Source of the DNA: Sthenelais limicola
Lineage: Eukaryota; Annelida; Polychaeta; Phyllodocida; Sigalionidae
Assembly: GCA_942159475.1 (NCBI GenBank)
Contig: OW804094.1
Location: 60,818,966 to 60,882,965, forward strand
Length of the DNA stretch: 64,000 bases
Reading direction: 5' to 3'
The notes under the pieces were generated by a model, which did no database searches, was not told where the DNA came from, and saw nothing but the letters and a program-made list of their open reading frames with translations. The number at the start of each line of letters is the position of its first letter. Within the stretch, counting starts at the first letter, position 1. Both the position numbers and the translations under genes were made by a program. Below, in pieces: positions 1 through 64,000 of the stretch.

Positions 1-1
1 A

Positions 2-547
2 GTGATATACTGCTATGGCGCATGGCAAAAAATATTTGAAGACATGCCCGGTGTTACATTTCAAAATGGTTTACCTGATGATTTGGATAGCATAGGAGAT
101 GGACATAATCATACACTGTTGATATTAGACGATTTGATGCAATTAGTTGTTGAAGATTCTAAAGTTCAACAGCTATTTACACGCGGCTCTCATCATAGAA
201 ATATTACAGTTATCTATTTGAATCAAAACATGTTTTGTCAAGGTCGATACGCTCGCACAATCAGCTTGAATTGCCACTACTTGCTTCTGTTTAGAAATCC
301 TAGAGACATCCATCAAATTTCAACACTAGGAAAACAGCTAGGTCTAGGAAAGTTATTAGTCGATGCTTATAAAAGTGCCACATCAGAACAATTTGGTTAT
401 TTGCTTGTAGATCTTTCACCTCATAACAGAACTTCATATAAACTGAAGAGTAATGTTTTACCAAAGGAAAATACATTTCAAAATGGAGATAAGAGAGAAT
501 CACAAGTATCAACCGAGCAGGAGGAAGGTGTTATTGTATACATATAA
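2..547 (+). CDS. ATP: Polinton packaging ATPase (FtsK/HerA, A32-like), 5'-truncated by window
   Basis: C-terminal about 180 residues of a genome-packaging ATPase. The Walker B segment LLILDDLM lies near residue 40, followed by a sensor-like stretch ITVIYLNQNMF and then RNPRDIHQI, which is the layout of the A32/HerA-FtsK ATPases of Polintons and adintoviruses. The Walker A loop and start codon lie left of the window, so the reading frame is simply open at base 2. In this family the enzyme pumps the linear genome into the capsid. It heads a same-strand block of integrase, capsid and protease genes. The last 40 residues are poorly conserved and charged. The family call rests on motif and context, not on a database search. 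Confidence 0.85.
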   Translation: MIYCYGAWQKIFEDMPGVTFQNGLPDDLDSIGDGHNHTLLILDDLMQLVVEDSKVQQLFTRGSHHRNITVIYLNQNMFCQGRYARTISLNCHYLLLFRNPRDIHQISTLGKQLGLGKLLVDAYKSATSEQFGYLLVDLSPHNRTSYKLKSNVLPKENTFQNGDKRESQVSTEQEEGVIVYI

Positions 548-678
548 GCGAGCAATACACAAAGCGCATGTGCAAGTACCGACATTGGAGTATGGATATG
601 TGATTACGTCCCCAGTTGCAAGAGATCCACAGAGCATACAACATCGCAATGATACAATGGTTATCTGTTAAATAGAGA

Positions 679-1194
679 ATGTCTAAGATACTTATGAAAC
701 ACAAAGACTACTTGAGACTTTTATTTAGCTGTCCTAGCCGATGTCAAACTGTTGCACTTTTGGATACATGCACAAATGGACAAATTGACGCACTGGGAAA
801 TATTTTCATGAACTTGCTAAGTTTACCTTTACCTCCGAAATCTAGGATTATTGTTGTGAAAAGGAAATCTTTACTAGAGAAACTATCTCCGAGCTCTAAG
901 CTGACCAAGAAAGCAAAAGCAGCTCTTATAAGCAAACATTATAGACTTATAATTGAGGTATTATCTGCAGTTGAAAAAGCTATTTTGAAACTATTATATC
1001 TTTGGGAAAGAGAAGAATATCAGGATAGATTATTGAGAACATCAGAAACAGAGTCATCATCATCAGAAGAAGAAGAAGAAGAAGAAGAGGGAGAAGAGGA
1101 AGAGAAAAAGAAAGGAAAAGAACAAGGAAGTAAAGCAAGAACCACTATCGACAGTAGCATTGATAATGCGCCGAATGATTTTGATTCCGTATGA
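679..1194 (+). CDS. Small conserved Polinton-type ORF with acidic tail (function unknown)
   Basis: 171 residues starting at an ATG. The N-terminal 90 residues are leucine- and lysine-rich (SCPSRCQTVALLDTC, then a run of helices with KRKSLLEKLSPSSKL). From memory this resembles a small conserved ORF often found beside ATPase and integrase in Polinton/adintovirus elements, whose role I do not know. Residues 115 to 150 are a Ser/Glu-rich, then pure Glu/Lys, low-complexity tail. Its 3' end overlaps the start of the next ORF by about 29 bases. I do not assign a function; a virion-associated or regulatory role would be a guess. Confidence 0.6.
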   Translation: MSKILMKHKDYLRLLFSCPSRCQTVALLDTCTNGQIDALGNIFMNLLSLPLPPKSRIIVVKRKSLLEKLSPSSKLTKKAKAALISKHYRLIIEVLSAVEKAILKLLYLWEREEYQDRLLRTSETESSSSEEEEEEEEGEEEEKKKGKEQGSKARTTIDSSIDNAPNDFDSV

Positions 1195-1642
1195 GAGATA
1201 TCAAGCATTTTTAAAACAAGCAAGTATTCAGAAAAATACTGAATCATCACAACCAGATTTAGACAAGAGTAGCGCCAGCACAGATTCTATAATAAAAACA
1301 ATCCAAAAAGAAGATGGAAAATATGAAGAGGAACAACTATGTAATGATAATTCGAGAGAGATTCCGAAAAACACAAAAGACACACAGGAAGGTGAGGACG
1401 TTCTTCCTATGCTCACTAACAAGCTGTCTTCCGAGGAAAAGAAAAGACAGCTCTTAGAACTTCTACATGAAACATTGGTTGGTTATGGATCAACAAAACC
1501 AATGACAAAGAGCAGAAAGAGAAAAGGGGTTGATTCAAATCTAAAGTCTGTTCCACCTCCACCTGGAATACCTATATTAAAAAAATCGAAAGAAATTAGT
1601 AAAACAAAAACCAGTAAAAACTGGAACACTATGTGGCAATGA
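1166..1642 (+). CDS. Small Polinton ORF upstream of integrase (function unknown)
   Basis: About 158 residues from ATG 1166; the frame is open a little further upstream but has no ATG there. The start region RRMILIPYERYQAFL recalls a short motif that I associate with small ORFs near capsid genes in Polintons and adintoviruses. The middle is charged and low-complexity; the C-terminus has basic clusters and a proline run (VPPPPGIPILKK), consistent with a nucleic-acid or virion-core binding tail, but that is inference. Its stop TGA (1640-1642) overlaps the integrase ATG (1639-1641) as ATGA, a compact junction that suggests coupled or reinitiated translation. Confidence 0.55.
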   Translation: MRRMILIPYERYQAFLKQASIQKNTESSQPDLDKSSASTDSIIKTIQKEDGKYEEEQLCNDNSREIPKNTKDTQEGEDVLPMLTNKLSSEEKKRQLLELLHETLVGYGSTKPMTKSRKRKGVDSNLKSVPPPPGIPILKKSKEISKTKTSKNWNTMWQ

Positions 1643-2835
1643 ATGAATATTTAACAAACGTATTCTACACCCCATCTGATCCTGACTCATTTGGAGGACC
1701 ATCTAAGCTCTACAAACGAGCTAAAAGAGATGGACACACATGGAGAATTAAAGATGTGCAAAATTGGTTGGACGAACAGGAGGCTTATACACTATTTAAA
1801 CCTTCCAGACTTAGACCTAAATCGACAAATGTCATAGTATCAGACAAGCATTATGAATATGACATAGACACTATGAACATGGTAAAATGGTCTAAGTATA
1901 ATGATAAATTTGCATACGTTTTGGTGATCATTGATATTTTCACAAGAGTATCATATGTGTATCCATTGTATACATTACAAGGGAAAGAAATAAGAGATGC
2001 ATTAAAAGAACAATTCAACATATCAAAACCTCGAGTAGCAAGAACAGATGGTGGAACTGAATTTAACAATTCATTTGTCAAGCAACTCTTTACTGATGAA
2101 GGAATTCGACATTGGGTTACTAGAAATACTCTCACAAAAGCTAATTATGCAGAAAGGCTAATTAAAACATTAAAAACTCGAATGGTAAAGATATTATATC
2201 ACAATGAATCTTACAGATGGATAGACATACTTCAAAAAGTTAATGAGGCTTATAATAATTCTGTTCATAGATCAATACGTATGACTCCATTCCAAGCATT
2301 GCAAGCTGATAAAGTTAAACTATGGAACATACAATATAAACCAAAATTAGATGATAAGGAGACAATGAAAAAACTAGCCAAAAGCAGAAGAGAAAAAAGA
2401 ATGGGCATAAAAAAACTAGACATAAAAAGCAGACGTTCTTCTAAAAATAGACGACCTCCTCGTCCTAAGTCAATATTTAAATTCAAAGTAAATGACGTTG
2501 TTAGGGTTGTTTGGATGAAAAGAGCATTTTCCAGGGCTTATGATGTTCAAAATAGCCATGAGCTGTTTGTTATAACAGAAGCCTTTAATAAAGCTGGAGT
2601 TGCTCACTACAGATTAAAAAGCTGGGCGAATCAACCTATAGATGGAATATTTTACAACGAAGAATTAGTAAAGGCGATAGTTACAGATGATACTGTTTAT
2701 AAAATATCGAAAGTAGGAAAGAAAATAATAAGGCGAAATGGAGTCCAAGGTCGGATTGTTTCTTGGAAAGGCTGGCCTCGTCAATATGATTCATGGGTGA
2801 GCATGCATGAAATTAAAGATATTCAAAGTTTGTAA
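1639..2835 (+). CDS. INT: Polinton retroviral-type DDE integrase with C-terminal chromodomain
   Basis: 398 residues from ATG 1639. The N-terminal zinc-finger part is weak. The catalytic core contains a first acidic residue in YDIDTMNM, then FAYVLVIIDIFTRVSYVYPL, the second Asp in RTDGGTEF, and the Glu in YAERLIKTLK, giving the D,D-35-E fold of Polinton, retrovirus and LTR-element integrases. A basic linker (about residues 235 to 285) leads to a C-terminal chromodomain (SWKGWPRQYDSW) that in related elements targets methylated histones. The enzyme would insert the linear element and make the 6-bp target duplications typical of Polintons. All three catalytic acids are present and there are no internal stops, so it looks potentially active. 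Confidence 0.93.
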   Translation: MNEYLTNVFYTPSDPDSFGGPSKLYKRAKRDGHTWRIKDVQNWLDEQEAYTLFKPSRLRPKSTNVIVSDKHYEYDIDTMNMVKWSKYNDKFAYVLVIIDIFTRVSYVYPLYTLQGKEIRDALKEQFNISKPRVARTDGGTEFNNSFVKQLFTDEGIRHWVTRNTLTKANYAERLIKTLKTRMVKILYHNESYRWIDILQKVNEAYNNSVHRSIRMTPFQALQADKVKLWNIQYKPKLDDKETMKKLAKSRREKRMGIKKLDIKSRRSSKNRRPPRPKSIFKFKVNDVVRVVWMKRAFSRAYDVQNSHELFVITEAFNKAGVAHYRLKSWANQPIDGIFYNEELVKAIVTDDTVYKISKVGKKIIRRNGVQGRIVSWKGWPRQYDSWVSMHEIKDIQSL

Positions 2836-2837
2836 AT

Positions 2838-2838
<1 letters not shown>

Positions 2839-2879
<41 letters not shown>
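2839..2879. repeat. (GA)n microsatellite between integrase and penton genes
   Basis: Perfect AG dinucleotide run directly after the integrase stop. The rest of the gap to 3051 holds a short CTGACTGACTGACTG run near 2909 and no ORF. Confidence 0.9.
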
Positions 2880-2882
<3 letters not shown>

Positions 2883-3051
2883 TCTGCTAGGGAATAGATA
2901 AGACCTGTCTGACTGACTGACTGAAATAATTGTCTTCGGCTCTAGCTGAGAGTAGGACGTGAGTGAAACTGCTTAAGCTTATATCATAACCAGACCTGCA
3001 CTTTTGAGAGGAATTTCATAATTGGTGGTGCTTTAAAGAACAAGAATCAAT

Positions 3052-3501
3052 ATGTATCTTTTTTTAAATTCATTGGATTCTCCAAAGAGTCAAAAGTTTA
3101 ATAATCCTTGGGATTTTACAGTTGATCTTCCATTACCGATTCCTTTAAATGAAGGCAAATGGAAGGTAGCTCTAATTGATTTCAAACTTATTTCTTGTAC
3201 TAATATTAGTAAAAAGGAAGATCTTTACATATATACGGATATGATAGAGCACGAGTCGTATGCATTGGGTTCAAATCAACCAATCCTAAGAATTGTTGAT
3301 ATTGATAGACCTGTGATGGACTCATCCACCGCTACTCACATAGGAGGCGATACTGCCCTTTATAGCTACTCATACTATATGAATGTATCAAGTGACTATC
3401 TTAGACAAGTTAGGATATACATAAGAACGGCTCAAAACACCATTCCCGTCATTGAGGTAGAAGCAGTGAGGTGTACGCTTCATATGAAAAAAGTAAAATG
3501 A
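3052..3501 (+). CDS. mCP: Polinton minor capsid protein (penton-like, single jelly-roll)
   Basis: 149 residues from ATG 3052. The N-terminus MYLFLNSLDSPKSQKF, followed by NPWDFTVDLPLPIPLNEG and KWKVALIDFKL, is the conserved opening of Polinton/adintovirus penton proteins (a short beta-rich N-terminus, then a G-x-W-x-V-A-L motif). The protein forms the capsid vertices in the family model. It sits just upstream of the core and major capsid genes. The stop TGA (3499-3501) overlaps the next ATG (3498-3500). Confidence 0.85.
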   Translation: MYLFLNSLDSPKSQKFNNPWDFTVDLPLPIPLNEGKWKVALIDFKLISCTNISKKEDLYIYTDMIEHESYALGSNQPILRIVDIDRPVMDSSTATHIGGDTALYSYSYYMNVSSDYLRQVRIYIRTAQNTIPVIEVEAVRCTLHMKKVK

Positions 3502-3908
3502 CTGGATATATGCATTACATCCCTAGTACTTCATCTTTTCAACACATAAATGAAAAGCAAAGGAAAATATTTTATCCTATTCAAAAGGGAGGTGGAGATC
3601 AAAGCGGGGGAGGAGGTCCACCTGTTAAAATGGTAACCTCCTCTCAACAAGCGCTGGATAGAGCCAAATCAAATCTTAAGCGCAGCATTGCTGCGGAGTC
3701 AGCTCCACAGTTAGTGTCAAGCAACATGAGTAACTCGACAGTTCCCGTCAAGCAAAGGAAGAAACAGGTTCAACGTGCTAGGAGTACCCAGGCTAGCAAA
3801 AAGAAAAAGAAAGTCACCAAACCAAAAACCAAACGTCCATCTACTAAATCAAGTAATTCCAAGAAGAAAAAAGTTAATTCATCAACGAGAAAGCACCGAC
3901 GAAACTAA
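3498..3908 (+). CDS. Basic virion-core-like protein
   Basis: 136 residues from ATG 3498; an in-frame upstream ATG at 3471 is possible but lies inside the penton gene. The N-terminal 30 residues end in a Gly-rich linker (QKGGGDQSGGGGPP). The C-terminal half is extremely Lys/Arg/Ser-rich with many KKKK and RKHRR clusters. Position between penton and major capsid, size and charge fit the adenovirus pVII/pX-like DNA-condensing or capsid-cement proteins reported in adintoviruses. No enzyme motif is visible. The call rests on context and composition, since low-complexity basic proteins are hard to assign. Confidence 0.65.
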   Translation: MTGYMHYIPSTSSFQHINEKQRKIFYPIQKGGGDQSGGGGPPVKMVTSSQQALDRAKSNLKRSIAAESAPQLVSSNMSNSTVPVKQRKKQVQRARSTQASKKKKKVTKPKTKRPSTKSSNSKKKKVNSSTRKHRRN

Positions 3909-3917
3909 AAATCAAAG

Positions 3918-5300
3918 ATGGCTATGATTTTAAACGAAGCTGTTGAAGGATATGATGAGAAACTAGCACTTTTTTCGGTTCCATTTGTCGAGACAGGCAT
4001 CCAGCAAAAATTTTGTCGAGACTATTACCCAATTGGTCAAGTTTCTGGATCAAACGTTTTGGAATTTGATATTCCAAACAATTCTAGTGAATACATTTAT
4101 CTAAAAGAAGCTAAGCTGTATCTGGCATTACAGATTGTAGGAGATAATGGAGTACCGATAACCAGTGTTGATAATGTAGGGTTAATCAATGCCCCTGCAG
4201 CTAGCATATTTAAACAATTAGAAATAAATTTTCAACAAACGACGATCACAACAAGTGTAGGATCTCATTTTCCTTATAAAAGTTTATTTGACATTTTATT
4301 AAATAGTGGATATTTTGAACAGGAAACTGAGCTATTTGTTAGCGGTTTCACAAAAGATGAACCTGGTTATATGGATACTCTACCAAAATCAGCAAACATC
4401 GGAGCAACAAAGAGAGCTATTCAAACTGAAGATGGAAGAATAATGACAGTCTCCACTCCTCTTCTCATGGATATTGCTCAACTGGATAAGTGCATTTTAA
4501 ATGGCGTTCCAATAAACATCAAGTTCTTTCCCTGCACAGATGAGTTCAGACTAATGTATTCCCCGTACACAGCTCCACCTACTCCGGCCACTAAATCATC
4601 GTCCGAAGACGCAACCACTGACTCTACCCCAGCCCCGCCCGTTAGAACTAGTAGGCGCTATTCATTGGAAATAAAACATGCCGTCTTTAAGGTTCCATTT
4701 GTAAAAGTTCACCCTGGATTACTTTTATCGCATGGAAAAACTCTTGAAAAGCAGCCGGCTGTATATCCATTCACTCGCTCGGATATAAAGTCATTTAATA
4801 TTCCAGCGAATAGCTATGATTTCTCCACTGAGAATCTATTTCAAGGTAACATTCCTAAAAGACTTGTTTTAGGTCTTGTATCTTCAGCGGCTTTTAGTGG
4901 TCGATGTAATTTAAACCCATTTAACTTTCATCACTATTCCCTGCGTAACTTATCATTTGAAATTGGAGGAATAAGTGTTCCCGGAAGACCTTATGACTTA
5001 GATTTTGAACAAAAGAACTATATTTCTGCATATAGCGATATGATAGAATCCAGAGCGGCCGGTCAAACCAGCATACCAAATATTGCATACAGCGATTACG
5101 CCAATGGTTATGCGCTATTAACCTTAGACTTGGAGCATACTAAATCTCAATTCTTTCAAAACCCTAAAGAATCAGGAAATACAAGACTTTCATTGAAGTT
5201 TAAAGAACCTCTACCAGAGCCGGTTACTCTTATATGTTATGGAACATTTGACTCTGTTATGAATATAGACTTTGCAAGAAATATCATATTACATCTCTAA
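3918..5300 (+). CDS. MCP: Polinton major capsid protein (double jelly-roll)
   Basis: 460 residues from ATG 3918, matching the usual size of Polinton/adintovirus hexon-like proteins. Characteristic stretches are FSVPFVETGIQQKF near the N-terminus, PNNSSEYIYLKEAKLYL, then ASIFKQLEINFQQ, VGSHFPYKSLFDILL in the first jelly roll, and SFEIGGISVPGRPY and NGYALLTLDLEH in the second. A Ser/Thr/Pro-rich loop (about residues 215 to 245) separates conserved blocks and is probably surface-exposed. The protein would form the trimeric capsomers. The reading frame is intact. The protease gene starts 5 bases after its stop. Confidence 0.93.
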   Translation: MAMILNEAVEGYDEKLALFSVPFVETGIQQKFCRDYYPIGQVSGSNVLEFDIPNNSSEYIYLKEAKLYLALQIVGDNGVPITSVDNVGLINAPAASIFKQLEINFQQTTITTSVGSHFPYKSLFDILLNSGYFEQETELFVSGFTKDEPGYMDTLPKSANIGATKRAIQTEDGRIMTVSTPLLMDIAQLDKCILNGVPINIKFFPCTDEFRLMYSPYTAPPTPATKSSSEDATTDSTPAPPVRTSRRYSLEIKHAVFKVPFVKVHPGLLLSHGKTLEKQPAVYPFTRSDIKSFNIPANSYDFSTENLFQGNIPKRLVLGLVSSAAFSGRCNLNPFNFHHYSLRNLSFEIGGISVPGRPYDLDFEQKNYISAYSDMIESRAAGQTSIPNIAYSDYANGYALLTLDLEHTKSQFFQNPKESGNTRLSLKFKEPLPEPVTLICYGTFDSVMNIDFARNIILHL

Positions 5301-5305
5301 TCATA

Positions 5306-5761
5306 ATGGATGAATACCAAGTTCGTAGAGCTCTTTTAGATATAGATGTTTTACGCTTGAACTATGAACTATATGTTTTACCGTATGATCTTTTACCCGA
5401 TCAACCAGTTTCTCCTGCTGTTTATATAATCAATACTGGACCTTCATGGTCTAGAGGTTTGCATTGGACTGTTGTTTTATTTCCGTCTGCTGATAATAAT
5501 AATGGATGTATTCCTGAGTTTTTCGATAGCTTAGGAAAAAGGGCGAATGAATATAACATAGCAATTGAAGAATTTATATTCAAAGCTCATTCAAAGTATA
5601 TGTATAATTCAAAACAAATACAATCATCAGATAGTCTTGTTTGTGGGCAATTTTGTTTGTTATATGTATATGCTCGAATCCATGATAAAAAAACATTTCA
5701 ATACTTTGTCAATATATTTGGAGAAGATCTCCATGAAAATGATTCACTTGTTTATTTTTAA
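5306..5761 (+). CDS. PRO: Polinton cysteine protease (adenain-like, C5/Ulp1 fold)
   Basis: 151 residues. The catalytic triad order of adenovirus protease is visible: His in SRGLHWTVVLF, acidic residue in EFFDSLGKR, then oxyanion Gln in KQIQSSDSLVCGQFCLL with the nucleophile Cys in CGQFC. The length is typical for Polinton proteases. It would mature capsid and core precursors during particle assembly. AATAAA polyadenylation-like hexamers overlap and follow the stop (5761-5766, 5768-5773), making this the probable 3' end of the compact structural block. Confidence 0.92.
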   Translation: MDEYQVRRALLDIDVLRLNYELYVLPYDLLPDQPVSPAVYIINTGPSWSRGLHWTVVLFPSADNNNGCIPEFFDSLGKRANEYNIAIEEFIFKAHSKYMYNSKQIQSSDSLVCGQFCLLYVYARIHDKKTFQYFVNIFGEDLHENDSLVYF

Positions 5762-6252
5762 ATAAAAAATAAACAAAACAATATAATATTATACATATGT
5801 TTTATTAGATATGCATGTATATGTATTTCGAATAATGATATTCATTGCTAATAGTGTGCTTGGTTTTTCTTGTTTTTAATCTTCTGTTCTTCTGTACTTC
5901 ATTGACTGCTTGACTGCTTGACTGGCTGTGTTTAACCTGCAAAGAAAATAAAACAGAAATAGAAAAAAACTTCAAGAATTCTCATTTTTCTTTATATTAT
6001 GACATTGCATAGAATTTACTGCTGTCTTTTCTAGAGGTTAACGAGCTAATGAACTTTCCCTAAAGTTTAAAATCATTTAACTACGACTTAAGAACATATG
6101 CTGTGCTTATCATAGAACAGTTCAGATTTTGTTGAGGGCAGCCTCTAAGTAAGTTTCGCGCGTAAATCTTCCTAACGGTTCAGCTGATGTTAATTTGGGA
6201 AGCAATTATAATCAACAAGGGTCATAGGAAGTCTGGACATCGAAGAGTGAAG
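5762..6252 (+). promoter_or_regulatory. Polyadenylation signals and upstream region of glycoprotein gene
   Basis: AATAAA hexamers at 5761-5766 and 5768-5773 end the structural gene block. A GACTGCTTGACTGCTTGACTG run near 5900 resembles the GACTGACTG runs near 2909 and 13666-13704, the only sizeable simple motifs shared by the element's gene gaps. No conserved ORF is present. The region should hold the promoter of the following gene; I see no clear TATA box. Confidence 0.5.
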
Positions 6253-8229
6253 ATGGGAGTCCTTTGCTATCTCTCGATGGTTTACATCATAACTTTCTTC
6301 TTTCAAAACGGATTGGCAGATACATCTCATTGCCTAGTATGCGATTGTGAGAGTCATGTCACAAATTGTAATGGGATATTCATCACACAGTTACCTTTTG
6401 GGAAAGGATATATTTTCCCTGAAACAAACCAGCTAGTGTTGCGGAATACTAGATTTAACATGGAAATTGGACTATCGGATATTCTTGAACTGTTTCCTGA
6501 CTTAAGTACATTCATTATTGGCGATTCGGAAGGTTATTATAGCGAGGAAAGAATATGTGAGGACTATAGAAAGCGATCAACTGACTTCAAGTCTAAGTTT
6601 ACGTTAATCGCTGAATGTGTCAAGATGGATCGCGATGGAACAGTAGAGAAACAAACCACAACGACTAGAACTGCTTCAACAACTTCTAAGGAAGTCTCAA
6701 CGCACATGGGTATATCACCAACTACTGCATACATCTATCGTAAGTCTTCTTCTAATTATGAAATATATTCTTCCTCTACTTCAGCTGATTCTATTCACTC
6801 TTCCCTCGCTTCGACTGGGTCTATTGATACTTCTACTGATGCTGATATATCAACTGTTTACACATTTCATAAATCTTCCACTTCTTCTTCTTCTGCTGCT
6901 GATGCTAGCACTATGTATTCTCAAACATCCATAATATGGGATATTCTGTATTCTGAGTATGCGTCTCATTCTACTTCTAATCTAGACACTTCCCGCACAA
7001 GCGAAATGACCACTGAAACCACTAAAACCACCACAGTTACCGACAGTGCCTTCTCCTCTGATTCATCGACCCAAGCAGTTATTAAAGACACAGTAACCCG
7101 ATCGCTTCTAATCGGAGTACTATCTGCGCTAGGTTTTGGAGGTCTATGTGCGTTGGCCTATGTAGGATACATTGCTCGGGCTATCGTAATGGAGAAACTG
7201 AGACGCAACAATCCCTATTCTTACGAGTGTCATGCAAATAATGCTGCTGATGATGAAAATGGGGATGCTGAGACGGAAACAGAGGAAGAACGGAGGCAAA
7301 GACGCGTCGATGATCAGTTTATGTGGGATGGCTATGGTTTAAATAGTAGAATGGACTTGAAGGCTATCAAAAAAGAGGCCAAGAATAAAAGACGAGAGGC
7401 AAAGAGGAGAGAGAAAGCTCTAGAAATGGAGCGAAAGAGCTACGAGGAGTATAAGAGGAAGGTCTCCCTTCAGATGGAGGAAGTTCCATTAACCGATGCC
7501 GAAGAACCCCCAAAGAGCAAAAAGGCCAAAAAGAAAAGCAAATCTCTGTTAAACAGCATTGTGACGCTTGCTGCTGTACATTTGTAAGCTATACATACAT
7601 ACATATATATTATATAAGATTTTTTATTTTTAGAAATGGAATTAATCTATTATTTAAAAAAGCGACATAGAATGTTCATATCTTATATATATATTATAAA
7701 GCATATTACATAGGACCAATCTCATATCTCATATAACATATAACATAGCATCAATATCATATCTTATATGTTATATGGTATATTAATTCGCTTTATATGT
7801 ATTCTATATTTATTTCATAGGCCTGGTAATCGCCATCGAGATTCTGCTGCTAAACGCGATCAAGATTCTCCTGATGATGCTGCTGCTGCTGCTGCTGCTT
7901 CTAATGCTGCTGCTGCAGCTAAACATCATCAAGATTCAACCGTTGTTCTGAATGAAAAGGACACTACAAAAACACTCCAGAATGTTGCTGATGTTCTTCC
8001 TAAAACTCCTAATGCTCAGAGTGAAACCCAGGTTAAGATCGAAAGAGAAGCTATCGAACCTCCAACCACCTCTCAAATCGAAGGTGCCGCAGCCATCACC
8101 GATCATTCTTCTAAAGAAAAAGAAGTCGTAGGAGCCAAATCCAAAGAGGAAACAGAGGATGATTCACTCTCTCTGCGTACATCTAGCAGAGTAAAATACC
8201 AAACCGAACGCTATACTAGTATAGTGTAA
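6253..8229 (+). CDS. Spliced type I membrane glycoprotein, LRRNT-like ectodomain and mucin stalk
   Basis: Exons 6253-7583 and 7821-8229 join in frame (579 codons plus stop). Donor GTAAGC and acceptor TTTCATAG bound a 237-bp AT-rich phase-2 intron. The unspliced frame stops at TAA 7585-7587, inside the donor. Start 6253 is preferred over ATG 6187 because it begins a signal peptide (MGVLCYLSMVYIITFFF). The mature protein opens with a Cys cluster (CLVCDCESHVTNC) and leucine-rich strands resembling an LRR N-terminal cap. A Ser/Thr-rich mucin-like stalk of about 150 residues follows, then one transmembrane helix (LLIGVLSALGFGGLCALAYV) and a highly basic cytoplasmic tail. Exon 2 adds a poly-Ala stretch and an acidic tail ending SIV, a possible PDZ ligand. 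The protein looks like a virion-surface or cell-surface protein. I see no fusion peptide and recognise no known envelope family. Confidence 0.7.
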
Positions 8230-8243
8230 ACCATACACTTACC

Positions 8244-9191
8244 TTATCCTATTAGCTCTCCGTCTGTCTCAAGTCCTGAGTCATCAGATACGCTTTCGTC
8301 ATCCTCTGAATCACTTTCAACGATGACCTGTTAATCATAATACAAAACATTTATTTTATGGAAATATGAACATTAGGTAACTGCTTAAGATAAAGGAAAC
8401 TTGTATATACTTATTATTTCGCTAGACATGTGCATATATACCCAGCTAAATACATTTCAAAATTATAATTCATATACTTACTTTGTTTTGGATAATCAGG
8501 TAGTCTCGATTAACCAAGCAATGGTTCAGGCTTACCACGAGAATTGAGCGAAACCTTAAATAAAATGTAGAACAAACATGTATTTTTACACTCTTGGTTT
8601 TATATTCAAACAATTGTAAATTTTATAATCTCAAAATAACAATAATAATGTAGTCATTTTAAAAAAATTTCAAAACATAACTATAAACAATACTTACGCA
8701 TGTGAAAACAGATCATGAACTGGAAGAGCAAAACTAGTTACAACGAACTTAAAACGTCTTGCTCTTCGAATAGCCTCTGCGCTAACAAAGAGACAAAGTC
8801 CAGTTGTCGTCACGATGTAGATTTCCCTGTGCCGATCGCAATATACTTGGGCATCAGGTCCGATATTAATTCTTTCCTCTACATCCATGACGACGTGTGG
8901 GAACTGATTCCCCAAAACAGTTATTAACTGGACAGTGTTTTGCGGTGTCATCTCAAATCGTGCATGGTCATGTTGGTTGTCGTCGTCGTCGTCGTTGTCT
9001 TCTGATGGTTCACGAATGAGGTGGTATGCCAACTCATGTGAACCGTTATCTAGAATTTGTGTATATATGTTCAGCGTAAATGTTCCGAAGAACAGCCCTA
9101 ATTCCATAGCGACTATGATATGAGCTACATTTCTTTGAAAAACCAAATGATGCTGGTAAGGCTCCAATTGCTCATCACCCTGGTTGTTCAT
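8244..9191 (-). CDS. Spliced accessory protein of the Polinton right arm, acidic C-terminus (unknown)
   Basis: Three minus-strand exons, 9191-8698, 8554-8482 and 8327-8244, join to 216 residues. Splice sites are GTAAGT/TTTAAG (phase 2) and GTAAGT/AACAG (phase 0). Without splicing, exon 1 reads straight into TAA of its own donor (8696-8694). The N-terminal half is mixed hydrophobic (VAHIIVAMELGLFFGTFTL), then an Asp/His-rich linker, then a segment with YIVTTTGLCLFVSAEAIRR and an arginine cluster. Exon 3 is Ser/Asp/Glu-rich, resembling a casein-kinase-type acidic tail. I recognise no family. A TATA-like TTTATAAT lies about 90 bases upstream. The gene converges on the glycoprotein gene, with only 14 bases between the two stops. 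Confidence 0.65.
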
Positions 9192-9989
9192 GGTTGCAAT
9201 TCAAAATGCACTATGTAAGATTAACTTCTGAGTAGCTCCTATACACTCACACACGCACATATCTTAAAACCCATCCTATTATAAATTATCCCATACCTAC
9301 ATACCTCAAAATGTTGCTATAATCACTTTTATAATACCCATGTGATAGCTTGAGATATGTTATGAGTTATGGTTCTACAAGCGCCATTCTTAACATGCGA
9401 ATATGGTAGTTTCTGACATTGTAATCTTTCCCATTATATTTCTTGACATGTGACATAACACCATTCGGCTGTTTAAACCCAAGTATGGGATGTATTCATG
9501 CATGTTAAGTTGAACTTCTTTAACCTCTCTCGCTCAATCTGGTAGAATGTTTGGCTTTATCAATCACTTCTAAGATTGTGATATATCCATATTTCATTGT
9601 CTTGTAATATATCATCCTATGCATGTCTAAAACCGGTTATGGAATATGAACTCATGTTGCGAATGTTAGATTTATAGTCGTCTGAAACTAGACTATTTAA
9701 CCTTTTCCTTTCTCCTTCGCCTCTGCTATCTGGAGCTTATCGATTCATCAATGTTACTCATTTCACCCTATTCACCCTTGTTCTACGGTGTCTGTCTGTC
9801 TCTATCTTATACATTCTTCCCTACATGCATGCATGCGCGCTTACTCTCTCTCTCTCTATCAGTAATATTACCTTATGTCATGTAACTGTAAAACACCTAG
9901 GCTTCTCTCTTATCTATATGATATATTATTTCGAAATGGAATCTATATATCAAATACGATGACGGGAAAATAATTGCATTTATCTCCAG
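9192..9989. other. Divergent intergenic region of the Polinton right arm
   Basis: Between the minus gene ending at 9191 (its start) and the plus gene at 10089. A minus-strand TATA-like element is at 9278-9283. The rest is AT-rich with short CT runs around 9846; no ORF or conserved structure is visible. It presumably holds both promoters. Confidence 0.5.
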
Positions 9990-9997
9990 TATATATA
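9990..9997 (+). promoter_or_regulatory. TATA-like box for the spliced gene at 10089
   Basis: TATATATA, about 92 bases upstream of the ATG. The divergent minus gene (9191) and the large minus gene (13638) have similar boxes about 90 and 117 bases from their ATGs. Confidence 0.45.
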
Positions 9998-10088
9998 CAT
10001 AGATATTAGTATTAGGCGTTAGTCTTGGACTTTCAATTGAAAGAAACGCATCGCTGGTATTACTCTATCACGGATATACTAAATCACA

Positions 10089-11006
10089 ATGGAAATAAGG
10101 TAATGCCTTTATATTATTTGATATGATATATTATCTTCTTATAGTATATAATAGAATAAATGCATGTAAATTAATACTATTGACATCAAAATAGAAAAAT
10201 AAGTAATACCTTTATATTAATAATCACTTTTAAAATTTGTTATAGTATATATATATATATATAATAGAATGTATTATAAATTTATCATTGTTATTATTTC
10301 AGCACAATTGCCTCCATCATATGTCTTCTGGAGCGTATTGAAGAAAGACTTGTGGTTGTCGAGTCTAGACAGGTGCGGACAAATATGCTTCTGACAGCCA
10401 TTGTGCAGGAGCAAATTAGGGTAAGATATTAGTATTCACATTCTCATTTATTTATCTATTTATTTATCTTCAAGATCGTTATAATTATTCTTCCATTGCA
10501 TTTATGAAATAAACCAGAATCGATCAATTTCATTTTATTTATAAAAACTAATTTATAAAATATCGAATTTCTTTTTATAGAACTCTGCACAACATGAAGT
10601 TCCTGATGACGAGGTTGATAAGCAATCAACTCCACCTCCTCCACCTCCTCCTGCTTCACCCTCATCGTGGATCCGTTCTTCTTCAGAATCCCCCAACTCT
10701 ACGATCGGCTACTCAAACTGCGACCTTCAGAATTACATGCCGGATCTAGAGTTAAACGCGCCGGCTATTCACTCGACGCCTATATACTCGGACATATCCA
10801 GTTTTGACCTACCATCGGAGGGTTCTCTGTTTTCGACGACTGATACAGAGCCTAGTCCTCTGGTGATCCCGCCGAATGCATTGGCATCACCAACATCATC
10901 GGTGCCTACATGTGTGAGCACCCCTACAAGTTCCATCGACTTTAAGCAAAGAAGCCCTCGACGGATGGGTTATTTTGTTAAAAAAACCCTCAACTTTAAT
11001 TCATAA
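10089..11006 (+). CDS. Spliced Pro/Ser-rich accessory protein (unknown)
   Basis: Exons 10089-10099, 10303-10420 and 10581-11006 join to 184 residues. Exon 1 encodes only four codons and its donor GTAATG gives an in-frame TAA if unspliced. Intron 1 (phase 2) ends TATTTCAG; intron 2 (phase 0) is GTAAGA to TTTTTATAG. Exon 2 encodes an amphipathic leucine-rich helix (LLERIEERLVVVESRQ), a plausible coiled coil. Exon 3 starts with an acidic stretch and a proline run and continues Ser/Thr/Pro-rich to a basic end (KQRSPRRMGYFVKK). It looks like a disordered regulatory or adaptor protein; no family is recognised. The perfectly phased exons make it unlikely to be chance. Confidence 0.65.
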
Positions 11007-11408
11007 AAATGTAAGTATATCTTCGATATATCAAAAGTCATAATGTTTCTATATTTCCTTGTCTTATGTTGTAATATAACACACCAAGTAAATTCAAATT
11101 AGTTATTAAATATAAACTCGTAAAAACTAACATATTTTAATTCTTTTGTTTTATTTCAATTTTTAAATTCAAGTACATTCCTATATATAATCGTATGTTT
11201 TATTTCATATTTCATATTTCTAATTGTGTGTTTCATTTCATGTCATTTCAGATTTTGTAAAACGAGTTTCGGATTGGGCAGTCATAATTGTAAGTTTTAA
11301 AATTTAATAAAAAATATAACTGTCACTGAGGTAGTATATCAAAATGTTATTGTTATTGTTCTCCTTGAGTTTGTGAGTTTTTCACTGAGTCAGGTTCTGT
11401 TTCTGGAT
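11007..11408. other. Convergent 3' region with possible UTR intron
   Basis: Lies between two convergent genes. A GTAAGT donor just after the plus-strand stop (about 11012) and a CATTTCAG acceptor near 11250 could define a 3'-UTR intron. AATAAA at 11306-11311 is a candidate polyadenylation signal for the plus gene. Confidence 0.4.
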
Positions 11409-13257
11409 CTACATATTATCCAAAAGTTTAAACTCATTTTCAAACTTCACTTTATACAAATCTTTAGCAGTGACAATGCTGCTTAAAATTTGCATAATAA
11501 GGGCTTTGGTCTGTGTCGAGTCAGTCGATAGATGACCTTCATAACCATGGTACATAGCCATAACGACCATAGCATCGTTCAAACGCTCAGTCGTAATCCG
11601 TTTCTGAGCCATGGTAATGTATTTCCGCTGTATAGACTCTCGCCTGGGGTGATACATAGGGCACGATTCTCGTTCATGACCTACATCATTTAATGAATGA
11701 GAAAGACATCCTGGGCATGTTTTTTCTTTGATTTGAAGAAATTCTTTTTTAACCAAGAACACGTAACACTTCCCAATAAAATCCTCCAAAGGCGGGCGGG
11801 CATCAGTGATCAGCGCTATTTCTCCGAAGTAATCCCCTTTCATTACGCCATTCGTTCGAACTATCTGCTCTTGCTGTGCCTTAACACATTCTGACCTATC
11901 AAAAAAATATTCTGAAAGGGCTACTTTCTCAGGCGTTCTAATGGGGGGCCTGTTTTCCTTCTCGTCAATATCAGAGCATCCGTCACTCATCTCAGTTATG
12001 TCCTCCTCGCCGGACTTACATGCCCTCATATCGTAGATCGTGTATCGATATCTACTAATCTGCTTCTTAGAATCGGCCTCCAATGGTATTTGCACTGTCT
12101 TTGGAGAGGTGGTGGAGGAGTCTGAACAACCATCATTAGTCGGTGACATTGGTGATAAGGGAATCGCCAGATTCTCATTTTCCTCCTTGTCCATCTGTTT
12201 GGGCATATTCTTCTTTCCATTCATTATCTCATTAGCCGTTTTTCGATCAGCCGTGTGAAAGAGGTAAACAATCTCTTTACTTGTTAGCTCCCTCTTCCTT
12301 CCTTTTGAGGTTTCCTCCTCCTCCTCCTCCTCCTCCTCCTCCTCCTCCTCCTTGCCTTGAACCTCCTCCTGAGACTCTCGACTCTCCTCTTTCCTCTTCT
12401 TAGCCGGAGGTTCAGATTGATCTTCTGGCGATGAACTTAAATTATTGATAAAATCCAGAGTGGCCGCATTAACCTCCTGTTGATCTCTTTGGGTGTTAGA
12501 CTTGGAATAGTTAATGGGGTGTTCTACTTCGATAGAGCCATTTGTAGTCTTTTCCATAGTATCAGTAGCCGTGACTTGCCTCTTTTTTTCATTTTTCTTA
12601 GCAAGCGCAGCCACCCAATGATTTTTTTGACCAGTGTAAACAAAACGCTTTGTAACGTCATATTCCAAGGGCCCATTTTCAATTTCCAAGGACCTAACGG
12701 GTTTAGAGATTGGAGTGGACTCTGCTGGGAATGTAATCTTCATCCAGTTTGCGATCTTGTGTATCTCGGCCGAGGATAGGTTAAACGATTTCCACCTGTA
12801 GTTAAAATGATAACACAGTTTTAGAATGGTGTTGTTAGAATAACCACAAATATCGTTAACAGAGTCTATTTATACGTCCTTATCTCTCTCTTGCTTTTCC
12901 CTTATAAAACCATCGTTGATAGTCATGACATATTCCTATAACCAGATACTAGTTACCCCCCTGCGCTCCTACACGCTCACTCCCTCTCTCACGCGTGCTT
13001 GCTTACTCATCGTCGTATCTCATGTCACCGACCCATTATCTATTTATCTCCCTCTCAAGTCTGACAGGCGAATAGCTTCTAACATAACATGTACTTAATT
13101 ATCATTATGAACGTCGATAGCAGTACATACATATTATGAATGGTTAAATGCTTGTATCTAATTCAGTTAAATTGGCTCATCTATAATAATCTATAATATC
13201 AACGATTCCAAGAGCAAGAACAGCGATAAGAAGATGAACAACAACAACAACAACAGC

Positions 13258-13295
<38 letters not shown>

Positions 13296-13638
13296 CTGAA
13301 CAAGCAGCTCAGCGATATATAAATCTATTTATCCATGAGTAAAACAAAACTTACCCTACTCGGTTGTGATGTAAATCATAGAAGCCGAATGTATAGTAGT
13401 CCTTGTCTTTAAAGACCTGCTTTTTCAATTGCCACCATCCTTCTGGCTCGATACACTTCCGCACAATTTCTTCATTATTATCCAAGGCCTGTTTCTGTGC
13501 AATAGCTGCTCTTAGAATCTTTTCTGGTACATTTACACTGCGATCTTTAGAACCTGGATCCTTAAGCCTACAAAGTCTAATCGTATCCGTACCAAGCTTT
13601 CTTACGCATAAATCGCCCGTAACATATTGCCAAGACAT
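11409..13638 (-). CDS. Large spliced charged protein with possible Cys/His site (unknown)
   Basis: Minus-strand exons 13638-13355 and 12795-11409 join through a phase-2 intron (donor GTAAGT, acceptor AACTACAG) to 556 residues. The frame is open to 13665 but the first ATG is 13638. Unspliced, exon 1 ends at TAA inside the donor. Exon 1 encodes a compact segment with WWQLKKQVFKDKDYYTFGF. Exon 2 continues WKSFNLSSAEIHKIANWM, then a Lys/Glu-rich disordered middle with about 15 consecutive Glu, a basic PPAKKRK cluster that could be a nuclear signal, and a more ordered C-terminal 200 residues. Those include CPGCLSHS followed by HERESCPMYH, a possible zinc site. No polymerase or helicase motif is seen. 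Size, charge and nuclear-signal-like motif suggest a DNA-associated regulator; this is inference. Confidence 0.65.
13236..13296. repeat. (CAA)n microsatellite in the intron of the large minus gene
   Basis: About 20 AAC/CAA units, slightly interrupted by one CAG. It lies wholly within the intron (12796-13354) and so does not alter the protein. Confidence 0.85.
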
Positions 13639-13665
13639 TGTATAATAGCAATATTTGACTTCCAA

Positions 13666-13704
13666 CTGACTGACTGAATGACTGACTGACTGACTGACTG
13701 ACTG
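13666..13704. repeat. (GACT)n run in the 5' leader of the large minus gene
   Basis: Tandem ACTG/GACT units between the ATG (13638) and the TATA-like box. Similar runs lie in two other Polinton gene gaps (near 2909 and 5900). Confidence 0.7.
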
Positions 13705-13753
13705 TCACGTAATCCAGCGCTGAAGTGAGTGGGAAGAGATCTCTACATCTGCT

Positions 13754-13762
13754 CTATATATA
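13754..13762 (-). promoter_or_regulatory. TATA-like box of the large minus gene
   Basis: Reads TATATATAG on the minus strand, about 117 bases upstream of ATG 13638. It is the outermost gene-related signal I can place in the Polinton, so the element's right end lies to its right. Confidence 0.45.
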
Positions 13763-13916
13763 CTACAGCTCCTTCTAACGAAAGAATCACCGTTAGGCTA
13801 CACTTGATAGATAACGATATCCTGTAAGCTGTACAACCTTTGAACATCTCAAATATATGTAAAGGTGAATGCATAAAGGTCTAAGGTCTAAGGTTTACAT
13901 TCAAGGTTAGGGATTA

Positions 13917-14430
13917 GGGTCAGAGTTTCTCTAAGTCCTCCAGGTGTCTATAGTCGTTAATCATAAATCATAATTCCAAGGGGTTCCAGATCATAACAGG
14001 GGTATCCCCCCTCCCTCGACATCCCTTTGATCTACTTAGGATCTATCAAGACTGGTATTCTTAAGATCAGGGTGTGGGGTTAGAGTTTCCAGGTGTGCCA
14101 GATGTCTAAATCCATTAAACATAAATCACAATTCCAATGAGCTCCAAATCAAAGCAGGTGTCACCCCCCTCTCTCTACACCCCTTTGATCTGATTAGGAT
14201 CGATCAGCACAGGTATTCTAAGGTCAGGGTTTGGGGTTAGGGTTAGGGTTGGGGTCAGGGTTTCTCTAGGTGTCTCAGGTGTCTGGATCCATCAATCATA
14301 AGTCACATTCCACTAAGGTCACAGGTCATGGCGGCGGCATCCCTCAGGTATCCCTTTGATCTCCCTCAGGTATCCCTTTGATCCCTTTGATCTTGTGACA
14401 GTGACAGCAAGGTCAGGGTTTGGGGTCAAG
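13917..14430. repeat. Tandem repeat, three diverged units of about 155-190 bp
   Basis: Units start near 13917, 14070 and 14226, with a partial fourth at 14415. Each contains GGGTTTGGGGTTAG-like G-rich starts, AGGTGTCT, an AATCATAAATCA stretch, CAGGTGTCACCCCCC and CCCTTTGATCT. It lies just beyond the last Polinton gene, so it may be part of the element's long terminal inverted repeat or a neighbouring satellite; the left end is outside the window and cannot be compared. Confidence 0.75.
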
Positions 14431-14613
14431 TACAGTTTGGAATCGCATACTACTACTACTGATAAAACCATGATATGAAGTAGTGGGCTATAGAAGAACC
14501 CTAAGTCAAGGTGGAGACTGCCAGTAGGAGACACGATAAGACTCCAACAAATGCACAGCCAGTCTATAAGGTCCAACCATCCATCGTATCTAAGGGTTAC
14601 TTATCTCGGATAA

Positions 14614-14649
14614 TATATGGGACAGGTCGCCTAGAAATGTACAATTGCT
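14614..14649 (+). repeat. 36-bp inverted repeat, left copy (partner 22995-23030)
   Basis: Matches the reverse complement of 22995-23030 at 34 of 36 positions (core GGTCGCCTAGAAA). The pair brackets the degenerate retroelement complex. No further similarity extends on either side. Confidence 0.7.
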
Positions 14650-15698
14650 GTCAGAATGGCAATTTTAAAAAGTTGGTAAATTAACATATCATCTGATCTT
14701 AACTCATAGAGTACATCTCAAATTTCAAGCGGATATAAATTATACTAAAATATTCTTAGTGGTTCAGGTTTTTTTTTGGTTGAATTAAAAGGTAAATGAG
14801 GTTTTTCAGCTTTAATTGAAAATAAGACCCTCTCCACACATTTGAAGATAGAAGGCAAAATGACACTAGTAGGTTTACATAGATATGCCTCAAGATGAGT
14901 TTTATTACTCTGTAAGATACTCGGATAAAGTTTATGGTCCTAGACAATGCACTTATGCATGTATTTCACATCTCAATTTTGGTCAATATTTAAAAAAGAT
15001 TATTTCAAAATAAATAAATTACAAATATTCACTGTGTGTATAATATAGCACTACAGGCTTTAATACATTTGCTTTCCCTGCCCTAATACATTGCAAAGGT
15101 TCCAGGGTGGTATTTTCACATACACCCCCTTCCTTCTCATCCTACAGAGCTTTTTAAAAAGGGCCATAGGGCCAGGGCCATGCTCACATATTCCCATTTA
15201 TATTCTGTTTAGCGTCAGAATGACACTAATACATAAAAGAAAACCTGACAATATAAAGTCCATATGGCAAGATACCAGAATCCAAAGTTTTTTTCCATTT
15301 CGACCTTGGAAAAATAACAATATTCAATGGAATGTGGAGGCGCCTGAGTTTATTCCAACAGGCAGCCAGGAAGTATATGTGAGCGGGACGAGTCAGAGCA
15401 AACACGCCCATAACCAGTGACGCTAACCCAGTCTCACCCCCGGCGAGACCAGTCCAAGATGGTGATGCAAACAACGTGGCACCCAATGTTGATCGTGTAT
15501 TGGAAGACAACCTCAGTGAGCACACCGCCGAAGCTGGTACTCAGGCCAAGGGCCGGCCAGGACTCAAAGTAGGTTCCAATATATTATATTCTGATATTTG
15601 AAAAATATGTGACGGCAAACAGGAGAAAGCTGGGACAGACTTGAGCCCAGGCGTATTCGCGGCTGACAGGCACGCACAATGGCCCCATATGACAGTCA
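14650..15698. other. Anonymous DNA with a short coding-like stretch
   Basis: No assignable gene up to about 15.4 kb. From 15416 to 15568 one plus frame is open with protein-like composition (SPPARPVQDGDANNVAP and similar). It may be the degraded upstream part of the DIRS-type ORF that follows at 15699; no stop-free link joins the two. Confidence 0.35.
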
Positions 15699-15923
15699 GT
15701 GAATCATACCAATCATAAGCGTCAACCTACCATAAGGTGCACTAAAATCGAATTACCTACTGAACTAAACCTCCCTGCCTGGAAGAAATATCTCTGTAAT
15801 TCTGAAGATGATAAAGAACTCTATGATTTGATAGCTTACGGTTTTCCCCTCGGCTACCTTGGCCCCATATCTCACAACGATACAGGCAGCAATCACCCAA
15901 GCGCCGACGCCTTTAAAGACTTC
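15699..15923 (+). pseudogene. Fragment of a DIRS-type retroelement RT ORF (plus strand)
   Basis: About 75 residues with the hallmark region that precedes reverse transcriptase in many DIRS-like ORFs: IELPTELNLPAWKKYL, a Tyr-Gly-Phe-Pro-Leu-Gly-Tyr stretch, and SNHPSADAF (the usual N-H-x-S-A motif). The RT palm that should follow is absent; the frame runs out into unrelated sequence. It is oriented opposite to the YR element next to it, so it is a separate truncated insertion or a rearranged piece. Confidence 0.55.
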
Positions 15924-16624
15924 ACATTCACCCACCTTCTAACATCTGTGCTGCTTTGTGGACTCACTAACCACTGTTTGGAGTTCACATTTAGCTCTAA
16001 AACTGAGCCCACACTCCCATTGTATTGGTGAGCGAAATGAGGTGTGAAAGCAAAGTGTCACATGAGGTGTGTGCAACATTGAGATTGTACTGGCTTCCTG
16101 AATTCACAGAGGCCTGATTTTTTGCACAGAGAACGGCTACTATATGTTCAGATTAAATAATAAAAAGTTAGCCACTTTTATATGTTGAATCAATTGTTAT
16201 GTCCTTATTATCATTTTTGGCCCTGTGTCCCAATAGTGATGAAAATTTGTATAAATCACTCGAAAACACATGATGTCTTGTATTGGTTGTTATTCGCCAT
16301 AACCAGAATATTATATGCAATTCAGTGGGGCACATATAAGAAGCTTCTTGGGGATAACCTTTGGTGAATTATACAAGAGAGTTGACAAGCACAGTGTAAC
16401 ATGAAGTTGGATATTATACAAGAAGGTAACATGAGCAGGTATAATATGAAATAGTTAAAGAAGTCAGGAAAACTGACAAGAAGTAATTATTAATGTCTAG
16501 TCTTTGCATAGTCCAAGAAGATATGAATGGCATTATCTTCAACTCTGAATATAATATTTTATAAGAGAAGAAGAGTATGAGCTTTTGCCCAGACCCAGAG
16601 ATATAGATTTTTAAGAGTAGTAGG

Positions 16625-17623
16625 TCAGTAGGTGTCCAGAGCACCGAGAACTGAAGCCATCTGGTTCTCAAGGCGACGACGATGTTGCATGGGAGCTGAC
16701 AGATAATTTAAAACTGCCATGGACTGCCAATCGCCTGCCAGACGAATATCCTGGAGACTGATGCCCTGGGTATGCATGAAGGTGGCCGAACCCCGGCGCA
16801 AACTATGAAGACCGATGTCCTTGTTTAGACCTGCTATACGGGCCCATCGCTGTAGCATAGGCAGAGCAGAAGTGTAAGCAGGAGAGCCACCTTTGAGGCA
16901 AATTAAGGGAGATGTCGTTGAAGCTGGGTGCCTCTCGCATAATACTCGTAAAGCACTATGCAAACACAGAGAGGAACCACAGTGACGGATGGGGATTTCA
17001 AAGGCGCGAGAGCCCAGCTGGTCTGTTTTCGAAGACCCCACGCTGATAACCAGCCACTCGCCCTGAAAACACACATCCCCTCTTGTAAGAAGATGTTCAT
17101 TAGTAGCAGAGTAGAAAACATGACATTTGCGGAGCAGAGTTCTATAACACAAGAGAACCCCGGTCCATACTGCAAGCTCTAATTCATCTGACAGATTCAC
17201 ATGTTGGAAGATTTGTATCAAGTCATCGGGGAGAAGTGGATCTTTCGGCTTCGGCCCCACCTTGAGGGTACGTTGTATTCCTTTCAAAATGAGAGATAAT
17301 TGAAAATCGTCCCTGAGGTCAGGACCTCCATTAAACTTTGAAAGGTGATTGATGGCTGATAGGTTATTATTAACAGTAGAAAAAGAAAGGCGTTTGATGG
17401 TGCACATATAAGCTAGGTACCGGCAGACAGTCTGTGGGCCTACCGGCACAGGCACTAGCCCGAAGGAATCACAAAACTTATAATACTGGTTCCACTGGCT
17501 TTGATGCACTGACCTAGTTGACATAGCCATCGCCTGAAGTTGTAGCTTTTTCACCTCAGAATCCAGTTGCACTACAAAGTAGATAGAAGAGAAGGCACAA
17601 GGGTGACATTTCGTGGAAAGCAC
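16625..17623 (-). CDS. Tyrosine recombinase of a decayed Ngaro/DIRS-like element
   Basis: 332 codons on the minus strand. Catalytic residues are visible in order: first Arg in CYRTLLRKC, the His-x-x-Arg in LHSLRRGSATF, a GDW motif, and the nucleophile Tyr in VLNYLSAPM. The N-terminal part (SVHQSQWNQYYKFC, then NNLSAINHL) matches the core-binding domain of YR retrotransposons. The track begins at GTG and no ATG lies at the expected start, so it was probably translated by frameshifting or reinitiation after the RT. It is free of stops although the upstream gag and RT of the same element are broken. It integrates circular cDNA by site-specific recombination in this family. Confidence 0.85.
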   Translation of the reverse strand: MLSTKCHPCAFSSIYFVVQLDSEVKKLQLQAMAMSTRSVHQSQWNQYYKFCDSFGLVPVPVGPQTVCRYLAYMCTIKRLSFSTVNNNLSAINHLSKFNGGPDLRDDFQLSLILKGIQRTLKVGPKPKDPLLPDDLIQIFQHVNLSDELELAVWTGVLLCYRTLLRKCHVFYSATNEHLLTRGDVCFQGEWLVISVGSSKTDQLGSRAFEIPIRHCGSSLCLHSALRVLCERHPASTTSPLICLKGGSPAYTSALPMLQRWARIAGLNKDIGLHSLRRGSATFMHTQGISLQDIRLAGDWQSMAVLNYLSAPMQHRRRLENQMASVLGALDTY

Positions 17624-17717
17624 ATGTGAAACACATATTTTAGAATTTCAGCTAGGTGGTCGCATGAGGCCCTGCCTTTAGATATCATATGGATCACTAG
17701 CTTGGTATTACAAATCA

Positions 17718-18242
17718 CTAGGATACCAGAATCGTTAAATCATGGGAAGGAAGAGCAACATGTAATGTAGCACACATGGCACATAATTCCCTGGCGGCTG
17801 GGCTGTGAAAACAGCAGACAGGCATGTTAATATCACACTGAGCTGGCAGGAGGTGGAACCCAATGAAGGAGGCGTCCACAGAGTTGAAAAACCCTGAGTA
17901 TTGGAAGGAGCCTACGCCCGCTGCAAACCTTGTAGGAGTAATCCAATGCACATAGTCATGAGTAGTATTTAGTGTTGGTAACATAGGAGACACACCATTG
18001 TTGGCCTCCATGTGTACCGCCCACCACTGTATGTCACCGTGGAAGGAAGGGGGCAGCCGACGTTTCTCACTGTCCGACATTGACCTCAGAAGATCAAAAA
18101 TGGAGTTTATGTATATGCGGCCACCCGCAATCACTTTCCCACAATGTGAAAGGACTCCAGCCAAGCGTTGAAGTTGATTCCTGGTAGCCTTGTACTTGTT
18201 AGTGAAGTAAGCCAACTCCTGGCGAAGTTTCAGGAGCTTATC
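17718..18242 (-). pseudogene. 3' part of Ngaro/DIRS RT-RNase H, interrupted and truncated
   Basis: Continues the RT after the transposon insertion at 18243-20519. Starts DKLLKLRQELAYF, then NQLQRLAGVLSHCGKV (the thumb/connection typical of YR elements) and an RNase H-like region (SVDASFIGFHLL, AARELCAMCATLH). In-frame stops TAG TGA at about 17718 end the frame in the middle of RNase H. Residues before position 18242 in this open frame belong to the inserted transposon, not to RT. Confidence 0.75.
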
Positions 18243-19639
18243 CCCGATGTGCATTGAAAAATCTGCCAGTGCATGCAAAAGTGCAACTGACCAGTCACAG
18301 AAGTGCAATCCGCTCAAAAAAGCAGTTTTGCACCTGATTCAACATGCATCATCTGATGCTCTTCATAATGCGTATCAAAATGATGCATCCAAATCGGTCG
18401 TAAATGCACATGCTGCATGCAGTTAAATTATTTTAACAAGTGATAAGCATAAAAAGATTTGTATTAAAGCAGAGTATTTCGGCTTGTAGGCCTACTGTAT
18501 ATATGGTGATTGAGTGTGAAATAGATATAAATGCAGCTTTTATGCTTTAAAGTAACCATCACCTTAAAAGGTTAAGTGCAATGGGGATAAAATGGATCAA
18601 TTGATAAAACATATGATATATCAATTCAAATTCCTACCCCGTCCTTCATATTAAATTTGATAATTATTAGAGTTGGCTACCCCTACACCCACCCCGATTC
18701 ATGAGCTGTCTCTCAGTTAGGGAGGAGGAGGAGGAGGAGGAGGAGGAGAAGAGCTGGGAGTGTCAATCTAGTGCGAATCCCCTCCCAGACTACCTTCACA
18801 CACTCATAGCAAAGCTTTAACACCTCAAAGAAGCCTGCCACAATGGAAAGTTGGGTACAGTCGAAACCGTTTTGTGGTGTATTCTTTTTCAAAAATACAT
18901 GTAGGATAAATAGATCCATGAACAAAATAAATGATATTAATATAACACACCTCATTCCCGCCGAGTTCTACATCTAAAAACTAGAGACTTTAAGGGTTTT
19001 ACCCTCACTAATGTCACCTTTCCACAAGACTCTACAAGTACAAAATGTACATCAATTGTGCATGAACATGTTCTTCTGGGAAGGAATAGGGGCAAAGAGA
19101 GGAGGAAAAGGTGGAGAAATATATAAATAAACGTCACCATCATTTCGGATATAATTGCTAAACGTGATGTGTTATAGGGAAATGAGTCACAAGTCGCAAA
19201 AAGGATATTTTTCAAAGCGATGTTTTCACTAGATGTCTGTGTTAGAATATTCTGAATATTCTGATTCTTTGGGGGTCAAGTGCTGTTCATAGCATAACTA
19301 TATGTACCAAATTTCAAGACTGTGGATTAAATATATCCTTGCGTTTTCAAGGTCATTTTCAAGGTCGTTTTCAAGGTCATTCTAAGAAGTATATTTAGCT
19401 ACTTGACTGGTAATTGTCTACCAAGAAAATATTGCAAACTTTTTTCAAACATAAAAATATCAAAGATAACATATAGAAACTCTTCTTAGATGTCCCTAAT
19501 GTTTACTAAAGTTGAAATCAGCTTCATCTCATCTGTTCGAATGTAATGATATCTCAAAATCATTTTTTTGAAACTCATTTTCCTGAAACTCATCACAAAC
19601 AATGATATATTATATCTTATGAGGAATCATTTTTAATAA

Positions 19640-19744
19640 GTCTACCATCGTTCAAGCTGCATTAATTATTCATATATTTTTCGTTTTTTATATGTGGAAA
19701 CTACTGGTATATGAATAATTAATGCAGCTTGAACGATGGTAGAC
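19640..19744. repeat. Perfect 36-bp-arm inverted repeat (hairpin)
   Basis: Arms 19640-19675 and 19709-19744 are exact reverse complements with a 33-base loop. It lies inside the 2.28-kb transposon. It could be a nested foldback insertion or an inverted duplication. Confidence 0.9.
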
Positions 19745-19784
19745 GTGAAAATAATACCAATAGCCATCCTCAATATATGGTTTA

Positions 19785-19990
19785 CCAGGTGGCGGCACTT
19801 GCTTTTCGCTAGGTGGCGTGACAGGTCACCGCATTGCATTTCCAATTTGTTTGACAATAAAAGCACCACTAAGACACTTATGTGGCATTTATACACTATA
19901 GATATAGCCCATCATATACTTAGGAGTGTTATAAGAGATATTCTTCAATAGTTTATTTCTATATTTTATTTCTTTGATGTGTTTTAATCA
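19785..19990 (+). repeat. Dispersed repeat segment shared with 26240-26460
   Basis: Both copies begin CCAGGTGGCGG, have CTAGGTGGCG about 20 bases on, then ACAATAAAAG and a conserved AT-rich tail ending ATCAAAACACCC. It supports common ancestry of the two transposons that contain them. Confidence 0.7.
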
Positions 19991-20519
19991 AAACACCCAC
20001 TTAAATGTACATATGATTATGCCTAGTCGGGTGGGAGGCTCAGGATAATTCAATAACCAAATTGAATGCTGCCGTCATACACATGCAGACTCGTCCACAC
20101 CACCCATGTGTGACTGACCACACTGTGGACGTGAAGGAAAAGTCCAAATCGATGTCATACTAAGACAGAAAGAAGCAACACCTGTCTTCATCTTCTTTCA
20201 AAAGAAGATCAAATTAAATTTATATTGTCCCTCATACATCTTAATAGTTCTATCCCAGAAATGGTGGCGGGAGAATCACACTTGAGAGCAGTAAAAATAG
20301 TGGTGCACTGAGTGCATGAAAAGTGCATAATTACACCTGGTACTGAGAGCATTGTTGAGAGCATTTTGACTGCATTTATAAATCGGGTCCAAAGAGCATT
20401 GTAATATCAGGTTTGAGCCTCACAACTGTTTACGTTTTCCACCAGTAAAGCACCAGGTCAGAATCAGGTCAAACTTTCCAGGTCAAAACAAGGTCAGAAA
20501 TGCAATTCTGCACATCGGG

Positions 20520-21593
20520 TCCTGGGGAAGGCTCAAGCACATGTTGATAGAGTCAATGTTAATTCCCAGAAATCGACAGAATTGGCTTACATTTGAAACT
20601 TTCTTCCAGGAAATGTAAAACCCTAGGCCACGTAGTGTTGATAATAAAAATGACTGGGTGTTCAGAGCTGATTGTAGATCTGCACCCCAGTAGAAAAAGT
20701 CATCTAGGTAACTGTGACAGTGGTAACCGCGCCGTGAGAGCATCCTTGACACACAGTCGGTGACGCGGTGAAAAACAAAGGGGGCTGCGGCAGCACCAAA
20801 ACATATAGAATTGTCCACCAAGTATTGTTGTGACCCATCGATGATCCATGATAGGCCGAAATAGGTCCGTTGAGAGGGATGAATTAATAGTGACCTATAA
20901 GCATGGGACAAATCTACCACCCCCATGTAGGCCTCTAATGGCAACTCACTGAGAACATCATCCACTGAAATAAGTTTGAAGGCTGAAGTCACTTGATTGG
21001 TAAAGTTGTTGAGAGACAGAGTCTGGCCTACTACAGTCTGTTATTGGCCGCACCCCTCCATCTGGTTTGGCCACCGCCCTTATGGCATGCACACAAAGAG
21101 GCTTGTCCTCCACTATTGAGGGTTTCTCTGCACGAATCTCTGTTCTAATAAGGCTGTCTAATTTACAGAAAGTCTGTTTCGAAAAGCATGAGTTATAGTT
21201 GGGAATGACATAGTCTGTCAGCTCCCCTCGACGGTTGACCAGTCTGAATCCGTGGCATATCCCGTCCAATACAAAGTGTGAGTCTAGGTCCCATACGTCG
21301 TTTAATTTTAGTCGGCGAGTCCATTCTATGGGACGCATCTGAGATCTAATCCCTTCCAGATGGAAATCGGAGCCTAGACTGATAGCTTTTGATATGAGAA
21401 GGTCGAAAGAATGTTCTGAAATTACTGACTCACTTGAACCTTCAGGCTCCGGAAGGGTAGGCCCGCCATCTTTGTTATTGTCGCACTCACTTGCTACCTC
21501 TGGAGGAGGAGACGTCCGACCACCGAAAGGTGCTGGTGCGCACACTACATATATCAGCCATGTGGTTTGTATCCAGGCACAAGGCGCAGACAT
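20520..21593 (-). pseudogene. 5' part of Ngaro/DIRS reverse transcriptase, frameshifted
   Basis: Two overlapping minus frames. The first (to about 21010) contains the RT N-terminus: CVHAIRAVAKPDGGVRPITD and related fingers motifs. The second (from about 20992) contains the palm: YMGVVDLSHAYRSLLIHP, GAAAAPFVFHRVTD and the active-site SYLDDFF. A small indel in the stretch encoding DSVS/NNFT (about 21005-21020) shifts the frame. The second frame is then broken by the transposon at 20519. The element is therefore dead for autonomous reverse transcription. Confidence 0.82.
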
Positions 21594-22452
21594 GTTTCCT
21601 CTTACATGGAGATGAGCAACGCTTAGGATGAGCCTGGTTATTATGTACCCAACATATGTCTGCTGGCCAGTTCACAAAGTCAAATAGTGGGTCGTACTTC
21701 TCATCAGCGTAGAACTTTTTGAAGCCTGAACTACGCCGGGACTTGCCACTGAATCTCCCTCCCCCCCACTGTGACAAATCTCGTAGGGTTTTAAACGCCT
21801 TCATGTTCTCAGGGGAGAAAAATGTGCTAGCTAGGTTTGAATCGACCCTAACCCAGTCCCGCAGCTGTCCATTTAGCACTGAATCAGTTACTGCGCGCTC
21901 ATATCAAATCAAGGCTTGTCTGATGAATTCCTTGCCCACGGATTTTGAGGCAATGAACGACAGGTGTAGACCGTATCCCATTGGGTCTACGCCGCAAGCC
22001 ATCAGGTAATTAAGCACAGAAATCCCCCCAAACAATAACTCACGGATGGACAGATCTTCTGCCTTTTTTTCTGGAACTTTTTTTCTTTGCCAGATCTTGA
22101 ACTCGGGCCAGGTCTACGGGATTTGGGAGCCCGGCACATTGCATTGGGTGGCCTGGAGGTAATCTAGGCGAACCAAATCCTATGTCTGGCATCGATGCAT
22201 CATTGCAGTTCAGTTCAGCTGTAGTTCAGCTGTAGATGCTTGCAGTTGTAGTTTCTCCATATTCAACTGCTGGGCTTCCACCACTTGTTCCAACCATTTC
22301 TGATAGTCAGCCGACTCTTGTTGGGCTGATGTAGCTGGCACTGACAGTTCTTCTGCCATTGCCGCGATGGATTTGGCTTTGGGAGCCTCTGCAGATGGAC
22401 AGGCGCCTCTTGGATGTTTACTCATGCAAACGGAGCAGTTTATATCCACCAT
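21487..22452 (-). pseudogene. Degenerate gag of the Ngaro/DIRS-like element
   Basis: N-terminal piece from ATG 22452 (MVDINCSVCMSKHPRGACPS, Gln/Leu-rich helix), a degraded middle, then a C-terminal piece with an in-frame TGA near 21903 and motifs NGQLRDWVRVDSNLASTFF. The nucleocapsid-like Cys/His block (CWVHNNQAHPKRC, then CALCLDTNHMADIC) is the CCCH plus CCHC arrangement seen in YR-element gags. It is homologous in layout to the intact gag at 42959-44056. The 3' end overlaps the RT frame. Confidence 0.7.
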
Positions 22453-22994
22453 TCTGAGATAGCGAGGTCCGAATTTTCAGTTAAAATTTTTTTCTCTTCC
22501 CTTGACGCACCGTGTTGGCAAATTCAGAATGGCGGCTGATGGTTACCCTGCGGGACGCTGACATCCCCATGGAGACTTGTGACATCATCCCTTCGATCCA
22601 CGCTGACGTCCCTGTGAGAGTCCTTTCGGTTGCTGCCGCCAAGATCTACTCGCGATTTATATAAATATTCCTGCAGGAATACTCACCATAAAACCTCCTA
22701 AGCCTTAGACAAATTGGTGCAGACCTCCCCTAAGCGTTTGTTATTGTTCTTTATCTAGATTCTAAGAACATCACTTCTGACCAAAAACTTTCGAAATATG
22801 TCTTATTGTAATGCAGAAACTAACAGGTCGATCATATATATAGTAATGCCCTACAAGATAGGAAGAGACCCATATGTATGGAAATACGGCTATAGGTACT
22901 TCTAGACCACAACATAACTGAAAGTAAAGTATTACTCAGAGTTTGGTATTGTTTCTGTAATATAACCTCAAAGTCGGGGTTCATGGAAATCAGG
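22453..22994 (-). other. Leader region of the decayed YR element
   Basis: Upstream of the gag ATG on the minus strand. GC-rich up to about 22640 and with CTGACATCCC/CTGACGTCCC near 22560 and 22602. No split direct repeats like those of the young element could be identified here. Confidence 0.35.
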
Positions 22995-23030
22995 AGCAAT
23001 TGTACGTTTCTAGGCGACCTGACCCATATA
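22995..23030 (-). repeat. 36-bp inverted repeat, right copy (partner 14614-14649)
   Basis: Reverse complement of the left copy with two mismatches. It lies about 540 bp beyond the gag start of the YR element. Confidence 0.7.
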
Positions 23031-25589
23031 CATCAAAATTGATGCCGACCCCTCCGCCCTACATCCAATTTTGAAACGTCTTTTAATTGGTTTCATAGGC
23101 AGTGACCTCGACTTAAAGGGGGACACTGGACTGAGTATATCCTATGTTCAGACATTGAGGAAAACTAAGATATTATGTTCTGCACACTATAATGAATAGA
23201 CCAATAATGTGTGTGGCTGTAAGGCAGCATTTAATAGAGAAGACTCTGTCTGTTACTTAGCCAGTAGGAGCTGCCATTTTCCCAGTGTGCTATGCATAAA
23301 TGACAAGCCTGGGGTCTAGTAACCTTCCGTTTCAATGGAAGTGAATGCACACAGACAGTATACATTGTAATCTAAGCTAAATATTTATAGTCCCTGACAT
23401 CTACCTGCTTTAGAAATGCAAGCCTATAAAGTATATGGATGTATAACAACAAATAGTGGCAGCACAAAGGCATCAGGGAGCTCTTTCAATCGATTTCAAC
23501 AGAAAAAAACAGCTAAACATTTATGTATATACTTTTGAGAATTGAGGTCAAGTGGATCAGTAGACCGTGACCAGTGTAAGGTAGTACTTCTATAGTGGTG
23601 TGTGCTAAGTTAGGGACTAAAACCTTAATTGCCTTAATTTATTTTATAAGGTTCCTTTTAGTTTTTAAGAGTTTTTCTGTTAAATGTTACTGTGATATGT
23701 GAAACAAAAGCAGAGATTCAGGGCTGTCTATATGTGAAACTGTTGCATGCACAATTGCAAAAATTCTTCTTCATATTGTGTGAAGACAACCTATATCAAT
23801 TAATTCTCTACTTTTACTCAAATTTTGCACTATAATTATACAGGTATGGAATGATGGTCTTTTATTCTTAGAAAAATACAGAGAAAATCCCTATTGCACA
23901 ATTGATGAACTTATGAACAAAGAAAACATGTTCATATCCAAGGATTAAGAAAACAAGAGGACATGGGCCTGTGGCCATGAATAGCCATATGAGCGGAGCC
24001 TATTTATTGTGGGTGGGCGGTAGGCCATAGATAGATAGGAGGAGAGAGAGAGAGAGTGTCCAGGCTCCAGGCACCACACAGGCTGGCTGGGCCATCTTAG
24101 TCAGGCCAGGCCAGGCTATCTTAGTATAGTTATCAGCCCAAGCAATTACACGCCAATTAACCCCTTTGAGAGGGCAAAAGATCAACCCTGCCCACCACTT
24201 TTTTCCGACATTAGATAAATCCTATTTAAAGAAATAAATTCCAATTTTTTTTCTCTGACCATACCCTAAGAAAGTTAATTTTCTAGGACTTCAGTCGAAA
24301 AATGAAACAAATCGGTTGGGGGAAAGGGGGGAAAAATGCCAAAAGGTGCAAAACAGGGAACTGGGACATCTTATAGTATATTTATAAAGGGGTACTAAGA
24401 GGGAAGGAAAGGGGGAATTCCGATTGACAGTGAGAAGACTTTGACTGTTTACTACAGATTCACTAGACCATGACCACACCTAACTCACTCAGGAAATGTT
24501 ACTGCCCTAGTCAGTGTCATACAGCTACTAATATTGAGGCACCCAGTCTAAGGGGTTTGGGAGAGCGGGAAAGAACTTACTTGATTGTTTCTGACAATAT
24601 CATTGCCCAGAAACCAGTATTATAATGTGAGTTCCCACTTATAAATCATAATTGAACTGTATGCCCTGCAAGTGTTCCAGCCCAGTGTTTTACTTTAACT
24701 CGCCAATAGACTCAATAGAGCAAAATGTTGAGGGGCATGACTTTATGAAGTGAACCAGACCATAAAACATAGTCAGCAGGCATACACAGTCCGATAATAG
24801 GTGAAATAGCTTCATCAAAGCTCATACTTCATTACATTAATATTTAAGGCTGAAAACATCAATTCCGTTTCCGATAGATCCACCATCATTCTACAAGTTG
24901 CCCTCACATTGTGCTAAGCATTCAATTATAACTGTGAGACTGTCCGTTTCGTTTTGTTTTAGGTCTCGCTTTCACTGACATAGTTGGGATGGATAGCCAA
25001 GTTTCTTACACAGCCCTCACATTGTTATAGGCGTTATTGATGGGTACCCAGCATCAGCCAATACTGCTCTTCCCTGTTATTGTTATACCATTTTAGCTTC
25101 CCATCGCCCAACAGTACCATTGTGCTCATCGAATAAATCAATTAGCGATGATTCGTCCATGGTGCAACTATATAGCCTTCTTTTCAATTCTTAATTAGAA
25201 TGTAGCCATATGACTGCTTCATCAGTAAATCTGAAATTGGCGCTACTGTATTATTAATCCTGATGATTGAAAATGAAGAAAAAACACATTCTGATGAGCG
25301 ATAGCGTGGCATACGTGTGACTACAACTTGTACAGTTGAATAAAAACTCATTTCCAAAGATATTATAACAGGGAGGTAGGACGAAGTGAATAGTATTGTA
25401 ATTGGAAATAACTTAAAGGGTAGTAGTTCATATATGAGAAGCCAAGAGCACAAATAACAGATGTGATCAATCAAAAAGAAAATATTGTACAGTGAAGTTA
25501 CATTATGATAGGTAACTAAAATTCTAAAAGAGAGGCCTTTTCCACATATCATATTATACTATTACAATCTGTCTAGAAAGGCATACCAA
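23031..25589. other. No gene or structure recognised
   Basis: AT-rich unique-looking sequence. Short GA run near 24043. The longest reading frames here have no protein-like features. Confidence 0.5.
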
Positions 25590-26963
25590 CCCGACGGGCA
25601 CTGAGTGCAATTGAGTGTGATGGCACTGTGATCATTTTGTGATTGACCGCAAACTAGTGAAGTGTGATACTTATGGCACTTGAATCACAGTGAAATGAAC
25701 ATACCATTAGCAACCATTATGTGAAATCCATTGCGTCTATTTCCTCCAATGTTTTGGTGGTCTCACACTTGTGTTGGTTCAAGTTCTCATTCATGTTCAT
25801 TTATGTTTGTATTAAACATGTGTTACTCAACCACTTGTATCTGTGAATACATGTTTTCTTCAAAAGTCAATAATATTGATGTGATCTCAATTGCGCATAT
25901 AATGCGCATTCAAAATCACGTCTAGATACTCATTATAATGCAGCCACAACAGTACACTGGCACTGCTAACTCACCTAGCATTCACACTTACTGTCACGCA
26001 TCTGACACTACATTCTCTGACACTCATACTCACTCTCTGACACCAAGTCAGAAAGAAACCCCTATACATTCCAAATCTGCACTTACCCTTCCCAATTTTG
26101 CGCAAATATTTTTTTAAAAAAAACGGGACAGTCAGGACATCCAGTGACATATTTAATTGATAATGGATCCATTAATTAAATAATTAAGGTAATAGCCCAT
26201 TAGGCTTAGCCCGTACCATTATGCCATTTGTACTCACCAGGTGGCGGTACTGTTTTCACTAGGTGGCGAAAATGGGAACTTGGGTGCATTTACAATTACT
26301 TTTACAATAAAAGTGCCGTTAATACACTTAGCTGACATTTATACCAATATAGCTATTCTGCATCATGTACATAGGAATGTTATAAATGATATACTTCTAT
26401 AGTTTATGTGCGTTATATACCTGTTTGATATTGAAAAATGCTGTGATCAAAACACCCTAATGACTGAACATATAGATTGCCCCTATAGTGGCTTGGATAA
26501 GGCAGAACCAACCAACAACTGGAATTCATCAGATGAAAGACTTCTATGCACAAAGAAGATGGTAGAATTGATGAAAATAAAATGATGCATATAAAGATAG
26601 GGCAACACATGCACTGCCCAAAACTCTATTCGAAATCTTTGGGGAATACTGATACCCTCAAACCATTCTGTGAGAAGGTATATACTGCCACTTCTATGGC
26701 AGGAAAATGGTACTGCTATGAAGTCTCTCATTTATTTCTGATGCTATTGATTTAAGGAATCTGTAGTATACAAATATCCCGCTCAAAACGCCATAAGAAT
26801 TTGCTGATTATTGCACCAATATTGCGTTATACCCTTAGCGTGATCATCACGCAATCATTGCGCAATAATTATTGCGCAAAAAGCGTCCACTCTCATCACA
26901 GAAGTATGGCGAGATGATTGCGCATTAAAAATCGCGTAGAATCGCGTTCATTTGCCCGTCGGG
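25590..26963. mobile_element. 1.37-kb non-autonomous DNA transposon with CCCGACGGGCA inverted ends
   Basis: Left end CCCGACGGGCA, right end TGCCCGTCGGG, flanked by a 2-bp AA duplication (25588-25589 and 26964-26965). Subterminal GAGTGCAATTGAG on the left and repeated ATTGCGC/GCGCAAT motifs on both sides. It shares the 26240-26460 segment with the element at 18243-20519. No coding capacity. Confidence 0.78.
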
Positions 26964-27361
26964 AAGGTTTGAATAAAGTGAACGAACATTGAATGGCTAA
27001 AGAGACAACAAAAATATCATACATAGAGGACATGTAAATGCAAAATAAAATCAACTACAAATGAGATCTGGTGTTTTTAGCCTATTGAGGAGTCCCATCT
27101 CCCTTCAGAAAATTATACATACATGAAAGAACATTGAATGGCTAGAGAGACAACAAAAACTGATATCAATATAGCCATTGGAAATTAATAGACAAAACTT
27201 AAGAACATTTGTGTACTAACATCCCAGAAAATTGTATCTATTATTGTTTTATATTATTATTTAAAGGACGACCCCGTAGACCTACTCAGTAGAAGGTCAA
27301 GTCCTTTTCAGGCACATCTAAACTATGTCAAAATATCTTCAGAATGAAAATTGAATATATA
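26964..27361. repeat. Short direct duplication (about 35 bp) at 26988 and 27128
   Basis: GAACATTGAATGGCTA followed by AGAGACAACAAAAA occurs twice about 140 bp apart with few differences. The rest is AT-rich without features. Confidence 0.6.
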
Positions 27362-27458
27362 CAAGAGGGGTTTAATCGCGAATGTACCTTCCCTCCGATG
27401 GAGAGACAGGCGAAATTGGGTCGGTTTTTAATTGGTGTTTAATCGTTTAAACCTTTAA

Positions 27459-28543
27459 CCCATACAGAAATGAAAAGTTAATCCACATGTAATGCAGATA
27501 TAATGCAGACATAATGCCCAGGATTTCCCTGCCCATTCCATGTGTGCATTAAGTGTTCATTGAAAACCCTTCAACAGCATCAACATATGCAAATTTCATA
27601 ACCTGGCCAGTGTATGTGCATTGGTAGGACTTCATGTTCATTATGTGTTCATTTAACATAACCTAATTCCAAAGCTGGGCATTATGTGTGGATTGAACTT
27701 CTATAAATAAAATTCTATAACATGCTCATTAGATGTGGATTTACCAGTGCCAGTGGGTCAAACAGGAAGGGGAAGTTAGTTATACATATAGGTCAGACTA
27801 CCATTTCAAACAGTTGGCAGTTGACAGTTGAATGAATAACATCATAAGACTTAGAGACTATGAACTGACTCAGTTTGGATTATTACAGTTTTCTGCTGCT
27901 CACTCTATTTGGATGACATTTAAAGGTCAAGCCTGAGTGACAATTAAGGCAGAGGATAACAAGGCACAAGTGACAGTTACAGAAGTGATATTGAAGTAGG
28001 AAATGGCTCAGGTTGAGAGTGTTGCTACCTTAGTGCTTTCAGATGGACTGGTGTTCTCACTCAGTAAATTGCACAATATATCATAGCAGACAGAACATTC
28101 TCAAGGATTGGATTAAGGCTTGGAGTATGTTTATGGCTTACAAATATCATCAGTAAATACTAAGACTGTGGGAGAAGGTAAGAGGTACCTTATTTAGCAT
28201 GCAAGTAAAATAAGGTTAGACAAAGGAAAGCTTCTCTAAACACATGTGGGACATTGAAGGTCATGTGACCTGGCCCATGTGTGTGCATTAAAGGACCTGT
28301 CCCATGTGTGTCCATTAAAGGACCTGTCCCATGTGTGTCCATTAAAGAACCTGTCCCATGTGTATGCATTAAAAAACCTGTCCCATGTGTGTGCACTGGA
28401 GGACCTGGCCCATGTGCCCATAAAAGGACCTGTGGATTAGCCTCATTTACATGTGAAATTTTCCCACTAGTCATTGCATGTGCATTAACTGTTCATTGGG
28501 TGTCCCCTTAGACCTGGTCACTGGGCCATCTTTTCCGTATGGG
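27459..28543. mobile_element. Nested TTAA-flanked element inside X1
   Basis: Flanked by TTAA (27455-27458 and 28544-28547) with short inverted ends CCCATACAGAAA and TTTTCCGTATGGG. Comparison with the relative at 51.5 kb shows X1 continuing on both sides. TTAA duplications are typical of piggyBac and Kolobok families, but no transposase is present. A reading with a 3-bp CCT duplication and longer ends is also possible. Confidence 0.6.
28262..28440. repeat. 30-bp minisatellite, about six units
   Basis: Unit CCTGTCCCATGTGTG plus TGCATTAAAGGA with variants. The repeats keep several frames open, which explains the open frames here on both strands; they are not genes. Confidence 0.9.
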
Positions 28544-28999
28544 TTAACCTTGGATTAATGAATTATTTAAGGAGGAAAAGTAAAAGACATTGAACATATA
28601 TAATTATCTTCTGTTCTGACGAAAATAAACCCTAAGACAGGGACAATAATTCTCTACCATTTTTAGTTTGCTTTTTGCAAAATTAAAAGAAAAATTAAAA
28701 TTGACTGTGACTAGACCTAACAATATATATATATATTGTATTTTTACTCTGGTCCTTTCAAATGTTACATCTTCCAGAATTAGGTTAGCAGTCTCTGCCT
28801 CAGCAGTTCTACCAGACGTAACCCAAACAATATGTTACCACCTGTAGTGTAATAGAGTCAGCAGGGGGTGCCAGGAAACAGCTGACCACCATTTATAAAT
28901 GAGATGCAGTATGAGTTAATGAGAGGTGTGAATCATGAAAGGAATGTCATTATGGAGGAAAGGAAAGGGGAGAGCCCCCTGACGAGGAGGGGGGGGGGG

Positions 29000-29105
29000 G
29001 CGTGACCCCTGGCGGCGAGAACAGAGGGTGGGAGTGGTAACTTGAAGAAATTCCCCTGGCGGTGAGAACAGAGGGCGGGAGTGGTAACTTGTAGAAATCA
29101 GAGAG
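29000..29105. repeat. Tandem duplication of about 57 bp
   Basis: CCTGGCGG, GAGAACAGAGGG and GGGAGTGGTAACTTG occur twice in order. Followed by GGA-rich low-complexity DNA to about 29200. Confidence 0.75.
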
Positions 29106-29889
29106 GGGGAGGAGGAGGACTGGGACAACACTTTAGAGGAGAGGAAGGGAGAGAGAGGAGGAGGAGGAGGAGGTCGGGGAGAACGAGGGGGAGGAATTTT
29201 CCAGTTTAATTTTGTGTAGATATTCCGTCTAAAATTGAACTAAATTTAAACTTAGAAACGACCGATTATAGAAGCCTATCCAGCAGAAAGTTCGTGGAGA
29301 ATTAAAGACATCAAAACAATTATTGTACAGTCTGTTCCGGGATTGTTAGGAACTTGAAAATCTGTATCTCAGTTCCAGAAACTCGTCAAATGTGTAGTTA
29401 CATTCTTTTGATTCAGGTCCAAACTATCCTAAAACCTAGTAAACTTTCTAAGTTTTCTAAGTCAATCCTTCCCATTATGTTGGTTTCAAAACAACTAGAA
29501 AATGAGTATTTTACGAAGAACATCATCAACGCTCGACAGCTGATAACAACATCACACGTTAGGAGGCAATACAAGAGAGGAATGAGGCTGACGGAGTGTT
29601 GGATTTACCAACACAGCGTTAGCTAATAGGTGGGGTGTTTATACATTGGTAAAGAGGGATGTTTTCAATTTAGGCAAAAAAAAGGCAGGGAGGGGAATGT
29701 TTTTCTATGTAGGGGGTTGGTGGTGGGGGTAATCGGAAACACACCTATTTTTGGTGGCCTTATTGATTTGACCAGTGAAAATTAAGTATTATTCTATTAC
29801 TTGGACATGAAACTAAGTAGAATTACATTAAGTTATATTTCGATTTCATTCATGATATATCCTTGTGGCCTTTAAATGGGGGCATATAT

Positions 29890-30435
29890 AGAATAGTCAA
29901 TCAGAAAGTCAATCAAAAAGTCAGAAATGTCATTCGTTAAGTCAGAATAGTCAATCAGAAAGTCGAAATAGTCAATCAAAGTCAATCATAAAGTTAGAAA
30001 AGTCAATCAGAAAGTCAGAAAAGTCAATCATAAAGTCAAAATAGTCAATCAAAAAGTCAGAAAAGTCAATCATGAAGTCAAAATAGTCAATCAGAAAAGT
30101 CAATAAAAAAGTAAATCGAAAGTCAGAATAGTCAATCGAAAAAGTCAAAATAGTCAATCGAAAAGTCAAAATAGTCAATCGAAAAGTCAAAAAAGTCAAT
30201 CAAAAAGTCATTTTAATCATTTTAATTCGAATTAGTCAAACGAAAAGTCAGAATAGGCGATCGAAAAGTCAAAATAGTCAATCGTAAAATCAGAAAAGTC
30301 AATCGTAAAGTCAAAATAGTCAATCAAAAAGTCAATCACTAAGTCAGAATAGTCAACCATATTAAGTCAGAACAGTCAATCAGAAAGTTGAAATAGTCAA
30401 TCGAAAAATCAGAATTGTCAATCAAAAAGTCAATG
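29890..30435. repeat. AGTCAATC-(G/A)AAAGTC minisatellite
   Basis: About 30 short imperfect units (16-20 bp) of the form AGTCAATCGAAAAGTCAAAAT. A related array with ACTCAGTCGAAAAGTC units is at 53030-53165, in the same position relative to the adjoining TTTGCGG units. Confidence 0.9.
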
Positions 30436-30740
30436 GCATTTTGCGGTTAGGAGCAAGACCCTAGACAATGTAGATGAAAAAAAATGAAAAAAAAAAAATT
30501 CTGTCCTAATGGGATTTTAATGACATTTGCGGTTTGGAGCATTTCAATGGCATTTTGCGGTTGGGAGCAAGCCCCTAGACAATGTAGATGAAAAAAAAAA
30601 ATTCCGTCCTAATGGGATTTCAATGACATTTGCGGTTTGAAGCATTTCAGTGGCATTTTGCGGTTGGGAGCAAGACCCTAGGCAATGTAGATGAAAAAAA
30701 AAAAAATTCCGTCCTAATGGGATTTTAATGACATTTGCGG
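30430..30740. repeat. Three tandem copies of a roughly 105-bp unit (CATTTTGCGGTT)
   Basis: Each unit runs CATTTTGCGGTT(A/G)GGAGC, CTAGACAATGTAGATGAAAAA, then a TCCTAATGGGATTT(T/C)AATGACATTTGCGG half. Two more copies lie at 53164-53330 after the related minisatellite. Confidence 0.85.
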
Positions 30741-30975
30741 CGGAGGAGGAGGAGGAGGGATGGAGGAGGAGGAGGGATTGAGGAGGAGGAGGGATTGAGG
30801 AGGAGGAGGAGGGATGAAGGAGGAGGAGGAGGGATTGAGGAGGAGGAGGAGGGATTGAGGAGGAGGAGGAGGGATGGAGGAGGAGGAGGAGGGATGGAGG
30901 AGGAGGGATGGAGGAGGAGGAGGAGGAGGAGGAGGAGGAGGAGGAAGAGGGATGGAGGGATGGAGGGATGGAGGG
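30740..30975. repeat. (GGA)n / GGAGGGATGGA low-complexity tract
   Basis: Purine-only on + except sparse T. Reading frames over it encode only Arg/Gly or Pro/Ser homopolymers and are not genes. Confidence 0.95.
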
Positions 30976-31506
30976 TGCAAGGTCAGATGAGTGCAAGGTC
31001 AGATGAGTGCAAGGTTAGGGTGGTTGATTTCTGGGAAAGGTGGTGGCACCACATTAGAAACTATATAGAAATGAATTTTCAGTTCTAAACATCACACAGT
31101 TATGAAACAAAGACGAAAAGTATTGTTATGATCATTAGAGTACTTCTGCATCAGAATTATTTTTGTACATCCTTCAATTAAAAAAGTTGATAGAACAACT
31201 CTGTGGACACCTGACTTTTATTACCTTGTCATCTCAAATCTTTCTCTGTTACTAATGGCCCTAAATAGCTGATAAGATAATGGTCGGTAATATTATAGCC
31301 CCAGATGGTCCCTATCAATGCAGGAGGAAGACAGTGGAGGGGGCAGGGATGAGGGCAAATGAGGGTAGTGGGAGGGGGGGGGGGGGGGTTGTTAAAGCCC
31401 ATCATTACCACCACCCACCACCATCTCCTCCTCTCCACTCCCAGAAGTATCAGCTGAGACACACTGTCTGACATAATAAATATTTATTTTCATTCATTCC
31501 TTGGTC

Positions 31507-31836
31507 TGTGTGAGAGAGAGAGAGAGGGAAGAGAGAGACAGATAGACAGACAGAGAGGAGGGGAGAGAGAGACAAATAGACAGACATAGAGGGAGAGAGG
31601 AGGGGAGAGACAGAGAGAGAGAGGAGGAGAGAGAGAGGGAGAGAGAGGGAGAGAGAGGGAGAGAGGGGAGAGAGAGAGAGACAGACAGACGGAGAGGGAG
31701 AGAGGAGGAGAGAGAGAGAGAGGGAGAGACAGAGAGAGAGAGGAGGAGAGAGAGAGGGAGAGAGGAGGGGAGAGAGAGACAGACAGACGGAGAGGGAGAG
31801 AGGAGGAGAGAGAGAGAGGGAGGGAGAGAGGCTGAC
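31507..31836. repeat. (GA)n-rich microsatellite with internal GACAGACA units
   Basis: Long GAGAGAGG tract with embedded CAGACAGACGGAGAGG repeats. Its Leu/Ser/Pro and Arg/Glu reading frames are low-complexity artefacts. Confidence 0.95.
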
Positions 31837-32017
31837 TGAATTCCTGCTCTGTGTCTGTGTGTGCCAGTGTGAGGACTGTGGAGGAGGAGAGGAGGAGGAG
31901 ACACCTGTCATATATCAATGACTTTTATTACCCAGTCATATACCCTGGCTGGTGGTGGTGGTGGTGAGAGACTGAATGGGGAAAAGGATTTACACTAGAT
32001 TCAGTTCACATGGGTTT

Positions 32018-32125
32018 AATGTATAAAATATTATCTTGGCTTCTAAACAAGATAGAATTATGGAATAAAGACCAAAAGTTTTCTTATGTTAAGGAGAATA
32101 TATTTACACATGACTTATTTACACA
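32018..32125 (+). repeat. Dispersed repeat copy (partner 56026-56120)
   Basis: Both copies contain ATTATCTTGGCTTCTAA, GACAAAGACCAAAAGT-like sequence and TTCTTATGTTAAGGAGAATA, about 85 percent identical by eye. A weaker third copy may lie near 31085. Confidence 0.7.
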
Positions 32126-33411
32126 GTCCTTAAATTACAAAAGTTGGACATCTGGACTGTGGACATCTGGACTGTGGACATCTGGAGTTTATTACTGTGG
32201 TTACACTGGGGTAACACTGGGCCTTTAGCCTGGCCTTAGCCTTTCTGGCCTGTGGGCCTGCCTCTGATCTGATAAGGGCTAAAGTCTTAGTCAGGGCCTG
32301 CCTCTGATCTGATGAGGGCTAAAGTCTTAGTCAGGGTGATCACGATCGTGATCACTTCCTTTAGTGTGACCCCTTGTGCCGAAAACACAAAATGAAAATA
32401 GTCCTCAGTTACAAACTAAAATGTTATGCCAATAGATAAACGTCCGAAACTTTTCTCTAGGTTAAGGAGTAGAATAGGGAAGGCAGGAAAATGGAGAATG
32501 GGGCGAAAAAGGGGCTCAAACAGTTGGGGGCCACGTTTTGTCAGTATATAATGTCTTCTCCTCTCAAAGCTATAGTAGAACGCTAACGCGAATAATCTAC
32601 CACTGACATTCCAACAAAACCGCAATGACCATCGGCGCCCCGCTAAGTCATACCTCTGATAAAAGGGTCACCGCCAGGGCCATAAACCCTCTGATCTTGC
32701 CCCATCAGCTGGAGGAGGAGGAGGAGGAGGAGGAGGAGGAGAAGGAGGAGGAGGAGGAGGAGGAGGCCGTGCACGGTCAGTGCAATAATGACATCGTGTT
32801 GACAAGTCAATCAGAACAGGGTATCAACTCTAGAGGGTGGGGAGGGGGAATGACCACGCCCCTGGCCGTGCCTCTGGCATGTTGACAGGCCAATCAAAAC
32901 AGGGTATCAGGAAGAACAGTCACAGACCCAGCCAACTCAGTCACAGACTTAACCAATCAGGGACAAACATTCCCAGGAAAGGTGTGAAGATTCGCACCTC
33001 ATTAAATTCATGTCCTGTGGAGAGCCTGCCCCAGAACCATTACTACCTGCTGGGAGGGTGCTGAGAAGGCCTGCCAACCTCATCAATTCCTGGGGTGATA
33101 ATGAGAGGCCCCTACAGAGATATCTCTATTACAGAGGGATTTACGCCGAAATAACCAATTCTTTCCTCACAAAACGTGACCAAAATGGTATAAAAAATAA
33201 AAAATTCAAAATTCCCCATTGTCAAAATACAGATAAAACATTCCTCCCCCCAACAGTGAAAAAATCAGGACCGTAGGCCTAACCAATTGCTTATTTTTTA
33301 TGTTCGTGGCATCAGGTCTTTGAAGCAGGGAAATTTACTCATTATAGAAGGATCGGCGCATTAATCCTTTAATCCAGTAACTGTCTAACAGATTAAAAAC
33401 CGACCCAATAA

Positions 33412-33687
33412 TATATCTCATGAAGGTCTCATATTTGTATATGTGCAATTCGTTATGGACGATCAGTATGTTAAGATTTTAGGTCTATTCGCCCTGCTAT
33501 ATGTATACAAGTCCGCGATTTTACTATCAATATTGGTGTTTATGATGTTTGTGCGATACACCAAAGATTACTTGGTGACTCCCATTCTCAAGATTCGTCA
33601 ATAGAACATTTGGAAAACAAGAAGCACGCATATCTGATACTAGTAACAGTAGAAACGATTCGTCTTATTGAGAGCATCCCAGTCTCT
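33412..33687. other. No feature recognised
   Basis: AT-rich spacer between composite element X1 and the next minisatellite. Confidence 0.5.
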
Positions 33688-34215
33688 AATGACCCCCATT
33701 ATACCCTCCATTTTACCACATGACCCCCATTCATAACCCCTATGCTGCTCCATGACCCCCATTATACCTTCTATGTTATTCCATGACCCCTATTATACCT
33801 TTTATATTGCTCCATGACCCCTATCATGCCCTCTATGATGCTCTCTATGTTACTCCTTGACTCCCATGATATCCCCTACGTTGCTCCATGACCCCCATTA
33901 TACCCTATATGTTGGTCCATGACCCCCATTATATCCTCTATGTTGTTCCATGATCATCATTTTACCTTCCATGTTATTCCATGACCCCCATTATACCCTC
34001 TATGCTGCCCCATGGCCCCCATTACACCTTCTACACTGCTCCATGACCATCATTTTAACCTCCATGTTACTCTTTGACCCCCATTAGAGCCTCTACGCTG
34101 CTCCATGGGCCCCATTATACCTTTTACACTGCTCCATGACCATCAGTTTACCCTCCATCTTACTCCATGACCCCCTTAATACCCTCTATGCTGACCCCAT
34201 TATGTTGCTCCGTGA
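33688..34215. repeat. Minisatellite, about 33-bp unit, roughly 15 copies
   Basis: Unit approximates CTCCATGACCCCCATTATAC followed by CCTCTATGTTG, with frequent substitutions and length variants. A poly-C run follows at about 34293-34302. Confidence 0.9.
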
Positions 34216-34429
34216 GTACTATTAGACCCAGTGTCCACTAAGGAGATGCCACTGGCGGCCTCATGGGAAGTGCTATAGTACCACATGAATACCCCCCCCC
34301 CCCACTCCCCCTGATATACTATCTATGTTGCTTTATGGTCCATAAATATACTATGATACCCTCCATATTGTTACCAATACAGAGCTCTTGATTAAGGGAA
34401 CAATATCGAGTAAGTCACATATTCAATTC

Positions 34430-35540
34430 ATGACATCTGAAGATACAGTGCCAACTGAAACATGCCTAGTAGTAAAAATTAGACCTAAATTTCAGGTTTG
34501 ACCTTGGAAATTGTTACCTTGACCTTGACTAAGGTTATTGACAGGGTATTTAACGAGAGGCCTTTTAGAGCCCTGTTGTATGATTAAATTGTGTAATCTA
34601 GAGACAAATAGTTATGGAGATACTTACTTAATACCACAATTTGGACCCAAATTTCATGTTTGACCTTGAAATTATGACCTTGACCTTGACCAAGGTCATT
34701 GACAATATATCTAATGGAAGGCCTCTCAGAGCCCTATCACATGATTAAATTATGCACCCTACAGATAAATAGTTCCAGAGGTAAATACCAAAAACTTCAA
34801 ATAGTACCAAAATTTTATGTTTGACCTTGAAAATCGTAACCTTGACATATGACATTGACAAGATGTCTCATGGAAGGGCACTTAGAGCCCTATTACATGC
34901 TTTTAGTATGTAGCCTGGAAATAAATTGTTACAGAGATACACATATCTATTACTGAAACTTAAACCAAAATTTGATGTTTGACCTTGGATTAGGTGACCA
35001 TGACCTTGTGTTGTTAGTGTTCTATCACATGCATAAATTGTATACACAAGAGATTAATAGTTCCAAAGATACATACATAATACTCAAATTTGAACCAAAA
35101 TTTGATGTTTGACCTTGAAAATGGTGACCTTGACCTTGACAAAGGTCAATTAAAAGATATTATATATAGATATTATGAAAGTACTCTCAGATCCCTTTCA
35201 CATGTATAAATTGTGTAGCTTTGAAATAAATTGTTCAAAAGATATAGACTGCAGTATGTAATTTAGATTTACACAAAATTTAGCATAGAATGAAAAGTGA
35301 GGCTTGATTACCATGGCAACAGACATTCCGATGATACCAAAAATGGATTATTTTTCTTTCCCCTAATGTCAGTTATTAATTGTATGCATTAGGTTACCAT
35401 TTTCTTCTATTGTCATATTTTCATAAGAGAAAATAGGATGTCACATCCCAGAATTTTGCTATTTTTACATTTCAAGGTCATATTTGGTGACCTTGACCTT
35501 GACCAAGGTCATTGATTTGAAAGGAAATGATAACCCTCAG
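34430..35540. repeat. Satellite of about 160 bp with TGACCTTGACCTTGAC half-site clusters
   Basis: Five recognisable units begin near 34482, 34644, 34802, 34962 and 35092. Each has (A)AATTT(C/G)ATGTTTGACCTTG, then (T)GACCTTGACCTTGAC, then AAGGTCATTGAC, a GAAGG(C/G)C(T/A)CT block and a TAAATTGTGTA block. A last half-site cluster lies at 35466-35515. TCAAGGTCA is the monomer site of several nuclear receptors, but these may simply be satellite sequence. Confidence 0.85.
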
Positions 35541-36718
35541 CTACAACATTGTTATTCCCAAGTTTGGTCACAATACTGATAAAAGTGTAGAAATGGGACA
35601 CTAAAAACCTATTTTTTGCTAAAATACAAAAAAATCACAAGTTTCCATGGAAACAGGCCATTTTGATAATGTTCGCCGCCTTTTGGGCAATTTTTTCCCT
35701 CAGATTCAGAAAATTCATGAAATTCAACACAAAATACCTCAAATTTAGCTTGTTATACGGTGGGTAGGGGTTCCCTCCCAAATTCAGCCTCTGGCCGCTG
35801 TACTATAAGTAGCAGACCGAACCTGATACAGTGGCCCTCTCCCCAACTACTTCGCTAGAACACCTGTGGAACGAGACCCCCTTAGACCATTCATCTTACG
35901 CAACTTGAATCATCAAGACACCCCAACCTAGGCGAATAGGCTAACAATACCGTATACATGCATACATGCATACATGCATACATACATACATGCATTTACA
36001 TGCATTTATAAACCGGAAAATATCATGGAAACACCAGCAGACCATGCAGCTTCAAATGTGGCATTCTTAAAGGGTCGCTTGGCTCCCAAGACATCTTAAG
36101 TGGGAAACGGCTCGAAAAAACGGCCGGAACACAATTAAAATCAAGACTTTTCCAAGGACATTAACTCACCGTTCCCCTTTATTTATTGAAGCAAGTATAC
36201 GTTCTTCCAAGCAGAAGCCAGCAGCGTATAATCTTGTGTCCAAATAGAAGGCTTAATGTGTTGAGGTCAGAGCCTTATGTGGTGTCAGTCCCTGGGGTAG
36301 GGGCCGTCCATGTATATACTTAGCAGTAGCAGTAATCCCGGGTCGGACGGGTGCGGTGTCATGCCTAAGGACCAGATTCTCCATCCATCACTCTATCAGT
36401 GATAGGGTGAAGGAGCAGGGACGGGCAAGCGAAGGCATACGATGTGTAAAAAGCCTGAATCTTAACCTCATGCTGATTCCCTGCCCCATATGACCCTCAT
36501 AGAGAGTGAGGTGGACCACGATTGTAATGTCATTATTCACACTCACCTAGGGGGAATACATCCCCAGGATTGGTGGTGGCGGGGCGCTGCTGGGGTGTAT
36601 TTCGGGTGGATGAGTGTTTAAGAAAATGAGGACGTTAAGGAGATGTAGGGGTGTAGTGGCAAGGAAACAAACAACATAGGCGATGGAAAGGGAGTGAACA
36701 TAATTGAATTGTGTAAAG
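35541..36718. other. Mostly anonymous DNA with an ATGC/ATAC tetranucleotide run
   Basis: A CATACATGCATACATG run lies at about 35955-36008. No gene found in the rest. Confidence 0.5.
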
Positions 36719-36840
36719 AAGAGAGGCAGAGAGGGAAAGAGAGAGAAAAAAGGCGAGAAAGAGAATGTGAAAGAGAACGACAGAGAGAAAAAGAGCACAT
36801 AAAACATGGGGGAGAGAGAGATAGAGAGAGAGAGACAGAC

Positions 36841-36917
<77 letters not shown>

Positions 36918-36930
36918 AGAGAGGGAGAGG
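36719..36930. repeat. (GA)n-rich microsatellite
   Basis: GAGAGA tract with GACAGAGA variants; the Arg/Glu and Leu/Ser frames across it are artefacts. Confidence 0.95.
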
Positions 36931-36991
36931 TATTCAAGTATGTATGTACCGGGTATATGTATCCAGCATGTAAATATAAAGATAACACTAT

Positions 36992-37114
36992 GGACTTAGA
37001 AGGTTGTGGTTTGGAGCGAAGAGCCTTATGGCATGGGATAGAGGACGAGCGATAGCGAGTTCTCTATCCCATGTCCATAAGGCTATTCCCTCCAAACCAC
37101 AACCTTCCAAGTCC
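36992..37114. repeat. Long imperfect hairpin, arms of about 52 bp
   Basis: Left arm 36992-37043 pairs with 37062-37114 with about five mismatches and one bulge; the loop is about 18 bases (GACGAGCGATAGCGAG region). It could be a foldback element or a small-RNA hairpin. Confidence 0.8.
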
Positions 37115-39153
37115 TTTAGGGGTCGACCACAGACTCTATCCGCTGGTAGGATTGTCCGTTACAAGGGCAATTTAGGGACAAAACTGGACCAAAGACCCCT
37201 AAATACAGAATGTATGGAAGCATAACAACAGTAAAAAAAACCCAGGATACTGACGAAAACATGGTGTAAACCAGAAGTTGTGCCTGCTAATAAGAAATAA
37301 AAACGTTTTCAAATCAAAGTAGCGCGTCGCTAATCGATCACTCAGTATAGGATGTCAGAGATGCTCCAGCAAGAAGCACTCTCGAGCACAATCGACAATC
37401 GAATCGATATTCGAAGGTCACATTAGCAAGAGAAAGGGGGAAAGGGGAAAGATGCTATTGGCTTCCACCAAGTAGAAATTGTACAAGCGGTCCACAACAA
37501 TATGTTTCAACCCTCCAATCTATCATTTCTGCCACACATTCCCAACAACGGGGTATGTAGTAATTGAGTGAAACAAGCAAGTTACATGTGTCTGACATGA
37601 AAGAACATAGTATGCAGTTACTTAGTTGTGCGGCAGCCGGAAAATCTGATCAAGATTATATTCTGGTATGGAATGAACAGTATTTGGTTTGATAGCTAGT
37701 GAGTGGAATGACCAGCATACTAAAAGGTCAATGATGATGCAGAGGGAGGCATGGATATTTTTGCTATGTCGGAGCAGGGAGGGTCTACCATCCTTGGACT
37801 CCCACGTGTAAGCTTGTTTAATGTCCGTCAACAGCCGTCAATGCCTATTTCATCGTCCATGGATAACTGCATTTTAGTATGGCTTCTATATTCTTCTAGT
37901 AACGTCCAAATTGTTGAGGTGTAAAAATGACTAGATGCATTATTAAGACCAATATCTTCTCTTGAGATGTTATGTTACATAACACCATACACGCCGAGTC
38001 TCGAATGATCATTAAACTTTAATTTAGTATGTAGACATGCTGCACGAAAGGTAATTTTAAGCTGCCTTCGGTGTATGTTTTATTAGGCTCTTTCAGATGG
38101 ATGGATATTGTAAATTCGAGGAAGAAATATGTACAAGTATTCCTAGACTAATGCCCTCCTAAAGTATACATCTATCTAAATCACGTGCTTTCGCCAAGTC
38201 TAAATGACGAATGTCGTTCCACAAATCAATACCAATGAGGGAAGGAGACTCCAAGCGAATGACGTAAGAGATGCAGTACAAACATCGAGTATTTAGGCCG
38301 ACGTCAAGTCATTCCTTAGGTAGATTTTATATTGTCATAAATCGAACAAACACGCCTAACATAATACAATTCAGACCCAAGTGAGACGATAAAGCCGATT
38401 GTAAAATTTGTACTTTTTCCACGACTAAAACATGGCATGAGCCTACTTACGAGATAGCTTTCAATATACTACTCACGCGAATTTGTTGCCAGCTGTTCTG
38501 TAAGAAAAAAATCCATTTAACCAAGAGACTAATGGAACCAAGCCATAACAGGGAGTAGCAGGTTGTTGCTAGGGGTGGGGTGGGGGGAAGCACGAGGGAC
38601 CTAAGAGACATAGAAACTCCGTAGGCATTGTATTTGTATGTCTGCCAGGTACCGCCGCCACTTTTTCTTCGCCATAGCGAGAGGTCATTTTCCATATACT
38701 ACTTACTCCCTCCCGGCTTTCCGAGAATTTGTTCCATGGCGCTATCATAAACTGGAGTTTTATTGGAGTTTTACACAACTACACATGCGTCAGTAGGCCA
38801 TGTATTGGAGGTAGGGAAGGGACTACCTATTCCCACGTGTCGGGGAATTATTTGGATAAATGGGTAAAAGGCCTAGGGAAAAGGGAGGTAAAATGCGAGC
38901 TTTTAAAATATTTTCTTATCCATACTACATGAACCGGCCATACCAGCTTATAACTAGGGAAACTTGATTTGCATTTCACGCCGTGGGTATAATTTGTAGC
39001 GACCTTATTTCGCTTTGTGTCAAAAGTAGAAAGTAAAAACTATGGTGGGCGTTTTGTCGTTGCCTACCTCACTCTACTACGGGACGAATGAAAGCACGCG
39101 TTGCCCTAGCAAGGTTCCCGCGGCCAGAGCTTGCAGGACCTCAGGACGCTCAT
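37115..39153. other. No gene or structure recognised
   Basis: Moderate AT content; no plausible coding frames or repeats found. Confidence 0.5.
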
Positions 39154-39262
39154 AAACGGTAGCGAGCACTTGGCTATGGGGCTAACTAGAAGATAGGAGG
39201 GGTGGGTTTTTTTTTATTGAGTAGGTATCTGATAAAACTATAGGTCCAGGTTCCCATTTTCA
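39154..39262 (+). repeat. 109-bp direct repeat, left copy (partner 45215-45324)
   Basis: Starts AAACGGTAGCGAGCACTTGG, contains a poly-T run and ends TCCAGGTTCCCATTTTCA. It is identical to the right copy except for one T in the homopolymer. The pair lies outside the Ngaro-like element on both sides. Confidence 0.9.
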
Positions 39263-39530
39263 GGTCGACAGTTTGGTTGTGTGTACCTTTAAAGCATTAT
39301 AACTTGCTAAAAAAGGGAAATGACATTGGAATGAGGTTTATTATATATATGAGATTATATGAGATGATCTGCATTGGGTCTAAGAATTGGTTGTATTTAA
39401 GTATTGTCCTACCCCAATATTAATTACTGGGAGCAAATGTGTTGGTTTATAATGCATAAATAAATGGGTATGGAATTGTTGATCAATAAAATGAGTCTAT
39501 GTACAATTTTACTAGTTACAATATTAATAT

Positions 39531-39616
39531 ATCAACTAGCTGAGGAAACGAACACAGAACATAGGAGACAATATAGATTAGTTTGCAGCTGTGGGTCACG
39601 GCATTATTCTACCGCC
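39531..39616 (-). repeat. Split direct repeat B2 (3' terminal)
   Basis: 86 bp identical to 39788-39873. Outer end ATCAACTAGCTGAGG marks the inferred 3' end of the element. Confidence 0.88.
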
Positions 39617-39633
39617 CTTTATTACAACACAAA

Positions 39634-39788
39634 AAATTTTAAAGTGGACTGCACAGCGCGACAGCTTGAAGCGAAGTAACTGGTGCAGGGCCTCCCTCAA
39701 GTTGCAACGACCAACTGGAGTGGTTAGTGGTGATGTCCATAGGTGGCGACTCCTCCTATTGATATTGGCAATTGGTAATTACTACACA
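39634..39788 (-). repeat. Split direct repeat A2
   Basis: 155 bp identical to 44131-44285. Confidence 0.9.
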
Positions 39789-39873
39789 TCAACTAGCTGA
39801 GGAAACGAACACAGAACATAGGAGACAATATAGATTAGTTTGCAGCTGTGGGTCACGGCATTATTCTACCGCC
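39788..39873 (-). repeat. Split direct repeat B1
   Basis: 86 bp, directly joined to A2 and following the recombinase gene; the B1-A2 join has the sequence expected for a circle junction. Confidence 0.9.
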
Positions 39874-39915
39874 AAGCCCCAAAAAAGACAAAAAAAAGAA
39901 ATTAGATAAGGTAAA

Positions 39916-40914
39916 TTACAAATTCTGCAAGTACACACTGGACTGTAAATCAATACAACTCTTTCGAGGCAGGGGGGTCGACAGATAGTCCAAGGCGGCC
40001 ATCGATGCCCAATCTCCCATCGACATGACATCTAGAAGAGGAACTCCTAGCGCATGTAGATGGGCTGCTCCAGATCGACGAAGGGAATGAGTCCCCAATG
40101 TAGATTCCTTATAACCGATAGAAGACCCAGCAAGCTTAACAAAAGATAGCAGGTCAGCATATAGTAGTGGTCTCACACAGTCCTTGACATTTATGTAGAA
40201 AATCGGACCATTTATATCAGCAGGTATACTTTCCATGTGCTCCAAAACTCTGCTAGCAGCACAGAAACAGCGGGAGCTGCAGAAAGAGATAGGAATATCC
40301 AAGACCCTCTCTCTATATTGGATTGTTTTGGTACGGTGAAGGGATAATGTGATACCCTCAGAAGAAGAAGAAACATCCTTCCGACGCACAACTTGACCCC
40401 AGTCATCAGCTTTCTCCGGAACCACATTACATTTCCTAAGTAGTGAACGGAAACATAAAATCAGAGCTGACCAAAGCACTGTGTTGTTTGGAATGGCGAA
40501 ATCGACGTTCTTGAACATGGCCAATAAATCATGGGGAGATAATCCTAGCTTTGCTTCCACATGCTTGCCCTTCTCACGAGCAACACCTCTCAATGCCAAC
40601 TTTATTAAAAAGCAGTCTCTGAAATCGGCCGGATAATCTAGAAATTTATGCATGGCAATAATAGCTGATAGATAATTATTAATCGTGCCATAGGTGCATG
40701 ACAGGGAGAGGAAAGATATAAATCTGGCGATCGTGTAGTTGTCGGCGGGAACAGGAGTCATTCCATACTGTTGACAGAAGGCGATATACCTCCTCCATTG
40801 AGAAGCTCGTGTCTTCTGAGTAGACGCTGCCCATGCATTATTGATGAAAAAGGCCAAACGCCTGTCCAGGTCGCCTAGAGGGATAGTCGGGGTAGCCACT
40901 GCAACATAACCCAA
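39916..40914 (-). CDS. Tyrosine recombinase of the young Ngaro-like element
   Basis: 332 codons. Catalytic first Arg in CFRSLLRKCNV, His-x-x-Arg in THSLRRSGAAHL, GDW, and nucleophile Tyr in ALDYLSTPL. The N-terminal core-binding part is similar to the copy at 16625-17623 (WRRYIAFCQQYGMTPVP against WNQYYKFCDSFGLVPVP). The frame begins at a TTG and has no ATG until about residue 52, and it overlaps the end of the RT frame by 77 bases in another phase. Expression by ribosomal frameshift or reinitiation is therefore likely. The enzyme would integrate and circularise the element. Confidence 0.9.
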   Translation of the reverse strand: MGYVAVATPTIPLGDLDRRLAFFINNAWAASTQKTRASQWRRYIAFCQQYGMTPVPADNYTIARFISFLSLSCTYGTINNYLSAIIAMHKFLDYPADFRDCFLIKLALRGVAREKGKHVEAKLGLSPHDLLAMFKNVDFAIPNNTVLWSALILCFRSLLRKCNVVPEKADDWGQVVRRKDVSSSSEGITLSLHRTKTIQYRERVLDIPISFCSSRCFCAASRVLEHMESIPADINGPIFYINVKDCVRPLLYADLLSFVKLAGSSIGYKESTLGTHSLRRSGAAHLHALGVPLLDVMSMGDWASMAALDYLSTPLPRKSCIDLQSSVYLQNL

Positions 40915-42958
40915 ATAATGTCTGATCAGATATATTCTCTAAAGGATCCCATCTAGAGAGTTTATCAGCAAGAACGTTCTCAACTCCCGGAATGTGTCTT
41001 GCAGTTAAATGAACATTGTTAACAGCACAAACCCAAAATATTTCCCTCATAAAGGCCATACAGGTTGAGTTTGCCGACACACCCTTGTTAATCAGCTGGC
41101 GAACTTGAAGGTTGTCAGTGTAAACCACCAGGTGGCGATCACGGTTACTTGCAGCGAAGCGGATGATACCTAGCCACACAGGAATTACTTCCAATACATT
41201 TATCTGAGAGTCAAAATCTTCGGGGAAATTAACATTGTACCAGTGGTCATGAGTTGAATCCAAGCGGTCAAAGCCGGAAGGAACCATATCAGAGTTAAAG
41301 TAGCCTGCTTTCCAGTCACAACCCGCCCATAAGCCGTAGCCTACTGAAGACGAGTCGGTGTAGAACGAAGGCCCATCACCAAAATTATATCTGATCATAT
41401 GGTTACCCCCATTGAAAAAACGGAGATACTGCTTCCACCAGACAAGGTCCTTTCTAAATTCAGGGGACAAAGTAATGCGAACGTTGCCATTAACTGGAAG
41501 CCCTTTTAACAAGTCAATTATACGACGGCTGAAAGTCCTCCCACCCTTAACAACCTTGCTTGCATTTGAAAGAACACCGCATAACTTTTGGATCTGGTGT
41601 TTGGTAGCTCTAGACTTGTCTTGGAAAAAATCAATTTCTGAATGGAGTCGAATAACTTTATCTTCAGGCAGTCGAGCAGTCATGGATGAGGTATCTAGGA
41701 TAATACCCAGGTATTTAGTGACCTTACTAGGAGCAGTGCATTTTTTCCACGAGACGGAAAATCCTAATGACCCTAATATTTCGAATAAAAGAGCCTGGCC
41801 TCTAGCACACTCCTCCCTGGACCTAGATATAATTATATAGTCATCTAAGTATGAGATGCAGTCTACAAATCCTCTACGATGCATGCAACGCACTACAAAG
41901 TTACTTAATTGCTGGAAAATATACGGGGCGCACCTAAGCCCAAAACATAGTCTAGTGTCCATTAAATACTCTTCTTTCCCATCAAGCTCCCACCTGAGGC
42001 CCTGATAAGTCCAATGGGACGGGTGTACTGCCACAGTCCTATACGCAGCGGCGATATCGACGGTAGCCATGTAGGAATCAGGGGAGAGTTTGTTTATTAC
42101 TTGATCAATGGTGGAGAAGGAGAATTCTTTGAATGTGGACGACATAAAGTTGTTGATGGACGAACCAATGGGACGTCGACAATCCGTGATGGGGCGCCAG
42201 GAACCATCAGACTTACCCACTGCCCCAATCGAGTGCACACAATGAGGTTTATCATTACTTACGATGAATTTACCCTGAGCAAGCTCAGTTCTAAATAAAT
42301 CAGAAATAAAATCGTGGGCAGGTCCATCAGTAACAGAGCAATAATTACGTCTATCATAGGAAGGAATATCACAATCATCTACGATAAGAAAACCATTCTC
42401 TACGCCATAAGTTAGGTAATTACTGAGGGTCAAATCATTTTCATGTGCGAGCTCGTGCCGCCAAGCATGAAGATTCCAAGCACACCTAACACCACCAACG
42501 TAATGGTCATAAATTCTGGTGGTACATGTAGGTAGGTCAGGACAAAATATAACAGGTTCATACATATTATAACGATCAAAACCCGCCATGCAATCAAAGA
42601 CAATGTCAGGTCCCACCCCCACATAGGCATCGGCACAAAAATCTTTGTGAAAATCATGATATAGGCAATCGGCCGCACCAACAACCATTCGGACGGGATC
42701 CAAACCATGCGTACCAGCCTGCTGTACAAAATCATCAGTATCTCTACAAATAATAGTACCATCAGTTTCATGAGCACATACAAAATCACAATTCAAAGTA
42801 TCAATGCAATCAAAATCGATAAAAGAAGCAACACAACCTTTATCATCAGATATCGAAGAAAAATCATTTGCAACTGTCTGAAAATCATGCTCGAAGCTAC
42901 TGCCGACGCCATGACACTTTTCAGGGCCGCTCAAGTCATCAAGACGCCGGTGAAAATT
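40838..42958 (-). CDS. Reverse transcriptase-RNase H of the young Ngaro-like element
   Basis: The open frame starts at the codon right after the gag stop (42961-42959) and runs about 706 codons. The first ATG is about 90 codons in, so it probably depends on readthrough of the gag UGA. RT motifs: CVHSIGAVGKSDGSWRPITD, ATVDIAAAYRTVAVHP, LCFGLRCAPYIFQQ and active-site SYLDDYIII. Thumb: HQIQKLCGVLSNASKV. RNase H: FYTDSSSVGYGLW, YTDNLQVRQLI and IPGVENVLADKLSRW. All key acidic residues are present with no internal stops, so it is potentially active. Confidence 0.92.
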   Translation of the reverse strand, partial: NFHRRLDDLSGPEKCHGVGSSFEHDFQTVANDFSSISDDKGCVASFIDFDCIDTLNCDFVCAHETDGTIICRDTDDFVQQAGTHGLDPVRMVVGAADCLYHDFHKDFCADAYVGVGPDIVFDCMAGFDRYNMYEPVIFCPDLPTCTTRIYDHYVGGVRCAWNLHAWRHELAHENDLTLSNYLTYGVENGFLIVDDCDIPSYDRRNYCSVTDGPAHDFISDLFRTELAQGKFIVSNDKPHCVHSIGAVGKSDGSWRPITDCRRPIGSSINNFMSSTFKEFSFSTIDQVINKLSPDSYMATVDIAAAYRTVAVHPSHWTYQGLRWELDGKEEYLMDTRLCFGLRCAPYIFQQLSNFVVRCMHRRGFVDCISYLDDYIIISRSREECARGQALLFEILGSLGFSVSWKKCTAPSKVTKYLGIILDTSSMTARLPEDKVIRLHSEIDFFQDKSRATKHQIQKLCGVLSNASKVVKGGRTFSRRIIDLLKGLPVNGNVRITLSPEFRKDLVWWKQYLRFFNGGNHMIRYNFGDGPSFYTDSSSVGYGLWAGCDWKAGYFNSDMVPSGFDRLDSTHDHWYNVNFPEDFDSQINVLEVIPVWLGIIRFAASNRDRHLVVYTDNLQVRQLINKGVSANSTCMAFMREIFWVCAVNNVHLTARHIPGVENVLADKLSRWDPLENISDQTLFGLCCSGYPDYPSRRPGQAFGLFHQ

Positions 42959-44056
42959 TCATTTCTTTGGGGGCTTGCAATCGTCCGCCCGATGATCACC
43001 CTTACACTTTCTACATAAATGCTGTTTATCACATTTAGTCTTATGGCAGGAACCATAGTTATAAAAAAGACAAAAATCATCACTACTAGAACTAGTATTA
43101 ACACGAGTGTTCGAGCTATTAGCATTGCTAGAAGTGGCCTTCGTCTTCTTCTGGCCTTGACCCTGTGATTTTGAAGAAATGGCGTCGATGTAAGTCTTGT
43201 GAAGCGATGCACCATGCCCGCTCTTTACTCCCACCGAGTCTGGAATAACATGCGGCGAGAAATACAGCGAAGAACCAATAGGATCCGGTGAGAACGATGA
43301 GCTTTTACCATTTAGAACCCTGTCCATGATATAACGATCATACTCCACAGCAGAACAATCATAAAACTTACGACTGTGAATCATCTCAGTAGCGAACTTG
43401 ATATGGGCAACGTAAGAGGCAATATCACCCCCAACCAAAAGCAAATGTTCTGCCACACAGGCCCAGCCGTAGAACAGATCGATAATGTCTAGCTTTGAAT
43501 AGTCCCTCTTTTTCTCCATTTTCTGAGCATATGTTTCTGGCCTAAAAGGCTTACCTTGATCGTCTTTTTGTGAACCAGGTGAGCTGAGCTTACTCAAGGC
43601 GTCTGACAAGGCCCCAGTCAGGACATCGGAGGCCGGAGTAGTACCACTAGTAGCACCCAAAGCACTAGAGTTGACGGCGGGAGCGTGCACCAATGGAGTC
43701 GAGGGGGTTACTGGAATGCTTGAGGCTAGCACCACCGGGGGTGGAACCACGGGAATCGGGACTGGATTCACAATACTGGCAATACTGGCAATCTCTAGGG
43801 AGGCCACCCTATCAATCAAACCCAATAGAGCCGCAGATACATCAGGAATATCGACCCTACCACCACCGCCAGTAGCACCAATAGCAGCGGGATCCGCCAC
43901 CAAACTCTCTGGACTAACAACACCGTGTTCCTCCTTCAAAACCGATTTAACGCGATCTTCCTTCAGAGTTTGAATCTCCTTGTCCTTGTCCAAGACTTCA
44001 GCATGTAATAAGGTAAGCTTTGCTTGCAAATCCTTTATCTGTTCCTTCTGAGTCAT
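42959..44056 (-). CDS. Gag-like protein of the young Ngaro-like element
   Basis: 365 residues from ATG 44056; the frame is open further, into repeat A1, but without an ATG. The N-terminus is a coiled coil (MTQKEQIKDLQAKLTLLHAE). The middle is Val/Pro/Ser/Thr-rich and low in structure. A conserved block follows (YSKLDIIDLFYGW through RYIMDRVLNGK). The C-terminus has a CCCH-type and a CCHC-type Cys/His unit (CLFYNYGSCHKTKC and CRKCKGDHRADDC) for RNA binding. It ends PPKK at a single TGA that separates it, in frame, from the RT. Confidence 0.88.
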   Translation of the reverse strand: MTQKEQIKDLQAKLTLLHAEVLDKDKEIQTLKEDRVKSVLKEEHGVVSPESLVADPAAIGATGGGGRVDIPDVSAALLGLIDRVASLEIASIASIVNPVPIPVVPPPVVLASSIPVTPSTPLVHAPAVNSSALGATSGTTPASDVLTGALSDALSKLSSPGSQKDDQGKPFRPETYAQKMEKKRDYSKLDIIDLFYGWACVAEHLLLVGGDIASYVAHIKFATEMIHSRKFYDCSAVEYDRYIMDRVLNGKSSSFSPDPIGSSLYFSPHVIPDSVGVKSGHGASLHKTYIDAISSKSQGQGQKKTKATSSNANSSNTRVNTSSSSDDFCLFYNYGSCHKTKCDKQHLCRKCKGDHRADDCKPPKK

Positions 44057-44130
44057 ATTGAAACAGAAAAGCACAACCTGTGCACCGGTACTGAATAGAT
44101 CTACAGTCGTATAGACATAACCGTAAGCCC

Positions 44131-44285
44131 AAATTTTAAAGTGGACTGCACAGCGCGACAGCTTGAAGCGAAGTAACTGGTGCAGGGCCTCCCTCAAGTT
44201 GCAACGACCAACTGGAGTGGTTAGTGGTGATGTCCATAGGTGGCGACTCCTCCTATTGATATTGGCAATTGGTAATTACTACACA
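44131..44285 (-). repeat. Split direct repeat A1 (5' terminal)
   Basis: 155 bp identical to 39634-39788; the outer end (44285) is the inferred 5' end. It probably contains the transcription start. Confidence 0.9.
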
Positions 44286-44744
44286 ATTATCTCTGACAAG
44301 CGCTAGCTAATTTCTGTTATGGACTCCAGTATACATCCCGTAATGGACTGTAATGGTTCCAGTATACATCCCGCATAGTGTACATCTAACATACAAAGCT
44401 TTGCTTTTTAGGTGTAAGTAGGTTTACTTATTAAATCTATTTAATTAAGTGATTAAGGAAATAATTAATATTTTAATGAGTCTCTCATTTTGGATCCCTT
44501 TTGAACTTTCGTTTCCTGGTAAGCTGAGTATGTTACCCCACAATTGAGTCAGAGACAGTCCCCCCTCCTCATCTCCTCCTTCCTCAGTATACACACCCTG
44601 ATTCTCCGTAAGGGATCTTGTGAGTGCAGCAGTTGTTTTGCTCATAAATCTTCTGAGTTGCTCTGAAGCTACACATGTCCTGTTTGAAATACTTTGGTAC
44701 ATTCAAGCTGGCAATTATTTCGAAATTTGTAATTAAAGGACTTA

Positions 44745-44775
44745 TAGAATAGAACAGAATAGAATAGAATAGAGA
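44745..44775. repeat. (AGAAT)n pentanucleotide run
   Basis: About six AGAAT units with one variant. The surrounding 44286-44918 is otherwise AT-rich without a gene. Confidence 0.85.
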
Positions 44776-44918
44776 GTCTTTTATTTGCCGATAATTAATT
44801 ACAAAGAAAGTGACAAATGGGTCGACATGCCTATGTGTCGAAGTTCATCAACACATTTCTTCCTGCTGTTACCCTATTTGGAATATATTATGATTTGAGT
44901 ACAATGATAATTCATATC

Positions 44919-45165
44919 TAACGACTAGGGTGAGGTTTTTATAGTAAAGTACATTACTATACGCTGCGATGGGCGATTATAGAGTTATTCGCTTCGAATG
45001 AATGACATGTTTGTTATAGTATATATAGTAGTATTAGGACAAATAGTATCCAACGACTAGGGTTTGGTTCATATAGTTAAATACATTACTATATGTTACA
45101 GTGAGCGATTACTTAATTATTCGCCTCAAGAAATGACATGTTTATCAAAGTAGTATACAACTGTT
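44919..45165. repeat. Tandem duplication, two units of about 132 bp
   Basis: Both units contain AACGACTAGGGT, ACATTACTATA, GCGATTA(T/C), TTATTCGC and AATGACATGTTT in order, with about 80 percent identity by eye. Confidence 0.8.
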
Positions 45166-45214
45166 AAAAAGTCAAAATCTCCATATACTTTGGGATTTCA
45201 ATATATGGGTATGG

Positions 45215-45324
45215 AAACGGTAGCGAGCACTTGGCTATGGGGCTAACTAGAAGATAGGAGGGGTGGGTTTTTTTTTTATTGAGTAGGTATCTGATAAAAC
45301 TATAGGTCCAGGTTCCCATTTTCA
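45215..45324 (+). repeat. 109-bp direct repeat, right copy (partner 39154-39262)
   Basis: Same orientation as the left copy, one T longer. It lies 930 bp beyond the retrotransposon's 5' end. Confidence 0.9.
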
Positions 45325-47630
45325 ATATATGTGACTATGTGACCATAGTAATTACAAAACAGGCATAGTTGGTAATGATAAGCATATAGAAACTCTTATG
45401 CCAATAATTAGGGATGTGGTGTACATATACAGGTAAACTTTCCTGAACTTTCATCTTTAAAGCTTATTTACTGGGAAATTATTGTGATCTTGGCTGTCAA
45501 TTATTTTGATTTATGCTTTATGTTTTAATGACTGTCTAACTGTCTGTTATTGACTTTGAACTATTATTATTTCAATTGACAGTTATTTATGTCCAAAATT
45601 AATAATGACTCAATTAGTGAAATTTGGATATGAGTAAACATACATTATTTCATATGGTATTTTCTATTACAATGTGTCTATTGTAGTTAACTGTTATTGT
45701 ATAATGTGAGCTTTAATATATATTTAACTGAGATATTTGGCTAGATTTGGGGAGCACATGGTGAAGCAAGAATGATTTATGTTAGCTACCCTCTCTTTTG
45801 ACCCTAACTACCGGATCTCTGTCACTGCTTCAGTGGGGGAGTTGAAGGTTCCTTCTTAGAATTAGAAGTTGTCAATACTGCTAGGAACAAAATTCTCTGA
45901 AATTATAAATACCATGTGCCCACCAAGGAAAGCAGACAGAACTGGAGTTGGACTTCAAGGTTGTGAGAGGTGTCTCTTGTCAGAATAAGTTACTGGCAGA
46001 GCACTGACCAAATCTCTGGACTTCTTTACTTTAACTTGCTTGTAAACTACATCTTCTGTTTGGATAATACAATATACTACTCTACTATTGCCTTACATTA
46101 TTACTCCAAATAACATCCAACCCCAAGCCTATTATCTTCACAAGTAACAGGAGGGCTCTCTCAACTACAACCAATAGCCCACCTGCGCTGGCATATGCGC
46201 ATGTCCGGACGTGGGCGCGGTGCAGAGTACTATGGGATAGATTGTTGTATAGGCTGAGCGGCCGGGTACGCGGCACCATGACCCGGGTAGGCTACTGTGG
46301 CTAGTGGGTAGGCCTACCGTGACCAAGCAAGGAACAACGGCCGTCGGGCGCGAATTTTAAAATGACGATAGTAATTCTAAGATCCTGATGTCTGTCCTGC
46401 CGACGTCTGCTCCTTTTTTAAATAAATATCCTTAGACATAGGTTTACCATACACAAAATTAAGCAGTGAATATGATAAGAATGTTTTAAGTTTAAGTCTG
46501 CTATAGCGTTCACAACAATGTATTCTTGTGAATGATCCTCTGTGTATACCTTGGGGGGTACCAAGTTCTGGAAATCAAAACGCGGGAGGCAGAGATTGCA
46601 ACTTTTTTTAATCGGGCATTGAATTTTTTTAGAATTTAAATAGGCGGTATTCATTTTATTTCAGGGTAGGCCTATCCCAAGTCACTCAGAAATGTGGTTG
46701 CCCGGCCATTAAACATGTTTGCCCGGGATCTTGGAGGGTCAATTGGCATTACCCTCCAATAGTATAATAGAATCGAAACATTTCACACAAACCTGATATG
46801 TTATCAGGAGACCAAGCACATACCTCTAAATAATAATAATAATAAATGTGGTATAATCTTTATATTTCAATGTGTATATTTTATCGTCATATAGATGTAT
46901 AAAATTTTATAAACAATGGTTTATATAATGTATTATAATTATATTTATTGCCCCCCCCCCAACCCCGGTTTCGCCGCGTCTAATGTATTCAAATAGGCAC
47001 CTTATGATATTTGCATCAATGTAAATTCATCTCGCCAACATCTCACAATACTTGAACTTCAGAAAGAATGAAAAATATCAAGAATTTGACAAAACTGCAT
47101 TGAAAAATTGAACATATATATTATTTAAAAGAAGGATATTGATATTCCTACATATTGAAATATGCCAGACAGGCTCAATATCTCCCGATATGGTGGGTTG
47201 TTTACGTTATATATGTTTACCAAAATATATCAAATTACTATCATAATCTGAATAAATAGGCCTGTTTTTGAAGGTAGAAAAAGAAAATTATTAAAATGAA
47301 GCTACCACATGGGTGAAATGCTACTTTAAACATGTTAATTTTGAGCGTGATGTACGATGATGGCAGTGTATGGCTGGATAGAGGAGGACATCTTTGCCAG
47401 GCCACTGAAGGCTAATTATTAGAGATTAAGCTGCCGAAATTCAGAGAATTACAGCTTTTCAAATGCATTTCGTGAAAATGACTACTTTTCATGAAAATCA
47501 GTCATATACCAATTGGTGTAGAATAAGTGTACATAGACGTGATATTGTCCCGCCCGTTAAACTTTGCATATAAATAGTGATTTCTGGACAGTTTCAATGG
47601 GAATAAGGACAACGACTCTTGTGAAAATTA
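45325..47630. other. No gene recognised
   Basis: AT-rich with a GC-richer patch at 46180-46350 and a poly-C run at 46950. No convincing frames, RNAs or repeats. Confidence 0.5.
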
Positions 47631-47975
47631 GGCCTACCAACGATTACAAACAGAGGTACAAATAATTGCCCAATAATCATATTAGATTAGGAAAGTCGAA
47701 TAAATATGTTGGGGTATTTAATATAATTTAAATTGTGTAAAAGGCTTAAACAGTTTTTGAGTAATAAGCATTAGTATTCGGATATAATTGTAGACATTAT
47801 TTCGGCGAATATCTCATCTTATAGAGTATATTTTATAGCTACTTTACCAACGATTGCAAATAGAGGTGCAAATAATAGCTCAACAAGCATATGATGTTAG
47901 GGCAGTCGAGTAAATATGTTGGGGTATTGAATAGGCTACAATTTAAATTGTGTAAAATGCTTAAATATTTTTTGA
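47630..47975. repeat. Tandem duplication of about 210 bp period
   Basis: CCAACGATT(A/G)CAAA, AAATATGTTGGGGTATT and AATTTAAATTGTGTAAAA occur in both units in the same order. Confidence 0.75.
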
Positions 47976-50724
47976 CTTATGACTTATGAGTTAAGTATTG
48001 AATGAATATTAGATCTAGGCCTATAGAGAGTATGCTCATACACATATATCATATGTATTTGTGATATGTTCTAATTTCTATGCAATGCTATTCCTATGCA
48101 AAAATAACCTTTCCTCACGTTTTGGACTCAAGATCCCTTAATATTTGAGCGTGAATGTTATTTTTTTAGGATTATATGGAGAATATATTTTTTCAGAAAA
48201 TAATACCCCCAAAGCAATTTGTTATTATTATAACATCCAGGAAAACAACAGGTGTACCCATCCATCTCGTTGCAATGTTTACCAAAAGCTATAATGAATG
48301 GTGGCCGCTGGCCGCACCGTGTGCAATGGTGCGTGCAATACTCCACCTCCCACAATCCTTTGCGCGAACGAAATCCAAGATGGCCGCTGCGCAGGTGGGC
48401 TATTAACACAATAGAAGTACAGCTATATGATCTAAAAGACTGAGTGGGAGCCCCCCCCCCCCTTTGTTACATAGGGAGCAAAGAAGATCTACAATATTGC
48501 AACACTTCGAAGATGTATAATATTTATTCTTACACTTCCAATAGTGGAATTCGCTGGGTTAGAAGCCTTCGAACTTTTTTTGTGATGATAGATCAGAGTC
48601 CAAACAGGAGTGCACAGGTATTCACCGAACCTGAAGAAATGGAACAAAGGGCGGGCAGGATGTTCATTTATTGTAGAACAAAGCCCCAGGCACCAGTCAA
48701 AGCTGACAAGCAGACCAATACAATGTGGACGAACCAGATTCTTTTTGGCCAGTTGAAATTAATGCGTGGCCAACCTTTCCCAGGCAAGTAGCTGACCTTT
48801 CCCCGAACTAGAGATCTGGTTCATCGTCAGCTCTCTCAGGTGGCAGTCCCGGCTATAATATATACTATTCCTCTCAGCACCGAATCAAGCCCTATGCACT
48901 GACCCGCTCCTAGAATAACTCTAGTATCTTCTCTGCCCCCCCCCCGCCCCCCAACACACACACCAGCCTGCTAGCTCACACGCTGGGGCAAGCTTTCAGC
49001 ATAGAGACCCACCTCTAGAGCAAGGGTTCCGAGGGGCAGATATGAATTATTGGAATGGGGATATAGTACAAAACCCAGAACGAGACGAGGTTCTTGCTAG
49101 CCCTTTGGATAATTGATAAGCAGCAGTCGATTCTGTCATTCCAGATTCGGTTCTGACCCCGCAAATACCCTTGAGGAGACCGATGGTTTGACGACTGGTC
49201 TCCACTGATAGAATATAAACATAACAATCAGATCACAGCCTGCCTTGTACTAATACTTTGCTATGAAGAAAATGTGTCCCCGTATCTATAATACATAACT
49301 ACCACCTCCCTTTAATGGTCAGATCCTAAAATTTCGACTTAAACCGAATAGGCACAAGAGAGATCACAGAACCTCTTCTGAGGGAGGACCAATGGGAATG
49401 ACATATGGACTACAAGGCTACAGCGGAAGCCAAGGGTCTGCTCTTAAATAATTCGTTGTAAAGATTCGTGACAGATACTTCGATTTTAACGCGGTTAGAA
49501 TATAAAATCGCTGGTACCTCCGGAAACCGCCATACACAAAACAAAAGACAACTTCATGTGAGATGCTATTATATCCTTATGAAGTATTCAGCCCGCGTAA
49601 ACGAGCAATTTAAATGCCTCTCGCAGAGTCATCCTATAAAGTCCCAGAATCTTATTTCAAGGAACGAATATAAACATGAACCTAGTGTCCACAGTGTGCG
49701 ACATAACCCAGAGACCGACGCCCTGGTCTCCACATAATTTTCGTCGGTCTCTGAGATTGATATTTGTCAGGTCTCCAATGGTTTATACAAGTGATAATAT
49801 GTTTATTTCTTGTCGATTCTGAAAATCTTTACAAACAAAATTTGAATTTGCATTTATTTGCATCACCTTCGATAATTGACTGAAATAAAAACATTTTAAT
49901 GGTATATTTATGATGACTATACAACTAATTTAGATGGCCCTTAAAATCAGTAGAATGCAATCAAACAACACCCATTTTAACACATGTCTATGACCCAGAC
50001 ATCTTTTCGGTCTCCACTGTTACAACTTGACAGAGACCGACGATCTCTCGTCTCGAAATTCACTATGTCGCACACTAGTAGTGTAGTTCACATAGCAGCT
50101 ACACAAGTCTCAAATCTAAAAAATGGTGATAGACATCGCCGACATCTCTCATGGGAAAGTTATTTCTATTGTCGAGTGTGGCGTTTAAACTTAGACACGT
50201 CCAAAAGAGCCCTTTTCAAATTCTGACATATATTCTGCTACAGACTTCTCAGTGGCACCTCTTTTCACAGGTCGTCTCTGGGGCACCTTTTTTAACAGGT
50301 CATCTCCTATGGGAAATATATTCTTTCAGTCCTCAGACTCAGAATTGTCACCACCTATTATATAGACCGTTCTGTGACCTTAAATACTACATTGGACCTC
50401 TATACACGCACTGCTGTACTGTTATACTAGTATCCCGTGCCTGTTAAACTGGAGTTGGGTTAATGCACCATGAAACATAGCCACCCTTATTGATTTCGTG
50501 TTTAGCTGACAAGAGGTGTGGGTACATGCTAGAATAGCCGTCCAATCTGCCAACACTCCTAGATCCAGTCAATCTGCTCCTTCAAAGCAAAGGCAATACT
50601 GTCGTTGTTGTTCGGTCAGACGGACATGAAGAATGGGAATGGTCAGTCTGACCGTCGGACGAGGCTGGTAGTTGGTTTTATTTCCTTTGATATAAAATTC
50701 ATGGGCTCACCCCTAGCCGGTATG
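47976..50724. other. No gene recognised; several GGTCTC/GAGACC motifs at 49.1-50.1 kb
   Basis: Mixed composition with poly-C runs at 48451 and 48940. GAGACCGACG and its complement CGTCGGTCTC recur at 49706, 49743 and 50035, forming short local inverted repeats. No coding evidence. Confidence 0.45.
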
Positions 50725-50791
50725 ACTAAAAGACGCACAGCACCGAAAACGCGCACAGCACCATCGCTACTTGCGCGACTAATATTAGACG
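50725..50791 (+). repeat. 67-bp inverted repeat, left copy (partner 57488-57554)
   Basis: Begins ACTAAAAGACGCACAGCACC and contains GCACAGCACC twice. 63 of 67 positions match the reverse complement of the right copy. Confidence 0.85.
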
Positions 50792-51170
50792 TACCTCTTC
50801 ACAGTTTTTCACACGAAATATTCAATTTATAACCAAGAAATTTTATGATATAAACAATGATGGGTGGAACCCAGTAAATATGTGATTGAATAGTTTTACT
50901 GTAATTAACTGTCGAATTAGCAAACACTTCCAACGATGTTTAGATAAATTTTCTGTAACAGGCAATAGAAATGATAGTTTTCTTTGCTAGTAGAAAACTT
51001 TCTTCGGCAATTAATCATTCCCCTGACATATTTTTCCACAAATAATGACTCACTGACTCCAATACACACACCCATATTTAACACTTGCATCTATATCAGG
51101 GTTTAATGCCATGTTTTTTTAGAATTCTGTCCATGGATAATTTATGACTTCTTTAGACTGATTCAAAGTG

Positions 51171-51210
51171 CCAACGTTGTGTTCCAACGCCCTGTTGCGT
51201 TCCAACACCC
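51171..51210. repeat. GTTGCGTTCCAAC motif pair, part of a dispersed set
   Basis: Two adjacent copies of GTTG(T/C)GTTCCAAC. Reverse-oriented copies (GTTGGAACGCAAC-like) lie at about 54550, 55058 and 55250. Confidence 0.65.
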
Positions 51211-53029
51211 TCTGAAAGATGGTTGCAGTGCAAGGACCATTTCCCTACCAAATGAATTACTTGACTGATAATAATGACAATTCACCCTTAATTGACATTT
51301 AATAGTCAAAGAAATACAAAAAATTATCACAGAAGCACTAGAAAACAATGATGATAAATCAACACCAATTGTGGCGTTCCATTGCCCCAGAAAAACATGA
51401 AATATATATTTCAACAAGAGGGGTCTAATCGAGAATGTACCTTCCTTCCATTGGAGAGACAGGCGACATTGGGTCGGTTTTTAATTGTTTAATCGTTTGG
51501 ATTAATTAATTATTTCAGGAGGGAAAATGCTTAATTCTGAAGGTCCTTTAAGAAGGGTCAAACGGCCAACTTATACCTCGGATAAAAGGGTCACCGCCAG
51601 GGCCATAAACCCTTTGATCTTGCCCCATCAGCTGGAGGAGGAGGAGGAGAGAGATATATATCAGAGGCCGCTACAACAGAGCGTATAGTTTAGCGCTCCT
51701 TTCCTTTAGAGGGAAGTGGGAAGGGGTAGATGGAAGGGGAGGGAGGGCCATATATCCATTGGTCATTTAGGCATCATTTTATTATTTTAAGTGCCATTAA
51801 AGGTCGCCTACTTGATATGTGCTATCATGACCTGGCTTAGAGGAGAGAGGATTAAATCTAACACAGGAGGAACTTCCCCCATAATTGGGTCGAGTGGGGT
51901 GAGCCCAGCTGTTTTTTATGGGGATGTGAACTGATTAAGAGGAACTAATGGAATATGCCTTCTTCCACACCTCGACATCAGAGAGAAATCCCCGCTCTAT
52001 AATTACCCTGCCATAAACTATAGATGAGGAGGGGGAGGGGAGGGGGAGGGGGAGGGGGAGGTCTGAGTGGTGATGAGAGTGGTGAGTGGTGAGAGTCAAG
52101 AATGATGTTTACAATTTACATTCAAAGTTAGAACAAACCTAACATATGCTGGGTATTTCTACGTTTTAAGGCAATTACCTAGGAAGGTAGCAATTGCCTA
52201 AGCAGAAAATTCACTCTACCTAGGAAGGTAGCAATAGCCTACTTAACTAATTATTGTAGAGGTAACCGGACGTGCTAAGATACTCTCACTGCGCAGGTCA
52301 CTACTGATCAGTGGTGGCTGGAATGCGGGCACCTATGTACACTGAGACAGGGGCAGCGGGGAAGGCTGTGAGAGGGTGAGAGGGGCAGCGCACACCAAAG
52401 CCCCAGTGTACCAGCTGGTCATCAGACTTGCACAGTCCCCCTCTCTGTATGTACAATGCACTGTACACTCACACTAGTTCTGAACCCCTAGAGGCATACT
52501 GCAAGTCTATGCATGGTCTCTGTGTCCCGCTTCTCTGTCTGCACACCCATCCCTGTGTGCATGCTTCTTCTCACCCTATGTTGTGATGGATTCTCTTGAC
52601 AAAAGTTGTTATATTATAAGATTTAGCGGATAAAATCTAATTGAGTTTAGGCAAAACTACATGTGATCTGAGAATCCTGGAACAGCTATCCAGCCACAAA
52701 GCTAATTGTATTCCCAGAATAAGGAGGCAAAGTTTGACACCTATAGTGTAGGTATTAGCTGACGGGGAAGGCGCCCGCAGCTAGTCCAGTGCTCGGGGCA
52801 TAGTCATCACTGCAAAGTTTGTCATCAACCTATTCGTGAAGGACCCTATTGCCTAAGCAGGAAATTCACCCTACCATGGTTCAATTGCCTAAGCAGGAAA
52901 TTCACTCTACCATGGTTCAATAGCCTAGGGCGATAATATCAGGATTTCAAGCCACCAATTTATTATTTTTTAAACAATTCCAATCGAGCAGGAAAGTTGC
53001 TCTGATTCGTCTGAAATAAATCTATTTCA

Positions 53030-53165
53030 CTAGTCAGTCGGAAAGTCGAAAAAGTCAAAATACTCAGTCGAAAAGTTGAAAAACTCAGTCGAAAAGTCAA
53101 AATACTCAGTCGAAAAGTCGAAAAACTCAGTCGAAAAGTCAAAATACTCAGTCGAAAAGTCAATG
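53030..53165. repeat. ACTCAGTCGAAAAGTC minisatellite in X2
   Basis: About seven units of the form ACTCAGTCGAAAAGTC(A/G)AAA. It is homologous in position to the larger array at 29890-30435. Confidence 0.9.
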
Positions 53166-53330
53166 GCATTTTGCGGTTAGGAGCAAGACCCTAGACAAGA
53201 CAGATAAAAAAGATAACCCCCCAAAACATTTCCATCCTAATGGGATTTTAATGACATTTGCGGTTTGGAGTGTTTCAATGACATTTTGCGGTTAGGGGCA
53301 AGACCCTAGACAAGGCAGATGGGAGATTCA
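53164..53330. repeat. CATTTTGCGGTT unit copies in X2
   Basis: Two partial copies of the unit found three times at 30430-30740; the second is truncated after AGACAAGGCAGATG. Confidence 0.8.
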
Positions 53331-54432
53331 AAAACGAAACTTGAGGAGAGTTAATGATTTTAAGGAGTATGTGAAGAAAAGTGGTCTGAAAACGTAAAAG
53401 AAAATGAAAGGATTGGTAGCATTGATTAGCTTAATGGAATTGAACATTTTGGAATCCAGCAACCCCTCCTCCAGATCCCTCCTCTCTCCTCCTCCCCATC
53501 CGCCTTCTCTCTCATTCCCCATCCCACTCTCTCCTCCCCACCCTGTGTCTCCCTTGTACTCCCCATCCCCCTTGTATTATGTAGACAAATGTGTTCATTC
53601 ATACTGTCGCAGGATTAAAATGAATTAATGAATTAACTTCAATCAATGTACATTGTTTTGCCAGTGATTTTGAACTGAGATCCGAGGGAATATCATATGT
53701 ATGAAACTGGACTCAATGTGATTTATCAAAAAAAAGAACCCGTCACTCTTATTCCCATACCTGTCTCTCCCCCTCCTCATACTAACTTGAGTGCAGTGAG
53801 GGTGGGGTGAAGTGGTGGTGGGAATGACCACGCCCCTGGCCGTGCACTGACATGTTGACAGGCCAATCAGGAATCAGGAATTCCGGGACCTCAAGGGCAC
53901 GGAAGATTTGCTTGCCAATCAAATTCCGACAGCCAATCAAATTCTGCGACCTCAAGAGCACGGACGATTTGAGAGCCAATCACGGGACCAGTATTGACCA
54001 GCATTCCCGGGAGAGGTGCGAAGATTCGCACCTCATTAAGCCTCATTAAGTTGGAGGTGAGAAAACTGTCCTGTGGAGGGGTTCCTCCAGAGTCTTTAAT
54101 TCCTGCTGGCATCTTCACCTGACTCGTTAAAACCTGCTGTGATTCTGGAGGGTTCCTCGATTACAAAGGGATTCAGGCCGATTTCAGCAATACTTTCCTC
54201 AAAAAAACTAGCCAAAATGGTATACAAAATCAAACATTCGGCCATCGTCACGACACAGATAAAACATTCCTTCCCCGTGCAGTGAAAAAAACAGATCCCT
54301 AACCCTAACCAATTCCTTATTTTTTCGCGGTGACAGGTCTTTGAACCTCGGAAAATTAGTCAATATAGAAGGATCGGCCCATATAATCGTTTTATCTAGT
54401 AACTAATAACAGATTAAAAACCGACCCAATAA

Positions 54433-57400
54433 AATATGGACAAAACAATATTTTTAGACTGAATTTTCAGCAGAATACTTAGTTTAGCAGTTTTTTTAAT
54501 GGTACAATATTAAACAGAAATTTTAGAACTTTATTCAAGGGCGTTGCAAGGGCGTTGGAACGCAACACATGACAATTTATGCTGCTCTTGATTTTGGCTG
54601 CCACAGGCAGAGATTTTAATATTAGTGTTCCCAATTTTCGATGTGGATCATTAAATATGTGTACAATCGATCATGTAAAGGATGAGTAGTTCAAATGAAT
54701 TTAAAATTTGACCCACATATAGCCCCAAGTGACCCCATTTCATGAGAACTGACCATATACATATATAGAAAAATGTTTATTCAATGCTTAGTCACAATAG
54801 AACAAAATAGATCAATCAAATAATAATTCATCGCCCGTCCATATTCATTCGGAACATTAACATGAAATAATACAAACTCTGTACTAAGGAAAACAGATAA
54901 ATTTGTTTGAGTCGTTTGTGTTGCGCTAAATAATTGTTGGCGATGACATAAAGCTGTGAATTGTTGGTCGTGGACGTTCACCTGGCATACCCCGGTTGAA
55001 TATTAATTTTCATTTATTAATCTATATATTTGAGGACACTGTATTGCAAATGACGGGCGTTGGAACCCAACGTTAGGAATTCCCCAGCTTGGATTTTTTT
55101 TCACTCATTCTGGTCGGATATGGATATTGTTATTTGAAGATGTTTTTTTAAGATTTTAATTCAAAGTCAAACTTATGGGGAACAGGATGGGCATATCACT
55201 AATAAATAAATATATATTTTTCATACCTATATGAACTCATAAAAAGGGTGTTGGAACGCAACATACAAAATTCACATAATGTAAAATGGAATTAGGAGAA
55301 ATAAACAAGTAAAAGTTTAACAGCTTTGGATTTTCGCCTCATGGGCGAAAATGAGCTCAAAGAGGGGACATTTGCACCACCCCCCCTAACGGTAGGAGGA
55401 AGAACTAACGGCCTGCTACAGGCGACGAGGGGTAGGCGGAGGAGGGGGTAGATAAACTTTGTTAAGATAATATTTATCGATTCTCTAAAGGTGAGAGACA
55501 CTTGTATTAGCTGTATAATGTAAAGAAATGGTTTCGAATTTTATCAAGTCATTAATAATAGGTGTAGAATTACCATTCAAACTGCAACTTTCTTCTTTTT
55601 CCCTCTCACATGTCATTCTTATCAAATGTAAACTATCTTTAGAGAGAATTAGAACAAGATTTCGCAGGCACATTAATTAGCACTGAATTAATTAATTCAT
55701 AACACCTGGCCCAGTGCCACATACCCTACTACACTGGGAGGGGGGAGGGGGTTAGGAGAAGGAGGTGGTTGTTGTTTTGCTTGTGGTGATGGTGGTGGTC
55801 CTCCTGGTCCTGCACCTTATCAGCTTATCATTTCATGCCTCCCTTCCTCTCCCTTATCTGTCCAATGCATGGGGGCATGACGGGCAGGGAGGTCTGATGA
55901 AAGAGAACAGATGTGATAGAAGCTGACGGTCAACAGGGGGCACTGATGACGGCCAACAGGTGTCGCTGATCATGACCACTGGATGGCGCTTTGTGAAAGA
56001 GAAACACATATCAGAGGGGTTAATGTATAAAACATTATCTTGGCTTCTAAGCATGATAGAACGATGGGACAAAGACCAAAAGTATTCTTATGTTAAGGAG
56101 AATATATTGACACATGAGTTGCAATAATATGTCATACAATTAAAAAAATTGCATGCCTGACTAGCTCTTGTTATAACACCTGCCACCTGGGTCCATGAGG
56201 AGGAGGCCTTATCTTATCTGTACTCCCAAGGGGGACCAAGGAGCAGGGACATGAATGGGTTGTATGTACAGCTAGTGGGAGATCTGTGTGTGTATTTAAT
56301 ATTTTCTCTTCTGAAAGTCCCACATTGATGCAATTAATATCAAAATGATTCTAACGACTGTGAGAATGTATATTTCGCAAACAAAAAAACTTTTTAAGTG
56401 AAGTAGACTACATGCTGATATCAGATAAAGCCTACAGCTAATGACTAATGTAAGCCAGATGTGGAGGCAGACCTGGGTCCTCTGGGGAACGCCCCTGGCG
56501 GCGAGGAGGGAGAGGGGCGACAGACCAGGGCAGAGCAAATATCTCTCTGGGGAACACACATAGGCATTCCAGAAGATCAAAGAAACTGCAGAAAAATTGA
56601 ACCAATTTCCTACTTTTTGAAAAGGAAAAAATTAATTTAAATTTCCGAAAATTAGACCAAAAGGTGGCGGTCTAGCTATATTTAATGCATGGAAATTTAT
56701 AGGATTAATGGCCAATTCATGCCACTAAAAATAGGGGGGTCTCTTATCTAGAGGAATGTCAATTAGCAACCCGATCTGCCGTAGAAAAGACTTGGGTTTA
56801 GCTTTCAGAGTGCTTATAAAAAAAGCTCTTCGAGCTAAAAATATTTCATGAGAATATATTTGTGTATGGGTACATAGGCAACAGATAGAGGTATAGTTAC
56901 AAACAGAAAACATGATTATTTATAGTACCGTATGACCTGGTAATAATCGTTATCATACAATTTTGCATATCTCCTTGAAAAATGGCTGATTTTAGCCTGT
57001 TTATTGGCCATAAAATATTTATTATTCATTCTAGAAACACAAAACCATACCTCCCCGGAAAGCCCCATCTGCGCTGCATCTGTTAATATAACTTTTATTT
57101 AAAACTATCAAGCTCTATTGATATATCATCCAAAGACTTTTGGGAATGCCTGTGGGCCAGTTTCATGAGAACTGACCATATATGTTATAAGACATTGCGT
57201 TGATTCTCCTTTTATTCAGAGTATTTGATAGAGTTGCCCATTCTCGCTAGCATAAATTCAAAATAAACCACCAGTTATTTCCACAAATATAACAATATAT
57301 GACTGGGACAGTGATTTAATGACAGAAGATTATTCTAAATATCACGAACTTTACAGTATTTACAGTAAAACTATTCCAGTTATAAAACCCATATTTACAG

Positions 57401-57487
57401 CATTTTGAGATCCGCGTTAACTCATTTGTATCTTCAAATATCATGGTTATCAGAAGAAAATTTCATGTACAAAATGGCAAAGTGGTG
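54433..57487. other. AT-rich DNA with GTTGGAACGCAAC motifs and one dispersed repeat
   Basis: Motif copies at about 54550, 55058 and 55250. The dispersed repeat of 32018-32125 recurs at 56026-56120. A GT-rich tract lies near 55770. No gene recognised. Confidence 0.5.
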
Positions 57488-57554
57488 CGTCTAATATTAG
57501 TCGCACAAGTAGCGGCGGTGCTGTGCGGGTTTTCGGTGCTGTGCGTCTTTTAGT
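57488..57554 (-). repeat. 67-bp inverted repeat, right copy (partner 50725-50791)
   Basis: Reverse complement of the left copy with four mismatches. Together the two may be the ends of a 6.8-kb element into which X2 later inserted. Confidence 0.85.
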
Positions 57555-58074
57555 TAGACCCTTCCCTAGCGATTTTTATCAACCCCTTGTTATGATAAAT
57601 ATTTGTGAAACGTCAATAGGGATAGGAATAATCTGAACAGGAGTTCTAGTCATTAAACTACCGACGTCAATATTATAGTGGCGCCCGTACGTGGCCCAAT
57701 ACTCCCAGGTACATATATAGAACTTTTATTCACGACTTCATATAATCATACATAACAATCAGGAATAGGACGCGAACCTCACAGAAGTGATCTTCCTGGT
57801 GAACAGAAACACCTCGATATCTCGCATGTTTAAAATGCGGCATCTAACAACCTTCATCGTTCACTTATACATGGGCACATATCTCCTTTCATTGGGATTG
57901 TTGTCAAGGAAGAACGAGAAAAAATATCACATCTAACCATTCACCCAGTACCCAGTACAACTATGACATATTCCCATTTATGTTGAGGCATTGAAAAGAA
58001 ACTATTCATATCAAATCTGCTTGTGGACCGAATGTCAGACATTAGAGAAGATTCAATTTCTGCTCGTTACTTAC

Positions 58075-58168
58075 CGGTCCAGAGGCGGCTGGGCGGGATC
58101 CAAATAAAACTGATTCTAAGGTTGAGTCTGGCCCTTTCACCCATCCAGATTTCGGCTGCTTGTTCAAG
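58075..58168 (-). other. Candidate internal exon of an unknown host gene
   Basis: 94 bases on the minus strand between an excellent acceptor (TATTTCTTACTCCAG) and donor (GGACCGGTAAGT). Two frames are open; one gives KSGWVKGPDSTLESVLFGS, which looks protein-like. No neighbouring exon could be linked within the window, so this is a candidate only. Confidence 0.3.
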
Positions 58169-60867
58169 CTGGAGTAAGAAATAGTATTGATTACAAATCG
58201 AAGGCCAAGATACATTGTAGGAACTTCTATTGGACAGTAAAAGATTGGAATACGCATAAAGATACATCACATTTTTTGGTTCTTGAGATAAAATGTTTAT
58301 TGATAAAAAGGCATGAATGTGAATTTACTACGTGAAATTCTCTAGACCTATTATATTTTGATTTTTGATTCTGGTCTAAAAGTAGGTTGAACTGTGACAA
58401 AAGGTAAAGCTCAAAATATTCTAGAGTGGTCAAGAAGTGTCAACCTGTAGTTTCTAGGTGATTATCTTACATGGTTTCTTTCAAACAAAAAGTAATACAT
58501 GCCTTTGAACACAATGCTTTGAAAATGGGTGTTAGAGGTAAAGAGAAGTGAAACCACCGATGCCCAGATAGTACAGGCCAGATTTACACACTGATGTGGC
58601 ACCATTTGTCATTACAACCTTGAATGACATGCCGCAAATACTTAAAACAATTGCATTTCTTACCGCATGCAAGCACAGTTCCCTAGCATCGATGCCATTA
58701 AAAAGCCCTCGAAGGTGTAATGACATATGTGCCTTCAATTTTAGTGATGAAAAATGTCGCTGGCAAAATTCTCATTTTTTTTTTAAATAAAAAAGGGACA
58801 CAACACGAAACAGAGAAATATAGAACCTGCTGCACAAATTGGTTGCAAATCCAACAGTAGGAATATAGGGAACCCTTAAATACAGGAAAGAAAGAAAAAG
58901 AGGAATATTTTTCAATCTTACGAGGTCCTAATAGAACACGAAATGCAGCACATGCAGGTGGTGTCAATTTCACTAGGGTAGAGATGTGGCAAAATGGTAA
59001 ATGTTTGCCGCAAGAAAGAAATCAAACACTCAATTACTTCAGTGTGTGCAACTGGCATACCATTAATATGAAATAAGATCCATATCCCTTTATATAACTA
59101 AGACGTAATTGGTATGGTAAGGGCATTATGTTAACTTAGCATTTTCTAGCAGATTTCTTAGGTTAATAGACCAAAACACCTATAGATGTCCAAACTATTT
59201 GTTTACATGAAAACCCACATGTGTCAGCATCCCAAATGATATTCCAACAAGATATATATAATATATAAGAATAATTACATTTAAATATTTATCAATTGTA
59301 GTATGGGATATTCACTTGAAAAAAAAAACTTATACAGCGGTTTCTTAATTCATTTTAACTAAGGCATTGATTGACGAATAAATCCTGAAAACCCAGACTC
59401 TATTCGGGAAATGATCAACTATTCAAAAACAGTCTATGTAATTTAACAGCAAATGGAAGTACAGAGCTTCAGTCATCGCATTATTAGAGCACCGCGCCAT
59501 TGCTAATCTAATTATACTTAGAAGAGTGAACAGACGTTAAATTTAACTAGACTTCCGTTCCTCGAGCATCATTATAATATAATTCCAGGAACCAAATACC
59601 ACAGTAAAATTGGTCCACTTAGGTTGAAGCGAATAGCAGAACAAATAAGATGAACTTGGGTCTGTTAAGGAAATATATCCCCTCACCCAATTGAGTCGCC
59701 AAAATATTTAGTCGTGCGAACAATACGAATTGGGTGATACGATGTTAAAATACAGTTTGACTCCTAAGTAATATAGACTGCGAAATTCGGTTTCGTTCTT
59801 TGACTTTTTCCTTTAGGCCACCGTTGCTTTATAAGTAGTCTGTTAATAAGCGTATATAATCCCTTTTTGATTCATCTTACAGGTAAAGCATCTGAGAGAT
59901 GGAGAGAAAGAGAGGGGGTAGGGGTGTGCGTATTACTATAGTACAATGCTTAGGGACGAGGGCGTGTGCCACCTATAAGTAAAATTGCTTCTGAGTATGA
60001 TTTGCACTACAAACAGACACGCCCTCGACTAGGGGAGCAATAACTGCACTGATCTTTAAATATCTTAAGCTCCAAGATGGTATGATATACGATGGGGAAA
60101 GATACGAGACAACAGCTGGAAGACCTGCTGGTCATTATTCCAGAAGCTAGTTTGCCCTTTAGTCAATACTTTCTCCACATAATATATGTAACATATCGGC
60201 AAATAAAGAATTTTCACACCAAATCAAATAAAAATTAGTGTCCGTCTTGCATAGTCATTATGCGAATGCATGCTTTACATTTACGTCTATTTATGAACGT
60301 TTCTCTTGGGAATATAAGGTTGTAATCATGGGGCGGTTCCTCGAATCGAATATATGCGCCCCTCCTTATTCCTTCATATAAGCTGTTATATCGAAAACGG
60401 ACGATTTATTATTCCAGAGCAAGGCCTTAAAATAATCTTAGAACCCTTATCTCCGTAAGATACTTATCGCTTTATCCACCCTTAAGCCAAGCGTTTAAAT
60501 ATTCCCCACCTAGGATGAGAGCAGCAGATATATTAGTAACTGGCTAGAGGAAACGAGGCGTTTAGTATGAACGTAAATTTCACAGGCAGTCACTGAACTG
60601 GTAAAACTCAGAAGCAAATAACAGTAAGAATCGCACCCAGGATAGGCAGCACACACCCTGTATGTGCAATTAACATAGTTCAATATTCTTAATAAATCAC
60701 CGATACCTTTTCACCCACATCCTGACAAGAGAAAACAAAACGTAGCAGTGCCTCAAATATGACAATGAGTAAACACAAGCAATAGTAGTCATGTCAATTA
60801 AGGGCAAGAAAGCAAAACCTTGTAGCGAGAATTTGGAATACACGTATATAAAAACTTCTAAAGACTT
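58169..60867. other. No gene recognised
   Basis: AT-rich. A short inverted pair CGAGGGCGTGT / ACACGCCCTCG lies at about 59957 and 60017. Confidence 0.45.
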
Positions 60868-60927
60868 CTTTGTCTTACCCTGATGAAGGTGTACTGTGTA
60901 CACCGAAACGTTGGTATAAGAGACAAA
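60868..60927 (+). ncRNA. Hammerhead-like stem-loop, possible Penelope-like element remnant
   Basis: Contains CTGATGA (60880-60886), then a perfect 7-bp stem GGTGTAC/GTACACC with a TGT loop, then GAAAC. The flanks TTTGTCTTACC and GGTATAAGAGACAAA pair to close an outer stem. CTGATGA plus GAAA around stem II is the hammerhead core, and such motifs with CCGAAACGTT occur in Penelope-like element ends. An extra A between CTGATGA and the stem departs from the active consensus, so self-cleavage is doubtful. Confidence 0.4.
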
Positions 60928-62554
60928 TAAAGAAAGTCGAAAAATAAAACAAATGGTTTGTTTATTCAACGTTCCAAAATCAAACGTCCACCCAAGTATA
61001 GTTCAACAGCAGTTGGTAGAAAATAAACCATCACGTATATAAAAAGTGGTTTGCGCGAGTTTCAACCAACTGGGTGTGCCCATATCGATATGGTATTCGG
61101 GAACGCATAGCAAAATCACGCCTTATCACACAGTATTCGCTAATTATATCTAGTACACTTAAGTGTTCACCTGGCGTCCTCATTATTAAAAAAAATCAAA
61201 AAGCATCAGCCATCATGATTTTTAAATAATGTCATTTTTTAGGATAGCATTTTTCTGTTGCCAAATCCACAACACAGTGTCCTCTCAATTTCCAACGCTT
61301 CGAGTTGATTTTTAGGATAACACTATAGTACAATAAGATTCTCGGGAAATGCAAGAAAAGGCGAGGCGCAAAAGAAGATAAGCTGCAAAAATTAGAAACA
61401 AAAAGCAGGCGCTTTTGTAAAAGATCTTGTAATGCATCGGATAGTATGTCGTGTCGACAAAGGCGATAAATGTTGCTACAAGGGGCCACCAGAAGGTGGG
61501 GCTCATCATGGCGTATTGGTGTCTTTGGGCCTGTCGGTGTAGAAGAGATTTCTTTTATGGGAAGAATATAAATGAATTTATCCCCGACCCACCAGCCAGC
61601 CACCCTCCGCCAATCCTTAATACATCAAGGAAATAAGAATAGGTCTAAACCACGCAAGACTACAACAAAGATACGTTCATGTTGATTTCTCATTATGCCA
61701 GGGATTGGTCTTCATTTTGTACCAGAGAGTACTTACAAGATGATTGATGCACCTCAAGCTAAGAACCTCGTCTATCATACAATATCTCTATAACACAAAT
61801 GGTAGCTTGTTTGACACATGTTAATGTATACAGAGTCAAACACTCATCTAGTTTCGTAGTAGAAAGTGGAAGTTTTAGGTACCAAACAGATTTCCAAACA
61901 TAAATCATCTTCGACCATATCCATATATGCAGGAACGATTCAAAAGATAAAACAACTACCATCATGGAAATATCAATAAACAGATAATCGATAATTTGAA
62001 TGATCGTCTATTTATAAGCCTGTTCTGAACCCACACACACACACATATATATAGAAAGTGGAAAGTTTCAGATATCCTTTGGGACAGTTATAGATGAACA
62101 GATAATGATGATATACAGAAACATATTTATAGGGTATCTTTGTAATAGGTTAATAAGTAAATAGTTATATCTTCAAAGAGGAAAGACAAAATTCATCGAA
62201 ATATTGAGAGTACGTTGCTATGGTGAGAGGTACTTGGTGCATATATTCATATTTTTAAAGCCACTATATATATGTGTGTGTAAATAGATGATAGCATCCA
62301 CAGCCCTCTCAATGGTATATCTCAAATGGAATGAAGTAGATAAATGTATTCCGGGGCAAGGTGAGAGTAACATCATTAGCTTCAAGTTCATTGGGCCAGG
62401 AACCTCATTAAGGGTAAGCCTATAAATTATAATTCCCAGGAAGGTCACACCACAAGGTCCAGACTACTCCAGCTAGGCACAAGTCATTCAGTTATTAAAT
62501 TATGATATCCATATTCATAAATCCTATCTGGAACCCACAATTCATTAATTTCTC
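60928..62554. other. No gene recognised
   Basis: AT-rich sequence; a short (CA)n run at about 62033. Confidence 0.5.
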
Positions 62555-62720
62555 GAAAAGGAAGTGCTATTCAACTTGAAGTACACGTTTCAATAAAAGC
62601 TCCACGAAAAGGGAATGTCAGGTTTTAACTTGAAGCGCACATTTCACTAAAACTTCCACGAAAAGGAAGTGTCATCTCTTTTAATTTGAAGCGCACATTT
62701 CACTAAAAAAAATCCAGGAA
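62555..62720. repeat. Tandem repeat, about 58-bp unit, three copies
   Basis: Units carry ACGAAAAGG(A)AGTG, TTGAAG(C/T)(G)CACA and TTTCA(C/A)TAAAA in order. Confidence 0.8.
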
Positions 62721-64000
62721 GTGCCATTTGTGTTACCTTCAAGGTAAATACCAGTGTTTAATCGAAAAAGAAGAAATCATAGAATTCTTTTTAAACTTTG
62801 GATTTAGAAAGAACATGGTTGTGGGAACCCCAGAAGCGCGCCCCCCCCCTCCCAAACCATATTTCATTGGATTAGTTTTTATTTCAGGGACCGCTGAAAT
62901 TTACTACTGTTTACTATAGGAATCTATGGGGAAAACCGGTATTTTCTACATTTCTTTATTTTTCCGCCATAGCAGATGATTGGATCAGGCGATTTTCTTT
63001 AAAATCTGCATAAACATAGCCGGCATGTTATTCTACCCTCCCAATTAATAGGGGGTCATTGAACTAAAGAAAAAAGTTATTATAAAGATTCGCACATTCG
63101 CACAGGTTCAGCAAACACCATCCCATGGCATCTAGCTACGACACAACATCTAACCAATCATTAGAAATACTGTTTCAGCTAAGAGGACATGATCAGAAGC
63201 GCAAATAATGAAATGACAACCAGCCTGTCAGATAACAAGGAGAAAGGGCCGGATTATTGTACTCTTATGAAACCTGCAGTTCCTAATGGGAACTTACCAT
63301 TTGGGATAAGCTCCTGGAGAGCTACATAGATCACAATGGAAAGATGTTTGTGGCAATTGTACATCATCCATGAACCAATAACACATTCTCATTTCATAAT
63401 GATTAAAACACATGGGAAGAAATTTATAGTGTATCTAAAATAATAATGTTGGTAATAGATGAAAAGTAATATTGGGGCGGGGGGGGGGGGGGAAGAGTTT
63501 TTTCCATTTATATGATAGATACGCGGCTACATTTCATGACAATAGATATATTGCAGTAGCTTGTAAAAGGAGGGGTGGAGGGGAGGTCAGTGACTTAGTG
63601 ATTGCTAGCGACCTCAACACTGGATTCTAAAGCCGCTTGTCTGACCCAGGTCCACCTCCAGTGCCCCATGTCACGCATCCATACTCCAACATCTCTAACA
63701 TTATATGAGTTACAGACAAGGAGGCTAAAGAAGCAAGAAAAATCAGACAGAACGGAGCCACGTCAACAAGAAGTTGAGATAAAAATGCGATGATCAGACG
63801 ATGTTTAGTCAGACAGGAGATTGCAGCATTTAGAATGATGTGATATGGCAAAGATAAACTTCTTTGGGGGAAATGGCATCCCAGACAGAGACAAAATGGG
63901 CTTAAAAGGCAAATGATTATGCCGGGGAGGGAACAACAATTAACTGTCTCATTTGAGTGGGAACTCAACTCTTCATGACGGCAAAATTTCAATAATTAAG
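62721..64000. other. No gene recognised
   Basis: Homopolymer G run at 63478-63491; no frames or repeats with support. Confidence 0.5.

Follow-up and report, generated by a model that had tools for sequence, protein, structure and literature searches.

Putative spliceosomal introns in the accessory arm of a Polinton from the annelid Sthenelais limicola

In a Polinton in the genome of Sthenelais limicola, the reading frames of four genes of the right arm run into a stop codon that lies across a possible splice donor, and the question is whether these frames are complete genes or first exons. The window analyzed here is a stretch of 64,000 nucleotides (contig OW804094.1 of GCA_942159475.1, positions 60,818,966 to 60,882,965 of the forward strand). 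The four accessory genes, A to D, form two convergent pairs, A–B and C–D, and contain six GT-AG introns. Judged from the sequence and its relatives, the introns are very probably genuine, spliceosomal and confined to the accessory arm. We consider it highly likely that each gene carries one or two ordinary introns that would be spliced by the host, and that the core needs no splicing. All intron comparisons were made within one host genome, and the overall locus counts (14, 19 and 30) include the window.

The element and its core genes

The element is a Polinton/Maverick of ~21.6 kb (contig positions 60811809–60833425), two thirds of which occupy the first 14.46 kb of the window. The inverted repeats (13905–14460 and L015 2710–3265) are 556 bp long and 99.8% identical, the ends of the element are (AGT)4 and (ACT)4, and GATAAA flanks both sides as a 6-bp target duplication. 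Features are listed in Table 1.

The integrase and the protease are both hallmarks of Polintons/Mavericks. In Pfam the integrase matches rve at E = 7.6e-07 and Chromo at E = 0.0089, neither of which reaches the curated cut-off, and the protease matches Peptidase_C5 (E = 0.00025) with 21.2 bits, just under the cut-off of 21.3. The protease is about 75% identical in four sibling loci and is free of stops in all four examined. The major capsid protein has 180 homologues at E ≤ 0.001, and the best among the 120 matches listed is 52% identical and covers 99% of the query. Among these matches a few, from molluscs and one crinoid, carry the name F54H12.2-like, which we take to denote a Polinton capsid; Pfam gives no match to this protein, which may have the double-jelly-roll fold. 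A Walker-A-like GCTSSGKT was identified by eye in the open frame of the ATPase at the L015 end, and the piece of this gene inside the window has no match in Pfam. The polymerase-like frame is a single one of 1796 codons with DTDS- and GNSGFG-like motifs (by eye), in which Pfam finds C2H2 fingers and NADAR and, at E ≤ 0.1, no polymerase and no OTU match. Among the core genes examined, the polymerase-like, integrase, major capsid and protease genes are single open frames; the first-pass annotation had seen no introns in the structural genes. With the capsid or its relatives and D exon 1 as queries, no relative was found in a viral contig collection, and one scan of a genome-contig collection and one search of a phage collection also gave none.

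Table 1. Features of the element within the window (in donors, a slash marks the exon border)
Feature	Position	Strand	Remarks
Element, part in window	1..14460		Inverted repeats and ends
Packaging ATPase, 3' part	2..547	+	No visible intron
Integrase with C-terminal chromo-like domain	1639..2835	+	Single frame
Major capsid protein	3918..5300	+	Single frame
Adenovirus-type cysteine protease	5306..5761	+	Single frame
Gene A exon 1	6253..7583	+	dN/dS 0.18 among copies
Gene A intron 1, phase 2	7584..7820	+	Donor TT/GTAAGC
Gene A exon 2	7821..8229	+	About 135 codons
Gene B exon 3	8244..8327	-	27 codons and stop; acidic tail VIVESDSEDDES...
Gene B intron 2, phase 0	8328..8481	-	Borders kept in 14/14 loci, window included
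Gene B exon 2	8482..8554	-	73 nt in each of two families
Gene B intron 1, phase 2	8555..8697	-	Borders kept in 14/14 loci, window included
Gene B exon 1	8698..9191	-	46–82% identity to siblings
Gene C exon 1	10089..10099	+	11 coding nt (ATGGAAATAAG)
Gene C intron 1, phase 2	10100..10302	+	Compared in sibling loci
Gene C exon 2	10303..10420	+	118 nt in each of two families
Gene C intron 2, phase 0	10421..10580	+	Donor kept in 19/19 loci; acceptor seen in L010
Gene C exon 3	10581..11006	+	19 genome matches
Gene D exon 2	11409..12795	-	461 codons
Gene D intron 1, phase 2	12796..13354	-	Donor GG/GTAAGT
Gene D exon 1	13355..13638	-	94 codons, whole length conserved

Introns and exons of the four accessory genes

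The coding lengths of the first exons (1331, 494, 11 and 284 nt in A, B, C and D) are each 2 mod 3, which places all four first introns in phase 2, and in frame the first donors read TTG-TAA (A, 7584), GCG-TAA (B, 8697), AGG-TAA (C, 10100) and GGG-TAA (D, 13354). These four positions agree with the first-pass annotation, and its six acceptors are AG exactly where it had placed them. Its estimate that the frames continue for 29 to 463 codons after the first intron is corrected by a recount to about 52 (B) to 462 (D), the last exon of B alone having 27. The second introns, in B and C, are in phase 0. GC content is 15–25% in the introns (36% in that of D) versus 41–48% in the exons, with 27% in the 11-nt exon 1 of C. 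In the two families compared, TATA-like boxes were seen by eye upstream of C and of D.

The same annotation had proposed that intron position and phase be checked in sibling elements, where both prove to be common to the sibling families for A, B, C and D (for B in 6/6 sibling loci). The first donor of A is kept in 14/14 loci, namely 8/8 close copies (window included), 5/5 sibling loci and L014; that of D, GG/GTAAGT, is kept in 30/30, which fall into identity tiers of about 100, 70–72, 61–64 and 37%, and its acceptor and a conserved start of exon 2 are present in 28 of these. Exon 1 of C is identical, with GTAA directly after it, in 17/19 loci; in both families its first donor is without a G at +5 (GTAATG, GTAACA). 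Between two families, the lengths of B exon 2 (73/73), C exon 2 (118/118) and D exon 1 (284/284) are equal, and for four of the six introns the alignment does not exceed z 2.2 versus shuffles. Intron 2 of B contains a conserved stretch (z 12.2 versus shuffles).

Comparisons for A and B cover close copies and the sibling loci L009–L014. Exon 1 of A has 38–48% identity to sibling loci in two stretches, and its product would by eye resemble a membrane protein with a signal sequence, a Cys-rich head, a Ser/Thr-rich stalk, one span and a charged tail. The exon 2 protein of A is matched in L014 and not in L009–L013, and the start of this exon in the latter was therefore assigned by eye. Residues 1–164 of B exon 1 are matched in five of the six loci and only residues 90–164 in L012; exon 3 has a tblastn match in 1/6 loci (L012) and was identified by eye elsewhere. 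At the site of the stop of gene B in the window, the siblings have GTATGT, a candidate donor for a fourth B exon. Exon 3 of C matches L009–L013 from residue 37 onward only. Just past the stop of gene C, AAAATGTAAGTAT is present in both families and is a candidate for a post-stop intron. Exon 1 of D has 34 genome matches, with a lowest identity of 36–37%, and exon 2 has 34–59% identity, in stretches, to sibling loci and a Cys/His cluster toward its C end (by eye). A PC4-like domain spanning the intron of D was suggested by the letters, was supported by no tool and was dropped. Against Pfam, PHROGs and solved structures the accessory exons scanned, both exons of A and of D, the first of B and the third of C, gave nothing above a curated cut-off or clearly significant, and structure predictions from single sequences were very poor, with a mean pLDDT of 37.8 for B exon 1 and 35.6 for D exon 2.

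It is highly improbable that the downstream frames are separate genes with starts of their own, next to GTAAG stops that arose by chance. There are internal ATGs in D exon 2 (at codon 18) and C exon 3, but in the window no in-frame ATG occurs in A exon 2, B exon 2 or B exon 3. Protein matches to sibling loci also break at the predicted borders (D exon 1 at 1–94 in 4/4 loci, B exon 1 to residue 164 in 6/6, B exon 2 at 1–24 in 6/6 and C exon 2 to residue 39 in 5/5), and the conservation of the D donor likewise argues against separate genes.

With copies pooled, changes shared by descent counted once and 70/228 exon changes lying in CpG context (uncorrected), purifying selection in the spliced frame is clear for C exon 3 (dN/dS 0.29, P = 1.3e-5) and D exon 2 (dN/dS 0.25, P = 1.4e-6), whereas constraint on A exon 2 is weak (dN/dS 0.50, P = 0.075). 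B exon 2 has 3 synonymous and 0 replacement changes (P = 0.018), and there is no measurable constraint on B exon 3 (2 synonymous, 4 replacement) or C exon 2 (3 and 3). In the four best-kept close copies, every one of the 13 non-zero exon length changes, counted copy by exon, is divisible by three, against 5/12 in introns; some of those in exons sit in triplet repeats, which are prone to threes anyway. That the genes are decaying fossils, whose introns would have arisen by insertion or from mutated coding sequence, is barely conceivable. The older copies c6–c8 do have stops or frame shifts, with one stop each in c6 and c8 and an insert of ~1.1 kb in D exon 2 of c8, but the dN/dS values below 1 in the main exons, the exon length changes in threes and the conservation of phase and splice sites between separate families all speak against decay. 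Comparison of the sequences establishes the intron borders, with their phases and conservation, and shows that the main downstream exons are coding.

Donor stops, proposed expression and origin

Of the 7315 stop trinucleotides that the window contains, 168 (2.3%) are embedded in GTRAG. The long first exons of the right arm, those of A, B and D, end in such a stop in 3/3 cases, and they are included in the 6/102 open frames of at least 80 codons in the window that do so. A stronger check against chance is the comparison with sibling families, in which donors, acceptors and phases are conserved. The donor stop follows almost automatically from phase 2 and GTAA and is therefore by itself no evidence of regulation. 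With animal phase frequencies taken from general knowledge, four of four first introns in phase 2 would be expected by chance in 0.2–0.5% of cases for phase 2 specifically and in 4–7% for any shared phase, and the coincidence is only mildly unlikely. The proposal of the first-pass annotation that the right arm may be a splicing-dependent expression module is supported in part, in that splice-dependent coding, beside core genes that are open without introns, is kept across families with strongly diverged proteins; the shared stop, being largely built in, loses its value as evidence for it.

A stronger version, in which the donor stop acts as a switch under selection, short isoforms are made by design from RNA that retains the intron and phase 2 is kept for this reason, appears to us quite unlikely. 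It would account for phase 2 in 4/4 first introns, for NNG-TAA being kept in the loci where the first donor was read, for the conservation of D exon 1 along all 94 residues and for the retention of GTAA in C despite weak donors. However, phase 2 with GTRA yields the stop without selection, the intron position is inherited, and the unspliced product of C would have four residues.

The reading that we prefer is ordinary splicing of the accessory genes by the host. The element would have to be transcribed in the nucleus of the host, presumably by RNA polymerase II, and splicing would be needed before full accessory proteins could be produced; owing to the stops at the first donors, unspliced RNA would give the exon 1 product only. 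No splicing would be required for the capsid, protease, integrase, ATPase and polymerase-like genes, and the accessory set may be a regulatory or host-interaction module that is expressed apart from the core. A wider claim, which we hold to be unlikely, is that an ancient accessory module gated by splicing is carried by animal Polintons, with a stop at the exon edge in every first intron, so that host splicing chooses between short and full proteins, and that such modules have been missed because Polintons were annotated with intron-blind gene finders.

Capture of the accessory genes from the host with their introns, as relics without a role in the element, is possible though doubtful; it concerns origin and can be compatible with splicing by the host. 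Mobile elements are known to capture intron-bearing cargo, and the restriction of the introns to non-core genes fits such an origin, but the exon pieces A exon 1 and D exon 2 have no homologue in a word-based search of 5.8 billion proteins, and the introns persist across old families.

Comparison with known systems

The early genes of adenoviruses and the T antigens of polyomaviruses (small T versus large T) are spliced, and their isoforms share the first exon. The Polinton would resemble them, in logic only, as a nuclear DNA element with spliced genes that may be early or regulatory; no sequence relationship of its accessory genes was found. If splicing does take place in the accessory arms of animal Polintons, their gene content has been under-called so far, host nuclear RNA processing would be needed for part of the element cycle, and the likeness to adenoviruses in gene expression becomes testable with existing RNA data.

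In the part of PMC8097293 that was available, no introns were observed in the genes of intact vertebrate Mavericks. These elements are like the present one in the core gene set, inverted repeats, 6-bp target duplication, AGT/ACT ends and accessory regions beside the core, as far as that text describes them, and unlike it in being intron-free, whereas six conserved introns are predicted here in four accessory genes. According to the available portions of PMC8097293 and PMC10120064, introns are absent from the genes of Mavericks and of endogenous protist viruses, and one of these papers used a prokaryotic gene finder because the genes are without introns. Adintoviruses, compared by description only, share adenovirus-like virion genes and a retrovirus-like integrase with a chromodomain (PMC11071296, in part), and the excerpts of that paper and of PMC8363768 (Drosophila-associated) contain no mention of introns in adintoviruses; in the former, splicing or introns come up in two places, both on other subjects. 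The first-pass annotation knew of no standard description of such splicing for Polintons, in agreement with the excerpts compared, the founding adintovirus description being outside their scope. A parallel in introns is found in the Ginger DNA transposons, which have an integrase-type transposase and of which some families, in the portion of PMC2836005 available, carry between one and four introns, almost all of them GT-AG. In Ginger, by the same text, the transposase gene itself is interrupted, whereas in the Polinton the integrase is intronless and the accessory genes appear to be split.

The element and its core genes

The first 14,460 bases of the window (G000:C1:60818966-60882965, in an assembly of 1.13 Gb and 161 contigs) are part of a Polinton/Maverick of ~21.6 kb. 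The element ends in (AGT)4 and (ACT)4 within an inverted repeat, and GATAAA is present in both flanks. The first-pass annotation described the structural genes as lacking introns, and this holds: the polymerase-like gene, integrase, capsid gene and protease are single frames, and the ATPase is seen as two adjoining open pieces. The polymerase-like frame terminates in a NADAR domain; a literature search for NADAR and polinton in one paper found none. Two further elements in the window, with tyrosine-recombinase-like and reverse-transcriptase-like frames, are DIRS-like by eye.

The right arm carries four accessory genes (A-D) with six GT-AG introns. Family and structure libraries gave no name for any accessory exon tried. 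Judged by eye from its sequence, gene A resembles a type I membrane protein with the intron in its inner tail; gene C resembles a regulator rich in proline and serine. Gene B terminates in a VIVESDSEDDES tail, which we take to resemble a SUMO-interaction motif.

Coordinates of genes and other features (window positions unless a locus is named: L015, stretch left of the window; L010 and L013, sibling loci). dN/dS is from distinct changes with seven close copies pooled; 70 of 228 exon changes are in CpG context, uncorrected.
Feature	Position	Strand	Observation
Inverted repeat	13905-14460; L015 2710-3265		556 bp, 99.8% identity
Polymerase-like gene	L015 4320-9710		1796-codon single open frame; motifs seen by eye
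NADAR domain	end of L015 4320-9710		Pfam PF08719, E 9.8e-18
ATPase			two adjoining open pieces; identified by eye
Integrase, capsid gene, adenovirus-type protease			each a single open frame
Gene A, exon 1	6253-7583	+	dN/dS: exon 1 0.18; exon 2 0.50
Gene B, exon 1	8698-9191	-	dN/dS: exon 1 0.18; exon 2 0 (3 changes); exon 3 0.67 (6 changes)
Gene C, exon 1	10089-10099	+	dN/dS: exon 2 0.37 (6 changes); exon 3 0.29
Gene D, exon 1	13355-13638	-	dN/dS: exon 1 0.10 (4 changes); exon 2 0.25
Stretch in B intron 2	8328-8400		CAGTTACCTAAT ... ATAAATG, kept between families; contains AATAAA, shortly upstream of acceptor
Donor adjoining B exon 3 end	8236-8246		strong, TAAG/GTAAGT
Sibling B exon 3 end	L010 about 3607		no stop; GTATGT instead
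Region past C stop	11004-11310		AAAATGTAAGTAT directly past the stop and TTTCAG/ATT..GTAAGT..AATAAA a few hundred nt on, kept in both families
Second copy of D exon 1 residues 1-32	L013 829-924		adjoins the gene
DIRS-like elements	16625-22476; 39916-44275		

Intron phases and the close copies

The window sequence gives the same four first donors, six junction pairs and phases as the first-pass annotation; the first introns are of phase 2 (4/4) and the second introns of phase 0 (2/2). That observation is confirmed, and comparison with copies and sibling families strengthens it greatly. With animal phase frequencies, the prior chance of 4/4 phase 2 is 0.2-0.5%, and that of 4/4 sharing any phase is 4-7%. 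When an intron of phase 2 has a GTAA or GTGA donor, the unspliced frame necessarily runs NNG TAA or NNG TGA at that point; the in-frame stop at the donor, which had also been singled out, therefore adds little beyond phase and donor and is mostly explained by phase.

The genome contains 29 matches to the stretch 7000-8700, and eight of them (window counted) are near full length with 93-100% identity. In 8/8, A and B retain all their donors and acceptors, and C retains its first donor. Among the nearest copies (c2-c5), non-zero length changes in the right arm, counted copy by exon with some common to several copies, are divisible by three in 13/13 cases for exons and 5/12 for introns. Each of the older copies departs from this exon pattern: c6 at D exon 2, c7 at B exon 1, and c8 at three exons (A exon 2, B exon 1, D exon 2). 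Coverage of D is partial in c7 and c8. Insertions of ~1.1 kb in D exon 2 of c8 and ~2 kb in C intron 1 of c7 are present, and two stops were seen in these older copies, in A exon 1 of c6 and B exon 1 of c8. With seven copies pooled, the excess of synonymous changes is strong, at P of about 3e-5 or below, in A exon 1, B exon 1, C exon 3 and D exon 2. It is slight in B exon 2 and D exon 1, where P is 0.02-0.04, while A exon 2, B exon 3 and C exon 2 show no significant excess.

Among the eight close copies, the introns are far less variable than exon four-fold degenerate sites in each base class (G/C, 7/295 versus 21/143 changes; A/T, 16/960 versus 29/436), the region compared being the introns and intergenic parts of window 5762-13354. 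This is clearest in gene C, with distinct changes at 0/203 in intron 1 and 50/426 in exon 3. Constraint or exon recombination could be the cause. Between families, by contrast, most introns do differ.

Sibling families and deeper conservation

The sibling comparison comprised six stretches of 10 kb (L009-L014). All four genes are matched in L009, L010, L011 and L013; L012 has matches to A and B only, the B exon 1 match there starting at residue 90, and D exon 1 is absent from L014, a closer copy that is rearranged. Identity per exon in L009-L013 is 34% to 75%. The matches extend to the predicted borders of D exon 1 (1-94), B exon 1 (to 164), B exon 2 (1-24), C exon 2 (to 39) and D exon 2 (from 1). 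In L009-L013 the match to A stops at residue 415/443, short of the predicted border, and A exon 2 has no match; that to C exon 3 starts only at residue 37. The sibling borders of A and of C exon 3 were taken from sequence letters, not from match ends. Both B introns are kept in 6/6 loci, and the A donor and acceptor in 5/5; the A donor is kept in L014 too. The borders of C and D were read in L010 and those of D in L013. Exon lengths are equal between families for B exon 2 (73/73), C exon 2 (118/118) and D exon 1 (284/284); those of B exon 1 are 494/485. The introns differ in length and are mostly unalignable, the exceptions being B intron 2 and D intron 1 (z 12.2 and 10.6, respectively). Intron length differences are divisible by three in 4/6, so that length alone is uninformative for introns.

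A genome search with D exon 1 gave 34 matches, 30 of them with sequence, which fall at ~100% (8), 70-72% (9), 61-64% (5) and 37% (8) identity. GG/GTAAGT (GGG TAA) is at the same D codon in 30/30, and the acceptor and exon 2 start (W/Y, then K/R, then SFN) are present in 28/30; they were not found in L038 and L040 within the sequence stretch examined. D intron 1 ranges from 179 to 680 in length. For C, the exact exon 1 with GTAA is present in 17/19 loci and the second donor in 19/19. The two exceptions for exon 1 are L059, where the intron is enlarged past the 500 bases searched, and L062, which is more divergent and belongs to the rearranged region of L014.

TATA-like boxes were seen by eye upstream of C and D in both families compared. 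A TTTCAG/ATT..GTAAGT..AATAAA pattern lies a few hundred nt past the C stop in both families and, together with the stretch directly past that stop, suggests introns in the 3' untranslated part of C. B may have a fourth exon in siblings.

Interpretation and known systems

Most likely these are genuine introns, which the host would splice, in the accessory genes of an element that would be transcribed in the nucleus. As far as gene structure goes, the proposal of a splicing-dependent right-arm module is supported; we infer the timing and function of the accessory genes.

On the literature covered, priority for introns in Polinton accessory genes is not certain. The relevant passages of PMC11071296 and PMC8363768 do not mention splicing of adintovirus genes, and a term search of PMC11071308 turned up neither intron nor splice terms. 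In the sections consulted, PMC8097293 reports no introns in the genes of intact vertebrate Mavericks and calls this consistent with Kapitonov and Jurka 2006, PMC10120064 gives the lack of introns in endogenous viruses as the reason for a prokaryotic gene finder, and PMC12721341 found no GT-AG borders in its dinoflagellate elements. Some Polinton-like viruses have group I introns, according to the part of PMC12220804 consulted, which are of a different kind from the introns described here.
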